Assembly: GCF_003815875.1 (NCBI RefSeq)
Contig: NZ_CP033924.1
Coordinates: 2,542,001-2,606,000, forward strand
Reading direction: 5' to 3'
Length of the DNA stretch: 64,000 nucleotides
Origin: Chryseobacterium lactis
Lineage (GTDB): Bacteria > Bacteroidota > Bacteroidia > Flavobacteriales > Weeksellaceae
The translations under genes were made by a program, and so were the position numbers. Below the pieces are notes generated by a model. The model was not told where the DNA came from and made no database searches. It was given only the letters and a program-made list of their open reading frames with translations. How positions within the stretch are numbered: position 1 is the stretch's first letter; every line of letters begins with the position of its first letter. Positions 1 through 64,000 of this stretch are shown here, one piece after another.

Positions 1-1175
1 TTGAACTTCTGGTGTCCCCGAATGACAGTTTGAATATTATTATTCCGGATAGCAAAAAACTAGGCTTATTAAATCTTGAAATTGCTGGAAAAGGTGTTGA
101 AAAAGTTGACTTAACAAAGAATATGCTTCGGAAAATCTTGGGAATTTATAAGACTGACCCTAGATATGAGGAGCAAAGTCTACTATTCAAGTTTTTAACA
201 ACGGATAAAAAACTTGATGCTATAGATTCAGAAATCAATACTTTCCAAAGTATTTCAAAAAAAGATGCAAGCGTGATTAAGACAGAGCAATATGCCAATA
301 TTTTAAAAGGTCTATTTATTAGTGCGATGAGGAGTGATGATGATTCTTTGAATGTATATTTTAATAAATTTATTGTTCAAAAGAAAAGAATGAAGCCATT
401 TCTTGAAGGCGAGAATATATTTTATGCAGGTGGAACCTTACTATCGGAGTATATGCTCCTTAATGAATTTAAAAATCCAATTTTATCTGTTGGAGATCGT
501 TACAAAATTGATAATGCACATGCTTATTGTAAATTAATTATTAAATATTTTGGAAAGAGAGTAGAGGTTAAAAATTATTTGCTATCAAATTTTATGATTT
601 CATATTTAAATTCTAAAATCTTTAATAAAACGAGCGAAGAACTATACAACTTCTATCTAAAAAATACCGATAATAACAATCCTTTCTTAATCGAGGTCGC
701 CAATAGTTACCTTCGTTCGAAACAAACATTACAAGTTGGTAAGCCTTTTTTTAATTTTAATCTTTCAGATACAGTTGGTAATTTACATTCGCTGACTGAT
801 TTTCGAGGTAAAGTGTTAATTATTGACTTTTGGTTCACGGGTTGCAGCGGCTGTAGACAAATGGCTCCGGCATTGGATTATATCGAGAAAACACTAAATG
901 ATCAGGATTTTAAATTTATTTCAATTAATGTCGATAAAAAAGAGACCTGGCTTAAAGGTATTGGACAATATAGTAGTAAAAGTTCTTTACAGTTATATAC
1001 TATGGAAGAAAAATTTCATCATCCTATGATTAAATCATTAAATATTTTAGGATACCCAACTTTATTTGTTGTCGATGGAAGGGGAAATTTTGGAGGTATC
1101 CCACCTGATCCTCGAAGTAATCAAACCGATTTTATTGAGTTCATAAAAAATATGAAAAATGAGGTCGCTAAATAA
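1..1175 (+). CDS. TlpA-like thioredoxin-fold protein, 5' end cut by window edge
   Basis: The reading frame is open from the first base (frame starting at position 3), so the true start lies upstream. The C-terminal third is a TlpA/AhpC-TSA thioredoxin fold: a strand ending in DFWFTGCSGCRQMAP holds the CxxC redox pair (codons at 843 and 852), and a later GYPTLFVVD segment supplies the cis-proline. The N-terminal two thirds are helical and unassigned; in Bacteroidota such regions precede periplasmic TlpA domains that act as disulfide reductases or in envelope stress. The signal peptide would be in the missing part. A DUF6520-like peptide and a MauE-like membrane protein follow on the opposite strand, suggesting a shared thiol-redox role (inference). 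Confidence 0.8.
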   Translation, partial: ELLVSPNDSLNIIIPDSKKLGLLNLEIAGKGVEKVDLTKNMLRKILGIYKTDPRYEEQSLLFKFLTTDKKLDAIDSEINTFQSISKKDASVIKTEQYANILKGLFISAMRSDDDSLNVYFNKFIVQKKRMKPFLEGENIFYAGGTLLSEYMLLNEFKNPILSVGDRYKIDNAHAYCKLIIKYFGKRVEVKNYLLSNFMISYLNSKIFNKTSEELYNFYLKNTDNNNPFLIEVANSYLRSKQTLQVGKPFFNFNLSDTVGNLHSLTDFRGKVLIIDFWFTGCSGCRQMAPALDYIEKTLNDQDFKFISINVDKKETWLKGIGQYSSKSSLQLYTMEEKFHHPMIKSLNILGYPTLFVVDGRGNFGGIPPDPRSNQTDFIEFIKNMKNEVAK

Positions 1176-1190
1176 GCGACCTCCATTTTC

Positions 1191-1448
1191 CTATGGTCTT
1201 GCACCATTTCTTTTATGATTTTCAGTTGGCTGTCCAGTTTCGATATTATACTCTTGCGAGCATAAATTGGGGCTGGTTGGTTGACATAGGTTGGTACCGC
1301 TGACCTGAGGTCCCATCGATCCGTCTGGATTGACGTAAAAGTCAGCAACTGAATCTTCTTTCTCTTGGTTTGCCGGAGCAAAAGAGAATGCTGCGAAACT
1401 TCCGATTGCAATTGCTGCAACTCCTAATGTAATTCTTAGTGATTTCAT
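1191..1448 (-). CDS. DUF6520-like small secreted protein
   Basis: An 85-residue protein with a hydrophobic N-terminal segment (AAIAIGSFAAFSFAP) typical of a signal peptide, then a short mature part of about 60 residues holding two cysteines (NLCQP and NLCSQ) eight residues apart. Length, signal and the C-terminal CQPTSPNLCS pattern fit the DUF6520 family of Bacteroidota, which has no established function. It converges on the TlpA-like gene and is encoded after the MauE-like gene on the same strand, about 95 bases away, so the two may be co-transcribed. A two-cysteine secreted peptide next to thiol-redox proteins could be their substrate; this is inference. Confidence 0.65.
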   Translation of the reverse strand: MKSLRITLGVAAIAIGSFAAFSFAPANQEKEDSVADFYVNPDGSMGPQVSGTNLCQPTSPNLCSQEYNIETGQPTENHKRNGARP

Positions 1449-1542
1449 GATGTTTGGTGCTTTTATAAATCAAAAAGCTAAACTTTAGTTTTTTGCCTAC
1501 TCTTTGTTTCAGGTTTTCGGCTACCCCTGTCTGGTTATTAGT

Positions 1543-1992
1543 TTAGTTATAAGTGGTCTGAACACTATTGTGTGGGGCTCGCCTTAGCGAAAAAAAAGTG
1601 ATCAGACCAATGATATTAATTGCAAGGGCAATGAAATTAAAATACAGTTGGTCGTTCCAGTTCATACCTTTAAAAACTGCAATGCACGAGCACGGAATGC
1701 TTGGTGCAAATTTTAAAATATAAATGAGATACGCGGTATAAAGGATCATGACAGAGAGGGAAGTTAATAATCCCAGTCTTCTCCAGTTCTTGTTTAGCAG
1801 CAGTATAACAATCCCGAGGTGTACAGCCTGTAAAACATAAGGTAAGACTGCCCCTCCTGCAGACAATAGGTAAGCACCTTTAATCTGCCTATTGAACGTG
1901 TCGAAATCAAAGATTTTACTGGCGAATGTATACGCCCATACAAGAATGAGGATAAATATGATCAGTTCTGAAATGATATTCTTAATTCTCAT
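1543..1992 (-). CDS. MauE/DoxX-like redox-associated membrane protein
   Basis: A 149-residue integral membrane protein with four predicted hydrophobic segments (roughly residues 7-25, 41-64, 72-92 and 116-136). Between the third and fourth lies PSIPCSCIAVFKGMNW, a CxC motif at the membrane face as seen in MauE/DoxX-like proteins of Bacteroidota, which pair with thioredoxin-like partners to move disulfide bonds or electrons across the membrane. No other cysteines are present. It is upstream of the DUF6520-like gene on the same strand and close to a TlpA-like gene, which supports a redox role. Exact substrate unknown. Confidence 0.65.
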   Translation of the reverse strand: MRIKNIISELIIFILILVWAYTFASKIFDFDTFNRQIKGAYLLSAGGAVLPYVLQAVHLGIVILLLNKNWRRLGLLTSLSVMILYTAYLIYILKFAPSIPCSCIAVFKGMNWNDQLYFNFIALAINIIGLITFFSLRRAPHNSVQTTYN

Positions 1993-2125
1993 GATGTGAT
2001 TGTTTGGTGGTTGTTATAAATGCCTTAATTGGTCGCTTGCATTTTTTTGGATTTAAAAATCTATTTTCAAAATTTCTATTTCATCAAATTTAGAATGCCT
2101 TTTGGCTGAAATGCAAGAACTTGTT

Positions 2126-2167
2126 GTCTCAGAATACAAATGCACACTGTATTAGAAAAAATTCACA
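2126..2167 (+). repeat. Tandem pair of 22-23-nt motif, copies 1 and 2
   Basis: Copy 1 (2126-2148) reads TGTCTCAG, four bases, then CAAATGCACAC. It is followed without gap by copy 2 (2149-2167), TGTATTAGAAA then AATTCACA. Three more copies lie at 2507-2529 and 2622-2664, all in the same orientation. Shared pattern: tgtNTYAGaa, a few bases, AAATKCACA. This pair sits just past the stop codon of the lipoprotein gene, in the 174-base gap before the MauE-like start. Such repeats are most simply read as binding sites of one regulator. Confidence 0.5.
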
Positions 2168-2168
2168 G

Positions 2169-2417
2169 CTAATGTTTCCATTGATCTTTGTCTTTTGGTG
2201 GTGGATCTTTGATCTCATTTCCGTCCACGTCAAAACTTAAATTTGACGCCGTCTGCAAAGTGTCATTCTCTGTTTTTAAATAGAGTTTTTGCTGATTTTC
2301 TTTTTCCGCCAGACTTTTACTTTCTGGTACTATATCCATTTCATCCTGTCTGCAAGACTGTAATGTGCAAAGGGTGAAGAGAATTATCGATATTGAGATA
2401 ACCGTTGTTTTTTTCAT
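2169..2417 (-). CDS. Small putative lipoprotein
   Basis: An 82-residue protein starting at the ATG at 2417; an upstream in-frame start exists but would put 18 polar residues before the signal. The N-terminus MKKTTVISISIILFTLCTLQSC is a lipoprotein signal with a lipobox (LQSC) and cysteine at residue 22. The mature part is about 60 charged, low-complexity residues ending in a DPPPKDKD stretch and has no recognisable domain. It is probably an outer- or inner-membrane-anchored peptide. It is flanked on both sides by the five-copy motif, so it may be co-regulated with the neighbouring redox genes. Function unknown. Confidence 0.6.
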   Translation of the reverse strand: MKKTTVISISIILFTLCTLQSCRQDEMDIVPESKSLAEKENQQKLYLKTENDTLQTASNLSFDVDGNEIKDPPPKDKDQWKH

Positions 2418-2506
2418 TGTAAAATTTTTTAGATTATCTCGGCCGAGACGTGGTTGAATTCTGTGGTCCAAATTATCAGTCTTTGGGATAGGTTAAAACA
2501 ACTTGT

Positions 2507-2529
2507 GGTCTCAGTTATCAAATGCACAC
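2507..2529 (+). repeat. Copy 3 of the five-copy motif
   Basis: Reads GGTCTCAG, four bases, CAAATGCACAC. With seven bases to the left, this 30-base stretch (2500-2529) matches 2119-2148 at 25 of 30 positions, so the repeat with copy 1 is longer than the core motif. It lies 90 bases upstream of the lipoprotein start (on the other strand) and 270 bases upstream of the TPR/AraC regulator gene. Confidence 0.5.
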
Positions 2530-2621
2530 CAATACATTGCACCCTGCGGTGGATGTAAATAATTGAGAAGAAGTCACCTAATATTTTGCGAAAAAATGTT
2601 GAATTGGGGGCATTTTTAAAG

Positions 2622-2664
2622 TGTATTAGAAACCATTCACATGTATTAGAAAGCAAATTCACAC
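2622..2664 (+). repeat. Tandem pair of motif, copies 4 and 5
   Basis: Copy 4 (2622-2641) is TGTATTAGAAACCATTCACA and copy 5 (2642-2664) is TGTATTAGAAAGC then AAATTCACAC; they abut directly. Copy 4 differs from copy 2 mainly by CC for A before ATTCACA. Copy 5 links the two sub-types, because its right half (CAAATTCACAC) matches copies 1 and 3 and its left half matches copies 2 and 4. The pair lies 136 bases upstream of the TPR/AraC regulator start. Confidence 0.5.
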
Positions 2665-2686
2665 CTTTAATTTTAAAGGTGTTTTT
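2661..2686 (+). terminator. Terminator-like hairpin upstream of the TPR/AraC gene
   Basis: A perfect 10-bp stem ACACCTTTAA / TTAAAGGTGT with a 2-base loop (2661-2682) is followed by TTTT on the plus strand. It overlaps the end of motif copy 5. No plus-strand gene lies directly before it, so it may end a short leader RNA or simply be an AT-rich dyad. Confidence 0.35.
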
Positions 2687-2799
2687 AGTAATGTTCTGAT
2701 ATGTAGTGTGTTATTTTGTAAAACGGTTTTTCACCTAACCATGAATTTGGGTGGTGTGGTATATGAGAAATTTTCTTAATTTTATAGTAATACTTAGCC

Positions 2800-4530
2800 A
2801 TGAACCGCCCACAAATTCATTTTTTATCAATCATATTACTTTTTCTGTGCGAATTGCTGTTTGCCCAGCAACAAAAACTGAGCGATTTTTATCTCATCCA
2901 GCGTCAATATGAGAGCCTTCCTGAAAATGATGCAGCTGCACTTCCGCTGGTTGGAAAGCTTATTCGCAAGGCAAAACTTGAAAATAATCATACACAGCTA
3001 TTTCTTGGTTATAAGGATGCCCGCTATTACTCGGCTGATCCGCAGGTTAAACTGAAATATGCGGACAGTGCGATTTATGTAGCAAAGGCAATTAAGAATG
3101 ATAGTTTGTTGAGCAGTGCGTACTTGAGTAAAGGAGTGGTTTATTACTTTTATCTCAAAAAATATAAGCTCGCCCTAAATGAATATTTGAAAGCATTTGA
3201 GAGGAATAAAAGCAATAAAGATCCATATTACAGAAACAAACTGAATTACCACATAGGAGTTGTTAAAAGCTATATAGGTTATTATAAGGAGGCTCTTAAT
3301 AATTTTGAGGAGGGCAGAGTTTTTTTTGAGGGTGAGATCAAGAAGTATCAGCATCCAAATTTGATGTATGGGAATCAAAGAGGGTATTTGAATACGATCC
3401 ATCAAATGATCGTCTGTTACCGTAAACTGGATGATAATAAAATGGCTGATTCGCTGATAGCGGTAGGACTTGCAGGATCATCGAAAAATACGGATTACAA
3501 GCAGGAACACAGTTATTTCCTCAAAGAAGAGGGTATTCGCGAATTCCGTAGCAAGCATTATGGCAATGCGATCAAAATGTTGAACAATTCTTTATCAGAG
3601 CTGATCCAGGTCAATGATTTCGCTTGGTTGACCGTATCATACTCTTACCTTGGCAGAGCCAAGTGGGAGCAAGGAAATACCGCAGAAGCGATCAAGGATT
3701 TTGAAAAGATAGATTCAATTTTCGTAAAGCATAATTTTGTTCTGCCGGAAGTACGTCATATATATGTCGATCTGATAAATTATTATGCAGATAATAAAGA
3801 CAGTGCGAAATCATTATACTATACCCGACAGCTTCTTAAAGTCGATAAAATTCTTGAAGAGGATTTCGTTTATCTGTCTTCAAAAATCCATCATGAGTAT
3901 GATGCTGATAAACTTTTACAGGAGAAGGACAAATTACAGCGGATATCCTGGATTAGAGGAACTGTTTACGTGATCCTATTATTTATTTTTTCCTTTGGAG
4001 CGTTTTATCTGCTGTTAAGGCTGAGGTCCAGAAAGACGGTTATTGGTCGGAATAGCATTTTAGGGATTAACCTAGCAGGTGGCACCTTACAAATGGAAGG
4101 GGAAGGAGCGTTCAGGATGCGAACGTACAGGAAAACTGATATAGGTAATGGTATTGTTGAGGACGTTCTCCAAAAGCTTAGCGAATTTGAAGCAAATCAT
4201 GAATATCTTAATGAACATATTAAGCTTAAATCATTGGCCAAAAGTTTTGGAGTAAACCACAATTATCTATCCGAAATTATTCAGGCACATAGGGGAGCAA
4301 ATTTTCATCTATATCTCTGTGAGTTGCGGATTTCCTACATCACTAAGAAACTTGACACCGATAAAGAATACCATAAGTATTCCAGTGATACGCTGGCAAA
4401 AATGTGTGGAATTTCATCACGGACTAATTTTTCAAAAGTATTCCTGCAGATAAATGGTATTAATTTCACACAATATTTAACCAAAGTCAAATCTGAAATG
4501 GGTACTACTTCTATATCCTTAAATAAATAA
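2800..4530 (+). CDS. Membrane-anchored TPR protein with C-terminal AraC-type DNA-binding domain
   Basis: A 576-residue regulator of a type common in Bacteroidota. Residues 1-23 form a signal peptide ending in LLFAQ. Residues about 60-370 are tetratricopeptide-like helical repeats (for example the ALNEYLKAFERNK and AIKMLNNSLSEL helices). One transmembrane segment (about 387-406, VYVILLFIFSFGAFYLLL) follows, and the cytoplasmic C-terminus (about 465-570) is an AraC-type helix-turn-helix (LKSLAKSFGVNHNYLSEII, then LAKMCGISSRTNFSKVF). The layout implies periplasmic sensing passed across the membrane to a DNA-binding domain. The five-copy motif lies just upstream, so those sites may be its targets (inference). 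Start chosen at the ATG that opens the signal peptide. Confidence 0.85.
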   Translation: MNRPQIHFLSIILLFLCELLFAQQQKLSDFYLIQRQYESLPENDAAALPLVGKLIRKAKLENNHTQLFLGYKDARYYSADPQVKLKYADSAIYVAKAIKNDSLLSSAYLSKGVVYYFYLKKYKLALNEYLKAFERNKSNKDPYYRNKLNYHIGVVKSYIGYYKEALNNFEEGRVFFEGEIKKYQHPNLMYGNQRGYLNTIHQMIVCYRKLDDNKMADSLIAVGLAGSSKNTDYKQEHSYFLKEEGIREFRSKHYGNAIKMLNNSLSELIQVNDFAWLTVSYSYLGRAKWEQGNTAEAIKDFEKIDSIFVKHNFVLPEVRHIYVDLINYYADNKDSAKSLYYTRQLLKVDKILEEDFVYLSSKIHHEYDADKLLQEKDKLQRISWIRGTVYVILLFIFSFGAFYLLLRLRSRKTVIGRNSILGINLAGGTLQMEGEGAFRMRTYRKTDIGNGIVEDVLQKLSEFEANHEYLNEHIKLKSLAKSFGVNHNYLSEIIQAHRGANFHLYLCELRISYITKKLDTDKEYHKYSSDTLAKMCGISSRTNFSKVFLQINGINFTQYLTKVKSEMGTTSISLNK

Positions 4531-4597
4531 AATTCGCAAAGCGTCTTACGGATTTCCGTAATTATCCTTATATTATATGTAATATATTTAGCCTCTT

Positions 4598-4777
4598 ATG
4601 AAAGATCAATGCACTATCACATGGACTGGTCGTGTTGTGAAGGAACCAATACCACGTCATTTTGAACTTTTTGGATATGTTGGGACGGATGAAAATGGAG
4701 AGCCTATAAAAGTTTACGTATATAGGGTCGAAAAAATTGAAAAGGGTAAGGAGCACCTTCAAAACAGACCTGCATAA
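4598..4777 (+). CDS. Possible small protein of 59 residues
   Basis: An ATG at 4598 opens a 59-codon frame ending in TAA at 4777 (MKDQCTITWTGRVV at the N-terminus, then RHFELFGYVGTDENGEP and VYVYRVEKIEKG). The composition is protein-like, with alternating hydrophobic and charged residues suggesting a small beta-rich domain. It lies 67 bases after the TPR/AraC gene on the same strand. No family recognised. It competes with a 75-codon frame on the opposite strand (4568-4795), which has a poorer composition. It could be noise. Confidence 0.4.
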   Translation: MKDQCTITWTGRVVKEPIPRHFELFGYVGTDENGEPIKVYVYRVEKIEKGKEHLQNRPA

Positions 4778-5155
4778 ATAGCCCATTACTGTCAATTAAC
4801 TCCAATATTTTGGATTGAAATCATTGATAGATAGGGGATAGTAGAAATACGACACTTTTCAAAAAAGTGGTTAAATCATTTTGCCGTGATTTTTCAATAT
4901 GTTATATTGCAAAAACAAAATCACATTAATTTATGAAAAAGAATATAGATTTATATAATATAGACGTGCAACCCTGCACATAGAATAGAGTTTCAATCCT
5001 ATTGAAATTTGTACGAATTCATCTCAGTACAGTCAATAAATTTCTTTAACCCAAATAAGGAAGTTAATAGATCCGACTAAGTACCTGAAAAAAAAAGTCT
5101 CAACTCAAACAGGGAGAATATCACCGTAATTACATAAATGAAAAAATAGATATGT
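4778..5155. other. Intergenic region upstream of vgrG with dyad symmetries
   Basis: No gene of useful length seen. An imperfect inverted repeat spans 4886-4924 (GTGATTTT at the left edge, AAAATCAC at the right, with CAATAT/ATATTG near the centre), and a perfect 7-bp dyad TTTCAAT-CCT-ATTGAAA lies at 4991-5007. These may be operator or terminator structures ahead of the effector island. Confidence 0.3.
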
Positions 5156-7261
5156 ATGTTTCAGAAAGACATGGATCATATAAATTCGTCAACAGGAGCA
5201 GGAGAAAGTAGCAGTTCATCCACTGTTTTTTCTTCACAACCTGAAAAAGCAGGGGCAAAGACTTTCTTTGATAAGCCAATGCAGAATAACGAAAGATCAC
5301 TAACAAAAGGGAAGCTATGGAAGAACCAGCCTACTTCAAAAATTTATAATGCTGGTGCGATTTCAGAAAATGAAGTAAATGGGCTGAACAGGTTGGTAAA
5401 ACTCGAAATAGTTGTTGAAGGCACTTCAATTCGATTCTTCAAGCATTTCAAGCTTGCACAGAGTGCTGTAAAGCATCATAGCTTTGAGTTGACCTTAGCG
5501 CACGATACATTAGGAGATGCTGAAAACCACAATCTGGAAGAGGCACAGAATTTCCTTGGAAAAAGGATTACCGTAGTTTTCAGATATAAAGACGTAGAGG
5601 AAAGCCCTGAAAGAAATTTTGTCGGGGTTGTGACTGAGGTTGGTTTCAGCCAGGATCAGGGCAGTCTGGGTAATATAGTCCTTATTGGCGAAAGTCCAAC
5701 AATTTTGTTGGATGCTGCACCCCATACCCAAAGTTTTGGGGGAAGTCAGGAAATTAGTCTCAATAGTATTGCCCAGCAGGTTATAAGCGAAGGGCTTGAT
5801 CCAAATAAATTTGATTTCAGAGTTGATGCGAAGTACGGGAATGTAAGTTACAGTTCGCAATATGAAGAAACACATTATAACTATTTAGGGCGGATTGCGG
5901 AGGCTTATGGAGAACAGTTCTTCTATGATGGGGAGGTATTGCATTTTGGAAAGCTACCTCCGGCTGAAAACCCTGTAAAGCTAGTATATGGAAGGAACCT
6001 TAGCGATGTGAAAATAAGGATGAAAGCCCAGCATGTTAAGCCTTCTTTCTACGGTTACAATAGCCGTAAAAATGAGAAATTGACCGGGGGAGATCCCGTT
6101 ATTAAACATACATCGGATATTGCTCAGCGAGCGTATGAAATCTCTGCTAACACTTTTAAAACTCCTTCATTGCGTATAGCTCCCATAAAGGCCAATTCTT
6201 TTTTGGATGTTGAAGCTTCGCAGAAGGGCACGGCTGGCAGCAAGGCTGCCGAAGTATTTGTCACAACTGGCATATCCACTGTACCGTTCCTATATCCAGG
6301 ATGTATAGCGGACATGGAAATGCGAAAAGCTGAAACCAGCGATACTTCCTATTTTACCCGTTTGTTATTGACGGAAGTCATTCATGAAGTTGATGCAAGG
6401 GGCTATTATAGCGGGCGTTTTGAGGCTATTGCAGCTGATTCGGGTTATATCCCCCGACCCGAATTTATAACCCCTAAAGCTGAACCACAATTTGGAAAGG
6501 TGGTATCCAACACCGATCCATTAAACCAGGGAAGAGTTCAGGTTCAATTCGACTGGCAACAGGGCAAGGATAGCTCCGAGTTTATCCGCGTAATGTCACC
6601 TGATGCAGGTAGCAGTGATGATGTGAAAACCAATAGGGGCTTTATGTCAGTTCCGGAGGTAGGAGATCAGGTGATGGTAAATTTCGTCTATCAGCATCCG
6701 GACCGACCGTTTGTGATGGGTGGACTTTTCCACGGTGGCATTGGAGCTGGCGGAGGAACAGGAAACAATATTATGTCTTTCAGTGGAAGGAGTGGAGCAG
6801 AACTAAAATATGATAATGGGGCAGGTTCCATGAATCTTAAAGACAAAGGTGGCGCAAATATGCATTTTGATGGGACAGGCAATGCCACAACAGATGCAAA
6901 TTTAAATCATATTGTCAACGCTGGCAGTACAAGTTCCATCAATGTAGGGGCAAAAGAAAACAGTCCTGCAACTTCGGTATTTGAAATGGATGATGAGGGT
7001 AATATCAATTTTAAGGGAAAAAAGAGCCTGACGATCACCATCGGTGGCAGTTCGCTGCAAATGAAAGAAGATGGTACGATCAGCTTGACTGGAAAGGACA
7101 TCACTGTTACCGGAAGCAACAATCTGGCAATAAATGCCACACCGTCTGAAAAGGGTGGTGGTTCAGGCACGATCGACATCACGGCCAAAGGAGGTGATAT
7201 TACGATCAGCAATGACAAGAATATAAATGTAAAAGGAGGAATTGAAGTAAAATTGACCTAA
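5156..7261 (+). CDS. vgrG: VgrG spike protein of type VI secretion (Bacteroidota type)
   Basis: A 701-residue spike protein. After a Ser-rich leader of about 75 residues come a phage gpD/gp27-like ring (about 75-435) and a gp5-like OB fold (about 440-530; FGKVVSNTDPLNQGRVQVQF, then SVPEVGDQVMVNF and HPDRPFVMGGLFHG). The C-terminal needle (about 540-701) is built of repeated Gly/Ser/Ile strands. In Bacteroidota T6SS, VgrG caps the Hcp tube and carries a PAAR-like tip and effector; those follow directly (1 base gap to the DUF4280 gene). No other T6SS structural genes are in the window, so this is an orphan cargo island. Start may be 5156 or the ATG at 5171. Confidence 0.9.
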   Translation: MFQKDMDHINSSTGAGESSSSSTVFSSQPEKAGAKTFFDKPMQNNERSLTKGKLWKNQPTSKIYNAGAISENEVNGLNRLVKLEIVVEGTSIRFFKHFKLAQSAVKHHSFELTLAHDTLGDAENHNLEEAQNFLGKRITVVFRYKDVEESPERNFVGVVTEVGFSQDQGSLGNIVLIGESPTILLDAAPHTQSFGGSQEISLNSIAQQVISEGLDPNKFDFRVDAKYGNVSYSSQYEETHYNYLGRIAEAYGEQFFYDGEVLHFGKLPPAENPVKLVYGRNLSDVKIRMKAQHVKPSFYGYNSRKNEKLTGGDPVIKHTSDIAQRAYEISANTFKTPSLRIAPIKANSFLDVEASQKGTAGSKAAEVFVTTGISTVPFLYPGCIADMEMRKAETSDTSYFTRLLLTEVIHEVDARGYYSGRFEAIAADSGYIPRPEFITPKAEPQFGKVVSNTDPLNQGRVQVQFDWQQGKDSSEFIRVMSPDAGSSDDVKTNRGFMSVPEVGDQVMVNFVYQHPDRPFVMGGLFHGGIGAGGGTGNNIMSFSGRSGAELKYDNGAGSMNLKDKGGANMHFDGTGNATTDANLNHIVNAGSTSSINVGAKENSPATSVFEMDDEGNINFKGKKSLTITIGGSSLQMKEDGTISLTGKDITVTGSNNLAINATPSEKGGGSGTIDITAKGGDITISNDKNINVKGGIEVKLT

Positions 7262-7262
7262 G

Positions 7263-7595
7263 ATGGAATATCTAAAAGACCAGGCAATACTGGATTGCGA
7301 CAAGGGCCTACTGACATCAACATTGATTGTTACTTCCAATCCAAAGATCAAGCTCCGGGAGGGAAAGTTCGCAACTGATAAAGACAATATTGCCGGATTG
7401 AATATCCCTCATTTTGGATTGTGCGCAATGAAAGGAATCTGCCGTTTAAATCTTGAACTTTCAGGCGTTCCATTGACATGGATCAAACCGGTACCAAAGA
7501 TCAAAATATTGGATAAAAAACCATTATCTGATGTATCAAAATGTATATGTCCTTATGGTGGTATTATAAGCTGTAAGAACTCAGGACAACTATAA
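7263..7595 (+). CDS. DUF4280 PAAR-like tip protein
   Basis: A 110-residue protein starting one base after the vgrG stop. It has the cysteine pattern of DUF4280/PAAR-like proteins: DCDKG near the N-terminus, CAMKGICRL in the middle, then KCICPYGGIISC near the C-terminus, which together can bind a metal and form the sharp tip on the VgrG needle. DUF4280 proteins are regularly found between VgrG and a toxin in type VI islands and load the effector. Here the gene lies between vgrG and a putative toxin, in keeping with that. Length fits the stand-alone form. Confidence 0.8.
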   Translation: MEYLKDQAILDCDKGLLTSTLIVTSNPKIKLREGKFATDKDNIAGLNIPHFGLCAMKGICRLNLELSGVPLTWIKPVPKIKILDKKPLSDVSKCICPYGGIISCKNSGQL

Positions 7596-7606
7596 AAAAT
7601 TAAATT

Positions 7607-8326
7607 ATGGAGTTAGCAATAGCAGGTGGAGCAAGTGGTTTTTTTGCAAGTGCAACCACCGCAGGAACTTCAATGTCGTGGAATCCCATCGGATGGATAA
7701 TTCTGGCGGTTGTTGCGATTGCTGCAATCTGGTATTTTTGGGATGATATATGTGATTTTTTCTCAGCGGTAGGTAATGCCGTTGCGGAAACGGCAAAGGT
7801 GATCTGGGAATTTGTTTCCAGTCCTGCCATACCTGCTCCGCCTCCAGCAATAGATGACGATTTGCCAAAACCAGTACCTCCTCCAGTAGATATACCCCTT
7901 GATGAACCCATTACAGTTCCGATAGCACCGCCGATTACAGTTCCACAGGTCAAGCCTAGAACAAGAAGGCGTGAGAAAGATATATACAATGTTTATGACC
8001 TCCATGTTGGAACACCTGGACTAATGCGTAATTACACCTTTGGAGCTGGGTTCGTAAATCAATTTATGATGAGTGGAGCAATCTGGAAATATGGATTAAC
8101 TTCTTTTAAGTCAGTTTATGCAAGATATTTAGTAATTTTCCAATTATATCATGGTGATAAAGATGAATATATTTTAAATAATCTATCATCAGGAAAATTA
8201 TTACCTTATGAGTGGTATTTACAGAATGTCAACTATGCAACAGCCAATGCTGAGGAAGTATCTTTGATCGATGCGTACACGGCAACGCATGGTAAACTAC
8301 CTCCTGGTAACACTTTTAGGGGTTAG
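7607..8326 (+). CDS. Putative T6SS effector with polymorphic-toxin C-terminus
   Basis: A 239-residue protein in three parts. Residues 28-45 (GWIILAVVAIAAIWYFW) are a hydrophobic, possibly membrane-inserting helix after a small Gly/Ala-rich leader. Residues 73-117 are a Pro-rich linker. Residues 125-239 form a separate domain with IWKYGLT (159-165), NAEEVSLIDAYTATHG (214-229) and a terminal LPPGN (231-235). The KYG...E..LI..Y...G.LPPGN layout resembles C-terminal toxin domains of Rhs and other polymorphic toxins; a URI/GIY-YIG-like nuclease fold is one possibility, not shown. Position right after VgrG and the PAAR-like tip supports an effector. Exact activity unknown. Confidence 0.55.
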   Translation: MELAIAGGASGFFASATTAGTSMSWNPIGWIILAVVAIAAIWYFWDDICDFFSAVGNAVAETAKVIWEFVSSPAIPAPPPAIDDDLPKPVPPPVDIPLDEPITVPIAPPITVPQVKPRTRRREKDIYNVYDLHVGTPGLMRNYTFGAGFVNQFMMSGAIWKYGLTSFKSVYARYLVIFQLYHGDKDEYILNNLSSGKLLPYEWYLQNVNYATANAEEVSLIDAYTATHGKLPPGNTFRG

Positions 8327-8354
8327 TTATTCACACAATTATAAAATTTGAATA

Positions 8355-9134
8355 ATGAATGAGCAAGAAATAGAGAAGTTATTGCAGAAAATAAGCAATC
8401 AAAAAATGTTTGGTGAAACAGAAAAGGCTATCGCCAACTTACATATTTTAAATAATGAGTTCCCGAAGGAAAAAAAGTACCTAGCACTTTTGGCAAGCTC
8501 CTATCTTGATTCCGATTCCGTGGAAGTGGCAGAGGAATATTGCGCAAAGGCATTGGAAATAGATCCTAATTATCCGGAGGTGTTTGAGCTCAAAGGTCTT
8601 ATTGCAGAGAAAAAGGGTGATGATGAGCTGGCCGAAAAATACTATAAAGAATCCATTGCAACAGGCATTCCCTTTAAAATGGGGCATCTTCGCCTTGTAT
8701 TATTATATTATAAACTGGAAAAATATGATGATGCCATCAAGGAAGCTGAATATCTGCTTGCGAATTTTGATGTAGATCGGAATGAATATTCTGCCGATAA
8801 GCAACGTCAAATTTTTGCCCAATGGCTATCGTTTGCGTATAATAGGCTCTATTCGTCCCTGATACGAATTGGTCAATATGAAAAGGCAGCTATTAAAATC
8901 AAAGAATTTATTTCTTTCAGAGCTAACTACGTAAAAGACCCGTATCAGTTCCTTACCGAAGATGAGATCCTGTTTAAACTGTACCATGCCTTGAACGATG
9001 AAGACAATATGAAGGAGATGGAAGAAAAGATGCTAAACCACTATATGGTTCCTGAAAGTATGATTGATTCGATGAAGAAAGATGCACAGCAGGGGTATTT
9101 GGAAAATGCAAACCCCGAAAATTATGCCGTATAA
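8355..9134 (+). CDS. TPR-repeat protein of the effector island
   Basis: A 259-residue soluble protein without signal peptide. Residues about 5-130 contain tandem TPR-like helices (AEEYCAKALEIDPNYPEVFELKGLIAEKKGDDELAEKYYKESIA is the clearest unit), and the rest is helical and acidic. It starts 28 bases after the putative toxin gene. In type VI islands the gene after the toxin is often its immunity protein or an adaptor that loads the effector; a TPR scaffold could serve either. The sequence alone does not decide. Confidence 0.6.
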   Translation: MNEQEIEKLLQKISNQKMFGETEKAIANLHILNNEFPKEKKYLALLASSYLDSDSVEVAEEYCAKALEIDPNYPEVFELKGLIAEKKGDDELAEKYYKESIATGIPFKMGHLRLVLLYYKLEKYDDAIKEAEYLLANFDVDRNEYSADKQRQIFAQWLSFAYNRLYSSLIRIGQYEKAAIKIKEFISFRANYVKDPYQFLTEDEILFKLYHALNDEDNMKEMEEKMLNHYMVPESMIDSMKKDAQQGYLENANPENYAV

Positions 9135-9173
9135 ACAGTAAACTATAGGATGGCTATCATCCACCGTTAAATC

Positions 9174-10067
9174 ATGTCTGATCTATTGAACGCAGTGGAA
9201 TATAAATTTTCATTTCACAAAAAGAGTTCTTATAAAGGTAAATCGTTATTTGATATAGAATCCTCTGGTACATTCACTTTAGAAAAAGTGGATGCTGATA
9301 CAGCAGAATCGAACTTTACGTTTACCAATCTTAGCTATGAAAGCAGCAACACGAACGATCCTTTATTGTTCAGTCCCGTCGAGTGGAAGTATTCCCGAGA
9401 TTTAGGGATTGCTGCAATTATCAATAAAAAGAATTTTAAACCCAAGTGGAACCGTTTTAGGGATAAACATCGCAATCCATCAAATAGAGCTCTATTGATG
9501 GTCATTGAGAAATTATATTTCAATTCACCATTAGGTATGGAACATGATACCTTTTCAAATGGTGTCTATTTACCTTTCTTTATTGATTCCAATGGCACTT
9601 ATAATGAAGGCGAAAATTACAGGGGACTGCAATATTTGTCAATGCCATTGGATATACCCTTGGATACTGTATTTGTCTGCAAAAAAGCGGATGAAAGGGA
9701 AATATTGCTTGAAGGTTGGGTTACGTTAAACGAACAGTTTCTTGATAATCTACTTCTTGATCGGGGGTTTAGGAGCAAAGCAAAAGACTACCATGTATCC
9801 AGAGACTTTTCCATTGATTCTAAAATAATTGTTGTCAAGGATACCGTCGCTGACGTAGTGAAACAGATAAATTTCAGGTTAAATATTAAAGGAGAGCAGG
9901 ATCTTTTTGAAGAAATTACTTATGATGTCCACACAGATTTTGATAGCTATGAGGGCAATGTACACAAGATCTTGGAAGGTAAAAAATATACACTTGAAGA
10001 GTGGGAGGAATTTGAGCGTGATCGGAAAAGGCCAGGAAGGAATTTTTCTTTATTAGATGGGGATTGA
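9174..10067 (+). CDS. Protein of unknown function in the effector island
   Basis: A 297-residue soluble protein, not recognised. It has mixed alpha/beta character, many aromatic and charged residues (for example WKYSRDLGIAAIINKKNF), and an acidic end (EEWEEFERDRKRPGRNFSLLDGD). No signal peptide or membrane segment. It is the last gene of the plus-strand run starting at vgrG, 39 bases after the TPR gene, so it may be an immunity or accessory protein of the effector. It converges on the PRTRC ThiF gene. Confidence 0.5.
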   Translation: MSDLLNAVEYKFSFHKKSSYKGKSLFDIESSGTFTLEKVDADTAESNFTFTNLSYESSNTNDPLLFSPVEWKYSRDLGIAAIINKKNFKPKWNRFRDKHRNPSNRALLMVIEKLYFNSPLGMEHDTFSNGVYLPFFIDSNGTYNEGENYRGLQYLSMPLDIPLDTVFVCKKADEREILLEGWVTLNEQFLDNLLLDRGFRSKAKDYHVSRDFSIDSKIIVVKDTVADVVKQINFRLNIKGEQDLFEEITYDVHTDFDSYEGNVHKILEGKKYTLEEWEEFERDRKRPGRNFSLLDGD

Positions 10068-10270
10068 TTTCACCAAAAATGATAAGACATAATTTCTCTA
10101 TTTTATTGTAAAATTCGCTGTTGGAATAAATTACACTTATTAAGGATATAAAACGATAAAAAACATATCTGCGAAGCTAACTGGGATACTGTGTATCCCA
10201 CACATAACCCGCAACGGCTGTTGAAGCGGGGATAGAGCAGAAGGTTACAGCCGTTGCAGCCGATTTTCGC

Positions 10271-10320
10271 GCCAAAAGCCGAAGGCTTTTGGCCGCCGGC
10301 AGTTTTTTCAACTGCCGACG
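10271..10320 (-). terminator. Double GC-rich hairpin at the end of the PRTRC operon
   Basis: Two adjacent hairpins: a 10-bp stem GCCAAAAGCC-GAA-GGCTTTTGGC (10271-10293) and a second with core CGGCAGTT / AACTGCCG (10297-10317). On the minus strand the second includes the last codons and stop of the ThiF gene, so it lies exactly at the operon end. They separate convergent transcripts. There is no long T-tract, so termination efficiency is uncertain. Confidence 0.5.
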
Positions 10321-11120
10321 GTAATGGGTTGTGATTTAAAATTTTGCAGATTGAGGAAAAATCCACGGTTTTCTGTCATACCGTCCTTTAGCAAGTTCCA
10401 TAAAAGAGATGCTCCTAAATGCGCAATAGTGCTATTGATGAAAAGATCCTGTTTTGCAAGTGATTCCGCCAGTGAACAGCTTGGGGTATCGTCTTGCTCT
10501 TCCGAGGTTTGCATAGCTGTACCATACTCCTCAATAATAGACGGTAGCTTTGCGAAAGTTTTGAACTTTTTCGAGGTCGGCTGATCTATGTTTCCAATTG
10601 TTGAAAGTATGCCCTGTCCTGAAAATTTGGTATTGCCGAGGTCTAGCCAATACTTTGCGTTGTCCCTGTGGTAACTATAATCTTTGCTTAACTTCTGCAA
10701 TATTTTATTTATTTCAATTCTTGATGCAACCGTATCTGTACAGGATATGTAAATTGATGCGCCTGTATAGTCGGGTATTTTTCCATCGGCATTACGCTCG
10801 AATTTTCTTGTTACCGCTTTCCAATTTGTACCAGCCCATCTGTTAAGCCTATTGATGATAGCTTGCGATTTATAAAGATTTCGTTCCGATTCAGCGAACC
10901 TTTGCCGTCCGATATTGGAAGCTGTAATAATATCATCATCCCACAGGTGTACGTCCAGTCCTGGGTGGTCAAGTTCAAGTAAACTGTGATTGATTTCCAT
11001 AAGTGCGGTCATAAATTTTGAACCCGTACCACCTGCACCGATTACATTTACACGGATGGGATTTGTTGGACTTAATAGATAATTGTCCAAGAAGTGTATA
11101 TTTTTCTTTGGCGTTCTCAT
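10308..11120 (-). CDS. PRTRC system ThiF family (E1-like) protein
   Basis: A 270-residue E1/ThiF/MoeB-like protein. The N-terminus has the nucleotide-binding motif VIGAGGTGSKF (G28xG30GxG33), followed by LDVHLWDDDIITASNIGRQRF, which matches the D..D...SN..RQ signature of adenylating enzymes. A CTDTVASR segment (near residue 125) follows. ThiF proteins activate a C-terminal carboxylate with ATP; in the PRTRC cassette the substrate is unknown. Its start overlaps the stop of the PRTRC-B gene by four bases (ATGA), showing translational coupling. It is the last gene of the minus-strand operon. Confidence 0.9.
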   Translation of the reverse strand: MRTPKKNIHFLDNYLLSPTNPIRVNVIGAGGTGSKFMTALMEINHSLLELDHPGLDVHLWDDDIITASNIGRQRFAESERNLYKSQAIINRLNRWAGTNWKAVTRKFERNADGKIPDYTGASIYISCTDTVASRIEINKILQKLSKDYSYHRDNAKYWLDLGNTKFSGQGILSTIGNIDQPTSKKFKTFAKLPSIIEEYGTAMQTSEEQDDTPSCSLAESLAKQDLFINSTIAHLGASLLWNLLKDGMTENRGFFLNLQNFKSQPITVGS

Positions 11121-11824
11121 AATAAAATGTCATTAAGTTTTTTTGATGTTTTTACAAGCATTGCAGTAGGGAAAAATTTACCGTTATCGATCAGGTTTTC
11201 CCACATCATTACGCAGTTTCCCTTAACAGGATTATGGTCAGACATAAGGTGAGAAAAGTAGCTATTGAAAAAGTAGTTCTCCCATAATTTCATCAGTTCG
11301 TCAACAGAACCAGTTTCTACAGTGGAAATATCTACAGTCCCCATGCAAACGGAGCCATCCACATAGACGTTAAAATATGGTGCGTTGTAAAGCGGTGTAT
11401 TGATTGTAGGTTTCCTCGATGTTGAAAGTGCAAAAACTTTCAGCGTTTCCCTGTCTGCAATCCACACCATTGGAGGGGTATGCGCTTTTCCCGACTTTAT
11501 TCCAAGATTTTTATTAAAGAACAGTTCCCGAAACTGTGCTTTTGTGTACCAGACTATTTTTGAAGATTTGGCATCAAAGGACAGTAAGTTGTTATTCACT
11601 ATACCATCTGATTTGAGCAAATTTAGATTTTCTTCATCCACCTGTAAAGCTTTCGCAAGTCTTTTCCCTTCGTTCACAGATAGGGGATGCGGATTGATGG
11701 GGACACCATTTTCCATGTCGAAATATTCGACATAAGTATTATTAAAACCTGTCTTACACTGATAAAACACCAATGCGCATGTAGGTTCGAAATAATTTGC
11801 GAAGCTGTTGGTTATATCTTCCAT
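11117..11824 (-). CDS. PRTRC system protein B
   Basis: A 235-residue protein matching PRTRC protein B by position and by the central block PPMVWIADRETLKVFALSTSRKPTINTPLYNAPYFNVYVDGSVCMG, where aromatic and Pro residues are conserved in the family as I know it. Function is unknown. It lies directly upstream of ThiF (4-base overlap). The 20 bases before its start codon are identical to those before the DUF932 start at 16991. Confidence 0.8.
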   Translation of the reverse strand: MEDITNSFANYFEPTCALVFYQCKTGFNNTYVEYFDMENGVPINPHPLSVNEGKRLAKALQVDEENLNLLKSDGIVNNNLLSFDAKSSKIVWYTKAQFRELFFNKNLGIKSGKAHTPPMVWIADRETLKVFALSTSRKPTINTPLYNAPYFNVYVDGSVCMGTVDISTVETGSVDELMKLWENYFFNSYFSHLMSDHNPVKGNCVMMWENLIDNGKFFPTAMLVKTSKKLNDILL

Positions 11825-11829
11825 GATTT

Positions 11830-12996
11830 CTATTTTTTAAAGTTATGTTCCTGCCAAAGCCCGATCAGCTTGTCAATATTGTCAAATACCTTTGTTTCAA
11901 AATCGAAGTCATTATTTTCAATTTTTCTGTTATCAAAAGGAATAAACCGTGTGGGTTCATCAATCTCCGAAAATTCCTGCAGGTCGCCATTTACAAAATC
12001 GCAAAGCGTGTGAAAGAGGTTTCCTTCGATGGATGCGCAGAATGAAACGTAGTTGTCAAGGGTGACAGGTCGTTCGGATTCTTCGGTCATTTCCCTGTAA
12101 CGTAATGGAAAATATTTCCGATCAATGCGGACATTTGGAAAGGTGGTAAAAAGTTCATAAAATGAACTGGCTATCGAATGAACATCTTTTTCAAAATCAT
12201 TTTTTGGATTGAATCTTTGTAACAGCTTTTTAAAAGACTGTAGATTCATTGGTTCTGTGATAAGCTCTTTAATATGATCTCCTATCAATTCTGCGTCCTT
12301 GAACTCAGTTAAAAATTCATCTGTATTTGAATCTTCCTCCTCATCGTCCAAATAAGAATTTTCGAGCATATCGTACATGGAGTTCAGGTAGCAATCTTCA
12401 TTTCTGTAATAGGGTACAGCGAGTACCTGATAGATATATGCGTAAACACAGACCAAAAGTTTACTTGCTTTTACGGTTTTTCTATTGTGCAGGATAGTGT
12501 AAAGTGGAATTACAGGGATATAATATAGTGTACATCCTATGTTGTATCTGTCCTCTTTGGCGAAAAAGGTACATTTTCCATCATTGACCAATCTGATTTC
12601 CCGCCAGTCCTCGGTGCTAAGTTTAAGCTGTGTTTTCAGGTGTGCCAATGATTCCGAAATATTGTACGGGTAGGGCAGACCTGCACAGTCCAGTTTAGTT
12701 ACATTCAGTTTTTTTGAGATATTGGAGAGAGATTTAAAAAACTCCCTCTCCAATTTTGAACTGTCGTAATTTTCGCCAATTTCAGGTTCCTGCAATCTTG
12801 CATGGAACTGCATGCCTAAAAAGGCATTGGTAACATCGCGTGCGGAGCGGACTGCCGTCTGTCCTTGCGAATTTCTCCTGCATCCTTCGGGCGTTTCATC
12901 CAGTTCCCGAACACGCACAACTGGCGGTGAAGTTGTGACTGGCTTACTGCTGTGGGCAGCTTTACCGTTTGCGGATATTTCTTTTGCATGATTCAT
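11830..12996 (-). CDS. PRTRC-associated protein of unknown function
   Basis: A 388-residue protein taken from the ATG at 12996; a longer frame to 13068 would overlap the PRTRC-C gene by 56 bases, so the internal start is preferred. The first 60 residues are basic and Pro/Ser-rich, probably disordered; the rest is helical with an acidic stretch (LDDEEEDSNTDEF). It sits between PRTRC C and B, where other PRTRC loci have a gene in the size range of protein F, but I cannot confirm that relationship. Co-transcribed with the cassette (5 bases from PRTRC-B). Confidence 0.65.
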   Translation of the reverse strand: MNHAKEISANGKAAHSSKPVTTSPPVVRVRELDETPEGCRRNSQGQTAVRSARDVTNAFLGMQFHARLQEPEIGENYDSSKLEREFFKSLSNISKKLNVTKLDCAGLPYPYNISESLAHLKTQLKLSTEDWREIRLVNDGKCTFFAKEDRYNIGCTLYYIPVIPLYTILHNRKTVKASKLLVCVYAYIYQVLAVPYYRNEDCYLNSMYDMLENSYLDDEEEDSNTDEFLTEFKDAELIGDHIKELITEPMNLQSFKKLLQRFNPKNDFEKDVHSIASSFYELFTTFPNVRIDRKYFPLRYREMTEESERPVTLDNYVSFCASIEGNLFHTLCDFVNGDLQEFSEIDEPTRFIPFDNRKIENNDFDFETKVFDNIDKLIGLWQEHNFKK

Positions 12997-13012
12997 GGGT
13001 TTTGAATTTTGA

Positions 13013-13231
13013 TTAACCTTTAGTTCCGATAACTGTCTCAAAGCGATATTCAACAATGTCCTCCACAATTGTAGGACGTGAAATTTTTGCCGTGGTCAGG
13101 GAAGGGTAGTTGTTAGAATAAAAATTCAGTACTGCCTGAAGATTCCATTTTGGCTCGGGATCATCGAGCCTGATTTCATGTTCTTTTTCTTTGAGGATAA
13201 AAACTCGCTGAAGTGTTGTTGCTACTAACAT
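13013..13231 (-). CDS. PRTRC system protein C
   Basis: A 72-residue protein with the family pattern: an N-terminal LQRVFILKEKEHEIRLDDPEP, a central VLNFYSNNYPSLTTAKISRP, and the terminal YRFETVIGTKG. PRTRC-C is a small conserved part of the ParB-related, ThiF-related cassette found on plasmids and ICEs; its biochemical role is unknown. It lies 11 bases from the PRTRC-E gene on the same strand. Confidence 0.85.
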   Translation of the reverse strand: MLVATTLQRVFILKEKEHEIRLDDPEPKWNLQAVLNFYSNNYPSLTTAKISRPTIVEDIVEYRFETVIGTKG

Positions 13232-13242
13232 AATATTGCATT

Positions 13243-13815
13243 TTAAGGGTTATATTCTTCTTGATCGACCTTTTCCTGCTCATTTACCTGCTCTGCTTTC
13301 TGCTCGGAAGCTGACCAGAGATTGGGAACAAATTGCTTTTCGTACTCATCCTGTTTCTTTCTGATGTCTTCTTTATTCTCGGGATAGTCACCAACTTTCG
13401 GCAGTGCCGTCCATGCTTCTTTGTACTTTCCTACTTTGGCAAGGGCATCAGCTTTTAGGATTGCTTCGCTATACTTTCTGCCCTTTGCTTTTTCCTTATC
13501 TGATTTCTGTTTTTCCATCGCAGAGTTAGCCTGAGCCGTTTCCAGTCCCATTAGAAAATTTTGCATATTAGAAATGAGTCCGTCTGCCATCTGAACGGGT
13601 TTTTTGATGTGTTCAAAGAATCCGTTATCGAGTTCTTCGGGACTTCCTTTCAGATTAAAAGGAGGAATGACATTTTTCGCCTTATCTGCGCAACTATCAT
13701 TCTCGATCAAGATAGATACGAGTATCCTGTTTTCTGTTGCCTTGGTAATAGATAGCGTCAATTTGCTGTTGATGTCCATCTGTGCAATCTGTCTGAAAAA
13801 ATTAGCTGTTTCCAT
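13243..13815 (-). CDS. PRTRC system protein E
   Basis: A 190-residue protein. The N-terminal 85 residues (METANFFRQIAQM, then LTLSITKATENRILVSILI, VIPPFNLKGSPEELDNGFF) match the start of PRTRC protein E as found in Bacteroidota, with the PP.L.G.P.ELD core. Residues 85-190 are a Lys/Glu-rich helical tail with probable coiled coil (MEKQKSDKEKAKGRKYSEA). Its start overlaps the upstream gene by 14 bases, so both are in one operon. Role unknown. Confidence 0.8.
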   Translation of the reverse strand: METANFFRQIAQMDINSKLTLSITKATENRILVSILIENDSCADKAKNVIPPFNLKGSPEELDNGFFEHIKKPVQMADGLISNMQNFLMGLETAQANSAMEKQKSDKEKAKGRKYSEAILKADALAKVGKYKEAWTALPKVGDYPENKEDIRKKQDEYEKQFVPNLWSASEQKAEQVNEQEKVDQEEYNP

Positions 13816-14170
13816 AATAATTCATTTTTCTTTCGCTTACGTATTCTGTGATAGATTCTTCGGAAAACCCTGATTCCCGTAAGAAGTCTTCATAGGCTTT
13901 CATTTCTTTGTTAAATTCCGCTGTACCTTCTTCCCCTGTGAGAAAAAGTTTATGTGCGGTTCCATTTTTCAGAGCCTTATTAATGTCCCTGTATAGTTCT
14001 TTGATGTGTCTTCGCTGATCGGAAAGTTTACGGACTTCCATTGCGAACATTTGGTATCGTGAAAGAATATCCAAGAAAATGAAAGCTTGCACGATGTTTT
14101 GATTTTTATAATTCTCTACAAACCTGTTATAGAGCCAGTCTGCGAACTTATATTTTGCCAGTATTTCCAT
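13802..14170 (-). CDS. Small protein of unknown function in the PRTRC operon
   Basis: A 122-residue, mostly helical soluble protein, not recognised (MEILAKYKFADWLYNRFVENY at the start; FLRESGFSEESITEYVSERK near the end). It overlaps the PRTRC-E start by 14 bases, which indicates co-translation. Genes of this kind between DUF932 and PRTRC-E are part of the conserved block in related elements, in my recollection, but none has a known role. Confidence 0.6.
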   Translation of the reverse strand: MEILAKYKFADWLYNRFVENYKNQNIVQAFIFLDILSRYQMFAMEVRKLSDQRRHIKELYRDINKALKNGTAHKLFLTGEEGTAEFNKEMKAYEDFLRESGFSEESITEYVSERKMNYYGNS

Positions 14171-14212
14171 TTTTAAATATTTATGAGTTTGTTACTTAAT
14201 TTTAGTTCTGTT

Positions 14213-14569
14213 TCAATTTGATTCTTCACTATCTTGGTTATTTAGGGTTTCTATGTAGCTTGTGTAACGCTCGGTCAGATCTTCACCTTTATAAAATCGG
14301 TCAGCACGATAGTTGTAATTTTCCTCGTACATTCTGATCTCTTTTGTTATAAGATTGATATAATATCTATACATGGCGTTTAACCTTCTTTCATCCATTG
14401 TACAGTGCTTTTTGAGAAAGTCCATTTCCTTGATGTAGTTATTGAAGTTTAGAAGAGGGGTGAATACTTCCTCCACGATATATCCCTGTTCGGGTGCGCT
14501 CGTACTATCGGCAACACAGATAATCTGCTGTCCGTTTGACAAGGTGATATGTAAGTTTGAACGTGTCAT
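14213..14569 (-). CDS. Small protein of unknown function in the PRTRC operon
   Basis: A 118-residue protein, not recognised. The first 30 residues suggest beta strands (LHITLSNGQQIICVAD) and the rest is helical with many Tyr/Glu/Asn (YRYYINLITKEIRMYEENYNY). No signal or membrane segment. Lies four bases after the stop of the upstream gene (14574), so it belongs to the same transcript. Confidence 0.55.
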   Translation of the reverse strand: MTRSNLHITLSNGQQIICVADSTSAPEQGYIVEEVFTPLLNFNNYIKEMDFLKKHCTMDERRLNAMYRYYINLITKEIRMYEENYNYRADRFYKGEDLTERYTSYIETLNNQDSEESN

Positions 14570-14573
14570 TTTT

Positions 14574-15020
14574 TTAATTTTTAGAGGTTAAAATTTCCTG
14601 TATCAATGTGATGTCAAAATCGACTGTCCTGAATTTGACATCCTCAAAAGCTTCGTAATTTGCCATTCCAGAGGGATGAACTATCAGCGAATCGCTTTTT
14701 ATGCAGTCAAAGTGCCTGCATAACTGCTCGATTTCCTCAGCTTTGGCATCTAAAAAAGCCAGTTCTTTATCACCGAGCCACTGCTCGTAGAATGGTACTT
14801 TTGCTGTCCTGCACAGCAGGAAGGAAATACCGTGTTCTTTTCGTGCGATATATCCCGAATAGGATTCTACATTTATGATTTCAAGCAGGTCTGTTGTTTC
14901 AAGAGACTTTTTTAGCCAGTCCCCCCAAAGGGGGATAATGGCTACTTCATAGTTGTTGCGACCTACTTCGCTAAATGCCTTGATCAGCATGACATCCGTC
15001 ATTATATCTGATTTTTTCAT
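14574..15020 (-). CDS. Small protein of unknown function in the PRTRC operon
   Basis: A 148-residue soluble alpha/beta protein, not recognised. Segments such as YEVAIIPLWGDWLKKSL and FRTVDFDITLIQEIL suggest a compact fold. Two bases separate it from the upstream gene, so it is clearly in the operon. Nothing in the sequence points to catalysis. Confidence 0.55.
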   Translation of the reverse strand: MKKSDIMTDVMLIKAFSEVGRNNYEVAIIPLWGDWLKKSLETTDLLEIINVESYSGYIARKEHGISFLLCRTAKVPFYEQWLGDKELAFLDAKAEEIEQLCRHFDCIKSDSLIVHPSGMANYEAFEDVKFRTVDFDITLIQEILTSKN

Positions 15021-15022
15021 GA

Positions 15023-15427
15023 CTAAGGATTTAAGTTTATGTCTACAATTTTTCTATCACCGAACAGCATATAAATGGCGTATTTAAATTCTCGGCTACA
15101 TTCTTTCTGCTCGGTATAATGTATGGTAGCGTGCATGGAGAAAAGGGCATCGTAGCCGTCAAACAACTGATCTCTGAACGTCTTTTTATTTTTGTAAAGC
15201 CTTGTACCGTTTTTGAGGTATCTGCGCTTAAAGTTGGCTATGTAGTCAAACCATACACTGACATCTATATCTTTTTCAGTCCAATTTTCTTCAATCTCGG
15301 CTCTTTGGTTGTGCCACAATTCCGCTTCCTTCTTGATAAATTCGGTCAGTGGTTTAAGTTCTTGGGGAAACAGTCTTGCGAGCAGATAGGCTCTGTCAAG
15401 GTTGTTCATGTGATCTAAGGTTTTCAT
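15023..15427 (-). CDS. Small PRTRC-operon protein, paralogue of the next gene
   Basis: A 134-residue protein whose first 45 residues (MKTLDHMNNLDRAYLLARLFP) match those of the 15434-15856 product (MKALNEMNNTERAFAVARLFP), and both continue with L..LT.FIK.E and end in a GD.K.V.I motif. The two genes are therefore a tandem duplication that has diverged. No known domain; the absence of signal or membrane segments suggests a cytoplasmic role in the element's maintenance or transfer functions. Confidence 0.55.
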   Translation of the reverse strand: MKTLDHMNNLDRAYLLARLFPQELKPLTEFIKKEAELWHNQRAEIEENWTEKDIDVSVWFDYIANFKRRYLKNGTRLYKNKKTFRDQLFDGYDALFSMHATIHYTEQKECSREFKYAIYMLFGDRKIVDINLNP

Positions 15428-15433
15428 ATCTTT

Positions 15434-15856
15434 TTAATTTGAGGGTTTGTTCTTTTTAAAATCAATGGTTACGACCTTATCGTCACCGAAATAGAGTTCT
15501 ATTGCCAGTCTAATCATTGTGGGTGTCACTTGGGAACCTGCAAATCTTATCATACAGTGAATACCAAAGACACTGTTATCCTGATAGAAAAAATGGTCTG
15601 CAAAAATCCTCGGATTGCGGTATAGGAGAACTCCGAATTTTTCGATTGTCTGTTCGGCATTTTGCACAAGGCTATACCAATAATCGGCAGTTGCAATGCA
15701 GTTTGTTGGCCATGCTTTTCTGATATCCTCTTCTTTTTCACGTAGGTGTGCTATTTCGGTTTTTATAAAGTCGGTCAACGTTCCGAGCTGATCGGGAAAG
15801 AGCCTTGCAACGGCAAATGCCCTTTCTGTATTGTTCATTTCGTTCAGTGCTTTCAT
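15434..15856 (-). CDS. Small PRTRC-operon protein, paralogue of the previous gene
   Basis: A 140-residue protein, paralogue of the 15023-15427 product (shared N-terminal MNN.(D/E)RA...ARLFP and C-terminal (F/Y)GD.K(I/V)V.I). Six bases separate them. It is the first gene after a strong hairpin (15873-15908), so it may be at the head of a separately controlled part of the operon. Confidence 0.55.
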   Translation of the reverse strand: MKALNEMNNTERAFAVARLFPDQLGTLTDFIKTEIAHLREKEEDIRKAWPTNCIATADYWYSLVQNAEQTIEKFGVLLYRNPRIFADHFFYQDNSVFGIHCMIRFAGSQVTPTMIRLAIELYFGDDKVVTIDFKKNKPSN

Positions 15857-15872
15857 GATCTTTTGTTTTTTA

Positions 15873-15908
15873 AAAAGGTGGCAGTTCTTTACAAGCCTGC
15901 CACCTTTT
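15873..15908 (-). terminator. Hairpin between DUF932 and downstream genes (terminator or attenuator)
   Basis: A perfect 12-bp stem AAAAGGTGGCAG / CTGCCACCTTTT with a 12-base loop. On the minus strand it starts about 9 bases after the DUF932 stop and is followed by TTTTT-type sequence, then by the start codon at 15856 only 16 bases on. There is no room for a promoter after it, so the genes down to ThiF depend on read-through or on a promoter within DUF932. Confidence 0.65.
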
Positions 15909-15917
15909 GGGCTGTGC

Positions 15918-16991
15918 TTAATTCAGTTGGAAAATGTCTGTTCCGATTTTCTCGAAAGATGTGCATAGGTCAAATGCTTTCTGTGATTTCAGTTGCGCAG
16001 TACCTCCGAGAACGATGCTCTGTAACTTCGATTCATTGTCTTTGTAGTTCCGGACATTTTGAAAGTAGCCAGTTACAGCATTGTAAGCCCCGAACAGTGT
16101 GCCTTTAGTGGTTTCCAGTTGTTGTGTATCGTTCATCATGGCGTATGCAAAGGCATCATCAACGGTATTTTTGAACATGGTCGAAAGTTCGTCCTCAGCC
16201 CCTTTTTTAAGTAGGTTATAAGCTTCCGTATTTGGGCATAAGGCAAGCTGTATCAGTTTTTTAACTTCGCTATCCTTGATTTTTATGGTTGCCCAATGGT
16301 TAAAAATGCCGTCCATCTGCGTGGTCATGGTGTTTGCCAGTCCCATTACTTTGTGGGCATCACTCAGACGTTGTTTTGCTCCTGCGGTATGTTTTATGCG
16401 TACCACGTTGCTCATATTGCGGAGGGATGCGTTCAGGGTGTTTTGGCATACGATTCGGATAGGTGTGAAGGCTGCTGTAATGCTTCCGCTTCCGTCATGG
16501 CTTGTGGTCAGGAAGATGTATTTTTCAATCACATCATCCGATTTGCCTATACGGATATAATTTGGGAGTTTGGCGGTGATAAATATGCGTTCGCCCTGCC
16601 CGAGCGCCCCTGCAGTCTCGTACAGAATACCGCTTCCACCGCCTACGATAGAATCAAAAAATGTAAAGGCATCTTTATTCTGTACAATGTGGTAATCTCT
16701 ACCCACAACACCAAGTACGGTATTGTTATCTGTGCGGATATTGGCAAAATAGTTAGGTACTTCGATTTCAGTGTCCTGAATTACGATACCGTCCGAAATC
16801 TGCACGATACCTGATCCTTTGGTGAACAAAGGGCTTTTTTCTACTTCGTAGTCCAATCCTGCGTGTCTGATTGCTTCGGCGCTTGTCGGGTATTCCTGAA
16901 CGATCTGTCCCAGACCGTGCCAAGCCTTTTCTTTTACGCTGAAAAATGAATATCTGCCTGTTCTATTGTTGAAATTTAGATTGTGTCCCAT
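15918..16991 (-). CDS. DUF932 domain protein
   Basis: A 357-residue protein of the DUF932 (phage/plasmid-like protein) family: N-terminal NNRTGRYSFFSVKEKAWHGLGQIV, the AL.YEVEKSP block, VLGVVGRDYHIVQNKDAFTFFDSIVG, and SHDGSGSITAAFTPIRIVCQNTLNASL, which are standard landmarks. Members are spread on ICEs, plasmids and phages; function is not established, and a link to DNA metabolism is suggested only by its neighbours, here SSB. The gene follows SSB by about 50 bases on the same strand. The 20-base leader before its ATG is identical to that of PRTRC-B. Confidence 0.85.
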   Translation of the reverse strand: MGHNLNFNNRTGRYSFFSVKEKAWHGLGQIVQEYPTSAEAIRHAGLDYEVEKSPLFTKGSGIVQISDGIVIQDTEIEVPNYFANIRTDNNTVLGVVGRDYHIVQNKDAFTFFDSIVGGGSGILYETAGALGQGERIFITAKLPNYIRIGKSDDVIEKYIFLTTSHDGSGSITAAFTPIRIVCQNTLNASLRNMSNVVRIKHTAGAKQRLSDAHKVMGLANTMTTQMDGIFNHWATIKIKDSEVKKLIQLALCPNTEAYNLLKKGAEDELSTMFKNTVDDAFAYAMMNDTQQLETTKGTLFGAYNAVTGYFQNVRNYKDNESKLQSIVLGGTAQLKSQKAFDLCTSFEKIGTDIFQLN

Positions 16992-17042
16992 GATTTCTAT
17001 TTTTTAAAAGGGTTAAATGTTTTGGATTTTTTACTGTCCTGC

Positions 17043-17438
17043 CTAGAATGGGAGGTCGTCTTTTTCGTCCTCTTTTGCAGTGTTGGCAGGTTCCTGTTTT
17101 TTACTAGCCTGCACGGAATCTTTTTCCGATGCTGTTCCCCAAGCGGGTTTGATATTGGAGGTTGTGAAGTTCAGCCCTGCTTTTGGGTTGCCGTCCTTTC
17201 CATTCCACGCCCTTGCGCTGATCTGTCCCGTCAGTTCGACATATAGCCCCTGTTTGAGCCATGAGACTGGCTTTACACTTCGCCAGTAGGCACATTCAAT
17301 AAATGCGGTGTTGTCCACCCATTCCCCCTGTTTGTTTTTGTAGCCGTCATTTACAGCTACACTGAAGTTTACCACTTCCTTACCTGATGTTGTTTTGCTG
17401 ACCGTTGCATCTTGTGTCAGCCTTCCTGAAATGTTCAT
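17043..17438 (-). CDS. ssb: Single-stranded DNA-binding protein of the element
   Basis: A 131-residue SSB, taken from the ATG at 17438 (MNISGRLTQDATVSKTTSGKEVVNFSVAVND); a longer frame from 17513 adds 25 residues with no match to SSBs. Residues 1-105 are the OB fold (WVDNTAFIECAYWRS, LYVELTGQISARAW). The tail is short and ends in the acidic tip DDLPF used to recruit partner proteins. Such shorter SSBs on ICEs are distinct from the host copy and protect DNA during transfer and replication. First gene of the minus-strand operon. Confidence 0.85.
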   Translation of the reverse strand: MNISGRLTQDATVSKTTSGKEVVNFSVAVNDGYKNKQGEWVDNTAFIECAYWRSVKPVSWLKQGLYVELTGQISARAWNGKDGNPKAGLNFTTSNIKPAWGTASEKDSVQASKKQEPANTAKEDEKDDLPF

Positions 17439-18206
17439 AACTTTTGTTTTTAAGTTGTTGTACAATCTTGTTACGTTTGCTCCCTTTCCAGTCCTGCTGA
17501 GGCTCGGCCCCAAATCATTTTTTCAAAAGAAAAAACAGGAAAAAAAAGAAAGTCAATCCGTACATAGGGGAATTGCGGTAAGGCAAAAGGAAACGGAATA
17601 AAGGATGGGTGAGTGCGACGGCATGTGTTTATGCCGTAGTCTTTTGCGGGCTGAGTGTTGGCTGCCCGATGTACTTTTGAATGTCTTTTTCGACTGTTCT
17701 TTTGATAAAACTGATTCCCCCAATCTTATCTCTTTAAAAGATTCATTGGATTATAAGCATTGTTATTTCATAGGGAATTGCGAGATGATTGCGTAGGTAT
17801 GGTGTGAGCAGCTTGCGATTTGCTATGTAAGGGGAGCAGAAAGCTCTTTTACAGAATGGCTAAGCGGCGGAGTAAATGTGCTTTGCTTTTGTCGGGGAAG
17901 GAATAGAGCTGTCATTAAAAATAGGGATAAAAAAGAAGCATGATTTTGCGTGAGTGATAGAAGCGACATCCTTTTGCAGGGGCAAAAGATATAGCGGATA
18001 GCGCGGTCCTCCGGTCATTTAGTGAAAATGAGTGAAGGGCACGCCCAATTTTAGTTGCTATTGATTTATAGTTTATTTTAAATATGTGCTGATAAATTCA
18101 ATATGTTATGCATGATTTTAAGTATACTGAAAAATCCGGACGTTTTTTGTGTGATTTTTTACTTGCTATAATATTTAATATATTAACATGCCAAACTTTA
18201 ATTATT
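17439..18206. other. Long non-coding stretch upstream of SSB and the CHAT gene
   Basis: About 770 bases between divergent genes with no convincing reading frame. It is GC-richer than its surroundings from about 17600 to 18040. Visible structure: a 7-bp hairpin ACGGCAT / ATGCCGT (17618-17637). It must hold promoters for SSB (minus) and CHAT (plus). Size and position would suit an origin of transfer or another element control site, but no specific signal is recognised. Confidence 0.35.
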
Positions 18207-20405
18207 ATGTTTTATAATACTGCCAAGTCAATTGTTTCCCCTACACAGATACAGTACACAGTTTTCAGTGGAGGAGGTGCAAATGAGTACAACGATTTCC
18301 ATAGCGTTGCACTGAAAATTTTAAGGGAATTTCCTAAAGATCTTCTGCAATTAGCAGATCCGGCAGGATTCTATAACTGGTGTTTTCAGACGGGGCGCAG
18401 TCAGGGAATAAATTTATACCTGCTCGAACCGGGATTGTTTACTGCTGAACGGGTAGTGAACAGTACTTTTTTCAATGAATACTCAGGATTTTTTAATATA
18501 GATCTGGTAAAAGTATTTTTAATCGATAGCAATATCCCCAACCATAAGGAGATTGCGCAGCTGGTTAGTGATATGACCTTTGGTTATTATATGATGATAA
18601 ATGATCCTGGAGAAGAAAATGCTGCCTATTATGATGAAAATAATTTCTTTGCGGATGTACATGGTCTAATAAAGCTTATCGAAAGGGATTTAGCGCAGAT
18701 AAACATCGTACTGCAGAAAGACTATGGTTTTCATATCGAGAGTTTTAATTTTCAAACCAACCCAAATGCCGACGAGTTAAACCCATTTCATCCAACAATG
18801 TACAGTCATTCCAATTATTTTCTGTTAAACCAGATATTAGCTAACGACTGGGCAAAAAAACATCAGTGGCCAGAAAAAGAGGATATGCCAATGTTCAATA
18901 AAAAGAGGGCGACCATTCAGCTGGGACAGGCAGCAGTCATTGATGGTCTGGCTCAAGTTGTGCGTATCAAGGAACCGGCGGCACTTATAGAACCTGTTTA
19001 TCCAGCAATGATTATTATTGCACCTTTTCATTTTCCGCGATTCAAAAAGTTTAGAGCAAGACCGTTTGAAACCAAGAGACAGAAAGCAGTATTTAAGGTC
19101 TCGCAGACGGAACAAAAACTCGACTATACATTTGAAATTGAAGAAGACACACAAAAGATTTTGGGTCATAAGCTGATCGGGCAGGCGCTCGGTGTTCTAA
19201 CAAATAGATTGAATATGCTCGATTATGCAGGTTACCTTCACGGGCAGCTAACGTATTCGCCAATTTTTAGGATGCCTATCGTGGGAAAATCTCTAAATAT
19301 GGACCTGTCGCATTTCCAAAATGCATTTACAACAAGAAAACATGCGATTAAAAAAATGGAAACAATCGGGGAATTGATGCGAAAAAAGATGGTTGTGCCC
19401 GAATTGAAGGAATATCTGGAGGAAAGAAATGGTCAGATTGTTTTTATATCCGATCTGCCAATGGAGTGGCTACGTTTGGATCGATACCCTCTGTGCCTGA
19501 CCCATGACATCTGCCGGATACCGGAATTTAATTTTAGTAGTCTTATCAATAACTATGTACATAACCAGCGGCTGACATTTGAAGTTCGTCCAGATATTCT
19601 TAAACAGACACTTATTGTGCACTGTGCGAGCGAAGAAGATCAGGATATGCACCACTACTTTGGCCGAATTGCATCGATGCAAAAGAACCTAGGGTTTAAA
19701 AGCGTTTTCTGCAAAACCGTTGATGAAATTGAGGAAGCGGTGAGTACTTTGAAGCCAGATCTATTGATTTTTGACTGTCACGGTGATTTTGACGAAAAAG
19801 ATCTTTCAAGCTTCCTTGTTATCGACGGAAAGAACAAAGTAAGGTTAACGGGAGAGGACATAGTAACGCGAGGTATAAGCGCTCCATTGGTATTTATTTC
19901 TGCTTGCAGTACAATGCCGAATTATGGTTATGTGAAATTCTTATCAGACGCTTTTATGCAGGCAGGCGCATTTGCTGTGACAGCTACCTTTATGCCGATT
20001 ATGATGCATGACGCTGCTGCACTTCTTTTACGGATCTTAAGTAATCTAAAGCAACAGCAAGATAAAGCGATCTTTTCTAACTGGCTGGCTTTTATATCGC
20101 ATACGCTGAGAAGCACACTTATTTTTGAAACAGTAAGGAAAACCCGCTCAAAATATGATCTAGATAAGCAAATAGATGATGACAGGGTTGCGGACATACT
20201 TTTAAGGCTGATGGTTTTTGAGACGCGCGAATCTGCACTTGACGAGTTGGGAGAGTATCTGCAGGGAATTATTCCAGAAGCTGATGTAGCTTTCGGAAAT
20301 TTAAATCATGAATGGTTGTCCTATACGACTTTAGGCCGGGCAGATCTCATCAAATTTGAACTTTGGATTGATAAACATGTAAAGATTAACAACTCAGATG
20401 AATAA
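18207..20405 (+). CDS. CHAT-domain caspase-like protease with large N-terminal region
   Basis: A 732-residue protein taken from ATG 18207; an upstream in-frame ATG at 18108 would add a hydrophobic leader of unlikely use. Residues about 480-630 form a CHAT (caspase HetF associated with TPRs) domain: LLIFDCHGDFD supplies the histidine (H525) and VFISACSTMPN the nucleophile cysteine (C567), followed by AGAFAVTATFMPI, the usual small-residue helix. The first 470 residues match nothing I recognise and have no TPR pattern. CHAT proteases occur as effectors in anti-phage defence, often triggered by a sensor domain; a like role here is inference. A small gene follows on the same strand. Confidence 0.75.
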   Translation: MFYNTAKSIVSPTQIQYTVFSGGGANEYNDFHSVALKILREFPKDLLQLADPAGFYNWCFQTGRSQGINLYLLEPGLFTAERVVNSTFFNEYSGFFNIDLVKVFLIDSNIPNHKEIAQLVSDMTFGYYMMINDPGEENAAYYDENNFFADVHGLIKLIERDLAQINIVLQKDYGFHIESFNFQTNPNADELNPFHPTMYSHSNYFLLNQILANDWAKKHQWPEKEDMPMFNKKRATIQLGQAAVIDGLAQVVRIKEPAALIEPVYPAMIIIAPFHFPRFKKFRARPFETKRQKAVFKVSQTEQKLDYTFEIEEDTQKILGHKLIGQALGVLTNRLNMLDYAGYLHGQLTYSPIFRMPIVGKSLNMDLSHFQNAFTTRKHAIKKMETIGELMRKKMVVPELKEYLEERNGQIVFISDLPMEWLRLDRYPLCLTHDICRIPEFNFSSLINNYVHNQRLTFEVRPDILKQTLIVHCASEEDQDMHHYFGRIASMQKNLGFKSVFCKTVDEIEEAVSTLKPDLLIFDCHGDFDEKDLSSFLVIDGKNKVRLTGEDIVTRGISAPLVFISACSTMPNYGYVKFLSDAFMQAGAFAVTATFMPIMMHDAAALLLRILSNLKQQQDKAIFSNWLAFISHTLRSTLIFETVRKTRSKYDLDKQIDDDRVADILLRLMVFETRESALDELGEYLQGIIPEADVAFGNLNHEWLSYTTLGRADLIKFELWIDKHVKINNSDE

Positions 20406-20465
20406 TATGTTGTCGCAAATAATATAATTTTTGAAAAAGTAGTAAATTGTGGTAAAAGATTTATT

Positions 20466-20948
20466 GTGGAATTAAGTTATAATATTGGTATAAAAATCAG
20501 CATCAGTAATATTGAAGCAGGTTTATTGTATAAATACTTAGAAATGCATCCAAATGACAGGCAATACATAGGCAAAGGCCATTTCGCATTTTCTTTTAGT
20601 GATTTTGAGCAAAAGAAAGAATTTGAACTGACACTGAATACCGAAATTATTGATTCTTGTGTAAGAGTGTTGGAAGATCAAGATCTTAATGATCCATTGG
20701 AGAATCTGCTTAAAAAGGAATTACTTGAAAAAATTTATAATTGGTCAGAAATAATTGATAATGAACAAAAAGCTATTGATGAACTGGAAAATGATTTTTA
20801 TCTCAATTGCACTGAAGAATTTTATATGGCTGATATTGGTTTTAATTTCGAAAATTATTTAAAATTTCGCAGGACTATCAATTCAAGCCAAAATCTAATA
20901 AAGCCAAAGGTGTCCGTATTGAAGAAAATTAAGCAATTTTTTCTATAA
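20466..20948 (+). CDS. Small protein downstream of CHAT protease, unknown function
   Basis: A 160-residue protein beginning at a GTG (20466) read as Met. The first 60 residues are beta-like (IGIKISISNIEAGLLYKYL, HFAFSFSDFEQKKEFELTL), the middle is acidic helix (WSEIIDNEQKAIDELENDF), and the C-terminus is basic and hydrophobic (VSVLKKIKQFFL). No family recognised. It lies 60 bases after the CHAT gene on the same strand, suggesting co-transcription as partner, regulator or cleavage target. No signal peptide. Confidence 0.5.
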   Translation: MELSYNIGIKISISNIEAGLLYKYLEMHPNDRQYIGKGHFAFSFSDFEQKKEFELTLNTEIIDSCVRVLEDQDLNDPLENLLKKELLEKIYNWSEIIDNEQKAIDELENDFYLNCTEEFYMADIGFNFENYLKFRRTINSSQNLIKPKVSVLKKIKQFFL

Positions 20949-20954
20949 AAATTG

Positions 20955-21059
20955 TCAGGATAGATTTGCGATCAGTGCCAGCTCATCATACCCCTGATTT
21001 TCATAAAAGTGGATAATATCCCTGTATAGGGGGGGATCATTAAAAAAATAAGACTTGCC
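20955..21059 (-). pseudogene. Possible remnant of a coding sequence
   Basis: On the minus strand a 34-codon stretch ending in TGA at 20955 reads like the end of a real protein (PPLYRDIIHFYENQGYDELA, then LIANLS) but has no start codon. One base more in its run of seven C would join it to an in-frame ATG at about 21080 (MIELVLHRASLIF), giving about 43 residues. This suggests a small gene broken by a homopolymer slip downstream of the SPASM gene. It may also be coincidence. Confidence 0.25.
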
Positions 21060-21103
21060 CTATGAAGCACCAATTCAATCATTTAGATTGCGATAATTTA
21101 AGG

Positions 21104-22219
21104 TCAATCATTAATTATCCCATTTAATGCCTGTAAATTATAATAAACTAGGGCATTTTGTTTTAAGGGATTTGTACTCCAGTCTTCCCATACACCACGA
21201 TAAGGATCATAACCACACTTTAAGGGCTTAGAATTATCAAGTTCACTCTTGTCAAAAGAATTTCTTTCAGTATAAGCACGGCAGTCCGTGCATACATATC
21301 GAAATTCGCAATCCCGACAAATACTGATTTTGTCCTTGTTCATATCCCAATAAGCCCTAAAGTTCTGGGATAATGCAGCATCTTTAAGCTTTGTCGTTTT
21401 TACATGACCAAAATTTGTAGGCATAGCGGGGCAATTCTTGATATTACCATGAATGTCTATTGCAATTTTTTTATGAAGACAGGAATTATAGCTGACTGCT
21501 TCTGTAAACTTGGGTAGATTAATACCGAAGTTTTTAAGATCTATCTTTCCACAATGGGAAAAATTGTTAATTTCTTTGGTTACAAATTGCCTATGAAAAA
21601 GAATATTTTTGGTTTGATCCCAAGGTGCAACGGAATCAAATGGCGATGAGGTAAAAACCATTTTGCAGACCTGTGGACAATGTGGATTGAGCCGCATAAA
21701 GAAAGTGTCATTAATTTCTTCATGCCACATTGAAATTATTTCAATGGATTTGATTCTATTTTGCGGGATCTGAGAGAAAATATCTAAAAAACACTTTTCA
21801 TTGATCTGTTCATAAAAGACAATTGATATATCAAAGCAACCTAAATCTTCCAATTGAGACAAGTAATCTGCCAAATAATATATAGAGCTTAATTTAAGTT
21901 CGATTATCGCATTTGTGATTTCTGAAGGTACCTGAAATTCTGTGGACATCGGCGGAAAGCAAGAAAATAATTCCGCTGAGCAATAAATACCAAATTCACT
22001 TCTTACCATGTAATCAAGGTTAGCATCAATCACAGATTGCTCCTGCTCAGGATACTGTTGTTTTACTTCATGAATTGTTTTCCCCTGGTCGAGTTCCGAT
22101 AACAGATCAGTAAAATCAAGGGGCAGAAATTCGATTTTCCCCCGTTCAATATCATGAAGAACAGCATTTACCCTTCCTTTGGCAATCTTTATGTTCGGAA
22201 ATAACTTAAAATAATTCAT
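21104..22219 (-). CDS. Grasp-with-spasm system SPASM-domain peptide maturase
   Basis: A 371-residue protein matching the SPASM partner of grasp-with-spasm RiPP systems by length, C-terminal cysteines and neighbours. The C-terminus has SCLHKKIAIDIHGNIKNCPA (C247, C263), ICRDCEFRYVCTDC (C301, C304, C310, C313) and KCGYDP (C335), the cysteine set for auxiliary iron-sulfur clusters. The N-terminal region has no CxxxCxxC radical SAM motif, so this is not a standard radical SAM enzyme. It probably works with the ATP-grasp ligase on the precursor at 23329. Its ATG overlaps the stop of a 59-aa gene by four bases. Confidence 0.85.
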   Translation of the reverse strand: MNYFKLFPNIKIAKGRVNAVLHDIERGKIEFLPLDFTDLLSELDQGKTIHEVKQQYPEQEQSVIDANLDYMVRSEFGIYCSAELFSCFPPMSTEFQVPSEITNAIIELKLSSIYYLADYLSQLEDLGCFDISIVFYEQINEKCFLDIFSQIPQNRIKSIEIISMWHEEINDTFFMRLNPHCPQVCKMVFTSSPFDSVAPWDQTKNILFHRQFVTKEINNFSHCGKIDLKNFGINLPKFTEAVSYNSCLHKKIAIDIHGNIKNCPAMPTNFGHVKTTKLKDAALSQNFRAYWDMNKDKISICRDCEFRYVCTDCRAYTERNSFDKSELDNSKPLKCGYDPYRGVWEDWSTNPLKQNALVYYNLQALNGIIND

Positions 22220-22395
22220 ATCAGGCTATGGATATTTTTATAGAAGGGGTCAATAATGTAATTACCATTATAGTACCTGCTGTATAAAATTTTTCGTTTT
22301 CTCTCTGATATAGGCTGTACTTCAAGAAAGAACATCGGTAATGAAAATCGAGTAGGATTAACCTTAACTTTTTGTTTTAATTCTATTAGTTTCAT
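22216..22395 (-). CDS. 59-residue protein translationally coupled to both RiPP maturases
   Basis: An ATG at 22395 opens a 59-codon frame ending in TGA at 22216. It overlaps the ATP-grasp stop (22392-22395) and the SPASM start (22216-22219), both by exactly four bases as ATGA. Such a fit at both ends is hard to get by chance. The product is basic (MKLIELKQKVKVNPTRFSLP at the N-terminus, then FLEVQPISERKRKILYSRYY and IIDPFYKNIHSLI), has no signal peptide, cysteine or GG motif, and matches nothing I know. It may be a leader-binding or accessory subunit, or a second precursor; the coupling favours a stoichiometric subunit (inference). Confidence 0.75.
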   Translation of the reverse strand: MKLIELKQKVKVNPTRFSLPMFFLEVQPISERKRKILYSRYYNGNYIIDPFYKNIHSLI

Positions 22396-23321
22396 AATTT
22401 TTCTGCCATAATTTTTTCTAATGGATAATTACAGGTCATGGACAGATTTGAAAATTGTCCGGTGGGATTCACCTCCAGGAAATAGTAATTATTGTCTTCT
22501 GCCAATATCCAATCAATCGAACCTGTTCTCAAATTAAGTGCGTCCATTAATTTACATAATGCCTGCTCTAAATAGACAGGGATTTTGAATGGTGTGTTTC
22601 TATTGGGTTTTTGATTGTTATATCGTCTATAATCATCTTTTGTTTGATCGTCCTGCTGTGAAAAAATGGCCATAGACCAGGTATTTCCATCAAGGTAAAA
22701 CGTCCGTATTTCAAAGAATTTATTAATTTTTTCCTGAATCAGGGTCGGTGCAAAAATTTCCGGTAGTTCTCCTAAATCATCAATTTTCAGCACATTTGTG
22801 TAAATGATGGCTGCACAATCATCAAACTGGAACATTGAAGTATCTGTTTTCATCTTAACAATGAATTCCTTGCCATTGTTCGTTTCCAACAAATCCTTAA
22901 TATCGTTTTTTGTCTGAACAATATAGGTTTTAGGAATATGCAGACCAATAATTTTGGCCTTTTCCAACACGATCAGTTTATTGACTGTATTATCATTCAC
23001 GAGGTCCCCGATACTTTTTTTCTCTTTTAACAAGTGTGAAATGTAACCTTTTGTCACTCCATGCTCATTACTGGTGATAGGGTCATTATCGGGATTTGTT
23101 CCGAGAATCTGACCTTTTCTGAACCAACAGGAAGAAACTTGTTCCATATTTATTGCGTGCGAATCATCCTGATTTTCTGGAGTAAACTTTACACCGTCTA
23201 ATCCAAAACTTATGTTTTTAAGATTGTTATTTACACGTACTGAACTTTTCCCGTAATGACACAACCAATCTTGTACAAGATTGGTTGTAAAATCATTTTG
23301 ATTAGATAAAATCAATAACAT
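22392..23321 (-). CDS. Grasp-with-spasm system ATP-grasp peptide maturase
   Basis: A 309-residue ATP-grasp ligase related to microviridin (MvdC/MvdD) and RimK-type enzymes. Family landmarks: SSCWFRKG near residue 65, FIVKMKTDTSMFQFDD in the central lobe, PTLIQEKINKFFEIRTFYLDGN (ATP-binding strand and acidic residues), DDYRRYN, and the metal-binding LEVNPTGQF near the C-terminus. These ligases activate an Asp/Glu side chain or C-terminus by phosphorylation and join it to a Ser/Thr/Lys side chain, forming cyclic peptides. It is 7 bases after the precursor gene on the same strand. Confidence 0.88.
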   Translation of the reverse strand: MLLILSNQNDFTTNLVQDWLCHYGKSSVRVNNNLKNISFGLDGVKFTPENQDDSHAINMEQVSSCWFRKGQILGTNPDNDPITSNEHGVTKGYISHLLKEKKSIGDLVNDNTVNKLIVLEKAKIIGLHIPKTYIVQTKNDIKDLLETNNGKEFIVKMKTDTSMFQFDDCAAIIYTNVLKIDDLGELPEIFAPTLIQEKINKFFEIRTFYLDGNTWSMAIFSQQDDQTKDDYRRYNNQKPNRNTPFKIPVYLEQALCKLMDALNLRTGSIDWILAEDNNYYFLEVNPTGQFSNLSMTCNYPLEKIMAEKL

Positions 23322-23328
23322 CTATCTA

Positions 23329-23553
23329 CTAAGGATAATGATATGTGCTTCCGTCCAATCTTGTTCCATCAATGGAAATCAACTGACCGCTATCGCTGTA
23401 ATACGTAACTTCGCTGTCGCCATCGTTTGCTCCGGTACAGAAATCTTCTCTTCTAGTAGATCCTTCCGGAAGAAGACCGCCGTTGATAGCTTCCATTGTT
23501 TCTTTTTCAATGCAAATACTTTTTGACTCTTGAAACTCTGTGATTGTTTTCAT
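23329..23553 (-). CDS. Grasp-with-spasm precursor peptide
   Basis: A 74-residue peptide. Residues 1-26 form a leader ending in the double-glycine AINGG (G25-G26) with an acidic/Glu-rich helix before it (IEKETMEAI), the layout of Bacteroidota GG-type natural product precursors. The core (27-74) is rich in Asp, Glu, Ser and Thr (for example STRREDFCTG, NDGDSEVT, SIDGTRLDGST), the donors and acceptors used by ATP-grasp ester or amide forming ligases, with one cysteine (C39) in the core. It lies between the GLPGLI gene (9 bases) and the ATP-grasp gene (7 bases). Export after GG cleavage is expected, but no peptidase-transporter is in the cluster. Confidence 0.8.
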   Translation of the reverse strand: MKTITEFQESKSICIEKETMEAINGGLLPEGSTRREDFCTGANDGDSEVTYYSDSGQLISIDGTRLDGSTYHYP

Positions 23554-23562
23554 AAAAATAGA

Positions 23563-24474
23563 TTATTGTTTAGTCCTACTCTTTAAAGGATTTTCGGTTA
23601 CTCCTATTTTAAAATCATTTATAAGCTTATTGTTATTTCTCTTTAATATCTTCCGTCGGGATTCGCGTTGATTTTTAACATAATCAGCCTGGGAGATCTC
23701 ATTACCTGATGAGTCATAGAATTTAGAAGAAACCACCTCAGCTGAATTACCTGCTGGTACGACATTATTGACAAAATCACCATCGTTACTGATCAGTAGC
23801 TTCTTAAATTCTGCTGTGGTTAAAGTAACTTTTGTATTATTGGATCTTAGTTGCCTACTCTGGAACATAGGTATGAAATCAAGATCAACATTATCAATGT
23901 TAGCAATCCCAGATAACTGAAATGAATGAGAGTTTCGTTCATCCTCAGCAATTAAGATCAGCCCAGGTAGACCATTGAAATAGTAAGGGCCAGAATTAAT
24001 CGGAATGTCTTTTGTAAACCACACTGTCCATTTTCTACCATTTATTTTTGCAGTAGCCTTTTGCACCTGAAAATTCTCAAATACCTTTGTGTCGGGTAGA
24101 ATTGTCCAGTTGATTTTTTGTTCCAGCTTTATTTCATAATAATTCTTTGTTGGCCCTCCCATATAATACAACTTGGGGATTTCATTCTTTTTACTAATGA
24201 TAACCTCATGAAATAAAACATCTCTGTAAGGATAACCTAAGAATTTTGGTGGACTTCCTTTTGCATCCCTTAAATTATACAGGGAATCTATCTGGTTAAT
24301 GCGGTGACTATAAAAGATTGTACCTTCTGCGCTGGCGTCAAGTGCCAGCAGTTCTTTAGCCTTATTTTCCAGATTTGCTGAATCGTTCGAAAAATTATAT
24401 TCGTAATAAAACCGTTTGTTCTGCCCATAGAGAATCCCTATGAATAGTAAAGAAACGATGGTTATTAATTTCAT
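23563..24474 (-). CDS. GLPGLI family protein
   Basis: A 303-residue protein taken from the ATG at 24474 (MKLITIVSLLFIGILYGQ is a signal peptide); the frame stays open further upstream but without a likely start. It carries the family name motif at YYFNGLPGLILIAED (middle of the protein), preceded by the usual WTVWFTKDIPINSGP. GLPGLI proteins are periplasmic or surface proteins of Bacteroidota without known function and are common beside GG-leader RiPP systems, where they may act in export, folding or immunity. First gene of the minus-strand RiPP operon. Confidence 0.85.
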   Translation of the reverse strand: MKLITIVSLLFIGILYGQNKRFYYEYNFSNDSANLENKAKELLALDASAEGTIFYSHRINQIDSLYNLRDAKGSPPKFLGYPYRDVLFHEVIISKKNEIPKLYYMGGPTKNYYEIKLEQKINWTILPDTKVFENFQVQKATAKINGRKWTVWFTKDIPINSGPYYFNGLPGLILIAEDERNSHSFQLSGIANIDNVDLDFIPMFQSRQLRSNNTKVTLTTAEFKKLLISNDGDFVNNVVPAGNSAEVVSSKFYDSSGNEISQADYVKNQRESRRKILKRNNNKLINDFKIGVTENPLKSRTKQ

Positions 24475-24489
24475 TACAGAGTGATTTGG

Positions 24490-24521
24490 TTGGCTAATAT
24501 ATAAAAAAATTAATATATTGG
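24490..24521 (+). promoter_or_regulatory. Candidate promoter of the TlpA-like gene
   Basis: TTG (24490-24492), 21 bases, then TATATTGG (24514-24521), which is one base from the Bacteroidota -7 consensus TAnnTTTG, 20 bases before the ATG at 24542. The opposite-strand operon must start from the same 67-base gap. Confidence 0.35.
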
Positions 24522-24541
24522 TTAAAAAAATATTATTATTT

Positions 24542-25042
24542 ATGAAAAAATTTATCTTTATACTATTATTCACAGTATGCAACCTGCTAATTGCTCAGAA
24601 TAAACAACTTAGAACATTTCCAGATATGGAAGATAAACTGGACACCCATTTTCCGATTGAGAATTTTAAAGATGCAAATGGTAAAAATTTTAGTCCTGAG
24701 TATTTAAAAGGGAAATATACACTGATAAATTTGTGGTCAACAACCTGTGCACCCTGTCTTCGTGAAATACCACTGCTGAATAACTTTAAAAGTTCACTTC
24801 CAGATGTTAATTTCATTGGTATAACATACGATAAGAAAGAAAAAATAGATAATTTTCTTCTAAAGAATAAATTTGATTTTATGCAGATACCAGATGCGGG
24901 AAAGCAGCTCGAATCCTATCTAACGATCCAGCGCTTCCCAATGACTTTGCTTATAAACAAAGAAGGAATAATTACTGACGTTATTGGACATGTAACAGAA
25001 GAAAAACTTCCCGGTATCCGGGAAAAATTAAGTGGCAAATGA
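24542..25042 (+). CDS. TlpA-like thioredoxin, divergent from the RiPP operon
   Basis: A 166-residue secreted thioredoxin-fold protein. The start at 24542 opens a clean signal peptide (MKKFIFILLFTVCNLLIAQ); the frame begins 24 bases earlier at a TTG, less likely. Residues about 45-150 are the TlpA domain with the redox pair C69xxC72 in WSTTCAPCLREIP and a cis-Pro in RFPMTLLIN. Such proteins reduce or form disulfides in the periplasm. Divergence from the RiPP genes and the core cysteine of the precursor make a role in its oxidation or export possible (inference). Confidence 0.8.
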   Translation: MKKFIFILLFTVCNLLIAQNKQLRTFPDMEDKLDTHFPIENFKDANGKNFSPEYLKGKYTLINLWSTTCAPCLREIPLLNNFKSSLPDVNFIGITYDKKEKIDNFLLKNKFDFMQIPDAGKQLESYLTIQRFPMTLLINKEGIITDVIGHVTEEKLPGIREKLSGK

Positions 25043-25107
25043 ATAATAGATTATGGGCGTGAAGATTTTTTGCTCAAAGAAAAAGTATAAGATAATATTT
25101 TAAAAAG

Positions 25108-25746
25108 ATGGCACAGCAGAATTTTAAAATCGTCGAAACAAATTATAATCTGAATGATTTTGAGGCAATCCGGAAAGAACTGCAGAATTTTGAATTTTTT
25201 AAGCAAAACCTAAATACGCATAAGACCTGCACCAAGCACAAGGACAAAAACGAATTTAGAGTTATGGCAGATGATAATAAGAAATTCTTTTTACTGTTTG
25301 ACAAGGAAGATAATGCTTTGGAATTTTTGAATTCTACGGAACGTCACGACTATGGAATATTGGAAACTGACTTGCAGGAGGAGCTGGAAAAAATCACTGC
25401 TGAAAATATTGATGAAAAATCTGCCGAATTTCTCGCACGTTTTAACAAAGCATTTAAATTGCAGGTGGATTATGATCCAAATGAATCTGATTTTTCCACA
25501 ATTAATGAAAAGGTCAGAAAAACGGTCTGGGACAAGGAAAGTCGTTTTCTGCTCAATTTTTATATGATGGTGGTTACAAGACGTAAATTTAACTTTCCTA
25601 ATTGGAGTTTTGAGAAGGTTAATACTTTCAATCCCTTTTACGTTCCTCTGTATGTTGGAAGAGACGGCAAACCGCAAAGTTATTATCGTCTTTTAGAACC
25701 AAAGACAAGAAAGCATTTTGATTTCAAAATGTATTTAGGACTTTAG
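25108..25746 (+). CDS. Protein of unknown function
   Basis: A 212-residue soluble protein, not recognised. It is rich in Phe/Asn/Lys and acidic residues (FEFFKQNLNTHKTCTKHKDKNEF, FNPFYVPLYVGRDGKPQSYYRLLEPKTRKHFDF). No signal peptide or membrane segment. It is followed by a strong terminator at 25758. Its neighbours are a thioredoxin gene and, converging, the SRAP gene. Base and residue usage look like the rest of the element. Confidence 0.55.
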   Translation: MAQQNFKIVETNYNLNDFEAIRKELQNFEFFKQNLNTHKTCTKHKDKNEFRVMADDNKKFFLLFDKEDNALEFLNSTERHDYGILETDLQEELEKITAENIDEKSAEFLARFNKAFKLQVDYDPNESDFSTINEKVRKTVWDKESRFLLNFYMMVVTRRKFNFPNWSFEKVNTFNPFYVPLYVGRDGKPQSYYRLLEPKTRKHFDFKMYLGL

Positions 25747-25757
25747 ATATTTAATTA

Positions 25758-25788
25758 CAAAAGCAGGATTTCCTGCTTTTGTTTTTTT
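25758..25788 (+). terminator. Intrinsic terminator
   Basis: A perfect 11-bp stem CAAAAGCAGGA / TCCTGCTTTTG with a 2-base loop (25758-25781) followed by seven T on the plus strand. It ends the 25108-25746 gene, before the convergent SRAP gene. Confidence 0.85.
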
Positions 25789-25847
25789 GATATAATTAAG
25801 AAGCAAAAGAGACTTGTAGAACATTTTTGCTTCCTTTTTTTTATTGC

Positions 25848-26675
25848 TTATACTTCATAAGTTAGTTCAGGCACGCCTTCATACACAAAAGCTTTAGTTG
25901 GCGTTCCGGTGGTCTTAAATTCCTTCTCGATCGTATAGGCTTCCATTTCGTTTGACTTGATCTGATAAGTTGCAAGTTCAGTGATCTGCTCTTCGGTTAG
26001 ATCTGACATCATCCATTCCCAGGCGAGTTCATCAGGAAGCATTGTAGGCATACGGTTTTTTGAGTTGTGGATCTGCTTCATCAGAGAGTTCGCCTCAGTG
26101 GTTACAAGCGCTACTGTGTCAACTGTTTCACCTGTTTCCTTATCAGTCCAGTTCTGCCAGATCGCAGCAATAAAGAAATATTCCTTATTTACTAATCCGA
26201 TATGATACGGATATTTATCTGCTGTTTTTAGGGGCTGGTTTGTTTTCTTATTTAGACGGTAAATATGTCGCCATTCATAAAATTCGCTGGATAAAATTAA
26301 ACATCGTCTTTCAAGTGCTGCCTTGCGGAACATTTTCTCACGGCCGGTATTTTCATCTTTGAGAAGAAGCTCCTCACCTTTGGCATTTAACGTGGTGTAA
26401 GCTTGATGCCATTTTCCTGCGCCGTCCTTATAGCCAAAACGCATCTTTTTTACATCTTCTCTATTTTTGACATAATTGGGTATAAATCCCCATTCCATCT
26501 GTACGATATCAAAATTGCACTTGTCCTCTGTGGGTCTTAATACTGCAATATTTCCGTAATTAAAACCTTCATGTATTTCCTGATCCAGGAAGTCATAGTT
26601 CATAACGGCCTTTTCAAGATCCATTAATCTTATGAATTCCTCCCGTGATACGCGTTGTCCATTGTAATAACACAT
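25848..26675 (-). CDS. SOS response-associated peptidase (SRAP, YedK/HMCES family)
   Basis: A 275-residue SRAP protein that starts with the catalytic MCYY (Cys2, which in the family forms a thiazolidine crosslink to abasic sites in single-stranded DNA after loss of the first Met). The other landmarks are present: CNFDIVQMEWGFIPNY, CLILSSEFYEWRH with the active-site Glu, and KQIHNSKNRMPTMLP with the histidine. It protects abasic sites at stalled or single-stranded DNA. A small gene (26680-26922) lies 4 bases upstream on the same strand. SRAP proteins are frequent on mobile elements. Confidence 0.9.
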   Translation of the reverse strand: MCYYNGQRVSREEFIRLMDLEKAVMNYDFLDQEIHEGFNYGNIAVLRPTEDKCNFDIVQMEWGFIPNYVKNREDVKKMRFGYKDGAGKWHQAYTTLNAKGEELLLKDENTGREKMFRKAALERRCLILSSEFYEWRHIYRLNKKTNQPLKTADKYPYHIGLVNKEYFFIAAIWQNWTDKETGETVDTVALVTTEANSLMKQIHNSKNRMPTMLPDELAWEWMMSDLTEEQITELATYQIKSNEMEAYTIEKEFKTTGTPTKAFVYEGVPELTYEV

Positions 26676-26679
26676 AGCT

Positions 26680-26922
26680 CTATTCTTTTAAGTGTTTACT
26701 AATTTCGTTGCCGAATACATCAGCTTCTTGCTGCCGGCCTTGTGGAATGCTCATCCACATTTCACCATTCCAAGTTTTTGCACGAGATATATTCAAGGGG
26801 GGGCGACCATCATTAAATAATAGCCGAAAAACTTGCTGATCTTTGACAGTATATTCAATTACAGCAATTTTCAAGCCTTGAATCTCGACTTCAAATTTAT
26901 TATTTTCAAATAGACTTCCCAT
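26680..26922 (-). CDS. Small protein of unknown function upstream of SRAP
   Basis: An 80-residue soluble protein with beta-strand character in its first 45 residues (NKFEVEIQGLKIAVIEYTV, QVFRLLFNDG) and NISRAKTWNGEMWMSIPQGRQQEADVFGNEI after. I recall proteins of this kind beside SRAP genes in Flavobacteriia, with no function. The 4-base gap to the SRAP start indicates translational coupling. Confidence 0.6.
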   Translation of the reverse strand: MGSLFENNKFEVEIQGLKIAVIEYTVKDQQVFRLLFNDGRPPLNISRAKTWNGEMWMSIPQGRQQEADVFGNEISKHLKE

Positions 26923-27392
26923 TTGAGTATTTATTTGTGCTATATTAAATTTAGCGATTCTAATTCACATGTAACAATTATCATTTTTGATGAAAATAGG
27001 TATTTATGATACTTTTTAGCAAGTAGAGACAATGCCATTGATAGAGAAAGCAAAACCTTTAATGCGTGAAACGGATATATGTTTAAATAAGGAAGTGCTG
27101 ATATTATTATGAACGTTTTAATATTGATTAATGGGCAACATATAATTTAGAAATAAAATAAAAAGACTAATCTTTCGACTAGTCTTTTAGAGAGAAACAA
27201 CGAATTTATTTAGCTTATGTCCAAACTAAATTAAGTTTTATTTAGAATTATTCCAAATAATTACTAAAAAATAATTGGCTAATTCCTTAGTGTAGGTAAA
27301 CCTACCTATTTTGAAGGGTCAAAATGTAAGCTTTACTGATAGTACTTTTTTCAACGATTTAGAAGGATGTAGTGAAAAAATTTTAATGCAAG
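26923..27392. other. Intergenic region between integrase and SRAP cluster
   Basis: Very AT-rich with no gene. It holds the hairpin at 27161-27188 and a perfect dyad GTAGGT-AA-ACCTAC (27292-27305), about 90 bases beyond the integrase stop. Nothing else recognised. Confidence 0.4.
27161..27188 (-). terminator. Intrinsic terminator, probably of the integrase transcript
   Basis: Perfect 9-bp stem AAAAGACTA / TAGTCTTTT with a 10-base loop. On the minus strand it is followed by a T-rich run (TTTATTTTATTTC). It lies about 205 bases past the integrase stop; the distance leaves some doubt on which RNA it ends. Confidence 0.5.
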
Positions 27393-28781
27393 TTATTTAG
27401 ATAGTAACATCTCTTTAATGAAATCTAGCTTGCTCGTGATTGCAAGAAGTTGTTCCCGTGGCGGAATAACACTATTAATTGTATTTTTTTGCCCTAGAGC
27501 CGCAATTTCATCTTGAAGCTTATGTAATAGTAGTAATGGATCTTCATTTTGATTGCGATCATTGGTTTTATTAAGTTTCTCTTTGAGCTGTAGCATTTCT
27601 AAGCTAATGGATTCCTGCTCTGTAATTGCATACTCTTCGGTCTGTTTGACCGAATAGTGACCCATCATCTCCTTAACGATATGTAAAGGTACTCCATTTT
27701 TAAGCGTAACAGTGCTGCCGAATGTTCTTCTAGCTTTATGGGTATTCAATGTGTCGGGCAAATCACATAATATGGCTATTTCTTTGAGGTATTCATTCAT
27801 TTTTTGATTGGACTTAACTGGTAAAACAGAGCCCCGTTTAATACATAATGGATGATCTTGATAACGTTCCATAATTTCAATCGCTTTTGGCAAAAGTGGA
27901 ATATCTGTTTCTGATTTTGATTTTTGGCGACTTGACATGATCCACAAAGTTCCGTCAATACCCTTTTTTATATCACTAGGTTTTAATTGATAAGCATCAA
28001 TGTAGGCTAATCCAGTATAACACTGAAAAACGAAGATATCCCGGATTAAAGATAATCGCTCGGAAGAAAAGACCTTATTTTCTAGCCTAAAAAGTTCATC
28101 TGTGGATAGGGGTTTCTTTTTAATTTTTGTTTTCTTGCTTTTAAAAAGTTTAAATGGATCTCGGGGAATAATGTCCTTCGCAATGGCTCTTAAAACAATG
28201 GTTTTGAAATTAGCAATGTATTTTAGAGCAGTATTGTTACTACAATTTCGAACAGTTTTTAAATATAATTCATAGTCTCTAATGAATGCAAAATTCAGTT
28301 CCCTGAATTCAAGGTCATCGCGATTGTATTTAAACTTTATAAACTTTGCGGCATGTGATTTTGCAATCTGGTAACGTTCATATGTACCTATCGCGTATTC
28401 CTTGGTTTCTACTAAAGCGAGTATTTCAGAATTGTGATCGCTAAATTCCTCCAGAACTTTTGCTTTCGATACGTTTTTCCCTTTTACAAAATCAATAAGT
28501 TTCTGTGAGGTAATGGTCTGATCATTATTGATTAGCTCAGTCCGATAGTTCGAAATCCGGGTACTTAGGGAGTCCAGAAAATAATTTAAAGATTTGGCAT
28601 CTTCCTTATTTCCGGTAGCTCTTCCGGACTTTTGATTCCAACGAGTTGAATCCCATTTTCGTTTAGTAGAAATTTCTTTTGGAATTCCATCAACTGTAAT
28701 TCTCAAGTAGACTACTCTTAAATTTTCCTTTTTCTCTGGTGTCTTCAAAAAGAAGATTGCACCAAAACTTTTTTCTAGCAT
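27393..28781 (-). CDS. Tyrosine recombinase (IntDOT-like integrase)
   Basis: A 462-residue site-specific integrase. The N-terminal 110 residues are an arm-binding domain; residues about 115-210 form the core-binding (SAM-like) domain (YERYQIAKSHAAKFIKF, FAFIRDYELYLKTVRNCSNNTA). The catalytic domain (about 225-400) has H348xxR351 in THKARRTF, H375 in MGHYSVKQ and the nucleophile Y384 in TEEYA. In box I the usual arginine is replaced: CYTGLAYID has Ala259. The same loss is known for IntDOT of Bacteroides CTnDOT. C-terminal 60 residues are extra helices. Faces away from the tRNA-Ser gene. Confidence 0.92.
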   Translation of the reverse strand: MLEKSFGAIFFLKTPEKKENLRVVYLRITVDGIPKEISTKRKWDSTRWNQKSGRATGNKEDAKSLNYFLDSLSTRISNYRTELINNDQTITSQKLIDFVKGKNVSKAKVLEEFSDHNSEILALVETKEYAIGTYERYQIAKSHAAKFIKFKYNRDDLEFRELNFAFIRDYELYLKTVRNCSNNTALKYIANFKTIVLRAIAKDIIPRDPFKLFKSKKTKIKKKPLSTDELFRLENKVFSSERLSLIRDIFVFQCYTGLAYIDAYQLKPSDIKKGIDGTLWIMSSRQKSKSETDIPLLPKAIEIMERYQDHPLCIKRGSVLPVKSNQKMNEYLKEIAILCDLPDTLNTHKARRTFGSTVTLKNGVPLHIVKEMMGHYSVKQTEEYAITEQESISLEMLQLKEKLNKTNDRNQNEDPLLLLHKLQDEIAALGQKNTINSVIPPREQLLAITSKLDFIKEMLLSK

Positions 28782-28973
28782 AATCGAATATTTTATTAAG
28801 TTAAATTTCGAATTAAGTTGTTCCTATGTCAAGTCGTTAAAGAGTTTTACAAGTTGATTTACAGCTACTTATACTGCTTTTTGTGGCAGTTTTTTTTTGA
28901 CTTTGTGAACTGCCACAAATCTGCCATGAAAATTAGGAGTGTTTTTGAAAATTTTGCGAATATGTGCAAAAAC

Positions 28974-29008
28974 AAAAAAACCTGTAATTACTTAAAATTA
29001 CAGGTTTT
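28974..29008 (-). terminator. Intrinsic terminator of tRNA-Ser
   Basis: A perfect 13-bp stem AAAACCTGTAATT / AATTACAGGTTTT (28977-29008) with a 6-base loop; on the minus strand it runs into TTTTTTT. It lies 46 bases past the tRNA 3' end. If the element is inserted at the tRNA end, this terminator belongs to the element. Confidence 0.8.
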
Positions 29009-29053
29009 AAAAGCCTTTAGACCATTTTGAAAGCTTTAAGCCTTCTTTACTTG

Positions 29054-29140
29054 CAGAGAGGAAGGGATTCGAACCCTCGATACAGTTACCCGTATACTAC
29101 CTTTCCAGGGTAGCTCCTTCAACCACTCGGACACCTTTCT
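29054..29140 (-). tRNA. tRNA-Ser (GGA)
   Basis: An 87-base class II tRNA on the minus strand. Visible parts: TGTCCGAGTGG D-arm start, anticodon arm CTACC-CTGGAAA-GGTAG with anticodon GGA, long variable arm (TATACGGGTAACTGTATC), and T-arm GAGGG-TTCGAAT-CCCTT. The acceptor stem AGAAAGG / CCTCTCT pairs at six of seven positions; position 4 (A) faces C at 69. CCA is not encoded. Probable integration target of the element on its 3' side. Confidence 0.9.
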
Positions 29141-29188
29141 TTTTGAGATTGCAAAAATAGAGTATTTTCTTGAATATCCAAATTATTA

Positions 29189-30214
29189 TTACAATTTTTC
29201 CTCTGTTATTTCTCCACAAAGACTTTTGGTGAAGTTATCGGCAAAACTTCCTGTATAATTAGGGTTGTCGATCAGGTGCATAGCTTTGGTAATGGCAGTT
29301 TCTGCCGTCATGTCCCTACCGCTGATGGCTCCGATTCTTGAAAAAATATTACTGTTTTCATACTTTCCGAAAGAAATTCCTCCTGAAATACACTGACTTA
29401 CCACTACGATTTCTGTCCCGTTATTTCTGATTTCCTGAAGTGTTTCCTGTGTTTTTTCACTGCTGAAAATGGTTCCGGACCCAAAAACCTGCAGAATAAG
29501 AACTTTCATTCTAGGGATTTCTTTGAAATGACTGAGATGCATGCCCGGGAAAATTCTCCAGAACAAAATATCTTCTGAAATGTGTTCATCAACATGAAAT
29601 TCAACATTTGGATCACAACGGAATAAGTTGTCTTTGATAATATTTAAATGAACCCCTGATTGCCCCAGAATAGGATAGTTCGGACTGGCGTAAGCATCAA
29701 AATATTCCGCTGAATATTTTAATGTTCTGTTTCCTCTTAATAATTTATATTCAAAATAGATGGCCACTTCCTGGATAACGGCTTCATCATTTTCATAAAG
29801 GCTGGCATAATAAAGGCTCGTTAAAAGATTTTCCTTGGCATCTGTTCTCAGATCACCGATCGGAAGCTGAGAACCCGTCATAATCACAGGCTTTCTCAAG
29901 CCTTTTAGCATAAAACTTAAAGCTGATGCTGTGTAAGACATGGTGTCTGTTCCGTGAAGAATCAGAAATCCGTCGTAATCGTTATAATTTTTAAGAATAT
30001 AATTGGCAATAACTCTCCATTCTTCAGGTCCCATGTCGGAAGAGTCCAGGGGTTTGGCAAAAGGATGTACGAAAACCTCACATTCCATCAGCTTCATCTC
30101 GGGCATCTTTTCAAATATATTACCAAAATCAAAGGCACGGAGACTTCCGGTTTCATAATCTTTTTCCATACCAATGGTTCCACCGGTATAGATGAGCAGG
30201 ACTTTTCGTTTCAT
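29189..30214 (-). CDS. ansA: Type I L-asparaginase
   Basis: A 341-residue asparaginase that hydrolyses asparagine to aspartate and ammonia. The two threonine motifs are present: LLIYTGGTIGM at the N-terminus and LILHGTDTMSYTASALSFM around residue 90, together with the LPIGDLRTDAKEN block. No signal peptide, hence the cytoplasmic type I. It is the first core gene beside the tRNA-Ser. The TAATTTTG promoter element (30261-30268 on the minus strand) lies upstream. Confidence 0.93.
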   Translation of the reverse strand: MKRKVLLIYTGGTIGMEKDYETGSLRAFDFGNIFEKMPEMKLMECEVFVHPFAKPLDSSDMGPEEWRVIANYILKNYNDYDGFLILHGTDTMSYTASALSFMLKGLRKPVIMTGSQLPIGDLRTDAKENLLTSLYYASLYENDEAVIQEVAIYFEYKLLRGNRTLKYSAEYFDAYASPNYPILGQSGVHLNIIKDNLFRCDPNVEFHVDEHISEDILFWRIFPGMHLSHFKEIPRMKVLILQVFGSGTIFSSEKTQETLQEIRNNGTEIVVVSQCISGGISFGKYENSNIFSRIGAISGRDMTAETAITKAMHLIDNPNYTGSFADNFTKSLCGEITEEKL

Positions 30215-30260
30215 GTATTATTTTTAATTAAGAATTTGGGACCAAATAAGGTTCATAGCC

Positions 30261-30268
30261 CAAAATTA
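30261..30268 (-). promoter_or_regulatory. Candidate -7 promoter element of ansA
   Basis: On the minus strand reads TAATTTTG, an exact match to the Bacteroidota -7 consensus TAnnTTTG, 46 bases before the start codon. No clear TTG about 20 bases further upstream. Confidence 0.4.
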
Positions 30269-30376
30269 CGTTAATTTGCAAAGATTTGAAAATGAATGAA
30301 ACGCTTATCATTAAATTTTATGAAATTAGGTGATCATTGCAGACGTTTCATTAGGCTATTGAAAAAAAATAACTGA

Positions 30377-31048
30377 ATGCAGATGAAAGATTTAGCACAA
30401 ACTTATGAATATTTAAAGCAATTTTTAACCGAAGAAAGATTGGCGAAAATTGAACATTTTTCTCCGGAAAGTTCTGATTTTGTACTGCCTGTGATGGACG
30501 ATGTGTATCAGTTCAGAAATGCAGCTGCCATTATAAGATCCGTTGAAGCTTGTGGTTTTCATAAAGTGGTTGCGATGGAGGAAGAAAATGTCTTTAATCC
30601 TAATCTTACCGTTACCAAAGGTGCTGAAACGTGGGTTGAAGTAGAAAAGATGCCTAAAAATATAGCTTCTCTTCAAAATATAAAAGACAGAGGGTATAAG
30701 ATTCTGGCTGTATCTCTTGAGAAAAATGCAGTGATGCTTCCTGAATATCAGATTACAGAGCCTATTGCATTGGTTTTCGGTACTGAAATGGCAGGTGTGT
30801 CTGAAGAAGTAATCGACTTTGCCGACGAAACACTTGCGATTCCTATGTATGGGTTCACAAAAAGTTATAATGTATCTGTAGCAGCAGGAATCTGTATGTA
30901 TGAACTGAAGCAGAAACTGATGAAATCCGGGATTGATTATAAGCTGAATGAACAAAAACTACTTGATATGAAAATCCGCTGGGCCGTGAATTCTATCAAA
31001 AGCGGAAAACAGATTTTAGCAAAATATCAGGCGGAGCAAAATCTATAA
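30377..31048 (+). CDS. trmH: TrmH family tRNA/rRNA 2'-O-methyltransferase
   Basis: A 223-residue SpoU-class methyltransferase. The three SPOUT motifs are clear: VYQFRNAAAIIRSVEACGF (motif 1), IALVFGTEMAGVSEEV (motif 2) and LAIPMYGFTKSYNVSVAAGICMYEL (motif 3), making the trefoil knot that binds S-adenosylmethionine. Residues 1-25 resemble the N-terminal extension of tRNA (guanosine-18) 2'-O-methyltransferase TrmH, and total length fits TrmH better than RlmB. The exact site is inferred. The next gene begins 8 bases downstream. Confidence 0.85.
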   Translation: MQMKDLAQTYEYLKQFLTEERLAKIEHFSPESSDFVLPVMDDVYQFRNAAAIIRSVEACGFHKVVAMEEENVFNPNLTVTKGAETWVEVEKMPKNIASLQNIKDRGYKILAVSLEKNAVMLPEYQITEPIALVFGTEMAGVSEEVIDFADETLAIPMYGFTKSYNVSVAAGICMYELKQKLMKSGIDYKLNEQKLLDMKIRWAVNSIKSGKQILAKYQAEQNL

Positions 31049-31056
31049 TTGATCTT

Positions 31057-31488
31057 ATGAAAAAATATACCCCATATTTATTCTTTTTTTCCTTAGTGAT
31101 GTCTATAGTAAGTCTTGTCATACAGGAAAAGGGCTATAAGGAAATATATCCTTTTGCCAGCTGGAAATTATTTACAGTCCCTAGTGGTGGAGAAGCTTCT
31201 GTAGATCGATACAAACTCTACGGAATCAAAGACGGTGATACAATAAGGATTTTAAACAAAACCGTCGAAAGTTATCAGGCCAATGATGAGGAAAGCATTG
31301 TTAATATCTACGGCGGAAAGATTGAACAGAATGAAGATAGAAAAATAAATTTGACAAAGCTTTTGATCTTTGCTAAAGATACCAACCCTGAATTTAATGA
31401 ATATATGCTTTATAAAGAAACCTATAACCCAAAAGAAATAGGAGAAAAAAAAGTAAATATTAATAAAAAACTGATTACCAAACTCTAA
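31057..31488 (+). CDS. Small membrane-anchored protein of unknown function
   Basis: A 143-residue protein with a hydrophobic N-terminal segment (YLFFFSLVMSIVSLVIQEKGY, about 5-25), probably a signal anchor, and a soluble part with PFASWKLFTVPSGGEASVDRYKLYGI and a C-terminal KKVNINKKLITKL. Its stop overlaps the next start (TAATG), so it is coupled to the membrane protein that follows. The pair recalls the HTTM-linked gene pairs of Flavobacteriia, but I cannot assign a function. Confidence 0.6.
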   Translation: MKKYTPYLFFFSLVMSIVSLVIQEKGYKEIYPFASWKLFTVPSGGEASVDRYKLYGIKDGDTIRILNKTVESYQANDEESIVNIYGGKIEQNEDRKINLTKLLIFAKDTNPEFNEYMLYKETYNPKEIGEKKVNINKKLITKL

Positions 31489-32330
31489 TGAGATACTCTC
31501 AACTTACCGTATTTAACTATAAGATTGCTTACTATGCAATAAGAATAGTTGGCTTATACTGGTTAATTGCTCAATATGTACGATTTTCTGAATTAAAAGG
31601 AAGACCCAAAGAGATCTATGAACCTTTTTTCCGGTTGGAAAAGATTATATTCCCACAATTCCCGGATACGTTATTGTTTGTAAGCCTTTTGATCTCTTGT
31701 GGAATCTGTATTGTCGCTTCTGTTCTCAGACCCTCTTACCTAATCAATATATTAATGTTTTTGTTGATGGCAGTTATCAATCTTCCTGTGTCTGCTAATT
31801 TTGGATTACATCATGACAGTCATCTGGTGATATTGGGCTTTTTTCTAAGCATCTTTTTACTTCCTGGAAACCTTAAAGAAAAAGATTATAAGTTGGTTCA
31901 GTATTTCTATCTGGGACTTTTGATGACTTACACCTTTGCGGGAGCAGGTAAGTTTTTAGGAACAGTCAAAAATCTAGTGAAGCATTCAGATAAAATGTTG
32001 TGGATAAATAAAAATGCTGCAAAGCTTAATTCTTATGATAATTATTGGGTGGCAGATATGGATATCCCCTCCTGGATGAAAGAAATATACAGCTATGAAA
32101 ACTTTTGGGTAGTATTAATTGCTGCTGGGATTATCGTACAATTTCTGTGCTTTTTAGGGGCTTTTAACAGAAAACTGCTTACTTTTTTTATGGTATTTAT
32201 TGTCGTTTTTCACTTATACAATATAGAGTTTGTTCTTGCCGATTTCAGAAATGCGATTTTATTTGCAATCGCGGCATTCTTTCCCTATCATATTTTTAAA
32301 CGAACTAAGAGTGAAAGTTTAAGCAATTAA
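31488..32330 (+). CDS. Multi-pass membrane protein of unknown function
   Basis: A 280-residue membrane protein with about seven hydrophobic segments (for example LLFVSLLISCGICIVASVL, YLINILMFLLMAVINLPV, VIVLIAAGIIVQFLCFLGAF-type stretches). It has a conserved-looking NFGLHHDSHLVILGFFLSIF, with two neighbouring His, and FHLYNIEFVLADFRNAI near the end. Such His-containing membrane proteins recall HTTM (vitamin K-dependent carboxylase-like) proteins, not proven. Starts at the last base of the previous stop. Confidence 0.6.
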   Translation: MRYSQLTVFNYKIAYYAIRIVGLYWLIAQYVRFSELKGRPKEIYEPFFRLEKIIFPQFPDTLLFVSLLISCGICIVASVLRPSYLINILMFLLMAVINLPVSANFGLHHDSHLVILGFFLSIFLLPGNLKEKDYKLVQYFYLGLLMTYTFAGAGKFLGTVKNLVKHSDKMLWINKNAAKLNSYDNYWVADMDIPSWMKEIYSYENFWVVLIAAGIIVQFLCFLGAFNRKLLTFFMVFIVVFHLYNIEFVLADFRNAILFAIAAFFPYHIFKRTKSESLSN

Positions 32331-33022
32331 ATCATTTTATTGTAATTCCAGGCTGCTACAAAAACACCGGCAGTTTCCGTTCTCAGTCTCTGATTACCCA
32401 GTGAAACTGCTTTGATTGTATTCTCTGCAAGAAAAGAAATTTCTCTTTCAGAAAAATCCCCTTCCGGACCAATTAAGAAAGTGATATCTTCCATCTGAGG
32501 GAGATTTTTAAGATCAATTCTATCCAGATTTTCGTGGCAATGGGCTACAAAGGTATGTTCAGAATTACTGTTTTTCAGGAAATCTGAAAGCTTCAAAGCA
32601 TCATTAATGATTGGGAAATGAAACCTTAAGCTTTGTTTGGAAGCTGCGATACTCTGTTTTCTGAGTTTATCGACATTGATATTTTTACGTTCAGTCTTCT
32701 CAGTTATGATAATGCTGATTTCTGAAACTCCCATCTCTACAGCTTTTTCCAGAAAAAATTCAATGCGGTCGATATTTTTAGTCGGAGCAATTGCAATATG
32801 AAGTTTCGGATTAAAATCAGGTAGATTTTCTTTGATTTCTGCCACCTCAATACCTGCTTTTTTTCCTTCTATAAAAAGTTTTCCGGAAGCCAGATTTCCT
32901 TTTCCGTCTGTCACATGAATATCTTCGCCCTGCTTCATGCGGAGGACTTTTACGATATGAAGTTGCTCATCGTCATTAATCGTTACCTGGTTGTTTTCTA
33001 TAGTTCCGTAGAATAATTTCAT
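32327..33022 (-). CDS. rsmE: 16S rRNA (uracil-1498-N3)-methyltransferase RsmE
   Basis: A 231-residue SPOUT methyltransferase. Markers: HIVKVLRMKQGEDIHVTDGKG at the N-terminal PUA-like part, IAIAPTKNIDRIEFFLEKAVEMGVSEI, FLIGPEGDFSEREI (family GPEGG) and VSLGNQRLRTETAGV (family LG..ILRTETA). It methylates U1498 of 16S rRNA. It follows the 33019 gene with a four-base overlap in a tsaD operon. Confidence 0.92.
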   Translation of the reverse strand: MKLFYGTIENNQVTINDDEQLHIVKVLRMKQGEDIHVTDGKGNLASGKLFIEGKKAGIEVAEIKENLPDFNPKLHIAIAPTKNIDRIEFFLEKAVEMGVSEISIIITEKTERKNINVDKLRKQSIAASKQSLRFHFPIINDALKLSDFLKNSNSEHTFVAHCHENLDRIDLKNLPQMEDITFLIGPEGDFSEREISFLAENTIKAVSLGNQRLRTETAGVFVAAWNYNKMI

Positions 33023-33414
33023 ATATCCTGAGTTAAAAATGCAACGCCCGTTTTGATTGTTGTATAGATATCCGTGTCACATTCACGGTACGTACACATG
33101 AATATTTCCTCGACCCAATTGTTGTTAATGAAAATCAGATTTAAATATTCCTGTTTCCTTAAATTATTTTTGATAGACAAATAATCTCCTTCTTTTGGAG
33201 TATAGGGAAAACTAAAAATATTCTCAGAATTTATTTTTTCAAGAATTTCCTCTTTTACATCCTGAATGTATCCTTTTTCAGAGCTTGATGGGAAATAATC
33301 TGTAAAATTTTCCGAATCCTCATTTTTTCCAATAATGGATTCTAGTACCCAATAATATTTTGCACCGTTTTTAGATTGTTTTCCGAGTATTTTTTCTTCT
33401 AAGAGTATTTTCAT
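33019..33414 (-). CDS. Small protein of unknown function between tsaD and rsmE
   Basis: A 131-residue soluble protein, not recognised; features include KNGAKYYWVLESIIG, SFPYTPKEGDYLSIKNNL and FINNNWVEEIFMCTY. Both ends overlap neighbours by four bases (tsaD stop to its start, its stop to rsmE start), so it is co-translated with them. It may assist tRNA or rRNA modification (weak inference from context). Confidence 0.6.
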   Translation of the reverse strand: MKILLEEKILGKQSKNGAKYYWVLESIIGKNEDSENFTDYFPSSSEKGYIQDVKEEILEKINSENIFSFPYTPKEGDYLSIKNNLRKQEYLNLIFINNNWVEEIFMCTYRECDTDIYTTIKTGVAFLTQDI

Positions 33415-34427
33415 AGATCATATTTTGCCGTCGCCGTTGTTCTTAAATCAGTAAATTCTCCTCTTTCAAACTTTAATTTTGCTACCATAGCAATCATTGC
33501 AGCATTGTCTGTTGTGTATTCGAATTTTGGAATGTAGATATTCCAGCCTAGCCTTTCTCTGTTCACTTCCATTGCTGTTCTTAATGCAGAATTTGCGGAT
33601 ACACCACCTGCAATAGCGACATCTTTTACGTTAAGCTCTTTCGCTGCCTTTTCAAGCTTTTTCATCAGGATCTCAATAATGGTTTTTTGTACTGAAGCAC
33701 AAAGGTCGTTGAGATTTTCTTTGATAAAATCAGGATTTTTTCTTACCTCTTTCTGTATGAAATATAAAACGGATGTCTTAATGCCACTGAAAGAATAATC
33801 ATAATTTTCCAACCTGGGTTTGTTAAATGTAAAAGCATCAGGATTTCCTTCTTTAGCAAGCCTGTCAATAATAGGTCCTGCCGGATAATCAAGGTCAAAA
33901 ATCTTTCCGATTTTATCAAAAGCTTCTCCTGCAGCGTCATCGATTGTTTTTCCTACGATTTCCATGTCAAAATAATCCTTAACCAATACAATCATGGTAT
34001 GTCCACCACTTACAGTAAGGCACAGGAAAGGGAAAGTAGGCGGCACAGGATTTGCATCTTCGATGAAATGGGCCAAAATGTGGGCTTGAAGGTGATTTAC
34101 TTCAATCAAAGGAACATTAAGGCTCATAGCCAAAGACTTAGCAAATGATGTACCTACAAGAAGCGATCCCAAAAGTCCGGGGCCACGTGTAAATCCTATA
34201 GCTGAAATAGCATTTTGTTGTATATTTGCTTTGGTAAAAGATTTTTCAACAACGGGGATAATATTTTGTTGATGGGCTCGTGAAGCCAATTCAGGGACTA
34301 CACCGCCATATTCTTTATGGATGGCCTGGTTCGCGGCAATATTCGAAAGAATAGAATTCCCCTTGATGATAGCTGCTGAGGTGTCGTCGCAAGACGATTC
34401 AATACCTAAAATTATAGAGTCGCTCAT
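33411..34427 (-). CDS. tsaD: tRNA N6-threonylcarbamoyladenosine synthase subunit TsaD
   Basis: A 338-residue protein of the TsaD/Kae1 family: ILGIESSCDDTSAAII at the start, GVVPELASRAHQQNI, the metal-binding VNHLQAHI, PFLCLTVSGGHT, and a late VAIAGGVSANSALR. It transfers the threonylcarbamoyl group to A37 of ANN-decoding tRNAs together with TsaB and TsaE. First gene of a three-gene minus-strand operon; divergent from tamB with only four bases between start codons. Confidence 0.95.
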   Translation of the reverse strand: MSDSIILGIESSCDDTSAAIIKGNSILSNIAANQAIHKEYGGVVPELASRAHQQNIIPVVEKSFTKANIQQNAISAIGFTRGPGLLGSLLVGTSFAKSLAMSLNVPLIEVNHLQAHILAHFIEDANPVPPTFPFLCLTVSGGHTMIVLVKDYFDMEIVGKTIDDAAGEAFDKIGKIFDLDYPAGPIIDRLAKEGNPDAFTFNKPRLENYDYSFSGIKTSVLYFIQKEVRKNPDFIKENLNDLCASVQKTIIEILMKKLEKAAKELNVKDVAIAGGVSANSALRTAMEVNRERLGWNIYIPKFEYTTDNAAMIAMVAKLKFERGEFTDLRTTATAKYDL

Positions 34428-34431
34428 AATA

Positions 34432-37400
34432 ATGGCAAAGTTAGAGAATAATAACGAGAATGAGAATAAAAAATCGGTAGCTGAAAACCTAGGGGATCAG
34501 GTACAGAAAACTGTTGAAAATGTAGAGGGAAAGGTTCGGGAAACAGTAAAAGAGGCTTCTGAGCTTGCTTCAGATGCTATACATCATCCCGTAGAAACTG
34601 CGGAAGAATTTGGTAAACAGGCAGTAAAAGATGTTACCAGTTATACCTGGTGGGCAAAACTTCTCTTGATTCTCTTTTGGATCGGGCTTTTTCTGGTAGG
34701 AAGTGTATTGGTCATTATTAATTTGCCGGTGACTAAGCAGTGGGCAGCAGATCAGGCACTTCAGATTGTAAACCAGGATTTTAAAGCAGGGTTTTCTACC
34801 GAAAGTGTAGACGTGAATTATTTCGGAGATGTTACCATTAAAGGTCTTAAAGTTAAAGATTATAAAGGATTTGATTTTATTACAGCTCGTGAGTTTCGTG
34901 CTGATTCAGACTGGATATCTCTTGCTGTAAATGCTATTTCCGGAAACAGTAATTCTTTAAGTTTCAACTCTCTTACCCTTGTTAATGCAGATATAAAAGT
35001 AATTACCTACAAAGGCGATAGTATTGCCAATTTTATCAGATTCACAGAACTTTTCGACAACGGAAAAAAAAGAGATCCTAAAAAACCTCCTTTTCAGTTA
35101 AATTCCAGAGTTCAGATAATTGATTCTAAAGTTTCCATTGTTAACCAAAATTCAGAAGGAGAACATGGAAAATGGCTTACGGCAACGAAATTTAATCTTA
35201 AAGCACCCAATGTAAAGGTCAATGGACCTAATGTTTCGGCGTTGATTAATAATATGTCCTTTGTCACCTCAAGATGGGGAAAATCACACCTGGTGGATAC
35301 CTTTTCAACGGAACTTTCTTTAACTCACCAGTTTTTATCCTTAAAAGATCTTACTTTAAATACAGATCATACTTTACTTCAGGGAAATATCAAATTCAAT
35401 CTCAACGATGGGAAGTGGGCAGATTTTGCGGATAAGGTCCGCTGGGATATGAATATCGAACAGGGAAGCCAGATCAGCGGGTACGACATTAGTTATTTTG
35501 TGACCAACTGGGATAATATTAAACCATTTAATATTGCCGGGAAAATGACCGGCCCTTTAAATAAATTCCATCTGGAAAATTTCCTGATCACAAATCCGGA
35601 TGTGAATATTGCGACAAAGACCATGAAAGTCGACAACCTGTTGAAAGGCCATTTTTCAATTGAAACGAGAGATCTTTCAACGGATTTTACCTATAAGGAT
35701 TTAAAAGCCATGATGCCGAGTTTTATTTCCAGCAAAATGAAGAATTTTGCGGATGATTTTGGCAAATTAAAGTATAACGGTACTGCAAAAGTAACCCCAG
35801 ATCAGGTATATGTTGAGAACGGTAATTTAATAACCGGAATCGGGCAGGCAAAAATTTCCAAGCTTTCTTTAACGGGATATAGCACCGCGATGCCTAAATA
35901 CGTCGGTTATCTGGAAGTAAAAGATCTTAATACTTCTGTCATTACAAAGAATAAATCAGTAGGCTTAATCTCCGGGAAGTTTGATCTTAACGGACAGAGT
36001 TTTGATGTCAATACAATGCGTCTTACGACCAAGTCGCAGATTGCGAGTATTGAAATAATGGATAAAGTGATTAATAATCTCTATCTGGACGGATTATTGG
36101 ATCATAAAAAATACAACGGACTTATTACAGTTAATGACGAGCAGGCCAAAGCGACCATTAAAGGATTAATCGATTTCAGTACTTCCAGGATATCAGCAGA
36201 TGTAAATGCTGATGTCAGTTATCTTAATATGAATTATTTTACCGGAAAACCTGGAAATCAGGTTGTGAGCGGACAAGTTGATGGTAAAATGGCAATGTCA
36301 AACATTAATGATCTTACCCTGGATGTGAATGCTAATAATCTTCACTTTGCGACGGCGACCGAAAAATATGATATTCCTAATGCCAAACTAAAAACATTTA
36401 TTGAGGCAGGCGGACGGGTCATTGATGTTGATGCACCGGGAGCTGCTACGGGAAAAATATCTGGAAGATACAGTCTTGCAGACCTTGTGGGAATGGTTGA
36501 AAATGGAATCGGAAGAATATTGGTGGGGCCACCTCCAAGAAAATTGTACAGAGGACAGAATTTTACAATGAATTTCAATGTACAACAGGGAATTGTTAAT
36601 TATTTCCTTCCCGATCTTAAAATTCCTCATGGAGCTATTGTAGAAGGAGAATATAATGGAGATTCCAATAATCTTATTCTAAACCTGGATGCTGCTGCTT
36701 TAAAATACATCATGAAGAAGGAAGAGGAGATTACCGATGCTGATAAAGCGTTAGCCTCCGCCAATCCTGATTATAAAATTAATGATAGAAAGAGCCTGAG
36801 CAGAGACAGTGCAATGGTAGATAGTGTGAAGGTGAGGATCAATACGGCCAATCTTAGTCAGCAGATATATGCCAGGATTAATAAACTTGAGTATAATAAA
36901 AATATCATTAAAGATTTTGAGCTTAAGGGCAATAATGAGAATGGGCAGACACTTCATTTGGCGACCGTATTCAAACACGGAAGTCCTGATGATGAAATTA
37001 ATGAAAAGCTTAAAGAATATGCCATTAATGTTGATCAGTCTACCGATGCTTTTGGAGACTATGTCTTTAGGTTTGAACCAACAGAAGTTAAGTTCAATGA
37101 AGTTACCTGGGCAATAGATACGAGCCCTGAACTTAATCATTCCATTACCTATCGAAAGAAAACCGGTGATTTTGATATCCGGAATCTTCGGATTTATTCT
37201 GATAAAAGTGCTTTATTAATCAAGGAAGCGCAATTTAAATCGATGAAGGATTTCTACGTAGATGCAGACATTGATAATTTTGCGATTGAAAAGCTTCTGG
37301 AAATGCAGTCAGGAGGAAATGGGATGGATATAAAAGGTCTTGCCAACGGGACCGTTAAGATCAAAATGGATAAAAGTACGTTGCAGCCGTTGGTTGATGT

Positions 37401-39228
37401 TTCCGTGGATGACATTAAAATGAATGGCAATGAAATGGGAGATATTTCCATCTCTGCGACAAACGGATTTTCTTTAAATGTATATGATATCGATATCAAA
37501 GTACATTCAGCAGGAGCATTAGGAAGCAATACCCTGGATGTTACCGGTACTGTGAATAACAATACAGCTTCTCCGGATATTGACCTGACGGCACAGATGC
37601 GTGATTTTGATCTTGCATTTACCCAGCAGTTTGTACAATCGATCTTTGGAAATATGCGAGGAAAGGCAACCGGAGATCTTAAAATCAATGGAAAACTAAG
37701 GAATCTTGACTACAATGGTGATATTGCTTTAAAAGATTTTGGATTAAAACTTTTATTTACAGGGGTAGATTATTCGTTTGATGATACAGTGATTCAGCTT
37801 ACAAAAGGGCTTGCCATTCTCAACAATATTGAAGTGCATGACGGCAGAAGTAATTCCAAAGGAAATATTTCCGGGGCGATTCAGTTTGAAACACTTTCTT
37901 CAATGGGGGTTTCGCTCGTAATGAGAGCAGATAATTTATTAATGCTGAATACGGCACAAAAAGATTTTGATCTTTTCTGGGGAAGAGTATATGGTCAGGG
38001 AGATTTGTATGTGGATGGACCCGTTTCCGGATTAAGCATAACCACCCCAAATATGAAGGCACTCAATGGAAGTACCTTTACTTTTAACTCCAGTTCGACT
38101 TCAAATGTGGAAGAATTTAAGATGTTGAGGTTCCTGAAGGAAGGAAAAGACGGTCTTGTAACTCTTGAAGAGAAAAAGAAAACAGGAGCCAATATGAACA
38201 TTGATTTCAATCTGGCTGTTGATAAAGGAACTACAGTTAATGTACTTGTTGGTGATGATGTCGGAAATATTACCGTAAAAGGAGTTGCCGATCCGTTGAA
38301 ATTCCAGATGAATAGGCAAGGAAATATTGCTATGAGTGGTACATATAAGGTGGATAACGGAACTTTTGTGTCTAAAGCAATCCTTAATAAAACCTTCCAG
38401 ATTGAAAAGAACAGCAGCATCAGATGGGATGGTGATGCTATGAAACCGTCACTGGATATTTCAGCTAATTATGTAAGGATGGTTTCCAACGCAGGAGAGT
38501 ACCTTAGTATGGGGAAACTCCAGCCGATCAGTATTTTGCTCCAGGCTAAAATTACCCAGTCTTTAATAAACCCTAAAATCGATCTAAACGTAACTGCTTT
38601 AGATGTTTCCAGTCAGGTAAGAGAAACCCTGGCCGCAAAAATGAGTCAGGAAGGGGAGAAGGTTCTCCAGTTTGGTTCAGTTCTCTTATTAAGTACCTTC
38701 AACGTGTCTAATAGTGGAGGTGTGGATGTGAATGTTGGAAACGTAGCGGAATCTTCTGGATATAATATGCTTTTAAAGCAGTTGGGATCTGTTCTTAACA
38801 CCATGAGTAATGAATTTCAGATTGACCTTAATTATGTGAAAGGAGATCAGAATGCAAATATTGGAGACCGTGCCAATGCCGGAGTTAGTGTTGCCGTTTC
38901 ACCTAGAGTAAATGTGAAAACCGGGTTAGGTATTCCATTATCAAAGACAGATGGAACACAGGCTAACTACCTTTCCACAGAAGGATCCATTGAATATGAC
39001 CTTTCTAAAAAGAATGACGGAACATTGCTGATCCGTGGATATTCCAAACCTACCAATATCGGGATGGGAATGGCCAGTACAAACGGTTCTGCTAATCAGG
39101 CGTATGGAGTAGGGGTGATGTGGAGTAAAAGCTTTAATTCTTTGTTTAAAAAGAAGAAAAAAGACAAAAAAATACAAGAAGCCAAACCTGAAATAAAAAC
39201 AGATTCTACAAAATCAAATGGTAAATAA
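34432..39228 (+). CDS. tamB: Translocation and assembly module TamB family protein
   Basis: A 1,598-residue protein taken from the ATG at 34432, four bases from the divergent tsaD start; an upstream in-frame ATG at 34321 lies inside tsaD and is rejected. Residues 1-70 are a charged coiled coil (VQKTVENVEGKVRETVKEA), residues 74-98 a transmembrane segment, and the rest is long repeated beta-structure like AsmA/TamB. The C-terminal region (about 1150-1598, with LLQAKITQSLINPKIDLNV and ETLAAKMSQEGEKVLQFG) corresponds to the TamB/DUF490 domain. TamB bridges inner and outer membrane, with roles in outer-membrane protein assembly and lipid transport. The N-terminal coiled coil is typical of Bacteroidota forms. 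Confidence 0.85.
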   Translation: MAKLENNNENENKKSVAENLGDQVQKTVENVEGKVRETVKEASELASDAIHHPVETAEEFGKQAVKDVTSYTWWAKLLLILFWIGLFLVGSVLVIINLPVTKQWAADQALQIVNQDFKAGFSTESVDVNYFGDVTIKGLKVKDYKGFDFITAREFRADSDWISLAVNAISGNSNSLSFNSLTLVNADIKVITYKGDSIANFIRFTELFDNGKKRDPKKPPFQLNSRVQIIDSKVSIVNQNSEGEHGKWLTATKFNLKAPNVKVNGPNVSALINNMSFVTSRWGKSHLVDTFSTELSLTHQFLSLKDLTLNTDHTLLQGNIKFNLNDGKWADFADKVRWDMNIEQGSQISGYDISYFVTNWDNIKPFNIAGKMTGPLNKFHLENFLITNPDVNIATKTMKVDNLLKGHFSIETRDLSTDFTYKDLKAMMPSFISSKMKNFADDFGKLKYNGTAKVTPDQVYVENGNLITGIGQAKISKLSLTGYSTAMPKYVGYLEVKDLNTSVITKNKSVGLISGKFDLNGQSFDVNTMRLTTKSQIASIEIMDKVINNLYLDGLLDHKKYNGLITVNDEQAKATIKGLIDFSTSRISADVNADVSYLNMNYFTGKPGNQVVSGQVDGKMAMSNINDLTLDVNANNLHFATATEKYDIPNAKLKTFIEAGGRVIDVDAPGAATGKISGRYSLADLVGMVENGIGRILVGPPPRKLYRGQNFTMNFNVQQGIVNYFLPDLKIPHGAIVEGEYNGDSNNLILNLDAAALKYIMKKEEEITDADKALASANPDYKINDRKSLSRDSAMVDSVKVRINTANLSQQIYARINKLEYNKNIIKDFELKGNNENGQTLHLATVFKHGSPDDEINEKLKEYAINVDQSTDAFGDYVFRFEPTEVKFNEVTWAIDTSPELNHSITYRKKTGDFDIRNLRIYSDKSALLIKEAQFKSMKDFYVDADIDNFAIEKLLEMQSGGNGMDIKGLANGTVKIKMDKSTLQPLVDVSVDDIKMNGNEMGDISISATNGFSLNVYDIDIKVHSAGALGSNTLDVTGTVNNNTASPDIDLTAQMRDFDLAFTQQFVQSIFGNMRGKATGDLKINGKLRNLDYNGDIALKDFGLKLLFTGVDYSFDDTVIQLTKGLAILNNIEVHDGRSNSKGNISGAIQFETLSSMGVSLVMRADNLLMLNTAQKDFDLFWGRVYGQGDLYVDGPVSGLSITTPNMKALNGSTFTFNSSSTSNVEEFKMLRFLKEGKDGLVTLEEKKKTGANMNIDFNLAVDKGTTVNVLVGDDVGNITVKGVADPLKFQMNRQGNIAMSGTYKVDNGTFVSKAILNKTFQIEKNSSIRWDGDAMKPSLDISANYVRMVSNAGEYLSMGKLQPISILLQAKITQSLINPKIDLNVTALDVSSQVRETLAAKMSQEGEKVLQFGSVLLLSTFNVSNSGGVDVNVGNVAESSGYNMLLKQLGSVLNTMSNEFQIDLNYVKGDQNANIGDRANAGVSVAVSPRVNVKTGLGIPLSKTDGTQANYLSTEGSIEYDLSKKNDGTLLIRGYSKPTNIGMGMASTNGSANQAYGVGVMWSKSFNSLFKKKKKDKKIQEAKPEIKTDSTKSNGK

Positions 39229-39310
39229 TTTGAATATTTTAATGATTTTTATCATCTGTGTTAATTATTGTTAATGTTTGATATATTTTTTTTAGTTAAA
39301 TTATTTTTCG

Positions 39311-39318
39311 TAAATTTG
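39311..39318 (+). promoter_or_regulatory. -7 promoter element of the Lrp gene
   Basis: TAAATTTG, an exact match to TAnnTTTG, 44 bases before the ATG at 39363. The -33 region is AT-rich without a clear TTG at the right spacing. Confidence 0.5.
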
Positions 39319-39362
39319 CAAAAAATACATAGATTTTTTAAAGAAATTGTAATTTAACTAAT

Positions 39363-39833
39363 ATGAACTATCAACTGGACGAAATAGACAAGAAGATTCT
39401 TGATTTCTTAGTAGAAAACACAAGAATGCCTTTTACAGAAATTGCAAAGCAGATGGACGTTTCTGCTGGAACAATTCACGTAAGAGTGAAAAAGATGGAA
39501 GATGCAGGTATTATTTTGGGATCATCTCTTAATATCGATTATGGGAAGCTGGATTACCACTTTACAGCTTTCATCGGAATCCTTTTGACAAAATCAAACC
39601 GTACTCAGGAAGTATTGAAAGAATTGTCAACTATTCCAAACGTAATTGAAGCTAGCGTTATTTCCGGAAAATATAATATTTTCTGTAAAGTGAGAGCTAA
39701 GAATACAGAAGATGCTAAAAGAATTATTTATCAGATAGACGACATTCAGGATGTAATGAGAACTGAAAGTATGATCTCTATGGAGGAGTACTTAAGTGAT
39801 AAAAACAGACTGATCAACGCGATCTCTATTTAA
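39363..39833 (+). CDS. Lrp/AsnC family transcriptional regulator
   Basis: A 156-residue regulator. Residues 1-55 form the winged helix (LDEIDKKILDFLVENTRMPFTEIAKQMDVSAGTIHVRVKKMEDAGII), and residues about 65-145 the RAM ligand-binding and oligomerisation domain (FTAFIGILLTK, VIEASVISGKYNIFCKVRAKN). Such regulators sense amino acids and control their metabolism. Length and motif order are standard. A strong terminator follows at 39859. Confidence 0.93.
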   Translation: MNYQLDEIDKKILDFLVENTRMPFTEIAKQMDVSAGTIHVRVKKMEDAGIILGSSLNIDYGKLDYHFTAFIGILLTKSNRTQEVLKELSTIPNVIEASVISGKYNIFCKVRAKNTEDAKRIIYQIDDIQDVMRTESMISMEEYLSDKNRLINAISI

Positions 39834-39858
39834 TTCAAATTTTAAACGAATTATTATA

Positions 39859-39896
39859 AAAGAACTTATGAAATCTCTCATAAGTTCTTTATTTTT
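39859..39896 (+). terminator. Intrinsic terminator of the Lrp gene
   Basis: Perfect 13-bp stem AAAGAACTTATGA / TCATAAGTTCTTT with a 6-base loop (39859-39890) followed by ATTTTTG. Only about 12 bases separate it from the next ATG (39903), so that gene's promoter may lie in or before the hairpin. Confidence 0.8.
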
Positions 39897-39902
39897 GTAC
39901 CT

Positions 39903-40280
39903 ATGGAAGAATACAGCTATTTTGATGAAGATCCAAAGAAAGGATGGGGTTTCGTATTAGCCTTTGCTGCTTTAATGTTATTTACCGTAATGGGATTAGG
40001 AATTGATGTAGATGAATATCTGCAGCATGAATACCTGGACATCCCGAGATGGTATTTTTATGTGATCTTTTCCATTGATTTTCTGATGATGGTGGGATTG
40101 GTGCTTATGTTCTTCTATCGCAAAATTGGGATTTACATGTTCCCGGCATTTTTGGTGTTGCACTTCTTTATGCACAACTACTACTTATCAACATTCCTGT
40201 ATACGGATGTTACCAATCTTTTCCTGTTTACAGGATTTGGAATGTTGGCGATTATTCCGAAATGGAAGTTTTTTAAATAA
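39903..40280 (+). CDS. Small membrane protein of unknown function
   Basis: A 125-residue protein with about four hydrophobic segments: FVLAFAALMLFTVMGLGI, WYFYVIFSIDFLMMVGLVLMFF, IYMFPAFLVLHFFMHNYYL and LFLFTGFGMLAIIP. The short N-terminus is acidic. I do not recognise a family. The gene stands alone between the Lrp terminator and a long spacer. Confidence 0.6.
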   Translation: MEEYSYFDEDPKKGWGFVLAFAALMLFTVMGLGIDVDEYLQHEYLDIPRWYFYVIFSIDFLMMVGLVLMFFYRKIGIYMFPAFLVLHFFMHNYYLSTFLYTDVTNLFLFTGFGMLAIIPKWKFFK

Positions 40281-40707
40281 AGAGTACACCCGATCGGATA
40301 ATATCGGTCAGCTATCAATATATTTTCATCAGCTCTTTTAATGTGACCTGCTATTTTCTGGCAGTTTTTCCGTATGTTTTTTATTTAACCTATTGTATAT
40401 TTCTATGAGATAAGAGATTTAATAAAATAATATGCGTGAAGTGTACATAAGGTTCCCGTCTATCTACTATCCAAGCTTATATATTAGATTTCTTTTTCTT
40501 GGACCGGAATAATATTGCTAATGATCTATTTGGAAGCCGTATGACTTTGTTTTAGGCTGTTAAAATAGTTTTACAAGCAATTGCTCTGTTAACCGGAGAT
40601 ATTCAAAAAAATAGCTATAATCGTGAAAATGGCTGAAGCTTTTAAAAAGATAGTAGGCTGATTTAAAAGATAAGGGTAATTTTACCGGCCATTTTAATGA
40701 TCAAGAT
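40281..40707. other. Intergenic region, nothing recognised
   Basis: AT-rich spacer. The only structure seen is a weak CCGAT/ATCGG dyad near 40290-40307. No gene or RNA recognised. Confidence 0.3.
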
Positions 40708-41238
40708 ATGAATTTCGAAATATTGAAAGAGCAAATAGAAAAGGCGGCTAAAAAAGCTTTTTTAGAAATATATGAACAGCATGGTTCTGAAAATATCTAT
40801 AGCTTTGCATTATACAGTGATGAAGGAGCGATGACGGTTTGTCCCGCCTCTAACACTCTTGAGATGCTTAAACATGCAGACGAAAATGATCAACTGTATT
40901 ATAAATATGAACCTGCAGAATGGGCCTATGAAATGGAAGGAGCCCATGATGAATTTAACGAGATCTGTACCCAGCTGAGAACAGAACTTGAAAAGAATGA
41001 AGATGATGACTGGTTCTATGATTTTCAATCTAAACTTTATTCTGTCTGCACTGATGTCTTGGAAAAACTTAAAAAAGAGAACTTCTTCAGCTCAATCACC
41101 GGCCGTGATATTTTTCTGATTTTTACTGTTACCGATTATGAATTTGAAGATAAAGATTTGAAAGATATAATTATCCGACTCAATGATAATGAATATAAAG
41201 ATGAATATCTGGAATGGATGAATACCTGGGGTAATTAA
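40708..41238 (+). CDS. DUF4303 domain protein
   Basis: A 176-residue soluble, acidic protein that matches DUF4303 in layout: an N-terminal helix (LKEQIEKAAKKAFLEIYE), the beta block NIYSFALYSDEGAMTVCPASNTLEML, then YKYEPAEWAYEMEGAHDEFNEI and a C-terminal FLIFTVTDYEFEDKDL. The family is related to SMI1/KNR4-like and immunity-type small proteins by size and setting, but function is unknown. Stands alone. Confidence 0.7.
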   Translation: MNFEILKEQIEKAAKKAFLEIYEQHGSENIYSFALYSDEGAMTVCPASNTLEMLKHADENDQLYYKYEPAEWAYEMEGAHDEFNEICTQLRTELEKNEDDDWFYDFQSKLYSVCTDVLEKLKKENFFSSITGRDIFLIFTVTDYEFEDKDLKDIIIRLNDNEYKDEYLEWMNTWGN

Positions 41239-41338
41239 ATTAAATACACAAAATACGATTAACAGGCGAAATTATTCAACCTTATTAATAAAAATACTTT
41301 ACTTTCGCAAAACCCAACCAAATTATAATAAAACGAAT

Positions 41339-41818
41339 ATGAATACACTTAATTTTTATAAAAAAGATGGAAACCTATACATCTTTAAGAACCAACCGGT
41401 CTTTATATCTATCCTATCCCTGTTTTTTATAGTAATAGCTATTTTAACTTTCAAGGATGTAAGAATTTTGAGCTTTGTGCTCATCGCCCTTGTTGTCCTT
41501 ATTGTGATCAATTTCTTTGCTAAAAAGTTTATTATTGATATGGACCGACAGACGGTCACCGGCAAGCATAGTATTTTTGTCCCGGCTCAAACATATCCTA
41601 TACAGGACTTTGCCAACTTTGAAGTAGTGGCCACGAAATATTGGGGGTTAATTACGACCAATGTAATGTTGTCTATTCATTTTTATGTTGACGGAAAGAA
41701 AAAAAGACTCACTATAGGGCAGGCTCTTACTCATAAAGGGATTCAGAAAATGGTGAACGAAACAGAAGATATCATGAACATTAACCAGGAAGGTAATGAA
41801 CGTAATCGACCGCTATAA
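41339..41818 (+). CDS. Small membrane protein, possibly PH-like, first of a pair
   Basis: A 159-residue protein. Two adjacent hydrophobic segments (VFISILSLFFIVIAILTF and ILSFVLIALVVLIVINFFA, about 22-62) are followed by a beta-rich region (IIDMDRQTVTGKHSIFVPAQTYPIQDFANFEVV). The two-TM hairpin followed by a small beta domain recalls bacterial PH-type (bPH) proteins, unproven. It overlaps the next gene by 23 bases. Confidence 0.55.
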   Translation: MNTLNFYKKDGNLYIFKNQPVFISILSLFFIVIAILTFKDVRILSFVLIALVVLIVINFFAKKFIIDMDRQTVTGKHSIFVPAQTYPIQDFANFEVVATKYWGLITTNVMLSIHFYVDGKKKRLTIGQALTHKGIQKMVNETEDIMNINQEGNERNRPL

Positions 41819-42314
41819 GTTTAAAGAAACTGGAAATGAGATCAGTCTCATGCCAAATTACAGTTTTATCCGTACACTGGTATGGTGGCTGGTATTTGGT
41901 GTTCTGGCTTTTGCTGGCATATGTTATTATTATGCAGGGCAGTGGTCAGGAGATTACTTTAAAATAGCCCTGGTAGTATGGGGTGTTTATATGGTGTATT
42001 TTCTGTATGATCTCTTTTTCAAAATTCCTGTAACCTATATTTTTAATAGATCTGAAAAATGTATTTACAGAAAACTTTTCTTTTCTAAAAAGATTATGAA
42101 TTTCGATGAAATGGAGTATTTTATCATGAATGAAAGCGGCAGCTGCTATTATGTGATCGGAAAAAAGAGAAACCAGTTTGTGAAAAACTACAAGATCAGT
42201 AATTATTTTTCAGGCTCTAAAGCATCCCAAAGAAGAGAAGATGAGTATATCGAGAAAATATTACATCCAGTCTTAAAAGCAGTAGGAATTCCTGTTGATC
42301 AACCGGAACAATAG
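41796..42314 (+). CDS. Small membrane protein, second of a pair
   Basis: A 172-residue protein with the same layout as its neighbour: two hydrophobic segments (FIRTLVWWLVFGVLAFAGICYYY and IALVVWGVYMVYFLYDLFF) and a beta-rich C-terminal part (IFNRSEKCIYRKLFFSKKIMNFDEMEYFIM). The 23-base overlap with 41339-41818 indicates coupling; the two are probably diverged paralogues. A strong terminator follows at 42368. Confidence 0.55.
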   Translation: MNVIDRYKFKETGNEISLMPNYSFIRTLVWWLVFGVLAFAGICYYYAGQWSGDYFKIALVVWGVYMVYFLYDLFFKIPVTYIFNRSEKCIYRKLFFSKKIMNFDEMEYFIMNESGSCYYVIGKKRNQFVKNYKISNYFSGSKASQRREDEYIEKILHPVLKAVGIPVDQPEQ

Positions 42315-42367
42315 TTAAAAAAGATCAACTTTTCAATTGAGAAATATTGGAGTTGACTGATAAAATA

Positions 42368-42402
42368 AGAATGGGGCGGTTTCGAAGAAACCGCCCCATT
42401 CT
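42368..42402. terminator. Strong bidirectional-type hairpin between convergent genes
   Basis: Perfect 16-bp stem with GGGGCGG core (42368-42383 and 42387-42402) and a 3-base loop (GAA). It lies between the plus-strand membrane pair and the minus-strand transketolase gene and probably ends both transcripts. Confidence 0.8.
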
Positions 42403-42423
42403 GTGTTATATAAATAGCTTATC

Positions 42424-43368
42424 TTAAGCTAAAATTCTCTTTACAGCTTCTTTCACTGCAGCAGAATCAATCTTATACTTCTTCATCAATTCTGCAGGGG
42501 TTGCAGACTCTCCGAAAGTATCATTTACCGCTACAAACTCTTGTCTTGTAGGTCTTTTTCTTGCAAGCATTCCTGCAACAGATTCACCTAAGCCACCAAG
42601 ATAGTTGTGCTCTTCAGCAGTTACAATTTTACCTGTTTTTTCAACAGATTTTAAGATGATCTCTTCGTCCAGAGGTTTGATCGTGTGAATATTGATCACT
42701 TCACAAGAGATACCTTCTTTTTCAAGCTCGTCAGCAGCTACCAGAGATTCCCATACAAGGTGTCCTGTTGCAACAATAGTTACATCAGTACCTTCCTGTA
42801 GCATAATTCCTTTTCCGATTTCGAAAGGCATATCTTCAGGAATGAATACAGGCACGGTAGGTCTTCCGAATCTTAAATATACAGGACCTTCAAAATCAGC
42901 AATCGCAAGCGTCGCTGCTTTAGTCTGATTGTAGTCACAAGGATTGATTACAGTCATTCCCGGAAGCATTTTCATCATACCGATATCTTCCAGAACCTGG
43001 TGAGTAGCACCATCTTCTCCCAAAGTAAGACCTGCGTGAGAAGCACAGATTTTTACATTCTTTCCAGAATAGGCGATAGACTGACGAATCTGGTCGTATA
43101 CTCTTGAAGTAGAGAAGTTAGCAAAAGTTCCTGTAAAAGGAATTTTTCCCGTAATGCTAAGACCTGCAGCAAGTCCTATCATATTAGCTTCTGCAATACC
43201 TACCTGAAAGAATCTTTCCGGTGCTTTCTCAATGAATTTCTCCATTTTTAAAGAACCCACAAGGTCTGCACAAAGTGCTACAACATTAGGGTTTTTGTCA
43301 GCAAGTTCTGCTAATCCGGCTCCGAATCCTGAACGAGTGTCCTTTTTTTCTGTATATGTATATTTCAT
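42424..43368 (-). CDS. tktB: Transketolase, C-terminal half
   Basis: A 314-residue protein with the pyrimidine-binding and C-terminal domains of a split transketolase: VVALCADLVGSLKMEKF, ANMIGLAAGLSITGKIPFTGTFANF (Glu and aromatic residues that activate thiamine diphosphate), HAGLTLGEDGATHQVLEDI and PVYLRFGRPTVPVF. It must pair with the N-terminal half at 44551-45402 to move two-carbon units in the pentose phosphate pathway. An unrelated gene lies between the two halves on the same strand. Symbol by position only. Confidence 0.9.
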   Translation of the reverse strand: MKYTYTEKKDTRSGFGAGLAELADKNPNVVALCADLVGSLKMEKFIEKAPERFFQVGIAEANMIGLAAGLSITGKIPFTGTFANFSTSRVYDQIRQSIAYSGKNVKICASHAGLTLGEDGATHQVLEDIGMMKMLPGMTVINPCDYNQTKAATLAIADFEGPVYLRFGRPTVPVFIPEDMPFEIGKGIMLQEGTDVTIVATGHLVWESLVAADELEKEGISCEVINIHTIKPLDEEIILKSVEKTGKIVTAEEHNYLGGLGESVAGMLARKRPTRQEFVAVNDTFGESATPAELMKKYKIDSAAVKEAVKRILA

Positions 43369-43378
43369 TTTTATTTTT

Positions 43379-44521
43379 TTAATCTAGATTTTTTAAATAA
43401 TTGGTTAATTTCTTTTTATCAGATGCATCAAGTTTTTCCTGAATTTCATTGAGGTAGACTATTTCCCGTCTTATCTCATCCAATGTTATTTTGATGCCTA
43501 CCGTGTGATAGCTGGCTTGTGTAAGGTACATATCACACATTTGGCCTACATAATTTTTCAAATGACCTTTTACATCCTTGTTTTTGAATTCCGGAAGGTT
43601 CTTTTCAAAATTCACACAGTGCGTAGGTATTCCTTTTAAAAGCTTACTGTTACTACTTTCATGAATGGCCAAACTACCTTCCTCGTCGCGTTTCTTTTTA
43701 TATTCAGAAACATAATCCGGAATATAAGAATCATTATTATAATCACTTACGGCTACTGCAGAATCAACGGCTACCGTAGTAGAATCAGTTGCATATTCAG
43801 CTTCTCTTTTCTGAAATGCCAGCATTACAGAGTCTTTTTTTCTCTGCTGATCCGTCATTGCCTTTTTGTGATCAAAATAAACTTCGTCCTTAGTATCATT
43901 GATAGATGATGCTACAAAATGCTCAGTATCATAAGTCTTTTCAGGGCCACCTTTTAAAATCATTCCTTTTAATCCCGAACCTTTATATCTTACTCCTTTT
44001 TGGAAATAATTTAATAATCCGTTCAGAACCTGATAATTGTTATAGGAAGACTTTTCATCAATACATAATTTAAAATCATCATCTTTTTTCCTTTTTTCTC
44101 CATTCTTTAATTTGTAGTTAATTAAATAATGCGAACATGGAATGCCCAAAATCGTTTCCTGCGTGTTCAGCTTTTTGCTATCCAATATATATTCCTGTTT
44201 GTCCTCGAAAGGAGGTTCATACATTCCCATATACGATATGGAGCCAAAGACATCAGAGCCATCAAGATGATTATTCATAGCTAAGCTCACAGAAGTTGTC
44301 CCGAGGGCATCTGTATAGAATAACATGGGAAAATTATTGACACTCATTTTAATTTGAGTCAAAAATTCGCTATTCTTACTTAAATATGTTTTGATAGAAC
44401 CAGCCGAGGCATTTTTCTCAACAAACTTATAGGTAACTTCTTTCGCAAAAGAAATCTTTTTCTCCTGGGCAACACCCAAAATAAAGCTTGAAAGAAAACA
44501 GATTAAGATGAATTTTTTCAT
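43379..44521 (-). CDS. Secreted protein of unknown function between transketolase halves
   Basis: A 380-residue protein with a signal peptide (MKKFILICFLSSFILGVAQ). The mature part is beta-rich early (VSLAMNNHLDGSDVFGSISYMGMYEPPFEDK) with GIPCSHYLINYKLKNGE, then a charged, probably disordered middle (DEEGSLAIHESSNSK near 285) and a helical tail (LDEIRREIVYLNEIQEKLDAS). The early part recalls DUF4412-like or GLPGLI-like domains, unproven. It starts 29 bases after the N-terminal transketolase gene and ends 10 bases before the C-terminal one. Confidence 0.65.
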   Translation of the reverse strand: MKKFILICFLSSFILGVAQEKKISFAKEVTYKFVEKNASAGSIKTYLSKNSEFLTQIKMSVNNFPMLFYTDALGTTSVSLAMNNHLDGSDVFGSISYMGMYEPPFEDKQEYILDSKKLNTQETILGIPCSHYLINYKLKNGEKRKKDDDFKLCIDEKSSYNNYQVLNGLLNYFQKGVRYKGSGLKGMILKGGPEKTYDTEHFVASSINDTKDEVYFDHKKAMTDQQRKKDSVMLAFQKREAEYATDSTTVAVDSAVAVSDYNNDSYIPDYVSEYKKKRDEEGSLAIHESSNSKLLKGIPTHCVNFEKNLPEFKNKDVKGHLKNYVGQMCDMYLTQASYHTVGIKITLDEIRREIVYLNEIQEKLDASDKKKLTNYLKNLD

Positions 44522-44550
44522 GGAAACTTGATGAGTTGATGTTTAAGATA

Positions 44551-45402
44551 TTAGTAATCCGCCGGAGCTTCTAAATATAATTGCTTGAAAGCTGCATCCA
44601 ACTGCTCGTCATTAGGAGCTTTTCCATGCCATGCATGAGATCCCATCATATAATCTACTCCGTAACCCATTTCAGTATGAAGCATAATCGCTACCGGTTT
44701 TCCTTTTCCTGTTTCTGCTTTTGCTCTCTCAAGGATGGCAATCACAGCTTCAAGATCGTTACCGTTCTTTTCTTCTAAAACAATCCATCCGAATGCTTCC
44801 AGTTTAGCATGAAGATTTCCTAAGCTTAATACATCGTCTGTATCTCCATCAATCTGACGTCCGTTGTAGTCGATTGTTGAAATGATATTATCCACTTTTT
44901 TAGCAGCAGCATACATCAAAGCTTCCCAGATCTGACCTTCCTGAAGTTCTCCGTCTCCGTGAAGAGAATATACAAGAGATTGATCTCCGTCCAGTTTTTT
45001 ACCCTGAGCTACCCCAAGAGCAACAGAAAGTCCTTGTCCCAATGAACCTGAAGCAATTCTGATTCCCGGAAGACCCTCGTGAGTGGTTGGGTGACCTTGT
45101 AATCTTGAATTCAGTTTTCTGAAAGTTTTCAATTCTTCTACCGGAAAGAAACCGAATCTTGCCAAAGTTGAATAGAATACAGGTGAAATGTGTCCGTTTG
45201 ACAAATAAAAATGATCTTCATTCTTTCCCTCCATGGTAAAAGGAAGATGATAGTTCATCACCTTTCCGTAAAGTGCGGTAAAGAACTCTGTACAACCTAA
45301 GCTTCCACCCGGGTGTCCTGAATTAACATCGTGAACCATTCTTAAAATGTCTCTTCTGATCTGTGTAGTAAGAGATTTTAACTCTTCGATACTTTTACTC
45401 AT
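44551..45402 (-). CDS. tktA: Transketolase, N-terminal half
   Basis: A 283-residue protein with the thiamine diphosphate binding half of transketolase: VNSGHPGGSLGCTEFFTALYG at residues about 25-45, LSNGHISPVFYSTL, GIRIASGSLGQGLSVALG, the cofactor motif SLHGDGELQEGQIWEALMYAA (family GDG...N replaced at the end as usual in split forms) and a tail matching other N-terminal halves. First gene of a three-gene minus-strand run. Confidence 0.9.
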   Translation of the reverse strand: MSKSIEELKSLTTQIRRDILRMVHDVNSGHPGGSLGCTEFFTALYGKVMNYHLPFTMEGKNEDHFYLSNGHISPVFYSTLARFGFFPVEELKTFRKLNSRLQGHPTTHEGLPGIRIASGSLGQGLSVALGVAQGKKLDGDQSLVYSLHGDGELQEGQIWEALMYAAAKKVDNIISTIDYNGRQIDGDTDDVLSLGNLHAKLEAFGWIVLEEKNGNDLEAVIAILERAKAETGKGKPVAIMLHTEMGYGVDYMMGSHAWHGKAPNDEQLDAAFKQLYLEAPADY

Positions 45403-45512
45403 TATATCTGATTTATTTGCACGCGAATTTACAATTTTTTGACGGCTTATGGAAATGTAAAAATCCGGATATGGAAACCCGGATCTTTATATATTTTACT
45501 ATTTTCCTGCTT

Positions 45513-46031
45513 TTAGCAGCCCTCGTTGAGGTAAACAGAAATTTCAGTCACTATATTATTTACAAATTTAAATCTTAATTGTGTTCCGGCTTGGCTATCC
45601 TCCAGACTGAAATAACCGACATCTTTAATAGGGTTGCCTTTGTCATCCCAATCAGGACGTACAGCAAAATTACTATAGTTTCGATAGGCGTTGATAAGGT
45701 CATCTCTGGTACTTCCAACACCAATTCCGCTTTTGGTCTTAAATTTTTTACTGGTCGTAGTCATATAAGTGATAGATGGAACACTGGGATTAGCCTCATT
45801 GATGTAATTCTCAAACAGGTCAATCTGTATACTTTCACCATTATATTTCACTATATTTTTTTTATTGCTATCTGTATTGTTCAGTTTTGCACCGGCAATT
45901 TTTTCAGCCTCCACTTTAGGCATGAAAATTTTATAAGGACCGATTCTTAAGGTAGAAACTTCAAAATTCTCCTGTGCATTAGTAAAACCTAAAGCGAGGA
46001 AAAAAATGAAAAGTGAAATGATTTTTTTCAT
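45513..46031 (-). CDS. Small secreted protein of unknown function
   Basis: A 172-residue protein with a signal peptide (MKKIISLFIFFLALGFTNA). The mature part is beta-rich with repeated strands (STLRIGPYKIFMPKVEAE, ESIQIDLFENYI, TQLRFKFVNNIVTEISVYLN) and ends in a lone Cys at residue 172. The end motif LRFKFVNNIVTEISVYLN and size resemble small surface proteins of Flavobacteriia. No enzyme motif seen. Confidence 0.6.
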   Translation of the reverse strand: MKKIISLFIFFLALGFTNAQENFEVSTLRIGPYKIFMPKVEAEKIAGAKLNNTDSNKKNIVKYNGESIQIDLFENYINEANPSVPSITYMTTTSKKFKTKSGIGVGSTRDDLINAYRNYSNFAVRPDWDDKGNPIKDVGYFSLEDSQAGTQLRFKFVNNIVTEISVYLNEGC

Positions 46032-46394
46032 AGTTTTTAATTCTTTTTTTTATTTAAATAGGTAATTATTGTTGCTTTCAAAGATACTGAAAGAGATCGT
46101 TCTGTGAGAAATAGTTACCGGTTATTCTAATATCCGGATCTCTCATGACGAAAATTTTGGTAATTCTTAAAATTTAAGATAAAAAAAAGGATTGTTTTTA
46201 TTTATATTTTTCATCATGTTAATTGTTTTGTAAGTATTTAATTTTCATATAATTACAATTTTGATTCTTTTTGTTAAGCAATCGGAATTATCTGTTTTTT
46301 CATGTGTGTTTATTGTTTAAATTTATAATCATTTTAGTTAAATGATTGATTTTTAACTATTTGATTATTATTCTAAAATTAAAACACATAAACA
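46032..46394. other. AT-rich intergenic region upstream of the metallopeptidase gene
   Basis: About 360 bases between divergent genes. Very AT-rich; must contain both promoters. No exact TAnnTTTG seen in the expected place, nor any gene. Confidence 0.3.
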
Positions 46395-48629
46395 ATGAAG
46401 ATTAAACAACTACTTTATTTTTGGATATTTATTGTATCCATTTCTTTAGGAAAAGCACAGGACTTTTTTACAAAGATTAACGAAAGGTCTGTTAATGCCA
46501 AATCAGGTGACAGAATGATACAGCCGGAAAAATTTATCACCTACAAGCTTGATGTAGCCGCAATGAAAACCTATTTTAATTCGGTTCCGGAGTTAAGCGA
46601 TAATGATTCTAAAAATAAGGCACCGGTTATTATTTTGCCTATGCCGGATGGAACAAAGGCAAAATTTAAGATTTGGAAATCTTCAGTAATGGCTCCTAAA
46701 TTGACGAATGAGTTTCCTCAGCTGGTTACTTTCACGGGACAAGGAGTTGATGACAAATATGCTACCATAAAATTAGATTTTACAGAGTTGGGATTTCATG
46801 CGCAGATAAAATCTGTAATGACAGGGGATGTTTATATTGATCCTTATGCAAAAAATGATTTTGGTAATTATATTATTTATAAGAAAAATGATTTAATTAA
46901 TCAGAGCCCAATAATTTGCGGAACCAAAGACAAAAAATCTCAATTAGAAAAAAAAACCGCGCAAAAAAGCGTTACTCCGAGTGTTGGAAATCAAATTAGA
47001 GTTTTCCGATTTGCAGTAGCTTGTACTGGAGAGTATGCAAGAGCGGCTACAGGGTTAGCTTCTCCAACTGTGGCTCAAACCTTGTCTGCGATCGTGACAA
47101 CTGTCAACAGAGTAAATGGTGTCTATGAACAAGAGGTGGCTGTAAGATTGGTATTAGTTCCGAATGAGACCAGCATTATCTTTACAGATCCTGATACCGA
47201 TCCATTTAATGGTAATGATACGGATAGTATATTAATTGATGAAAGCCAGACTCAGATTGATGCAAGAATTGGCACTGATAATTATGATATAGGGCATACT
47301 TTTAGCACGGGCGGCGGTGGATTAGCTGAGTTTGGAATATGTGACCCTGACCTTAAAGCACAAGGAATCACAGGTAAATCTAATCCAGTTGGTGATCCTT
47401 ATGATATTGATTACGTTTGCCATGAAGTAGGGCATCAGTTTTGGGGACCACATACTTTTAATGCAACGACAGGGAGTTGTGGAGAAGGTAATCGGGATGC
47501 TGAAGCTGCTGTAGAACCGGGAAGTGGGATTACAATTATGGGGTATGCGGGAATTTGCGGAAATGTAAATGATTTAGCCGGCAACAGTATTCCTATTTTC
47601 CATACTCGCTCATTCCAGTCTATCACTACAGCAGTTCAATCAGCAACTTGTCCGGTGACCAATCCAGTTTCCAACACAGCGCCTACTGTAAATGCAGGAA
47701 CTGATTATACAATACCTAAGGGCACTCCATTTAAGCTTACCGGTTCTGCAACCGATACTGAAAATAACGCACTTACTTATTGTTGGGAACAAAACGATAA
47801 TGGCCCTGAAGGAGATTGGAATACTCCAACTGGAAATGCGGCAATTTTCAGGTCATTTATGCCAGTAACGGTTCCATACAGATACTTCCCAAGATTGACA
47901 GATATAATTAATAATACCACAACCAAAGGAGAAATTTTACCATCATATGGCAGAACTATGGAGTTCAGACTTACAGCGAGAGATAATAATGCAGGTTGTG
48001 GAGGAGTAGCCAATGATGATGCAATTATTACTGTCGATGGGAATTCCGGCCCGTTCCGGGTAACTGCGCCAAGTACAGCCGTAAGCTGGATGGGAAATTC
48101 TTCACAAACCATCACATGGGATGTGGCCAATACAACAGCTGCACCTGTAAGTTGTGCCAATGTGAGTATTTTATTATCAACAGATGGAGGACTTACTTAT
48201 CCTACCACTATTGTTGCTTCTACACCAAATGATGGTTCAGAAACGATTACGATTCCTGACGTAAATACAACACAGGCCCGGATTATGGTAGCAGGAGCAG
48301 GGAATGTGTTTTTTAATATTAACCCTGTTAACTTTAGGATTAATAAAGAAGTGTTGGGTGTAAATGAAGTAAAAGAAAATAAAGAAATATTTGTAGTATA
48401 TCCTAATCCGAGTAAAGGTCTTCTGAATATTAAATTTGCGAACACCAGTGAAGCGTATGATATCAATATATATGACGTAAGCGGAAAATTAGTATTGAGT
48501 AAGCTGAATAATAAAGCTACTCATAATAATGTAGAAGCCTTTAATTTAACTCAACTTATAAAAGGAGATTATCTGATTAAAGTTAAAACTAAAACCATTG
48601 AAAGAACCTTCAAATGGATTAAAGAATAG
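46395..48629 (+). CDS. Secreted reprolysin-like zinc metallopeptidase with T9SS sorting domain
   Basis: A 744-residue protein with signal peptide (MKIKQLLYFWIFIVSISLGKAQ), a propeptide, and a metzincin domain with the zinc motif HEVGHQFWGPH (H343, E344, H347, H353) and a Met-turn in GITIMGYAG. After it come Ig/fibronectin-like beta domains (about 430-655). Residues about 665-744 (VYPNPSKGLLNI, YDVSGKLVLSK, LIKGDYLIKVKT) form a type A T9SS C-terminal sorting domain, so the enzyme is secreted by type IX secretion. Proteins of this kind are exported proteases of Flavobacteriia. A strong terminator follows. Confidence 0.93.
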   Translation: MKIKQLLYFWIFIVSISLGKAQDFFTKINERSVNAKSGDRMIQPEKFITYKLDVAAMKTYFNSVPELSDNDSKNKAPVIILPMPDGTKAKFKIWKSSVMAPKLTNEFPQLVTFTGQGVDDKYATIKLDFTELGFHAQIKSVMTGDVYIDPYAKNDFGNYIIYKKNDLINQSPIICGTKDKKSQLEKKTAQKSVTPSVGNQIRVFRFAVACTGEYARAATGLASPTVAQTLSAIVTTVNRVNGVYEQEVAVRLVLVPNETSIIFTDPDTDPFNGNDTDSILIDESQTQIDARIGTDNYDIGHTFSTGGGGLAEFGICDPDLKAQGITGKSNPVGDPYDIDYVCHEVGHQFWGPHTFNATTGSCGEGNRDAEAAVEPGSGITIMGYAGICGNVNDLAGNSIPIFHTRSFQSITTAVQSATCPVTNPVSNTAPTVNAGTDYTIPKGTPFKLTGSATDTENNALTYCWEQNDNGPEGDWNTPTGNAAIFRSFMPVTVPYRYFPRLTDIINNTTTKGEILPSYGRTMEFRLTARDNNAGCGGVANDDAIITVDGNSGPFRVTAPSTAVSWMGNSSQTITWDVANTTAAPVSCANVSILLSTDGGLTYPTTIVASTPNDGSETITIPDVNTTQARIMVAGAGNVFFNINPVNFRINKEVLGVNEVKENKEIFVVYPNPSKGLLNIKFANTSEAYDINIYDVSGKLVLSKLNNKATHNNVEAFNLTQLIKGDYLIKVKTKTIERTFKWIKE

Positions 48630-48645
48630 AAAAATAATGATGATA

Positions 48646-48682
48646 AAAAAGGCTGTTTTCCTATGTTGAAAACAGCCTTTTT
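48646..48682. terminator. Intrinsic terminator between convergent genes
   Basis: Perfect 15-bp stem AAAAAGGCTGTTTTC / GAAAACAGCCTTTTT with a 7-base loop. T-rich on both sides, suited to end both the metallopeptidase (plus) and the symporter (minus) transcripts. Confidence 0.9.
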
Positions 48683-48704
48683 ACTTTTATAAAGTTCCAG
48701 AAGT

Positions 48705-50264
48705 TTAAACGACCCTTAAATATTGCTTATCCTTTACCAGCCATAATCCGATAAACGTCAACAACCCGTTGAGAACAATTAATTCTACGCCAATCCGGTA
48801 ATCCGTGTAATTGGTAATAGCAAAATTAATAAGATAAGTAGCTAATGGAGCCAAAATCGTAACGGCAAGAATTGAATACTTTCTTGAAATTTTAAATTTG
48901 GTGAAAATTCCGAAAGCAAAAAGCCCTAATAACGGTCCATACGTATACCCTGCAATTTCCATAATCAGATAAACGATTGATTTATCATTCAATGCTTTAA
49001 ACACCATAATCAGAATAAAGAAAACCACAGTGAAAGTTAAATGTACTTTCATACGGAGTCTTTTCTTTTCTTTTTCAGTTTTTGTTTTGTCCTCATTAAG
49101 GTTTAATAAATCAACGCAGTAAGAACTCGTTACTGCCGTTAAAGCACCATCAGCAGAAGGGAATAGAGCTGAGATCAGTCCAATAATAAAAATAACTGAA
49201 ATAGCCATCGGGAAATATCCCTGAAGTGACAATGCAGGGAAAAGATCATCCCCCATAATATTTTTTATATTGCCTGAAGCATCTTTAAATCCAAAAATAT
49301 TAGTAATCGTATCTCCGTTAATTGTTCCATAATCAGCTCCGTGCTGTAAGGCAAAAAGATATAGTAAACCTCCTAAAAACAGGAAAGCAAGATTCACAAT
49401 AAGAAGTGTTCCTGCAAAAGTCAGCATGTTCTTTTTTGAATTCTTAAGATTATCCACAGAGATGTTTTTCTGCATCATTTCCTGATCTAAGCCGGTCATG
49501 GAAATCGTAATGAAAATTCCACCCAATATGGTTTTGAGGAAAAATGTCTTGGAATTGGGGTCAAAATTAATAAAGTGAGTATAATTTTTTTGTTCTAAAA
49601 TAGTATAAGCTTCTCCAAAAGATAAATTAAGATTAGATAGGATATAAATAATACATCCAACCAAACTGATAATCATAAAAGAAGTCTGCAGTGTATCCGT
49701 AATCACAATCGTCTTTACTCCGCCTTCAAAAGTATAGAGAAGTACCATCAACAAAAGAACAAGAGAAGTGGCCCAAAAAGGAACTCCAAGGCCTTCAAGC
49801 AAAAATATCTGTAAAACATTGACCACAAGATATAGCCTTGCCGTAGCACCGATTGCTCTGGAAATAATAAAGAATATGGAACCGATTTTATGCGCTTCTA
49901 CGTTGAATCTTTTTCCTAAATACGTATAAATAGAAGTCAGGTTCATCTTATAATACAGAGGAAGCAATATTGCGGCTACAATAAAATATCCGATGAAAAA
50001 ACCAATCACCATCATATAATATTCAAAACCTCCATAAATATATTCCGAACCGGTCATTTTCCCTACAGTTCCCGGAACTGAAATAAAGGTAACACCACTT
50101 AAGCTGGTTCCTATCATTCCAAATGCAACAAGCCACCATTTACTCTTTTTGTTACCGATAAAGAATGACTGATTGTCAGAATTTCGGCTTGTAAAATAAG
50201 AGATCACCAAAAGGCCGATAAAATAGATGAAAACAAATAGCAAAAGGATAGTTCCTGGATTCAT
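48705..50264 (-). CDS. Sodium:solute symporter family protein
   Basis: A 519-residue membrane protein with about thirteen hydrophobic segments and the SSS family marks: SFFIGNKKSKWWLVAFGMIGTSLSGVTFISVPG at the N-terminus, TLQTSFMIISLVGCIIYIL, and ALFPSADGALTAVTSSYCVDLL, which resembles the conserved sodium-site helix. SSS transporters use sodium to import sugars, amino acids, nucleosides or vitamins; substrate cannot be told. TATATTTG (minus strand, 50285-50292) is a possible -7 element. Confidence 0.9.
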   Translation of the reverse strand: MNPGTILLLFVFIYFIGLLVISYFTSRNSDNQSFFIGNKKSKWWLVAFGMIGTSLSGVTFISVPGTVGKMTGSEYIYGGFEYYMMVIGFFIGYFIVAAILLPLYYKMNLTSIYTYLGKRFNVEAHKIGSIFFIISRAIGATARLYLVVNVLQIFLLEGLGVPFWATSLVLLLMVLLYTFEGGVKTIVITDTLQTSFMIISLVGCIIYILSNLNLSFGEAYTILEQKNYTHFINFDPNSKTFFLKTILGGIFITISMTGLDQEMMQKNISVDNLKNSKKNMLTFAGTLLIVNLAFLFLGGLLYLFALQHGADYGTINGDTITNIFGFKDASGNIKNIMGDDLFPALSLQGYFPMAISVIFIIGLISALFPSADGALTAVTSSYCVDLLNLNEDKTKTEKEKKRLRMKVHLTFTVVFFILIMVFKALNDKSIVYLIMEIAGYTYGPLLGLFAFGIFTKFKISRKYSILAVTILAPLATYLINFAITNYTDYRIGVELIVLNGLLTFIGLWLVKDKQYLRVV

Positions 50265-50284
50265 GCTTAGATTTTAAATTTTAG

Positions 50285-50292
50285 CAAATATA
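50285..50292 (-). promoter_or_regulatory. Candidate -7 promoter element of the symporter gene
   Basis: On the minus strand reads TATATTTG, an exact match to TAnnTTTG, 20 bases before the start codon. The spacer to the ATG is short and no clear TTG is placed at -33. Confidence 0.35.
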
Positions 50293-50400
50293 TAAAAAAG
50301 ATCAATCGTGAATCGTGAATTTAAACTCCAGTTGGCTTCGGACTGAATTATACATCTTTAATTTAATCACAAGAAAGGCGTTGGTGAATTTTTTTTAAAT

Positions 50401-50435
50401 AAAAAAACCTTCCAAAGATCTACTCTGAAAGGTTT
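50401..50435 (-). terminator. Terminator of the GNAT/OsmC operon
   Basis: Stem of 13 bp with two mismatches (AAACCTTCCAAAG against CTCTGAAAGGTTT) followed on the minus strand by seven T. It lies 26 bases past the GNAT stop at 50461. Confidence 0.65.
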
Positions 50436-50460
50436 ATATTGTTGAGGGTGGAGAACTCTT

Positions 50461-50748
50461 TTAATTGACTAAAACATCCTGAAGCTCCTCACTCTTTTGA
50501 AAGCTTGCTTTTGCAAAAGGACAGAGCGGAATAATCTTTTTTCCATTCTTTCTTGCAAAATTAACTGCTGCCATAAGCATTTCTTTACCTACCCCTTTTC
50601 CGTTGTAGGCTTCTTCCACTTCAGTGTGGTCAATAATAAATCTTTCTTCTCCGGCCCAGGTGTAAGTCATCATTCCTGCGCGTCTTCCATCTATGAAAGC
50701 TTCAAAACTTCCGTGTTTCTCGTCGTTGTTTTGTTTTACTTCGATCAT
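50461..50748 (-). CDS. Small GNAT-type N-acetyltransferase
   Basis: A 95-residue GNAT protein of the short (YidJ-like) kind. It has ERFIIDHTEVEEAYNGKGVGKEMLMAAVNFARKNGKKIIPLCPFA, with the acetyl-CoA loop NGKGVGKEM and a conserved CPFA end. Such proteins are short GNATs of unknown substrate. Last gene of the minus-strand cluster from 50461 to 52475. A similar GNAT lies at 53446. Confidence 0.8.
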   Translation of the reverse strand: MIEVKQNNDEKHGSFEAFIDGRRAGMMTYTWAGEERFIIDHTEVEEAYNGKGVGKEMLMAAVNFARKNGKKIIPLCPFAKASFQKSEELQDVLVN

Positions 50749-50749
50749 G

Positions 50750-51145
50750 TTATGAGAATTTAGTTAGTATTTCTATGTCGTTGGTTAATATTTTGTGTAC
50801 AGGGCATGCATCTGCAATGGTGTGCAGTCTTTTCAGCTGCTCATCATCCAGGATTCCTTCAAAGCTGATGTCTCTTTTGAAAACCGCTCTTTTGGTGAGT
50901 GGATAATTTTCAAGTTCTACCTCCACATTGATGTTGTCTACATCCCATTCTTTTCTTTCAATGTACATTCGTAAGGTTGCCGCCGTGCAGCTTGCGAGAG
51001 ATGTTGCAAGAATTTCCAATGGATTAAATCCTTTATTTTGCCCGCCTTTATCGATAGGTTCGTCGGTAATGATTGTATTTTCACCTGCCGTAACCTCTGT
51101 ATAATATTTTGTTTTTCCTAAACTTGCTTTTACCGTTACCGCCAT
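50750..51145 (-). CDS. OsmC family peroxiredoxin-like protein
   Basis: A 131-residue OsmC/Ohr-like protein. The two redox cysteines are in LATSLASCTAATLRMYIER (residue about 53) and IADACPVHKILTN (about 115). OsmC proteins reduce organic hydroperoxides, using these cysteines. It is 1 base from the GNAT gene and abuts the ferredoxin-like gene (shared base), so all are coupled. Confidence 0.88.
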   Translation of the reverse strand: MAVTVKASLGKTKYYTEVTAGENTIITDEPIDKGGQNKGFNPLEILATSLASCTAATLRMYIERKEWDVDNINVEVELENYPLTKRAVFKRDISFEGILDDEQLKRLHTIADACPVHKILTNDIEILTKFS

Positions 51146-51363
51146 TATTGTTTTGTATTGAATTTATAACTTAATGCTCCTGAGGGGCATAAATCTATTT
51201 GTTTCTTAAGCTCTTCGGGAGTTGCGTTTTCCGCTTTTATCCAGGGTCTTTCTTTAGGATTATAGACTTTTGGAAGAGTTTTTACACATATAGCAGAGTG
51301 AATGCACTTCTGGGGTTGCCAGATTACAGTGATATCACCGTTAGGATATTTATGTGTTTCCAT
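51145..51363 (-). CDS. Divergent 4Fe-4S mono-cluster protein
   Basis: A 72-residue ferredoxin-like protein of the Fer4_19/DUF1271 type. It has the cysteines KCIHSAIC (C20 and C26) and LCPSGALSY (C59), with W(I/V)K between, which is the usual arrangement of this family. It probably carries electrons. Its start lies next to the TMEM175-like stop by 1 base, and it overlaps the OsmC start by one base. Confidence 0.8.
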   Translation of the reverse strand: METHKYPNGDITVIWQPQKCIHSAICVKTLPKVYNPKERPWIKAENATPEELKKQIDLCPSGALSYKFNTKQ

Positions 51364-51364
51364 A

Positions 51365-51943
51365 TCAATTTTCTTTTAATGATTTTTCGATTCTTCTGTC
51401 GGGAATCAGCCATATAAGAGCCACGATATAATAAAAACCTATGGCAATATAAGGATAAAAAAATGAAGTAGCGATCCCTAAGACATAAAAAATAATCGAT
51501 ATATATTCTTTAAATTTCGAATGTATTGCTTCTTTTAGCTGTGAATTTTCACCTTCACACCGGATGATGACATTTTCCAGAATAGTGTACGCAATTGCGC
51601 TCATAATCAATCCGATGCCGTAAGTGGCAACTGGGTTTTTTGCGAAATTTGTAGTTCCTATCCATTCTGTAGCAATAGGCATCAGAGACAGCCAGAACAA
51701 CAGATGAAGATTAGCCCAGAGAATACTTCCGTTTACTTTTTTTACCGCCTGAAACAAATGATGATGATTATTCCAGTAGATTCCTACATAAATAAAGCTG
51801 AAAATATAAGCCAGCAATTTAGGTAAAATAGGCTTAAGGCTCGCCCAGCTGCTTCCTTCCGGTACTTTCAGTTCAAGTACCATAATGGTGATGATGATGG
51901 CTAAAACCCCATCACTGAAAGCCTCTAATCTACCTTTAGTCAT
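51365..51943 (-). CDS. TMEM175 family potassium channel-like protein
   Basis: A 192-residue membrane protein with five or six hydrophobic segments. The first contains the family FSDGVLAIIITIMVLELKVP signature (FSD motif lining the pore of bacterial TMEM175). Bacterial members form leaky potassium channels as tetramers. The frame overlaps the flavin reductase gene by eight bases. Confidence 0.85.
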   Translation of the reverse strand: MTKGRLEAFSDGVLAIIITIMVLELKVPEGSSWASLKPILPKLLAYIFSFIYVGIYWNNHHHLFQAVKKVNGSILWANLHLLFWLSLMPIATEWIGTTNFAKNPVATYGIGLIMSAIAYTILENVIIRCEGENSQLKEAIHSKFKEYISIIFYVLGIATSFFYPYIAIGFYYIVALIWLIPDRRIEKSLKEN

Positions 51944-52475
51944 TGGATGTCATCTGATTTTTAAAATTGTTTATCTTGGTTTTAAGATCAGCAAGCATTT
52001 CAGGATGAATAATTCCACTTTCAAGATCGAAATTCTCATAGAACTTCGGAAGTGAAAAGGTTTCCCTGATATCTGCAGCAAACTGCGGGAAAAATGTTTT
52101 TGCCGTATTCATTACATTTCCTCCTCCATATCCACCGGGAGAAGTGCTCATCAGAAACATCGGTTTGTTTTGAAAAACCTTTACATTGATCCTTGAAGAC
52201 CAGTCGAAAACATTTTTGAATGCCGAACTGTATGACCTGTTGTGTTCTGCAAGAGAACAGATAATGACATCACATTCTTCAATCATTTTTAAAAACCGGT
52301 GTGCTTCATCCGGAAATCCTTTCTTTTCAAGATCTACAGAAAAAACAGGCATGGTGAAGTCATTCAGGTCCAGCAGATTGATTTCCTCATTCTGAAAATC
52401 TTTCAAAACAAACTTTACAAGCTCACGATTGATTGATGTAGAAGAGGAGCTTCCTGCAAACGCTACTATTTTCAT
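51936..52475 (-). CDS. NADPH-dependent FMN reductase family protein
   Basis: A 179-residue flavodoxin-like protein: IVAFAGSSSSTSINRELVKFV gives the FMN-phosphate loop, and VIICSLAEHNRSYSSAFKNVFDW and FLMSTSPGGYGG match the family. It reduces FMN or quinones with NADPH. It lies within the minus-strand stress cluster; a pirin gene begins 17 bases upstream. Confidence 0.88.
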   Translation of the reverse strand: MKIVAFAGSSSSTSINRELVKFVLKDFQNEEINLLDLNDFTMPVFSVDLEKKGFPDEAHRFLKMIEECDVIICSLAEHNRSYSSAFKNVFDWSSRINVKVFQNKPMFLMSTSPGGYGGGNVMNTAKTFFPQFAADIRETFSLPKFYENFDLESGIIHPEMLADLKTKINNFKNQMTSND

Positions 52476-52491
52476 GGTTTTATGGTCGGAT

Positions 52492-53391
52492 TTATTTTCT
52501 GTTTAAAATAGCTTTTGGAAGCGGCACATATTCAGTTTCGTCACCCGGAACAAGCGGAAATGCCTCGTGATTCTGGTCATTCCAGTTTACTTTCGCCTGG
52601 TCGAGCATTTCTTTATCAGAATTTACAAAATTCCAGAATATAAAACGCTCTTCATCGAAAGGTTCACCTCCAAATAAATACACCGTACCATTTTCGCTCA
52701 TCTCAAATTCACAAAGCTTGGTGTCTTTAGCGATCATCAACTGTTTTGAGCCGTAAGAATTTCCATCAGTGGTCACTGTTCCATCCAAAACATACATGGC
52801 TGCTTCTCCATAAAGATCTTTTCCGATGCTTATTTTCTTGGGCTCTTTTGTTTTAATTTCAATAAAAAATAATTTACTGTGAACCGGAACCGGAGACGTT
52901 CTTCCGAATGCTTCACCGGCAATTAATTTATACTGAATTCCATCTTCTTCCCAAACCGGGATTTCATTTTCTTCTATATGGTGAAAAGTAGGCTCAGACT
53001 GTTCAAGATGCTTGGGAAGACCTACCCATATCTGGAATCCATGAAGTCTTTTATCACTGTGTCTCAAATATTCAGGGGTTCTTTCTGAATGTACAACACC
53101 TTTACCGGCAGTCATCCAGTTCACAGCACCGGGTTTGATTTCAACAGCACTTCCGATACTGTCTCTATGGAAGATAGATCCTTCCAGCAGATACGTTAAA
53201 GTTGATAATCCGATATGCGGATGCGGAGGAACATCAAGATTCTGATAATCTTTTAATTCTGAAGGTCCCATGTGATCGATGAAAACAAAAGGCCCTACTG
53301 CTCTTTTTTCACGGAAAGGAAGTAGCCTTCCTACCAGGAAATTACCGATATCAGCAGCTTTTTCTTCGATGATAAGTCCAATATTTGACAT
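52492..53391 (-). CDS. Pirin family protein
   Basis: A 299-residue bicupin taken from ATG 53391 (MSNIGLIIEEKAADIGNFLVG); the frame stays open 18 codons upstream. The N-terminal cupin has FIDHMGPSELK, PHPHIGLSTLTYLLEGS and the metal ligands GAVNWMTAGKGVVHSERTPE. Pirins bind iron and some show quercetinase activity or redox sensing. A second pirin is at 53902. Confidence 0.88.
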   Translation of the reverse strand: MSNIGLIIEEKAADIGNFLVGRLLPFREKRAVGPFVFIDHMGPSELKDYQNLDVPPHPHIGLSTLTYLLEGSIFHRDSIGSAVEIKPGAVNWMTAGKGVVHSERTPEYLRHSDKRLHGFQIWVGLPKHLEQSEPTFHHIEENEIPVWEEDGIQYKLIAGEAFGRTSPVPVHSKLFFIEIKTKEPKKISIGKDLYGEAAMYVLDGTVTTDGNSYGSKQLMIAKDTKLCEFEMSENGTVYLFGGEPFDEERFIFWNFVNSDKEMLDQAKVNWNDQNHEAFPLVPGDETEYVPLPKAILNRK

Positions 53392-53445
53392 AAAATAATT
53401 CTTTTTTGAGTTGTTTAAATAGATTGAAATGGTTGTGCAGAACAT

Positions 53446-53757
53446 TTAAAGTTTGTCATACCCTTCAAATCTCTCATCTACAATACGTTTCCACTCCGGA
53501 TGTTTCTTGATGAATGCCAAAACATAAGGACAGAATGGTAGTAGTTTTTTGCCACTCTCTTCAATATAGTTAAGTGTTTTTTCTACAACGGCCGCAGCAG
53601 CACCTGTTCCGGCAAGCTCTGGTTCAGCTTCCGTGTGTACCAGGGCAATCTGATGCATGGTTTCACGATAATCAATGAATGCATAATGTCCGTTGACTTC
53701 TATTTCAAATCTTTTATCAGTTTTTACCAGAGCGATATTTTCAAATTCTTGTTTCAT
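53446..53757 (-). CDS. Small GNAT-type N-acetyltransferase
   Basis: A 103-residue GNAT of the same short type as 50461-50748: ALVHTEAEPELAGTGAAAAVVEKTLNYIEESGKKLLPFCPYVLAF with the acetyl-CoA loop and CPY in place of CPFA. Lies between the two pirin genes. Substrate unknown. Confidence 0.75.
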   Translation of the reverse strand: MKQEFENIALVKTDKRFEIEVNGHYAFIDYRETMHQIALVHTEAEPELAGTGAAAAVVEKTLNYIEESGKKLLPFCPYVLAFIKKHPEWKRIVDERFEGYDKL

Positions 53758-53789
53758 TATTTTTTAAAAGATATTTTTTGTGGAGATTA

Positions 53790-53820
53790 AACCTAACAGG
53801 TTTTTAAAACCTGTTAGGTT
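53790..53820. repeat. 31-base near-perfect palindrome
   Basis: AACCTAACAGGTTTT and AAAACCTGTTAGGTT form a perfect 15-bp stem around a single T. It lies between the pirin gene at 53902 and the GNAT gene at 53757 (both minus). It could be a terminator or an interspersed repeat. Confidence 0.7.
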
Positions 53821-53901
53821 GTTAATTCTTTATGGTTACCCAAATATTATATAAAGTTAATAAAAAAGGAATAACAGAAGATTACGATAAATTTAATTTT
53901 G

Positions 53902-54777
53902 TTAGTCTTCCAGATAACCGAACTTACCGGTGTTAAAGTCTTCAAAAGCCTGCATAATTTCCTCTCTGGAATTCATTACAAAAGGACCGTGAGGATAAAT
54001 TGGCTCATTGATCGGCTCTCCACTGATAATTAAGATCACTGAATCTTCATTTGCTTCAATAGTGAATGTTTCTCCTTCATTTTTAAACAAAGTAAGATGA
54101 TCAGCCTTCACCCTTTCTTCGCCGTTGATGGTGATATTTCCTTCAATGACTAAAGCAGCAGTGTTGAAATGAGCGGGGAAATTAAATTCCGCTTTTCCTC
54201 CTGCTTTAAGCTTGGCATTCATCATATGAACAGGAGTGAAAGTCGTAGCAGGCCCTTTATGTCCGTTATATTCTCCGGCAATAACTTCGATCAGTCCGTT
54301 TTCTTTCAGATCTACCGTTTCCATAGAAGAATTTTCGATCGCCTGATATTTTGGACTGCTCATTTTATCTTTAGCAGGAAGGTTAATCCAAAGCTGAACC
54401 ATTTGAAAGATTCCTCCTTTTTTTGCCCATTCCGTTTCATGATATTCTTTATGAAGAACGCCTTTTGCAGCTGTCATCCACTGTACGTCGCCTTCTCCGA
54501 TAATTCCACCTCCTCCGGCACTGTCATGATGTTCTACTTTTCCATTATAAGCGATGGTTACCGTTTCAAAACCTCTGTGTGGATGTACCCCAACACCTCT
54601 GGGTCTGTCTGAACCATTGAAATGAAATTTTGAATTGTAATCAAGCATAATGAAAGGATCCATTCTTTTCATATCTAATCCATGTACGCCTGGAATAAAA
54701 TTATGAACTCTAAAACCATCACCTACAAAGTGTGCAGGTCTTGGAGATACTACGATTTCTATTTTTTTAGTTGCCAT
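53902..54777 (-). CDS. Pirin family protein
   Basis: A 291-residue bicupin: FVGDGFRVHNFIPG, PFIMLDYNS, GVGVHPHRGFETVTI (metal-binding HPHRG), GDVQWMTAAKGVLHKEYHE and a C-terminal YPHGPFVMNSREEI. It shares only moderate similarity with the neighbouring pirin, and it is the more typical pirin in its C-terminal PHGPFVMN motif. Probably iron-binding; function in the cell unknown. Confidence 0.9.
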   Translation of the reverse strand: MATKKIEIVVSPRPAHFVGDGFRVHNFIPGVHGLDMKRMDPFIMLDYNSKFHFNGSDRPRGVGVHPHRGFETVTIAYNGKVEHHDSAGGGGIIGEGDVQWMTAAKGVLHKEYHETEWAKKGGIFQMVQLWINLPAKDKMSSPKYQAIENSSMETVDLKENGLIEVIAGEYNGHKGPATTFTPVHMMNAKLKAGGKAEFNFPAHFNTAALVIEGNITINGEERVKADHLTLFKNEGETFTIEANEDSVILIISGEPINEPIYPHGPFVMNSREEIMQAFEDFNTGKFGYLED

Positions 54778-54907
54778 AATATTGTTGATTTTATATACAC
54801 AAAAATACCATAGCTACAGATGAAATGCATTGATCTGTGATAAGTTCGTAGGACTAGAAAACTGATGATCGGTTTACCTTCTTGTTTTTTTATGATTTTG
54901 TTCTAAA

Positions 54908-56311
54908 CTAGTCTTCCTTAGACTTCATATTTTTCCCATCCGAAATGTGTAGCCTTCTGAATACAAATCCGGATAAGATGGTCAAGATTCCTACTGTGAG
55001 GAAAGTGTACCGGAAGGCATTGTGAATTTCTCCTTTGATGAGGTCGGTATTTTCAAATAATTTTAAAACAATCAATCCGAAGGCAATCCCAAACCCGATG
55101 GCAAGCTGCTGGTTTACTGATATCAAAGAATTACCACTGCTGGTCTGGAAGTTACGCAGATCAGCAATGGAAATCGTATTCATTGAGGTAAACTGGATAG
55201 AATTGAAAAATCCTAAAACGGCTATAATAGGAATAAACCAATATAAAGAGGTGTGTATATCAGGAATCGCCAGCAAACAGATCAATGTTCCTATAATGAA
55301 GGTATTTACCATTAAAGTCTGGCGATAGCCGTATTTATCTAATATTTTAATAACCGATGATTTTCCGAATATTGCGGTTAGCGCCATCGGAGCGATAATC
55401 CAGCCGGAAGTTACAGCCGATTGTTTGTATGCAATTTGAATCATCAGCGGAAGGAGCAGCGGCACAGAGCTGATCCCTAATCTCGTAGCCAGATTTCCGA
55501 CAATCCCTACACGAAATGTCCTTACCTGAAATAAGTTTAACGGAAAGATAGGGTTGCCTCCTCTTTTAGCATGTTTGTAATAATAATAAAGAAAAAGGAA
55601 TCCGAGAATAAAGACCACAAGCACCGGAGTAATATTCTGCATGTCTCCAAAAAGCTCCAATGAAACAGAAAGCAGGAGAGAGGCCGCTGCAAAGATTAAG
55701 AAGCCCTTTAAATCAAAATCTACATCATCAGACTTATAATTAGGCATAAATTTTAAACCTAAAAGAATTCCTAACAAACCAATCGGTATATTAATCAGAA
55801 ATATCCAGTGCCAGGAAAGATAATCGACCATATATCCTCCGACTAACGGCCCGAGTACAGGCCCGATCAATGCCGGGATAATGGCAAAGTTCATGGCTTT
55901 AAGAAGTTCACTTTTATCAAAGGTCTTAATCAGAGCCAGTTTTCCGACCGGAGTCATCAAGCTTCCACCGACTCCCTGAATTACCCTGGAAATTACCAGA
56001 TGGGTAAGGTTCTGGGATAATGAACAAAATAAGGAACCCAGACTGAAGAGGATCAGAGAGAAAATGAATATCTTTTTAGTTCCGAACCTGTCTGCTAAAA
56101 AACCACTGGCTGGCATGAAAACCGCTAAAGTCAGAACATAACTGATGATGGCGTTCTGCATATTGAGCGGAGATTCATTAAGATCCTTTGCAATGGAAGG
56201 TAATGAGGTATTCAGAATGGTGGAATCCAGCATTTGCATGAAAATAGCGGTGGCCAGAATCAAAGGAAGAATTTTCTTTATGGATGTCTGTTGAGGAGTT
56301 ATTTCTGTCAT
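54908..56311 (-). CDS. DHA2 family (EmrB/QacA-type) multidrug efflux permease
   Basis: A 467-residue MFS transporter taken from ATG 56311; the open frame goes to 56386. It has about fourteen hydrophobic segments and the DHA2 motifs: FMQMLDSTILNTSLPSIAKDL at TM1, ADRFGTKKIFIFSLILFSLGS (motif A), VIQGVGGSLMTPVGKLAL and GPVLGPLVGGYMVDYLSWHW (motif C type). Exports drugs with proton uptake. No partner EmrA gene is adjacent. Confidence 0.9.
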   Translation of the reverse strand: MTEITPQQTSIKKILPLILATAIFMQMLDSTILNTSLPSIAKDLNESPLNMQNAIISYVLTLAVFMPASGFLADRFGTKKIFIFSLILFSLGSLFCSLSQNLTHLVISRVIQGVGGSLMTPVGKLALIKTFDKSELLKAMNFAIIPALIGPVLGPLVGGYMVDYLSWHWIFLINIPIGLLGILLGLKFMPNYKSDDVDFDLKGFLIFAAASLLLSVSLELFGDMQNITPVLVVFILGFLFLYYYYKHAKRGGNPIFPLNLFQVRTFRVGIVGNLATRLGISSVPLLLPLMIQIAYKQSAVTSGWIIAPMALTAIFGKSSVIKILDKYGYRQTLMVNTFIIGTLICLLAIPDIHTSLYWFIPIIAVLGFFNSIQFTSMNTISIADLRNFQTSSGNSLISVNQQLAIGFGIAFGLIVLKLFENTDLIKGEIHNAFRYTFLTVGILTILSGFVFRRLHISDGKNMKSKED

Positions 56312-56415
56312 TTTGTACAGGCTGGAATGTCTACAACTTCCAGGCTTATTTTGTTTGAAAAACGGGCTTGCTTTAAGCCGTTTCAATCTTTAGATAAAGA
56401 AATCCATATAAAATT

Positions 56416-56447
56416 AAAAAAGTCCCGTGAAATATCACAGGACTTTT
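56416..56447 (-). terminator. Terminator of the 56452-57264 gene
   Basis: Stem AAAAAGTCCCGTGA / TCACAGGACTTTTT with one mismatch and a 4-base loop; followed by T-rich sequence on the minus strand. Lies five bases past the stop at 56452. Confidence 0.75.
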
Positions 56448-56451
56448 TGAT

Positions 56452-57264
56452 TTATTTTCTAGGCTTTTCAACTCCTTTCCATTCATCACCGGCTTTTCGG
56501 TACTGGCTTAACGTAAAGTTTTTAAAGTCTTTGGTTTTATATTCGATGTTATCTGTATTCTGCTCAAACGGCATAATATAGTAGTAGTCAAGGTCTGTTT
56601 TGTCAGATTTGTTTCCCTTTTTTACAGAAGGAACATATTTTGAAAACTTATAGCTTGGAAGATATTGCTTCAATCTTGTGTAGAAAGCTTTGTCCTCTTT
56701 TTCGCTAGGGATGATGTCTACAATATTTAAATCATCTTTTTTCTTGTCAATCCAAAGGTAATATGTTTTTTCTTCACCTATATTTCTGTTGAGTGAATTA
56801 AAGGCAAACAATTCTTTTGGAACCAGTTCCTTGATTTTTTCAGGATCTACTTTAGTGTAATATTGTCCTTTGGAAGGGTCTACATAGGTTTCAAGATTGT
56901 ACATCAGTACAGAATTGTTTTCAAATTTTTTATTTTTAAAATATTGATTTAAAGATAATTCTGCAGTTGCTCTTAATTCCTTGCCTCTGCTATCCAGTTT
57001 TTTCGTTGGATTCTGAGGGTTTACATATTTTACAAACTCGTATAAAACAATTGGTTTTATATCTTTAAGATGAGGATAGGTTTTAAGTTGTTCTGCTTTT
57101 ACAAGCCAGTAAAATTGTTGGTAGTAATCATCCTTATCAACATCTTTCACACTTTTATAAGCTAAAGCAAGCTTTTTGGAATTCAAATACTTGCCGTATT
57201 TTCCTTGTCCGAAGGCGAAACTTATGGATAATAAGGCAAATAAAACAGTAAGGTTTCTTCTCAT
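56452..57264 (-). CDS. Secreted protein of unknown function
   Basis: A 270-residue protein from ATG 57264 with a signal peptide (MRRNLTVLFALLSISFAFG). The mature part is Lys/Tyr/Asp-rich (ALAYKSVKDVDKDDYYQQFYWLVKAEQL, LKQYLPSYKFSKYVPSVKKG) without known domain; it ends in a basic stretch. A possible longer frame adds ten residues (MDNENINYKK) and is not preferred. Confidence 0.65.
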   Translation of the reverse strand: MRRNLTVLFALLSISFAFGQGKYGKYLNSKKLALAYKSVKDVDKDDYYQQFYWLVKAEQLKTYPHLKDIKPIVLYEFVKYVNPQNPTKKLDSRGKELRATAELSLNQYFKNKKFENNSVLMYNLETYVDPSKGQYYTKVDPEKIKELVPKELFAFNSLNRNIGEEKTYYLWIDKKKDDLNIVDIIPSEKEDKAFYTRLKQYLPSYKFSKYVPSVKKGNKSDKTDLDYYYIMPFEQNTDNIEYKTKDFKNFTLSQYRKAGDEWKGVEKPRK

Positions 57265-57534
57265 TTTTTTATAATTGATATTTTCGTTGTCCAAATATAA
57301 TTATTTATTAGATATTATTTTTGATTGTCAGTTAAATTATGCTATATTATTGTCGTTAATTCAAAAAAGAATCCTGTATTGCTACAGGATTAATAAATTT
57401 TTGCACTTAAGGTTAGAGTATGGAAGCTGGAAATTAGATTCTTTTTGTAATAACTTTTGAATCTTGAATTTCAAAATTGCCCGCTACATAGATTGTTCAT
57501 GAGGTTTTTATTTTCAACTCTCCACCTTCAATTC

Positions 57535-59205
57535 TCAATTATAAGAAGTTTCATGTACCTTCACAGCTCTTCCGCTGGGATCATTCATTTTTTTGAAAGC
57601 TTCGTCCCATTCCAGAGCGATAGGAGAGGAGCAGGCTACTGACGGAACAGATGGAACCGTAGCTGCCGAAGTTTCACTAGGGAAATGTTCTTCAAAAATA
57701 GTTCTGTATCGGTATTCTTCCTTGTTTTGTGGAGTGTTCAGCGGGAATCTGAATCTTGCATTGGTCATCATTTCATCAGTAACCTCTTTTTCAGCAACTT
57801 CTTTCAAAGTATCGATCCAGGAATAGCCTACACCATCTGAAAACTGCTCTTTCTGTCTCCATGCAATAGATTCCGGAAGAAGATCTTCAAAGGCTTTTCT
57901 CAACATCCATTTCTCAATTTTTCCTTCAGAAACACTGATCATTTTATCTTTAGGGTTCTGTGTCATGGCAATATCCATGAATTCTTTATCGAGGAAAGGG
58001 ACTCTTCCTTCAATTCCCCAGCTCATCAACGCTTTGTTGGCTCTTAAACAATCATAAAGGTGAAGCTTTCCTAGTTTTCTTACCGTCTCATCATGGAATT
58101 CTTTCGCGTTCGGAGCTTTGTGAAAATATAAATATCCACCAAACAGTTCATCTGAACCTTCTCCTGAAAGAACCATTTTGATTCCCATCGACTTGATGAC
58201 TCTTGCTAAAAGATACATTGGGGTGGATGCTCTGATCGTCGTTACATCATAAGTTTCCAAATGGTAGATAACATCACGTACCGCATCCAATCCTTCCTGA
58301 ACCGTAAAATTAACTTCATGGTGAACAGATCCGATATGTTCCGCAGCTTTTTGTGCTGCTGCAAGATCAGGAGAACCTACTAATCCTACTGCAAAGCTGT
58401 GAAGTCTTGGATACCATGCTTCCTGAGTATCACCGCTTTCAATTCTTTGTCTTGCAAATTTTGCGGTAATGGCTGAAATAACAGAAGAATCTAAACCTCC
58501 GGAAAGAAGAACTCCGTAAGGAACATCACTCATCAATTGTCTGTGAACGGCGTCTTCCAGTCCTTTTCTTATGGCAGCAATGTCTGTCTCACTATCCTTT
58601 ACATGATCAAAACTTTCCCAGTCTCTGGTATACCACTGCTGAAGCGTTTCTCCGTCTTTGCTATATAATAGATGTCCTGGTAAGAATGTTTCAATTTTCT
58701 TACAAACACCTTCTAATGCTTTTAATTCTGAAGCTACATAATAGTTTCCGTTTTTATCCCAACCCTGGTAAAGCGGGCAGATCCCCATATGATCACGGGC
58801 GATGAGGTAAACGTCGTTTTCAGTATCGTATAATGCGAAGGCAAAAATTCCGTTTAGTTTTTCAACAAAATCTTTTCCGTATTTTCTGTAGAGTGCCAGA
58901 ATGACTTCACAATCAGACTGAGTCTGAAATTCATAATCCGGGAATTCTTCTTTTAGTTCTCTATGGTTGTAGATTTCACCGTTTACAGCGAGTACTACTT
59001 TTCCGTCTTTCGTAAATAGAGGTTGTTTTCCTGAAGTAGGATCAACAATGGCTAGCCTTTCGTGAGAGAAAACTACTTTTTCATCCTGAAAAACCCCGCT
59101 CCAATCCGGTCCTCTATGACGGATCTTTTTTGACATTTCCAATACCTGAGGTCTTAATGTCTCAGTTTTCTGTTTGGCATCAAATAAACATACAATTCCA
59201 CACAT
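57535..59205 (-). CDS. asnB: Asparagine synthetase B (glutamine-hydrolysing)
   Basis: A 556-residue class II amidotransferase. Cys2 (MCGIVCLFDA) is the glutaminase nucleophile; SHERLAIVDPTSGKQPL and VVLAVNGEIYNHREL are N-terminal Ntn landmarks. The synthetase domain has GVLLSGGLDSSVISAI (PPi loop) and ALMSWGIEGRVPFLDKEF. It converts Asp, Gln and ATP to Asn and Glu. A good promoter lies upstream (59226-59256). Confidence 0.95.
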   Translation of the reverse strand: MCGIVCLFDAKQKTETLRPQVLEMSKKIRHRGPDWSGVFQDEKVVFSHERLAIVDPTSGKQPLFTKDGKVVLAVNGEIYNHRELKEEFPDYEFQTQSDCEVILALYRKYGKDFVEKLNGIFAFALYDTENDVYLIARDHMGICPLYQGWDKNGNYYVASELKALEGVCKKIETFLPGHLLYSKDGETLQQWYTRDWESFDHVKDSETDIAAIRKGLEDAVHRQLMSDVPYGVLLSGGLDSSVISAITAKFARQRIESGDTQEAWYPRLHSFAVGLVGSPDLAAAQKAAEHIGSVHHEVNFTVQEGLDAVRDVIYHLETYDVTTIRASTPMYLLARVIKSMGIKMVLSGEGSDELFGGYLYFHKAPNAKEFHDETVRKLGKLHLYDCLRANKALMSWGIEGRVPFLDKEFMDIAMTQNPKDKMISVSEGKIEKWMLRKAFEDLLPESIAWRQKEQFSDGVGYSWIDTLKEVAEKEVTDEMMTNARFRFPLNTPQNKEEYRYRTIFEEHFPSETSAATVPSVPSVACSSPIALEWDEAFKKMNDPSGRAVKVHETSYN

Positions 59206-59225
59206 ATTTTTTATTATTTATAAAA

Positions 59226-59256
59226 CAAAAGTAGAGTTGATGTTTATAAATAACAA
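59226..59256 (-). promoter_or_regulatory. Promoter of asnB
   Basis: On the minus strand TTG (59254-59256), 20 bases, then TACTTTTG (59226-59233), matching the Bacteroidota -33/-7 consensus; the start codon is 20 bases after the -7 element. Confidence 0.65.
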
Positions 59257-59488
59257 TAAAAAATATTTAAAAGCGAAAATTTTTAACTAAATAGTTTGTT
59301 TTAAAGAAAAATATAAATTATTTCAATCAATTATTATGTTTTTGATTAATTTTTTTCGTTAGGTAATATAGTTAAGTTCTCTATACGAAATAAAAATGAC
59401 ATATTTATTAATATATGGTAATTTATTATATTAATTTTAGCACTTACTTTGTGGCTCGAAATAATTTTTTTTCATCATTTGTGTTTTT

Positions 59489-59525
59489 ACCTTCTTGCAA
59501 TTCTCATGCAAGAAGGTTTTGTTTT
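59489..59525 (+). terminator. Hairpin downstream of the PNGase F-like gene
   Basis: Perfect 11-bp stem ACCTTCTTGCA / TGCAAGAAGGT with a 7-base loop (59489-59517). The T-tract (TTTTGTTTTT) is on the plus strand, although the adjacent gene (59525-61192) is on the minus strand and on that side the run after the stem is A-rich. Either a weak minus-strand terminator or the end of a plus-strand RNA. Confidence 0.45.
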
Positions 59526-61192
59526 TATTGGGCTCCAAGTAACGCTCCCGAAACATTCCATGCGCTAAAACTTGTGCCTTCTGTAGGGCCTTGTGGGATC
59601 TTTATCTGTATCGTATGTTTTCCTGCTTTCAAATCTCCAAGAGAAATGAAGTTAGGATTGGTCACCGTTCCCGGACACCAGTTGGATCTGCTTAGGTCTG
59701 ATGAAGATAGTCCATCCTGGAAATTTCCAGAAGCCGGATTGTAAAGTCGGTAAGATCCACAATCTGTTCTCCATGGTGTAAAAGAAAAAACGGATTTCCC
59801 ATCCACAAGAATCGTATTTGCTTTAGGAACGAACTCATCGCCGTTTTCCCAACCTCCGTGTCCTGTGGTTGTATATCGTAACTGAGCGTTTTTGAGATCA
59901 TTCTTTAAAGTAAAGTCAACCAAAAGCCCTTTGTCTTCGTTGAACATCGTTGCATAATCCTGTCCTGCCATTTCCATAATATTTAAGGTATTGAACAGAG
60001 GAATCGCAACATTATTTTTATAAACAGTCTGATCGCTTTTATGAATCGTGATTTCAAGACTTACCTGATGTCCTCCTTTATCGTAATTACCGATAAAAGT
60101 ACCTATCCAAAGCTCTTTTCCGGATAATGAAGGTTTCAATTCTGTAATATCCTGTCGGTAAGGGCTTACAGTCTGCCAGGTTTTATCTTTAAGCTGATTA
60201 TGATTAAATTTCTGAATTCCAAACGGAGTAAAAAATCTCATCATTTCCATAGCCGGGCTGTAATTATCTGTGGCGGTTACCCCGTAATATTGTTTTCCGT
60301 TTCCGTTTTCAAAAACAGGAAGCGTTTTTGCTCCTTTTTCCAATCCGTCAAAAAATGATTTTTCTTTATCCTGAGGAATAAAAAATACCGTTCCGGTTCT
60401 GTCATAGGCATCGCCATTAGAATGTTGTTTCAACTCTACGAAAATATTTTCACCTTCCGTGATTGCCGGGAATTTAACTTTTCTGAGAATGATAGTTCCG
60501 TTAGCATACCTTTTTACGGTATTATCTGATTTTGAAGCATCAGAAAAATTAATCGTTTCATTGTCGAAAACTTTTAAAGTCGTAAATCTGCTTTTCCAGA
60601 GTTGATCTTTATACGTTAACTGATCGGTAGACTGAACAGATCCTTTTATCAGATTATTGATTTCTGTATTCTTAATTTTCCTGATTGAAGCAGCGGTAAC
60701 AAGTGAGTTTTTATTTCTCTCCACTTCCAGAACAAGTCCGAGGTTTTGTCCTAAATTTGATGGGCCTCCCTGAATTTTTAAATCATTAGTGTACCAAATC
60801 TCTATTGTATTTGAATTGACTTTGGTGATTGCTTTTTTACAGCTATAACCCAGAATTTTCTTCGTCTCATTTGTAAACTCAAAAATCTGTTTTCCTACAG
60901 CCTCAGCATCAGATGTTGAAATGACTTCGCCAGGCTTTAAAAAACCATAGGAAACGATGATGTTGGAAGGCTTTTCAACCTTTGTGATTTCAAATGGATA
61001 GTTGCCTTTTTGTTCTTTAATAGAAGTGTTTAAAATAAAGTTTTCCTTTTCGTTAGCCCAAACTATGGTAGAAGGTTGGTCAGATACGGTTTTTCCATTA
61101 TATGAGCTTGTATATTGAATCTCATAAGTCTGCGCAGAAGCAAGACAGAATAAGAAAATAGCCAAAAAACTGAAGGTAATTTTTTTATACAT
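59525..61192 (-). CDS. Secreted PNGase F-like glycosidase with GLPGLI-type N-terminal domain
   Basis: A 555-residue protein with signal peptide (MYKKITFSFLAIFLFCLASA). Residues about 25-250 look like a GLPGLI domain: EIWYTNDLKIQGGPSNLGQN then LGLVLEVERN (131-160) mirrors the W(Y/F)T.DI....GP...GLPGLI.E pattern. The C-terminal part (about 270-555) matches peptide-N-glycosidase F, with TTTGHGGWENGDEFVPK, TDCGSYRLYNP and SRSNWCPGTVTNP; PNGase F cleaves N-glycans between Asn and GlcNAc. It recalls PNGase F-II of Elizabethkingia, which also has an extra N-terminal domain. No T9SS domain seen. Confidence 0.85.
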   Translation of the reverse strand: MYKKITFSFLAIFLFCLASAQTYEIQYTSSYNGKTVSDQPSTIVWANEKENFILNTSIKEQKGNYPFEITKVEKPSNIIVSYGFLKPGEVISTSDAEAVGKQIFEFTNETKKILGYSCKKAITKVNSNTIEIWYTNDLKIQGGPSNLGQNLGLVLEVERNKNSLVTAASIRKIKNTEINNLIKGSVQSTDQLTYKDQLWKSRFTTLKVFDNETINFSDASKSDNTVKRYANGTIILRKVKFPAITEGENIFVELKQHSNGDAYDRTGTVFFIPQDKEKSFFDGLEKGAKTLPVFENGNGKQYYGVTATDNYSPAMEMMRFFTPFGIQKFNHNQLKDKTWQTVSPYRQDITELKPSLSGKELWIGTFIGNYDKGGHQVSLEITIHKSDQTVYKNNVAIPLFNTLNIMEMAGQDYATMFNEDKGLLVDFTLKNDLKNAQLRYTTTGHGGWENGDEFVPKANTILVDGKSVFSFTPWRTDCGSYRLYNPASGNFQDGLSSSDLSRSNWCPGTVTNPNFISLGDLKAGKHTIQIKIPQGPTEGTSFSAWNVSGALLGAQ

Positions 61193-61308
61193 ACATTAAT
61201 AAATTTGCTGCAAAATGATCGTAACTTCTTACAGCTTCTAAGTGGTGTACTCTAATACAGTTAGTAGAGGAAAATATGAAAATGTTACAGATTTTAAGCA
61301 TAAAACAA

Positions 61309-61335
61309 AAGAACTACCCCTTAGGAGTAGTTCTT
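61309..61335 (-). terminator. Terminator of the RsmB/NOP-like gene
   Basis: Stem AAGAACTACCCC against GGAGTAGTTCTT (one mismatch) with a TTA loop; on the minus strand followed by TTTTGTTTTATG. Lies 20 bases past the stop at 61356. Confidence 0.75.
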
Positions 61336-61355
61336 GTATGTATATTTGAATAAGA

Positions 61356-62561
61356 TTAAGAGACTCTTTCGATCAAAGCCATATAGAATCCGTCATACCC
61401 TGTACTAGGCATTACTTTTTCATCTTTGATCATCTTATATCCCGGATTGTTTTTTAAGAATTCTTCTACCTGCTTATTGTTTTCAGAGGGAAGGATAGAA
61501 CATGTGGCATATACCATTTGTCCACCTATCTTCAATATTTTAGAGTAGTCCTGAAGGATCTGCTGCTGTTCTTTTTTAATTCTGTCGATAAAATCCTGAT
61601 CAATTTTCCATTTGCTGTCAGGGTTTCTTTTTAAAACTCCAAGACCCGAACAAGGGGCATCGATCAAAAGCCTGTCTGCTTTCTCATGAAGACGCTTGAT
61701 CACTTTATTGTCAGAAATAAAACGGGTTTCAATGTTGTGAGCTCCTGCTCTTTTAGCACGACGCTTTAATTCTGTCAATTTCCACTCGAAAATATCCAGC
61801 GCAATAATCTGACCTTTGTTTTGCATTAATGCTGCTAAGTGAAGTGTTTTTCCTCCTGCACCTGCACATGCATCCACAACTCTCTGGCCTTCCTTTACAT
61901 CAAGGAAATACCCGATCTTTTGTGAAGAAGCATCCTGAACTTCAAATAAACCTTCTTTGAAAGCAGTGGTAAGGAAAACGTTTTTCTTCTCTTCCAACTG
62001 TACTGCATCCGGATAATTTTTGATAGAGAATGAAACAACTCCTTCATCAGAAAGATCAGAGATCAGTTCTTTGGTAGTTGTTTTTAAAGAATTGGTTCTT
62101 AAAACGGTAGGTGCCTGCTCGTTCAATGCACTCATTTCTCTTTCCCAGTTCTCACCCAATTCTTTCTCCAAGGTCTCGGCCAACCAATCAGGAATAGAAT
62201 GTTCTATTGCTTTGGTAGGTACGGTGTTCTTTTTAAGTTTAGTCAGGATATCTGCAATTTTGATTCCGTCAAACTCTTCAAATTTTTTATAATTGGTTTT
62301 GCTCCAAAGAAGATACGCGATAATAAGTTTATAGATGTTATTCGGTTTTACCCCTTCACCCATATAATACTCAAGGCGCTTTTTCCAACGGATGATATTG
62401 TAGAAAATCTCAGAAACAACAGCTCTGTCCTGGCTTCCCCATTTTCTGTTAGCTTTTAAAAGTCTTTCGATTACTTTATCTGCGTATTTATTTTTCTCGA
62501 AAAATGTTTCTTGTAAAGCATCGTGAATTCCGATCGCTAAGTTTCTGTGAATAAGTTCCAT
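61356..62561 (-). CDS. RsmB/NOP family RNA 5-methylcytosine methyltransferase
   Basis: A 401-residue methyltransferase. The N-terminal 130 residues are helical as in RsmB/NusB-like regions; then VVDACAGAGGKTLHLAALM (SAM loop), IIALDIFEWKL, LLIDAPCSGLGVLKRNPDSKW (motif IV, Cys of PCSG) and MVYATCSILPSENNKQVEEFL (motif VI, catalytic TCS). It methylates cytosine in rRNA; which site is not clear. Start chosen at 62561. Confidence 0.9.
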   Translation of the reverse strand: MELIHRNLAIGIHDALQETFFEKNKYADKVIERLLKANRKWGSQDRAVVSEIFYNIIRWKKRLEYYMGEGVKPNNIYKLIIAYLLWSKTNYKKFEEFDGIKIADILTKLKKNTVPTKAIEHSIPDWLAETLEKELGENWEREMSALNEQAPTVLRTNSLKTTTKELISDLSDEGVVSFSIKNYPDAVQLEEKKNVFLTTAFKEGLFEVQDASSQKIGYFLDVKEGQRVVDACAGAGGKTLHLAALMQNKGQIIALDIFEWKLTELKRRAKRAGAHNIETRFISDNKVIKRLHEKADRLLIDAPCSGLGVLKRNPDSKWKIDQDFIDRIKKEQQQILQDYSKILKIGGQMVYATCSILPSENNKQVEEFLKNNPGYKMIKDEKVMPSTGYDGFYMALIERVS

Positions 62562-62932
62562 AAGTTTGCTTCGCTGTTTTGAATCTGCAAAAGTACGACT
62601 TTTAATTGAGAGTTTGGAATTTGGCTGGTGAGTTTGAGGGTTTGAGGGTTTGGGTTTGAGAGTAAAGAGGGTTTAACAGTGGGAGAGTTTGGAGAGACGG
62701 GGAATTGAAGAGGTTTAGTCAATAGCCGGTTTGGGTTGCTATTAAATTTTACTGCCATAAATTTTGACGCAGAACGCAGGGTTTTCTTGGAGTTGTTCAT
62801 GATTTTTAAGATCGTAAAGGTGTTTCTAAGTTGCATCCAGATTCACTATTCATTTTGCGAAGCAAAAATTGACAATTGATATCATTATTTCTCTATCATC
62901 TCCAAGTCTATTATCCGTCATTTTATCTGCTC
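62562..62932. other. Intergenic region with G-rich repeat
   Basis: No convincing gene (a 99-codon minus-strand frame here is low-complexity). GGG runs at 62638, 62646, 62652, 62669, 62681 and a GGGG at 62699 separated by TTTGA- and TTT-type spacers, giving GAGGGTTTGAGGGTTTGGG on the plus strand. Confidence 0.5.
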
Positions 62933-62963
62933 TTGACTTCAACCTTCTAAAGCCCTACCTTTG
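62933..62963 (+). promoter_or_regulatory. Promoter of the PhnA-like gene
   Basis: TTG (62933-62935), 20 bases, then TACCTTTG (62956-62963), an exact TAnnTTTG; the ATG follows at 62978. This is the best Bacteroidota-type promoter in the window. Confidence 0.7.
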
Positions 62964-62977
62964 CAAAAATTAAAAAT

Positions 62978-63322
62978 ATGAGTGATACAGTACTTTGTCC
63001 GAAATGCAGCTCTGAGTTTACCTATCCAAGCGATAATATGATGGTATGTTCTCAGTGTTTCTATGAATGGAATCCTGAAGAAGTAGCTTCTGAAACTGCT
63101 AACGAAGGAAAGATATTAGACTCAAACGGAAATGAACTTCAGGACGGAGATTCTGTAGTGGTAGTTAAAGACCTTCCTGTTAAAGGAGCGCCAAAGCCGG
63201 TGAAAGCAGGTACAAAGGTGAAAAATATCCGTTTAAGACCTGGAAGTGATCATAATATTGATTGTAAAATTGATGGCTTCGGAGCGATGGCTTTAAAATC
63301 AGAATTTGTAAAGAAAGCATAA
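62978..63322 (+). CDS. PhnA-like zinc ribbon protein (YjdM family)
   Basis: A 114-residue protein. Residues 5-31 form a zinc ribbon ([19 protein letters not shown] then SQCFYEW; four Cys in two CxxC pairs). The rest is the PhnA C-terminal SH3-like domain: [55 protein letters not shown]. Despite the name, a role in phosphonate use is doubtful. A strong terminator follows. Confidence 0.9.
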
Positions 63323-63499
63323 AGCAATGGCTTTAGTTTTTGGCAACTTTAACAGGTTGTCCAGAAATTATTTGCCATAAGTGCATAAGAAAAGGAAAAA
63401 ATTGGACAGTGTAATCTTTCAAAAGACTTAATTGCAAGATTGCTAATGTCCGTCTGGAAGGCAGAAAGAGAAATAACCAAAAATTTCCTTATGCTGTGT

Positions 63500-63554
63500 A
63501 ACTACAAATGTAAGAAAAAGTTTCAGAACAGGTTCTTATATTTGTAGTTTTTTT
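63500..63554 (+). terminator. Intrinsic terminator of the PhnA-like gene
   Basis: 17-bp stem AACTACAAATGTAAGAA against TTCTTATATTTGTAGTT (one G-T pair) with a 16-base loop (63500-63549), followed by a run of T on the plus strand. Confidence 0.75.
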
Positions 63555-63573
63555 ATCCACAAATTGTGGATAA
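63553..63573. promoter_or_regulatory. Inverted pair of DnaA boxes
   Basis: TTATCCACA (63553-63561), AAT, TGTGGATAA (63565-63573): two exact DnaA boxes of opposite orientation in a 21-base dyad, adjacent to the terminator T-run. No further boxes seen within about 200 bases. Confidence 0.55.
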
Positions 63574-63604
63574 GTATAAGGGAATGTATTAGTTATGGGG
63601 AAGT

Positions 63605-64000
63605 CTAAATGAAAGAAATTCTAATTGATCCGTCTAACCTTTCGTCGGTATATAGCACCAGTTCCTTATCTTTAGCTTTAATCTTATTCCAGTAGTAGCT
63701 TCCTGCAAATCTGCTTTCCATTACCTCTGCGTCAAGCCCGTTTTCGGTGATTCTGATTTCTTTTGGATAATAAGATAATTTTTGAAGCTGAAAATCTGCT
63801 GCTTCAGTTTCACTAAAAATATTCACTTCACCAAAAAGCTTGGCAACATATGAATTATAAGGGTATCTGTAGGTTTGTTCCGGGCTGTCATTCTGAATTA
63901 ATCGTCCATCCTGAAGGATGACAATCTGATCGAGCCACGGCATAATATCCTGAAGTTCGTGGGTAGAGATAATCAAAGAAATTCCGTGTTGGCTTACATA
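63605..64000 (-). CDS. ABC transporter ATP-binding protein, C-terminal part (cut by window edge)
   Basis: The frame is open to the window edge, so the N-terminal Walker A/B and signature motifs lie outside. The visible part begins with the H-loop (LIISTHELQDIMPWLDQI), then ILQDGRLIQNDSPEQTYRYPYNSYVAKLFGEVN, typical of the end of a MalK/PotA/FbpC-type ATPase, followed by a TOBE-like domain (about 70 residues; ITENGLDAEVMESRFAGSYYW). These ATPases drive uptake of metals, sulfate, polyamines or sugars; substrate unknown. It is the last gene on the right. Confidence 0.8.
   Translation of the reverse strand, partial: YVSQHGISLIISTHELQDIMPWLDQIVILQDGRLIQNDSPEQTYRYPYNSYVAKLFGEVNIFSETEAADFQLQKLSYYPKEIRITENGLDAEVMESRFAGSYYWNKIKAKDKELVLYTDERLDGSIRISFI

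Follow-up and report, generated by a model that had tools for sequence, protein, structure and literature searches.

A small gene between the ligase and SPASM genes of a Chryseobacterium lactis graspetide cluster is a divergent LPL-family member and may encode a ligase helper

A grasp-with-spasm cluster with a small third gene

The window, by which we mean the whole stretch of 64,000 nucleotides of Chryseobacterium lactis DNA that was analysed (contig NZ_CP033924.1, positions 2,542,001 to 2,606,000), carries a grasp-with-spasm gene cluster with the following features.

21104..22219, reverse strand: SPASM-domain peptide maturase without a radical SAM motif (TIGR04193, 328 bits, cut-off 175)
21215..21553, reverse strand: SPASM cysteines, C223 to C335 (invariant or nearly invariant columns of alignment A3)
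21980..22219, reverse strand: predicted PqqD-like RRE domain at the SPASM N-terminus, residues 1–80 (AF model, Foldseek, hhalign)
22216..22219, reverse strand: ATGA overlap of the small-gene stop and the SPASM start (sequence)
22216..22395, reverse strand: gene for a 59-residue LPL-family accessory protein (open reading frame, relatives, dN/dS, profile membership)
22219..22245, reverse strand: conserved C-terminal tail FYKNIHSLI, residues 51–59 (alignment A2)
22321..22341, reverse strand: LPL-signature region LPMFFLE, residues 19–25 (alignment A2)
22392..22395, reverse strand: ATGA overlap of the ligase stop and the small-gene start (sequence)
22392..23321, reverse strand: ATP-grasp peptide ligase of the grasp-with-spasm type (TIGR04192, 286 bits, cut-off 230)
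23329..23553, reverse strand: putative 74-residue precursor peptide with GG at residues 25–26 (open reading frame)
23563..24582, reverse strand: protein of the GLPGLI family, encoded upstream of the precursor and with an uncertain start (TIGR01200, 133 bits)

The frame at 22216–22395 on the reverse strand runs for 59 codons to a TGA, and 3–8 stops interrupt each of the remaining five frames of the same stretch. A sequence-only reading of this DNA had described it as filling the whole space between the two enzyme genes, and it does: ligase and SPASM genes are spaced by exactly 172 bases, and the small frame covers them and overlaps its neighbour on each side. The product has a net charge of +7, in keeping with the basic protein claimed there. 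Among the flanking products, the ligase has PDB relatives in AMdnB (7m4s), CdnC (7mgv) and 5ig9, and the radical SAM motif CX3CX2C is absent from residues 60–200 in all 158 SPASM relatives. The putative precursor has counterparts at three related loci (L035, L036 and L037), and no family model matched it above that model's own cut-off.

Around the cluster lie genes for ThiF, Prok-E2_D, DUF932, SSB, SRAP and a tyrosine integrase (10308–11824, 15918–17513 and 25848–28781), and the cluster looks like the cargo of an integrative element, one that we take to be PRTRC-like. A CHAT-domain protein of 765 residues is encoded beside the cluster (18108–20405). The same genome holds a second grasp-with-spasm cluster (G000:C1:3203148-3204176, L095), in the gap of which lies a different frame of 46 residues that ends in YYKPILKNF.

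The small frame is conserved as a protein

Two relatives of the window protein came out of a search through 5.8 billion proteins; they are 93% and 54% identical to it and each 59 residues long. In 320 family genomes there were six strong matches to the small gene (E ≤ 2e-15, the window's own counted), all adjoining ligase and SPASM genes; one of the six, in G118, is on a contig that stops within the SPASM gene, and the ligase frame there is incomplete. Weaker matches in 84 more of these genomes (E of about 0.001 and above) look like noise, except for those in G169 and G116, which occupy the same place in other clusters. Neither Pfam nor NCBIfam matched the window protein, and 58 relatives gave only scattered weak matches (best E 0.002), none of them common to more than two.

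Relative to its nearest relative, at L034, the small gene shows 15 synonymous and 5 non-synonymous differences, with dN 0.036, dS 0.66 and dN/dS 0.055; the family-wide median dN/dS is 0.098 (83 pairs of equal length, 70–97% identical). Such conservation of amino-acid sequence excludes a mere spacer. The same small gene, 92% identical at the protein level, is present in Chryseobacterium sp. ISL-6 and again on a 5,265-base contig filed under Streptomyces sp. ISL-12 (L064), which is probably an assembly contamination.

The sequence-only reading staked its claim on finding a conserved frame in the corresponding gap of related clusters. We collected 213 ligase matches, set aside eight with an incomplete 3′ end and collapsed the other 205 into 165 distinct complete ligases, counting as a candidate small gene any frame of 35–95 residues that starts between −40 and +75 bases from the ligase stop. 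The loci were picked through matches to SPASM, ligase or window profiles, an uneven sample in which members far from both enzyme genes would be invisible. A candidate follows 163 of the 165 ligases; of the two exceptions, L190 has an intact frame just past the start limit and L229 a frameshifted one. Where the gap is 350 bases or shorter, a frame spans it in 129 of 145 related loci, whereas gaps resampled from their own dinucleotide steps are spanned at a rate of 3.0%, so that the claim survived. Among the 163 loci with a candidate, 92 have the small-gene start at −4 relative to the ligase stop, and in 75 of the 145 short-gap loci the end of the small gene overlaps the SPASM gene by four bases. 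Both ATGA overlaps occur together in 48 of these 145, and the double overlap is thus common, not universal. The overlap with the ligase suggests that translation of the two genes is coupled, which does not imply any stoichiometry. Judged from its sequence and that of its relatives, the frame is a real, conserved, protein-coding gene.

The window protein belongs to the LPL family

Two iterated profile searches, one seeded with the window's five-member group and the other with ten LPLTFKYI-type sequences, ended with an identical set of 110 out of 162 distinct small proteins, which places the window protein in the LPL family. It is linked to the LPL seeds step by step: in the LPL-seeded run the L038 protein enters first (E 9e-5) and the L035 protein next, with the window protein at E 1.1e-4 in the round preceding its own entry. 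At convergence two of 4,427 control reading frames matched, and both are really small genes of the LPL family (L190 and L098); a transient control match in round 0 of the window-group run came from L040, a locus fetched through a window-profile match. The 52 gap proteins that stayed outside the family profile, whose clusters align to the family with hhalign probabilities of 0.5–81%, are either distant members, unrelated proteins in the same place, or a few spurious picks.

The family consensus reads MKxxxxEKxKLPLTFKYxE ... KYQT ... PxKxLxRLL. A literal LPL occurs in 78 of the 162 gap proteins and LP[LIMVF] in 103; the window signature is LPM. K53 is the sole nearly invariant column of alignment A2, and the tail pattern K-x-h-x-[RK] occurs in 94 of the 110 proteins of the family, in 19 of the 52 gap proteins outside it and in 255 of 4,427 control frames; the window tail has S at the R/K position. 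No fusion of LPL to another protein was seen among frames of more than 110 residues in the fetched loci.

Makarova et al. (2022; PMC8939145) described the LPL family of graspetide loci. In the part of that paper that deals with it, the proteins are said to lie always directly upstream of SPASM and are proposed to be PqqD-like chaperones for the SPASM enzyme, with an interaction with the ATP-grasp enzyme left possible; their motif is likened to the leader motif Phh[x1-2]h, and unrelated small proteins are reported at the same place in other loci. The window gene lies at such a locus, with a TIGR04193-type SPASM gene and an ATP-grasp gene, directly upstream of the former. It was therefore not a new gene, as had been thought, for a family in print since 2022 already accommodates it. 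The named relatives are mostly annotated as hypothetical proteins. A 58-member profile retrieved 241 proteins at E ≤ 0.01, and among the matches listed (the best 120 of the 241) the named ones are hypothetical or uncharacterised, with one 'transcription elongation factor'. From profile homology, we conclude that the window protein is a divergent LPL-family member and not a new kind of gene. The open literature searched, as far as its available text extends, yielded no experimental work on an LPL protein or on TIGR04193 proteins.

Gene order follows the ligase

We then asked which enzyme gene the small gene accompanies. A profile scan of the fetched loci, at any position in them, gave 115 distinct LPL genes, and a gene counted as 'beside' an enzyme gene when its distance to the ligase stop or to the SPASM start fell between −60 and +100 bases. 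The ligase adjoins 114 of the 115. Both enzyme genes are neighbours in 85 cases, the ligase alone in 29 and SPASM alone in none; the remaining copy (L025) is broken, without a start codon, and belongs to the L229 locus. For the 29 ligase-only genes, SPASM is 105–170 bases off in seven and 317–4122 in 19, with no intact SPASM start found in the other three.

The long-gap loci show the same arrangement from the side of the ligase. In 20 of the 165 ligases the gap to SPASM exceeds 350 bases, and the small gene stays between −32 and +29 relative to the ligase stop (intact in 19, frameshifted in one), with another gene or remnant separating it from SPASM in all 20. The intervening gene carries an IDSIYR-type motif in 16, belongs to the GLPGLI family in three and is unclassified in one. 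In four fetched arrays with two ligases and one SPASM gene (L215, L216, L217 and L231) there is one small gene per ligase, the second small gene of two such arrays being recorded under the duplicate loci L186 and L020. A short ligase remnant also precedes SPASM in L221 and L232, and L236 comprises two complete cassettes with a SPASM gene apiece.

The frameshift at L229, just after 3317 in an otherwise complete long-gap cluster, reflects either decay or a sequencing error. The IDSIYR-type genes (L225, L187, L216, L231, L232 and others) encode about 300 residues with, by eye, a lipobox-like start; NCBIfam gave no match in the four that were scanned, and they are perhaps the 'cluster 23' family that appears in PMC8939145.

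In most loci the small gene abuts SPASM as well, so gene order does not exclude SPASM as the partner. Mirror-tree comparison of 97 triplets gave partial correlations of 0.53 with the ligase versus 0.43 with SPASM from distances, and 0.44 versus 0.38 from trees; the bootstrap intervals of the difference span 0, and the two enzymes are not separated by this measure.

A PqqD-like fold is predicted in the SPASM protein

The AF model of the SPASM protein (pLDDT 89, pTM 0.83) resembles, as a whole and loosely, the RRE-rSAM-SPASM enzymes TigE, CteB and SuiB (E 1e-5 to 1e-3, TM 0.30–0.43). In Foldseek its N-terminus superimposes on the RRE 6jx3_B with an rmsd of 1.9 Å over 83 columns (target TM 0.77, E 0.03, prob 1.00) and matches the RRE domains 5v1v and 8t19 with target TM of 0.70 and 0.65 (E 0.05). 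By hhalign, residues 17–75 reach a probability of 51.6% against a profile built from 29 PqqD-like proteins, compared with 0.1–0.3% for six other segments. The SPASM protein is thus predicted, from its model, to carry its own leader-binding RRE domain.

The LPL protein gave no match to the same profile (hhalign probability 0.1%). Its AF model, with pLDDT 77 and a pTM of only 0.39, consists of a pair of short helices and a hairpin, with a loose tail (H3–12, H19–23, E35–39, E44–48). The beta-beta-beta-alpha-alpha-alpha fold of PqqD and RRE domains is not seen in it, and in a fold search against the PDB none of 34 matches reached E ≤ 0.001.

A proposed ligase helper, possibly acting like a leader in trans

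By its sequence, the divergent LPL member is a small basic accessory of grasp-with-spasm clusters. Our leading reading, to which we give slightly less than an even chance, is that it is a detachable helper that binds the ATP-grasp ligase. The ligase rather than the iron-sulphur SPASM protein is more probably the partner, which we infer because the gene order points that way and a second PqqD-like protein would be redundant. LPL would bind the ligase, and the leader of the precursor would probably be held by the N-terminal RRE domain that is predicted in the SPASM fold. In the boldest form of this proposal, the proline/aromatic segment of LPL would replace in trans the PFFARFL helix that microviridin leaders present in cis. 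A ligase switched on by LPL could then act on precursors whose leaders lack a PFFARFL-type motif, and these leaders would be free for recognition by the RRE of the non-radical SPASM protein.

That LPL is such a natural, separately encoded leader module, activating the graspetide ligase in trans, is an analogy that we think unlikely to hold. MdnC-type ligases are switched on in trans by microviridin leader peptide supplied free, according to PMC5934393, and in the structural account given in PMC7823629 it is through Arg17 of MdnA that the PFFARFL helix touches Glu191, Asp192 and Asn195 of MdnC. The motif Phhx(1,2)h is present in one of 106 putative leaders, some of which are probably not precursors, in 47 of 108 LPL proteins and in 1299 of 4427 control frames. 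Within the first 30 residues it is not enriched in LPL (21/108 vs 747/4427). A looser pattern, Ph.[FYLIWV], which was picked after seeing the family, fits 100 of 108 LPL proteins, 1431 of 4427 controls and a single one of the 106 leaders.

The MdnC contact positions are partly altered in the relatives, being acidic at 191 in 20 of 103 and at 192 in 75, with 195 deleted in 74. K stands at P+4 in 59 of 89 relatives; the window's LPMFFLE has no basic residue there. Where the LPL protein has a basic P+4, the ligase is acidic at 191 or 192 in 55 of 56 cases, compared with 14 of the 29 remaining ligases; in nine tree-independent pairs the association was concordant in three, opposite in none and tied in six, which is not significant. 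Counting the motif by the same pattern in all sets moved our estimate for the leader-in-trans form down slightly, from rather unlikely to unlikely, and left that for the ligase as partner unchanged.

Weighing other roles

The published alternative is that LPL is a PqqD-like chaperone that hands the leader of the precursor to the SPASM maturase. Makarova et al. argue it from the position directly upstream of SPASM, and the adjacency of SPASM to 85 of the 115 LPL genes agrees with it. The SPASM protein, however, has its own predicted PqqD-like RRE, LPL lacks both profile and fold resemblance to PqqD, and the LPL gene parts from SPASM and not from the ligase. Together these observations speak against the chaperone role, which we regard as decidedly unlikely. 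A scaffold that binds ligase and SPASM protein together, so that one precursor meets both enzymes (the bridge of the sequence-only reading), would suit a gene set between the two with overlaps on each side, and its conserved ends (the LPL motif and the C-terminal tail) could serve two partners. The occurrence of two small genes per SPASM gene in four arrays argues against it and the mirror-tree result is neutral; a scaffold seems to us rather unlikely.

Other roles would leave the small protein apart from the enzymes or make it their substrate. Immunity, regulation or a purely translational spacer might be entertained inasmuch as the partner of LPL is itself inferred; the median dN/dS excludes the spacer, the profile libraries offered no match to the window protein and no more than scattered weak hits to 58 relatives, and we consider this group of roles very improbable. 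A second precursor would fit a small, basic product of a RiPP cluster. Even so, the window protein has no GG cleavage motif and only two of 108 LPL-family proteins have one, purifying selection is strong along the frame with no variable core, and the LPL section of PMC8939145 likewise describes the absence of precursor features; a substrate role is scarcely credible. A chance open frame is ruled out for practical purposes by the gap-spanning rate, the convergence of the profiles and the dN/dS of the window gene.

We conclude that the small gene is real, ordinary for its system and a divergent member of a published family. LPL is a little-studied family of small helpers beside a peptide-modifying ligase in Chryseobacterium-type bacteria, and grasp-with-spasm clusters are common among the 320 family genomes, 150 of which have a TIGR04193 match (136 above cut-off). 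What is added here is the gene order that follows the ligase, the predicted RRE in the SPASM protein and the lack of a PqqD match for LPL. A SPASM protein with its own predicted RRE and without a radical SAM motif narrows the possible job of each component. If the ligase requires LPL, its reconstitution without LPL would fail. Were the leader-module form true, it would account for one ligase type serving very diverse precursors, and a leader activator with a gene of its own would be out of the ordinary among RiPP enzymes.

Comparison with known systems

Both window enzymes score above the cut-offs of the grasp-with-spasm system (TIGR04192 and TIGR04193), whereas the third, small gene has no NCBIfam model match. 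With the LPL family the window protein shares small size, the place between ATP-grasp and TIGR04193 SPASM genes, a proline motif, the lack of GG and profile homology, and it differs in having LPM instead of LPL. The family itself departs from the description in the pertinent part of PMC8939145 in two respects: LPL is there always immediately upstream of SPASM, whereas 29 of our 115 genes are more than 100 bases from any detected SPASM start, and the partner proposed there is the SPASM enzyme, whereas our analysis favours the ligase.

PqqD and RRE domains resemble LPL in the role assigned to it in that account, a small helper of a SPASM enzyme; LPL has neither sequence nor fold match to them, and it is the SPASM protein that carries the predicted RRE. 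The microviridin leader helix, PFFARFL, is similar in its succession of proline and hydrophobic residues, followed in LPL often by K at P+4 and then by aromatic and aliphatic residues. LPL differs in being a separate gene with a conserved C-terminal tail, in showing no enrichment of the strict leader motif and in facing ligases whose contact residues are partly lost. Microviridin leaders, whose helix acts on MdnB and MdnC, can work in trans, and it is by analogy with them that we propose that LPL may do the same.
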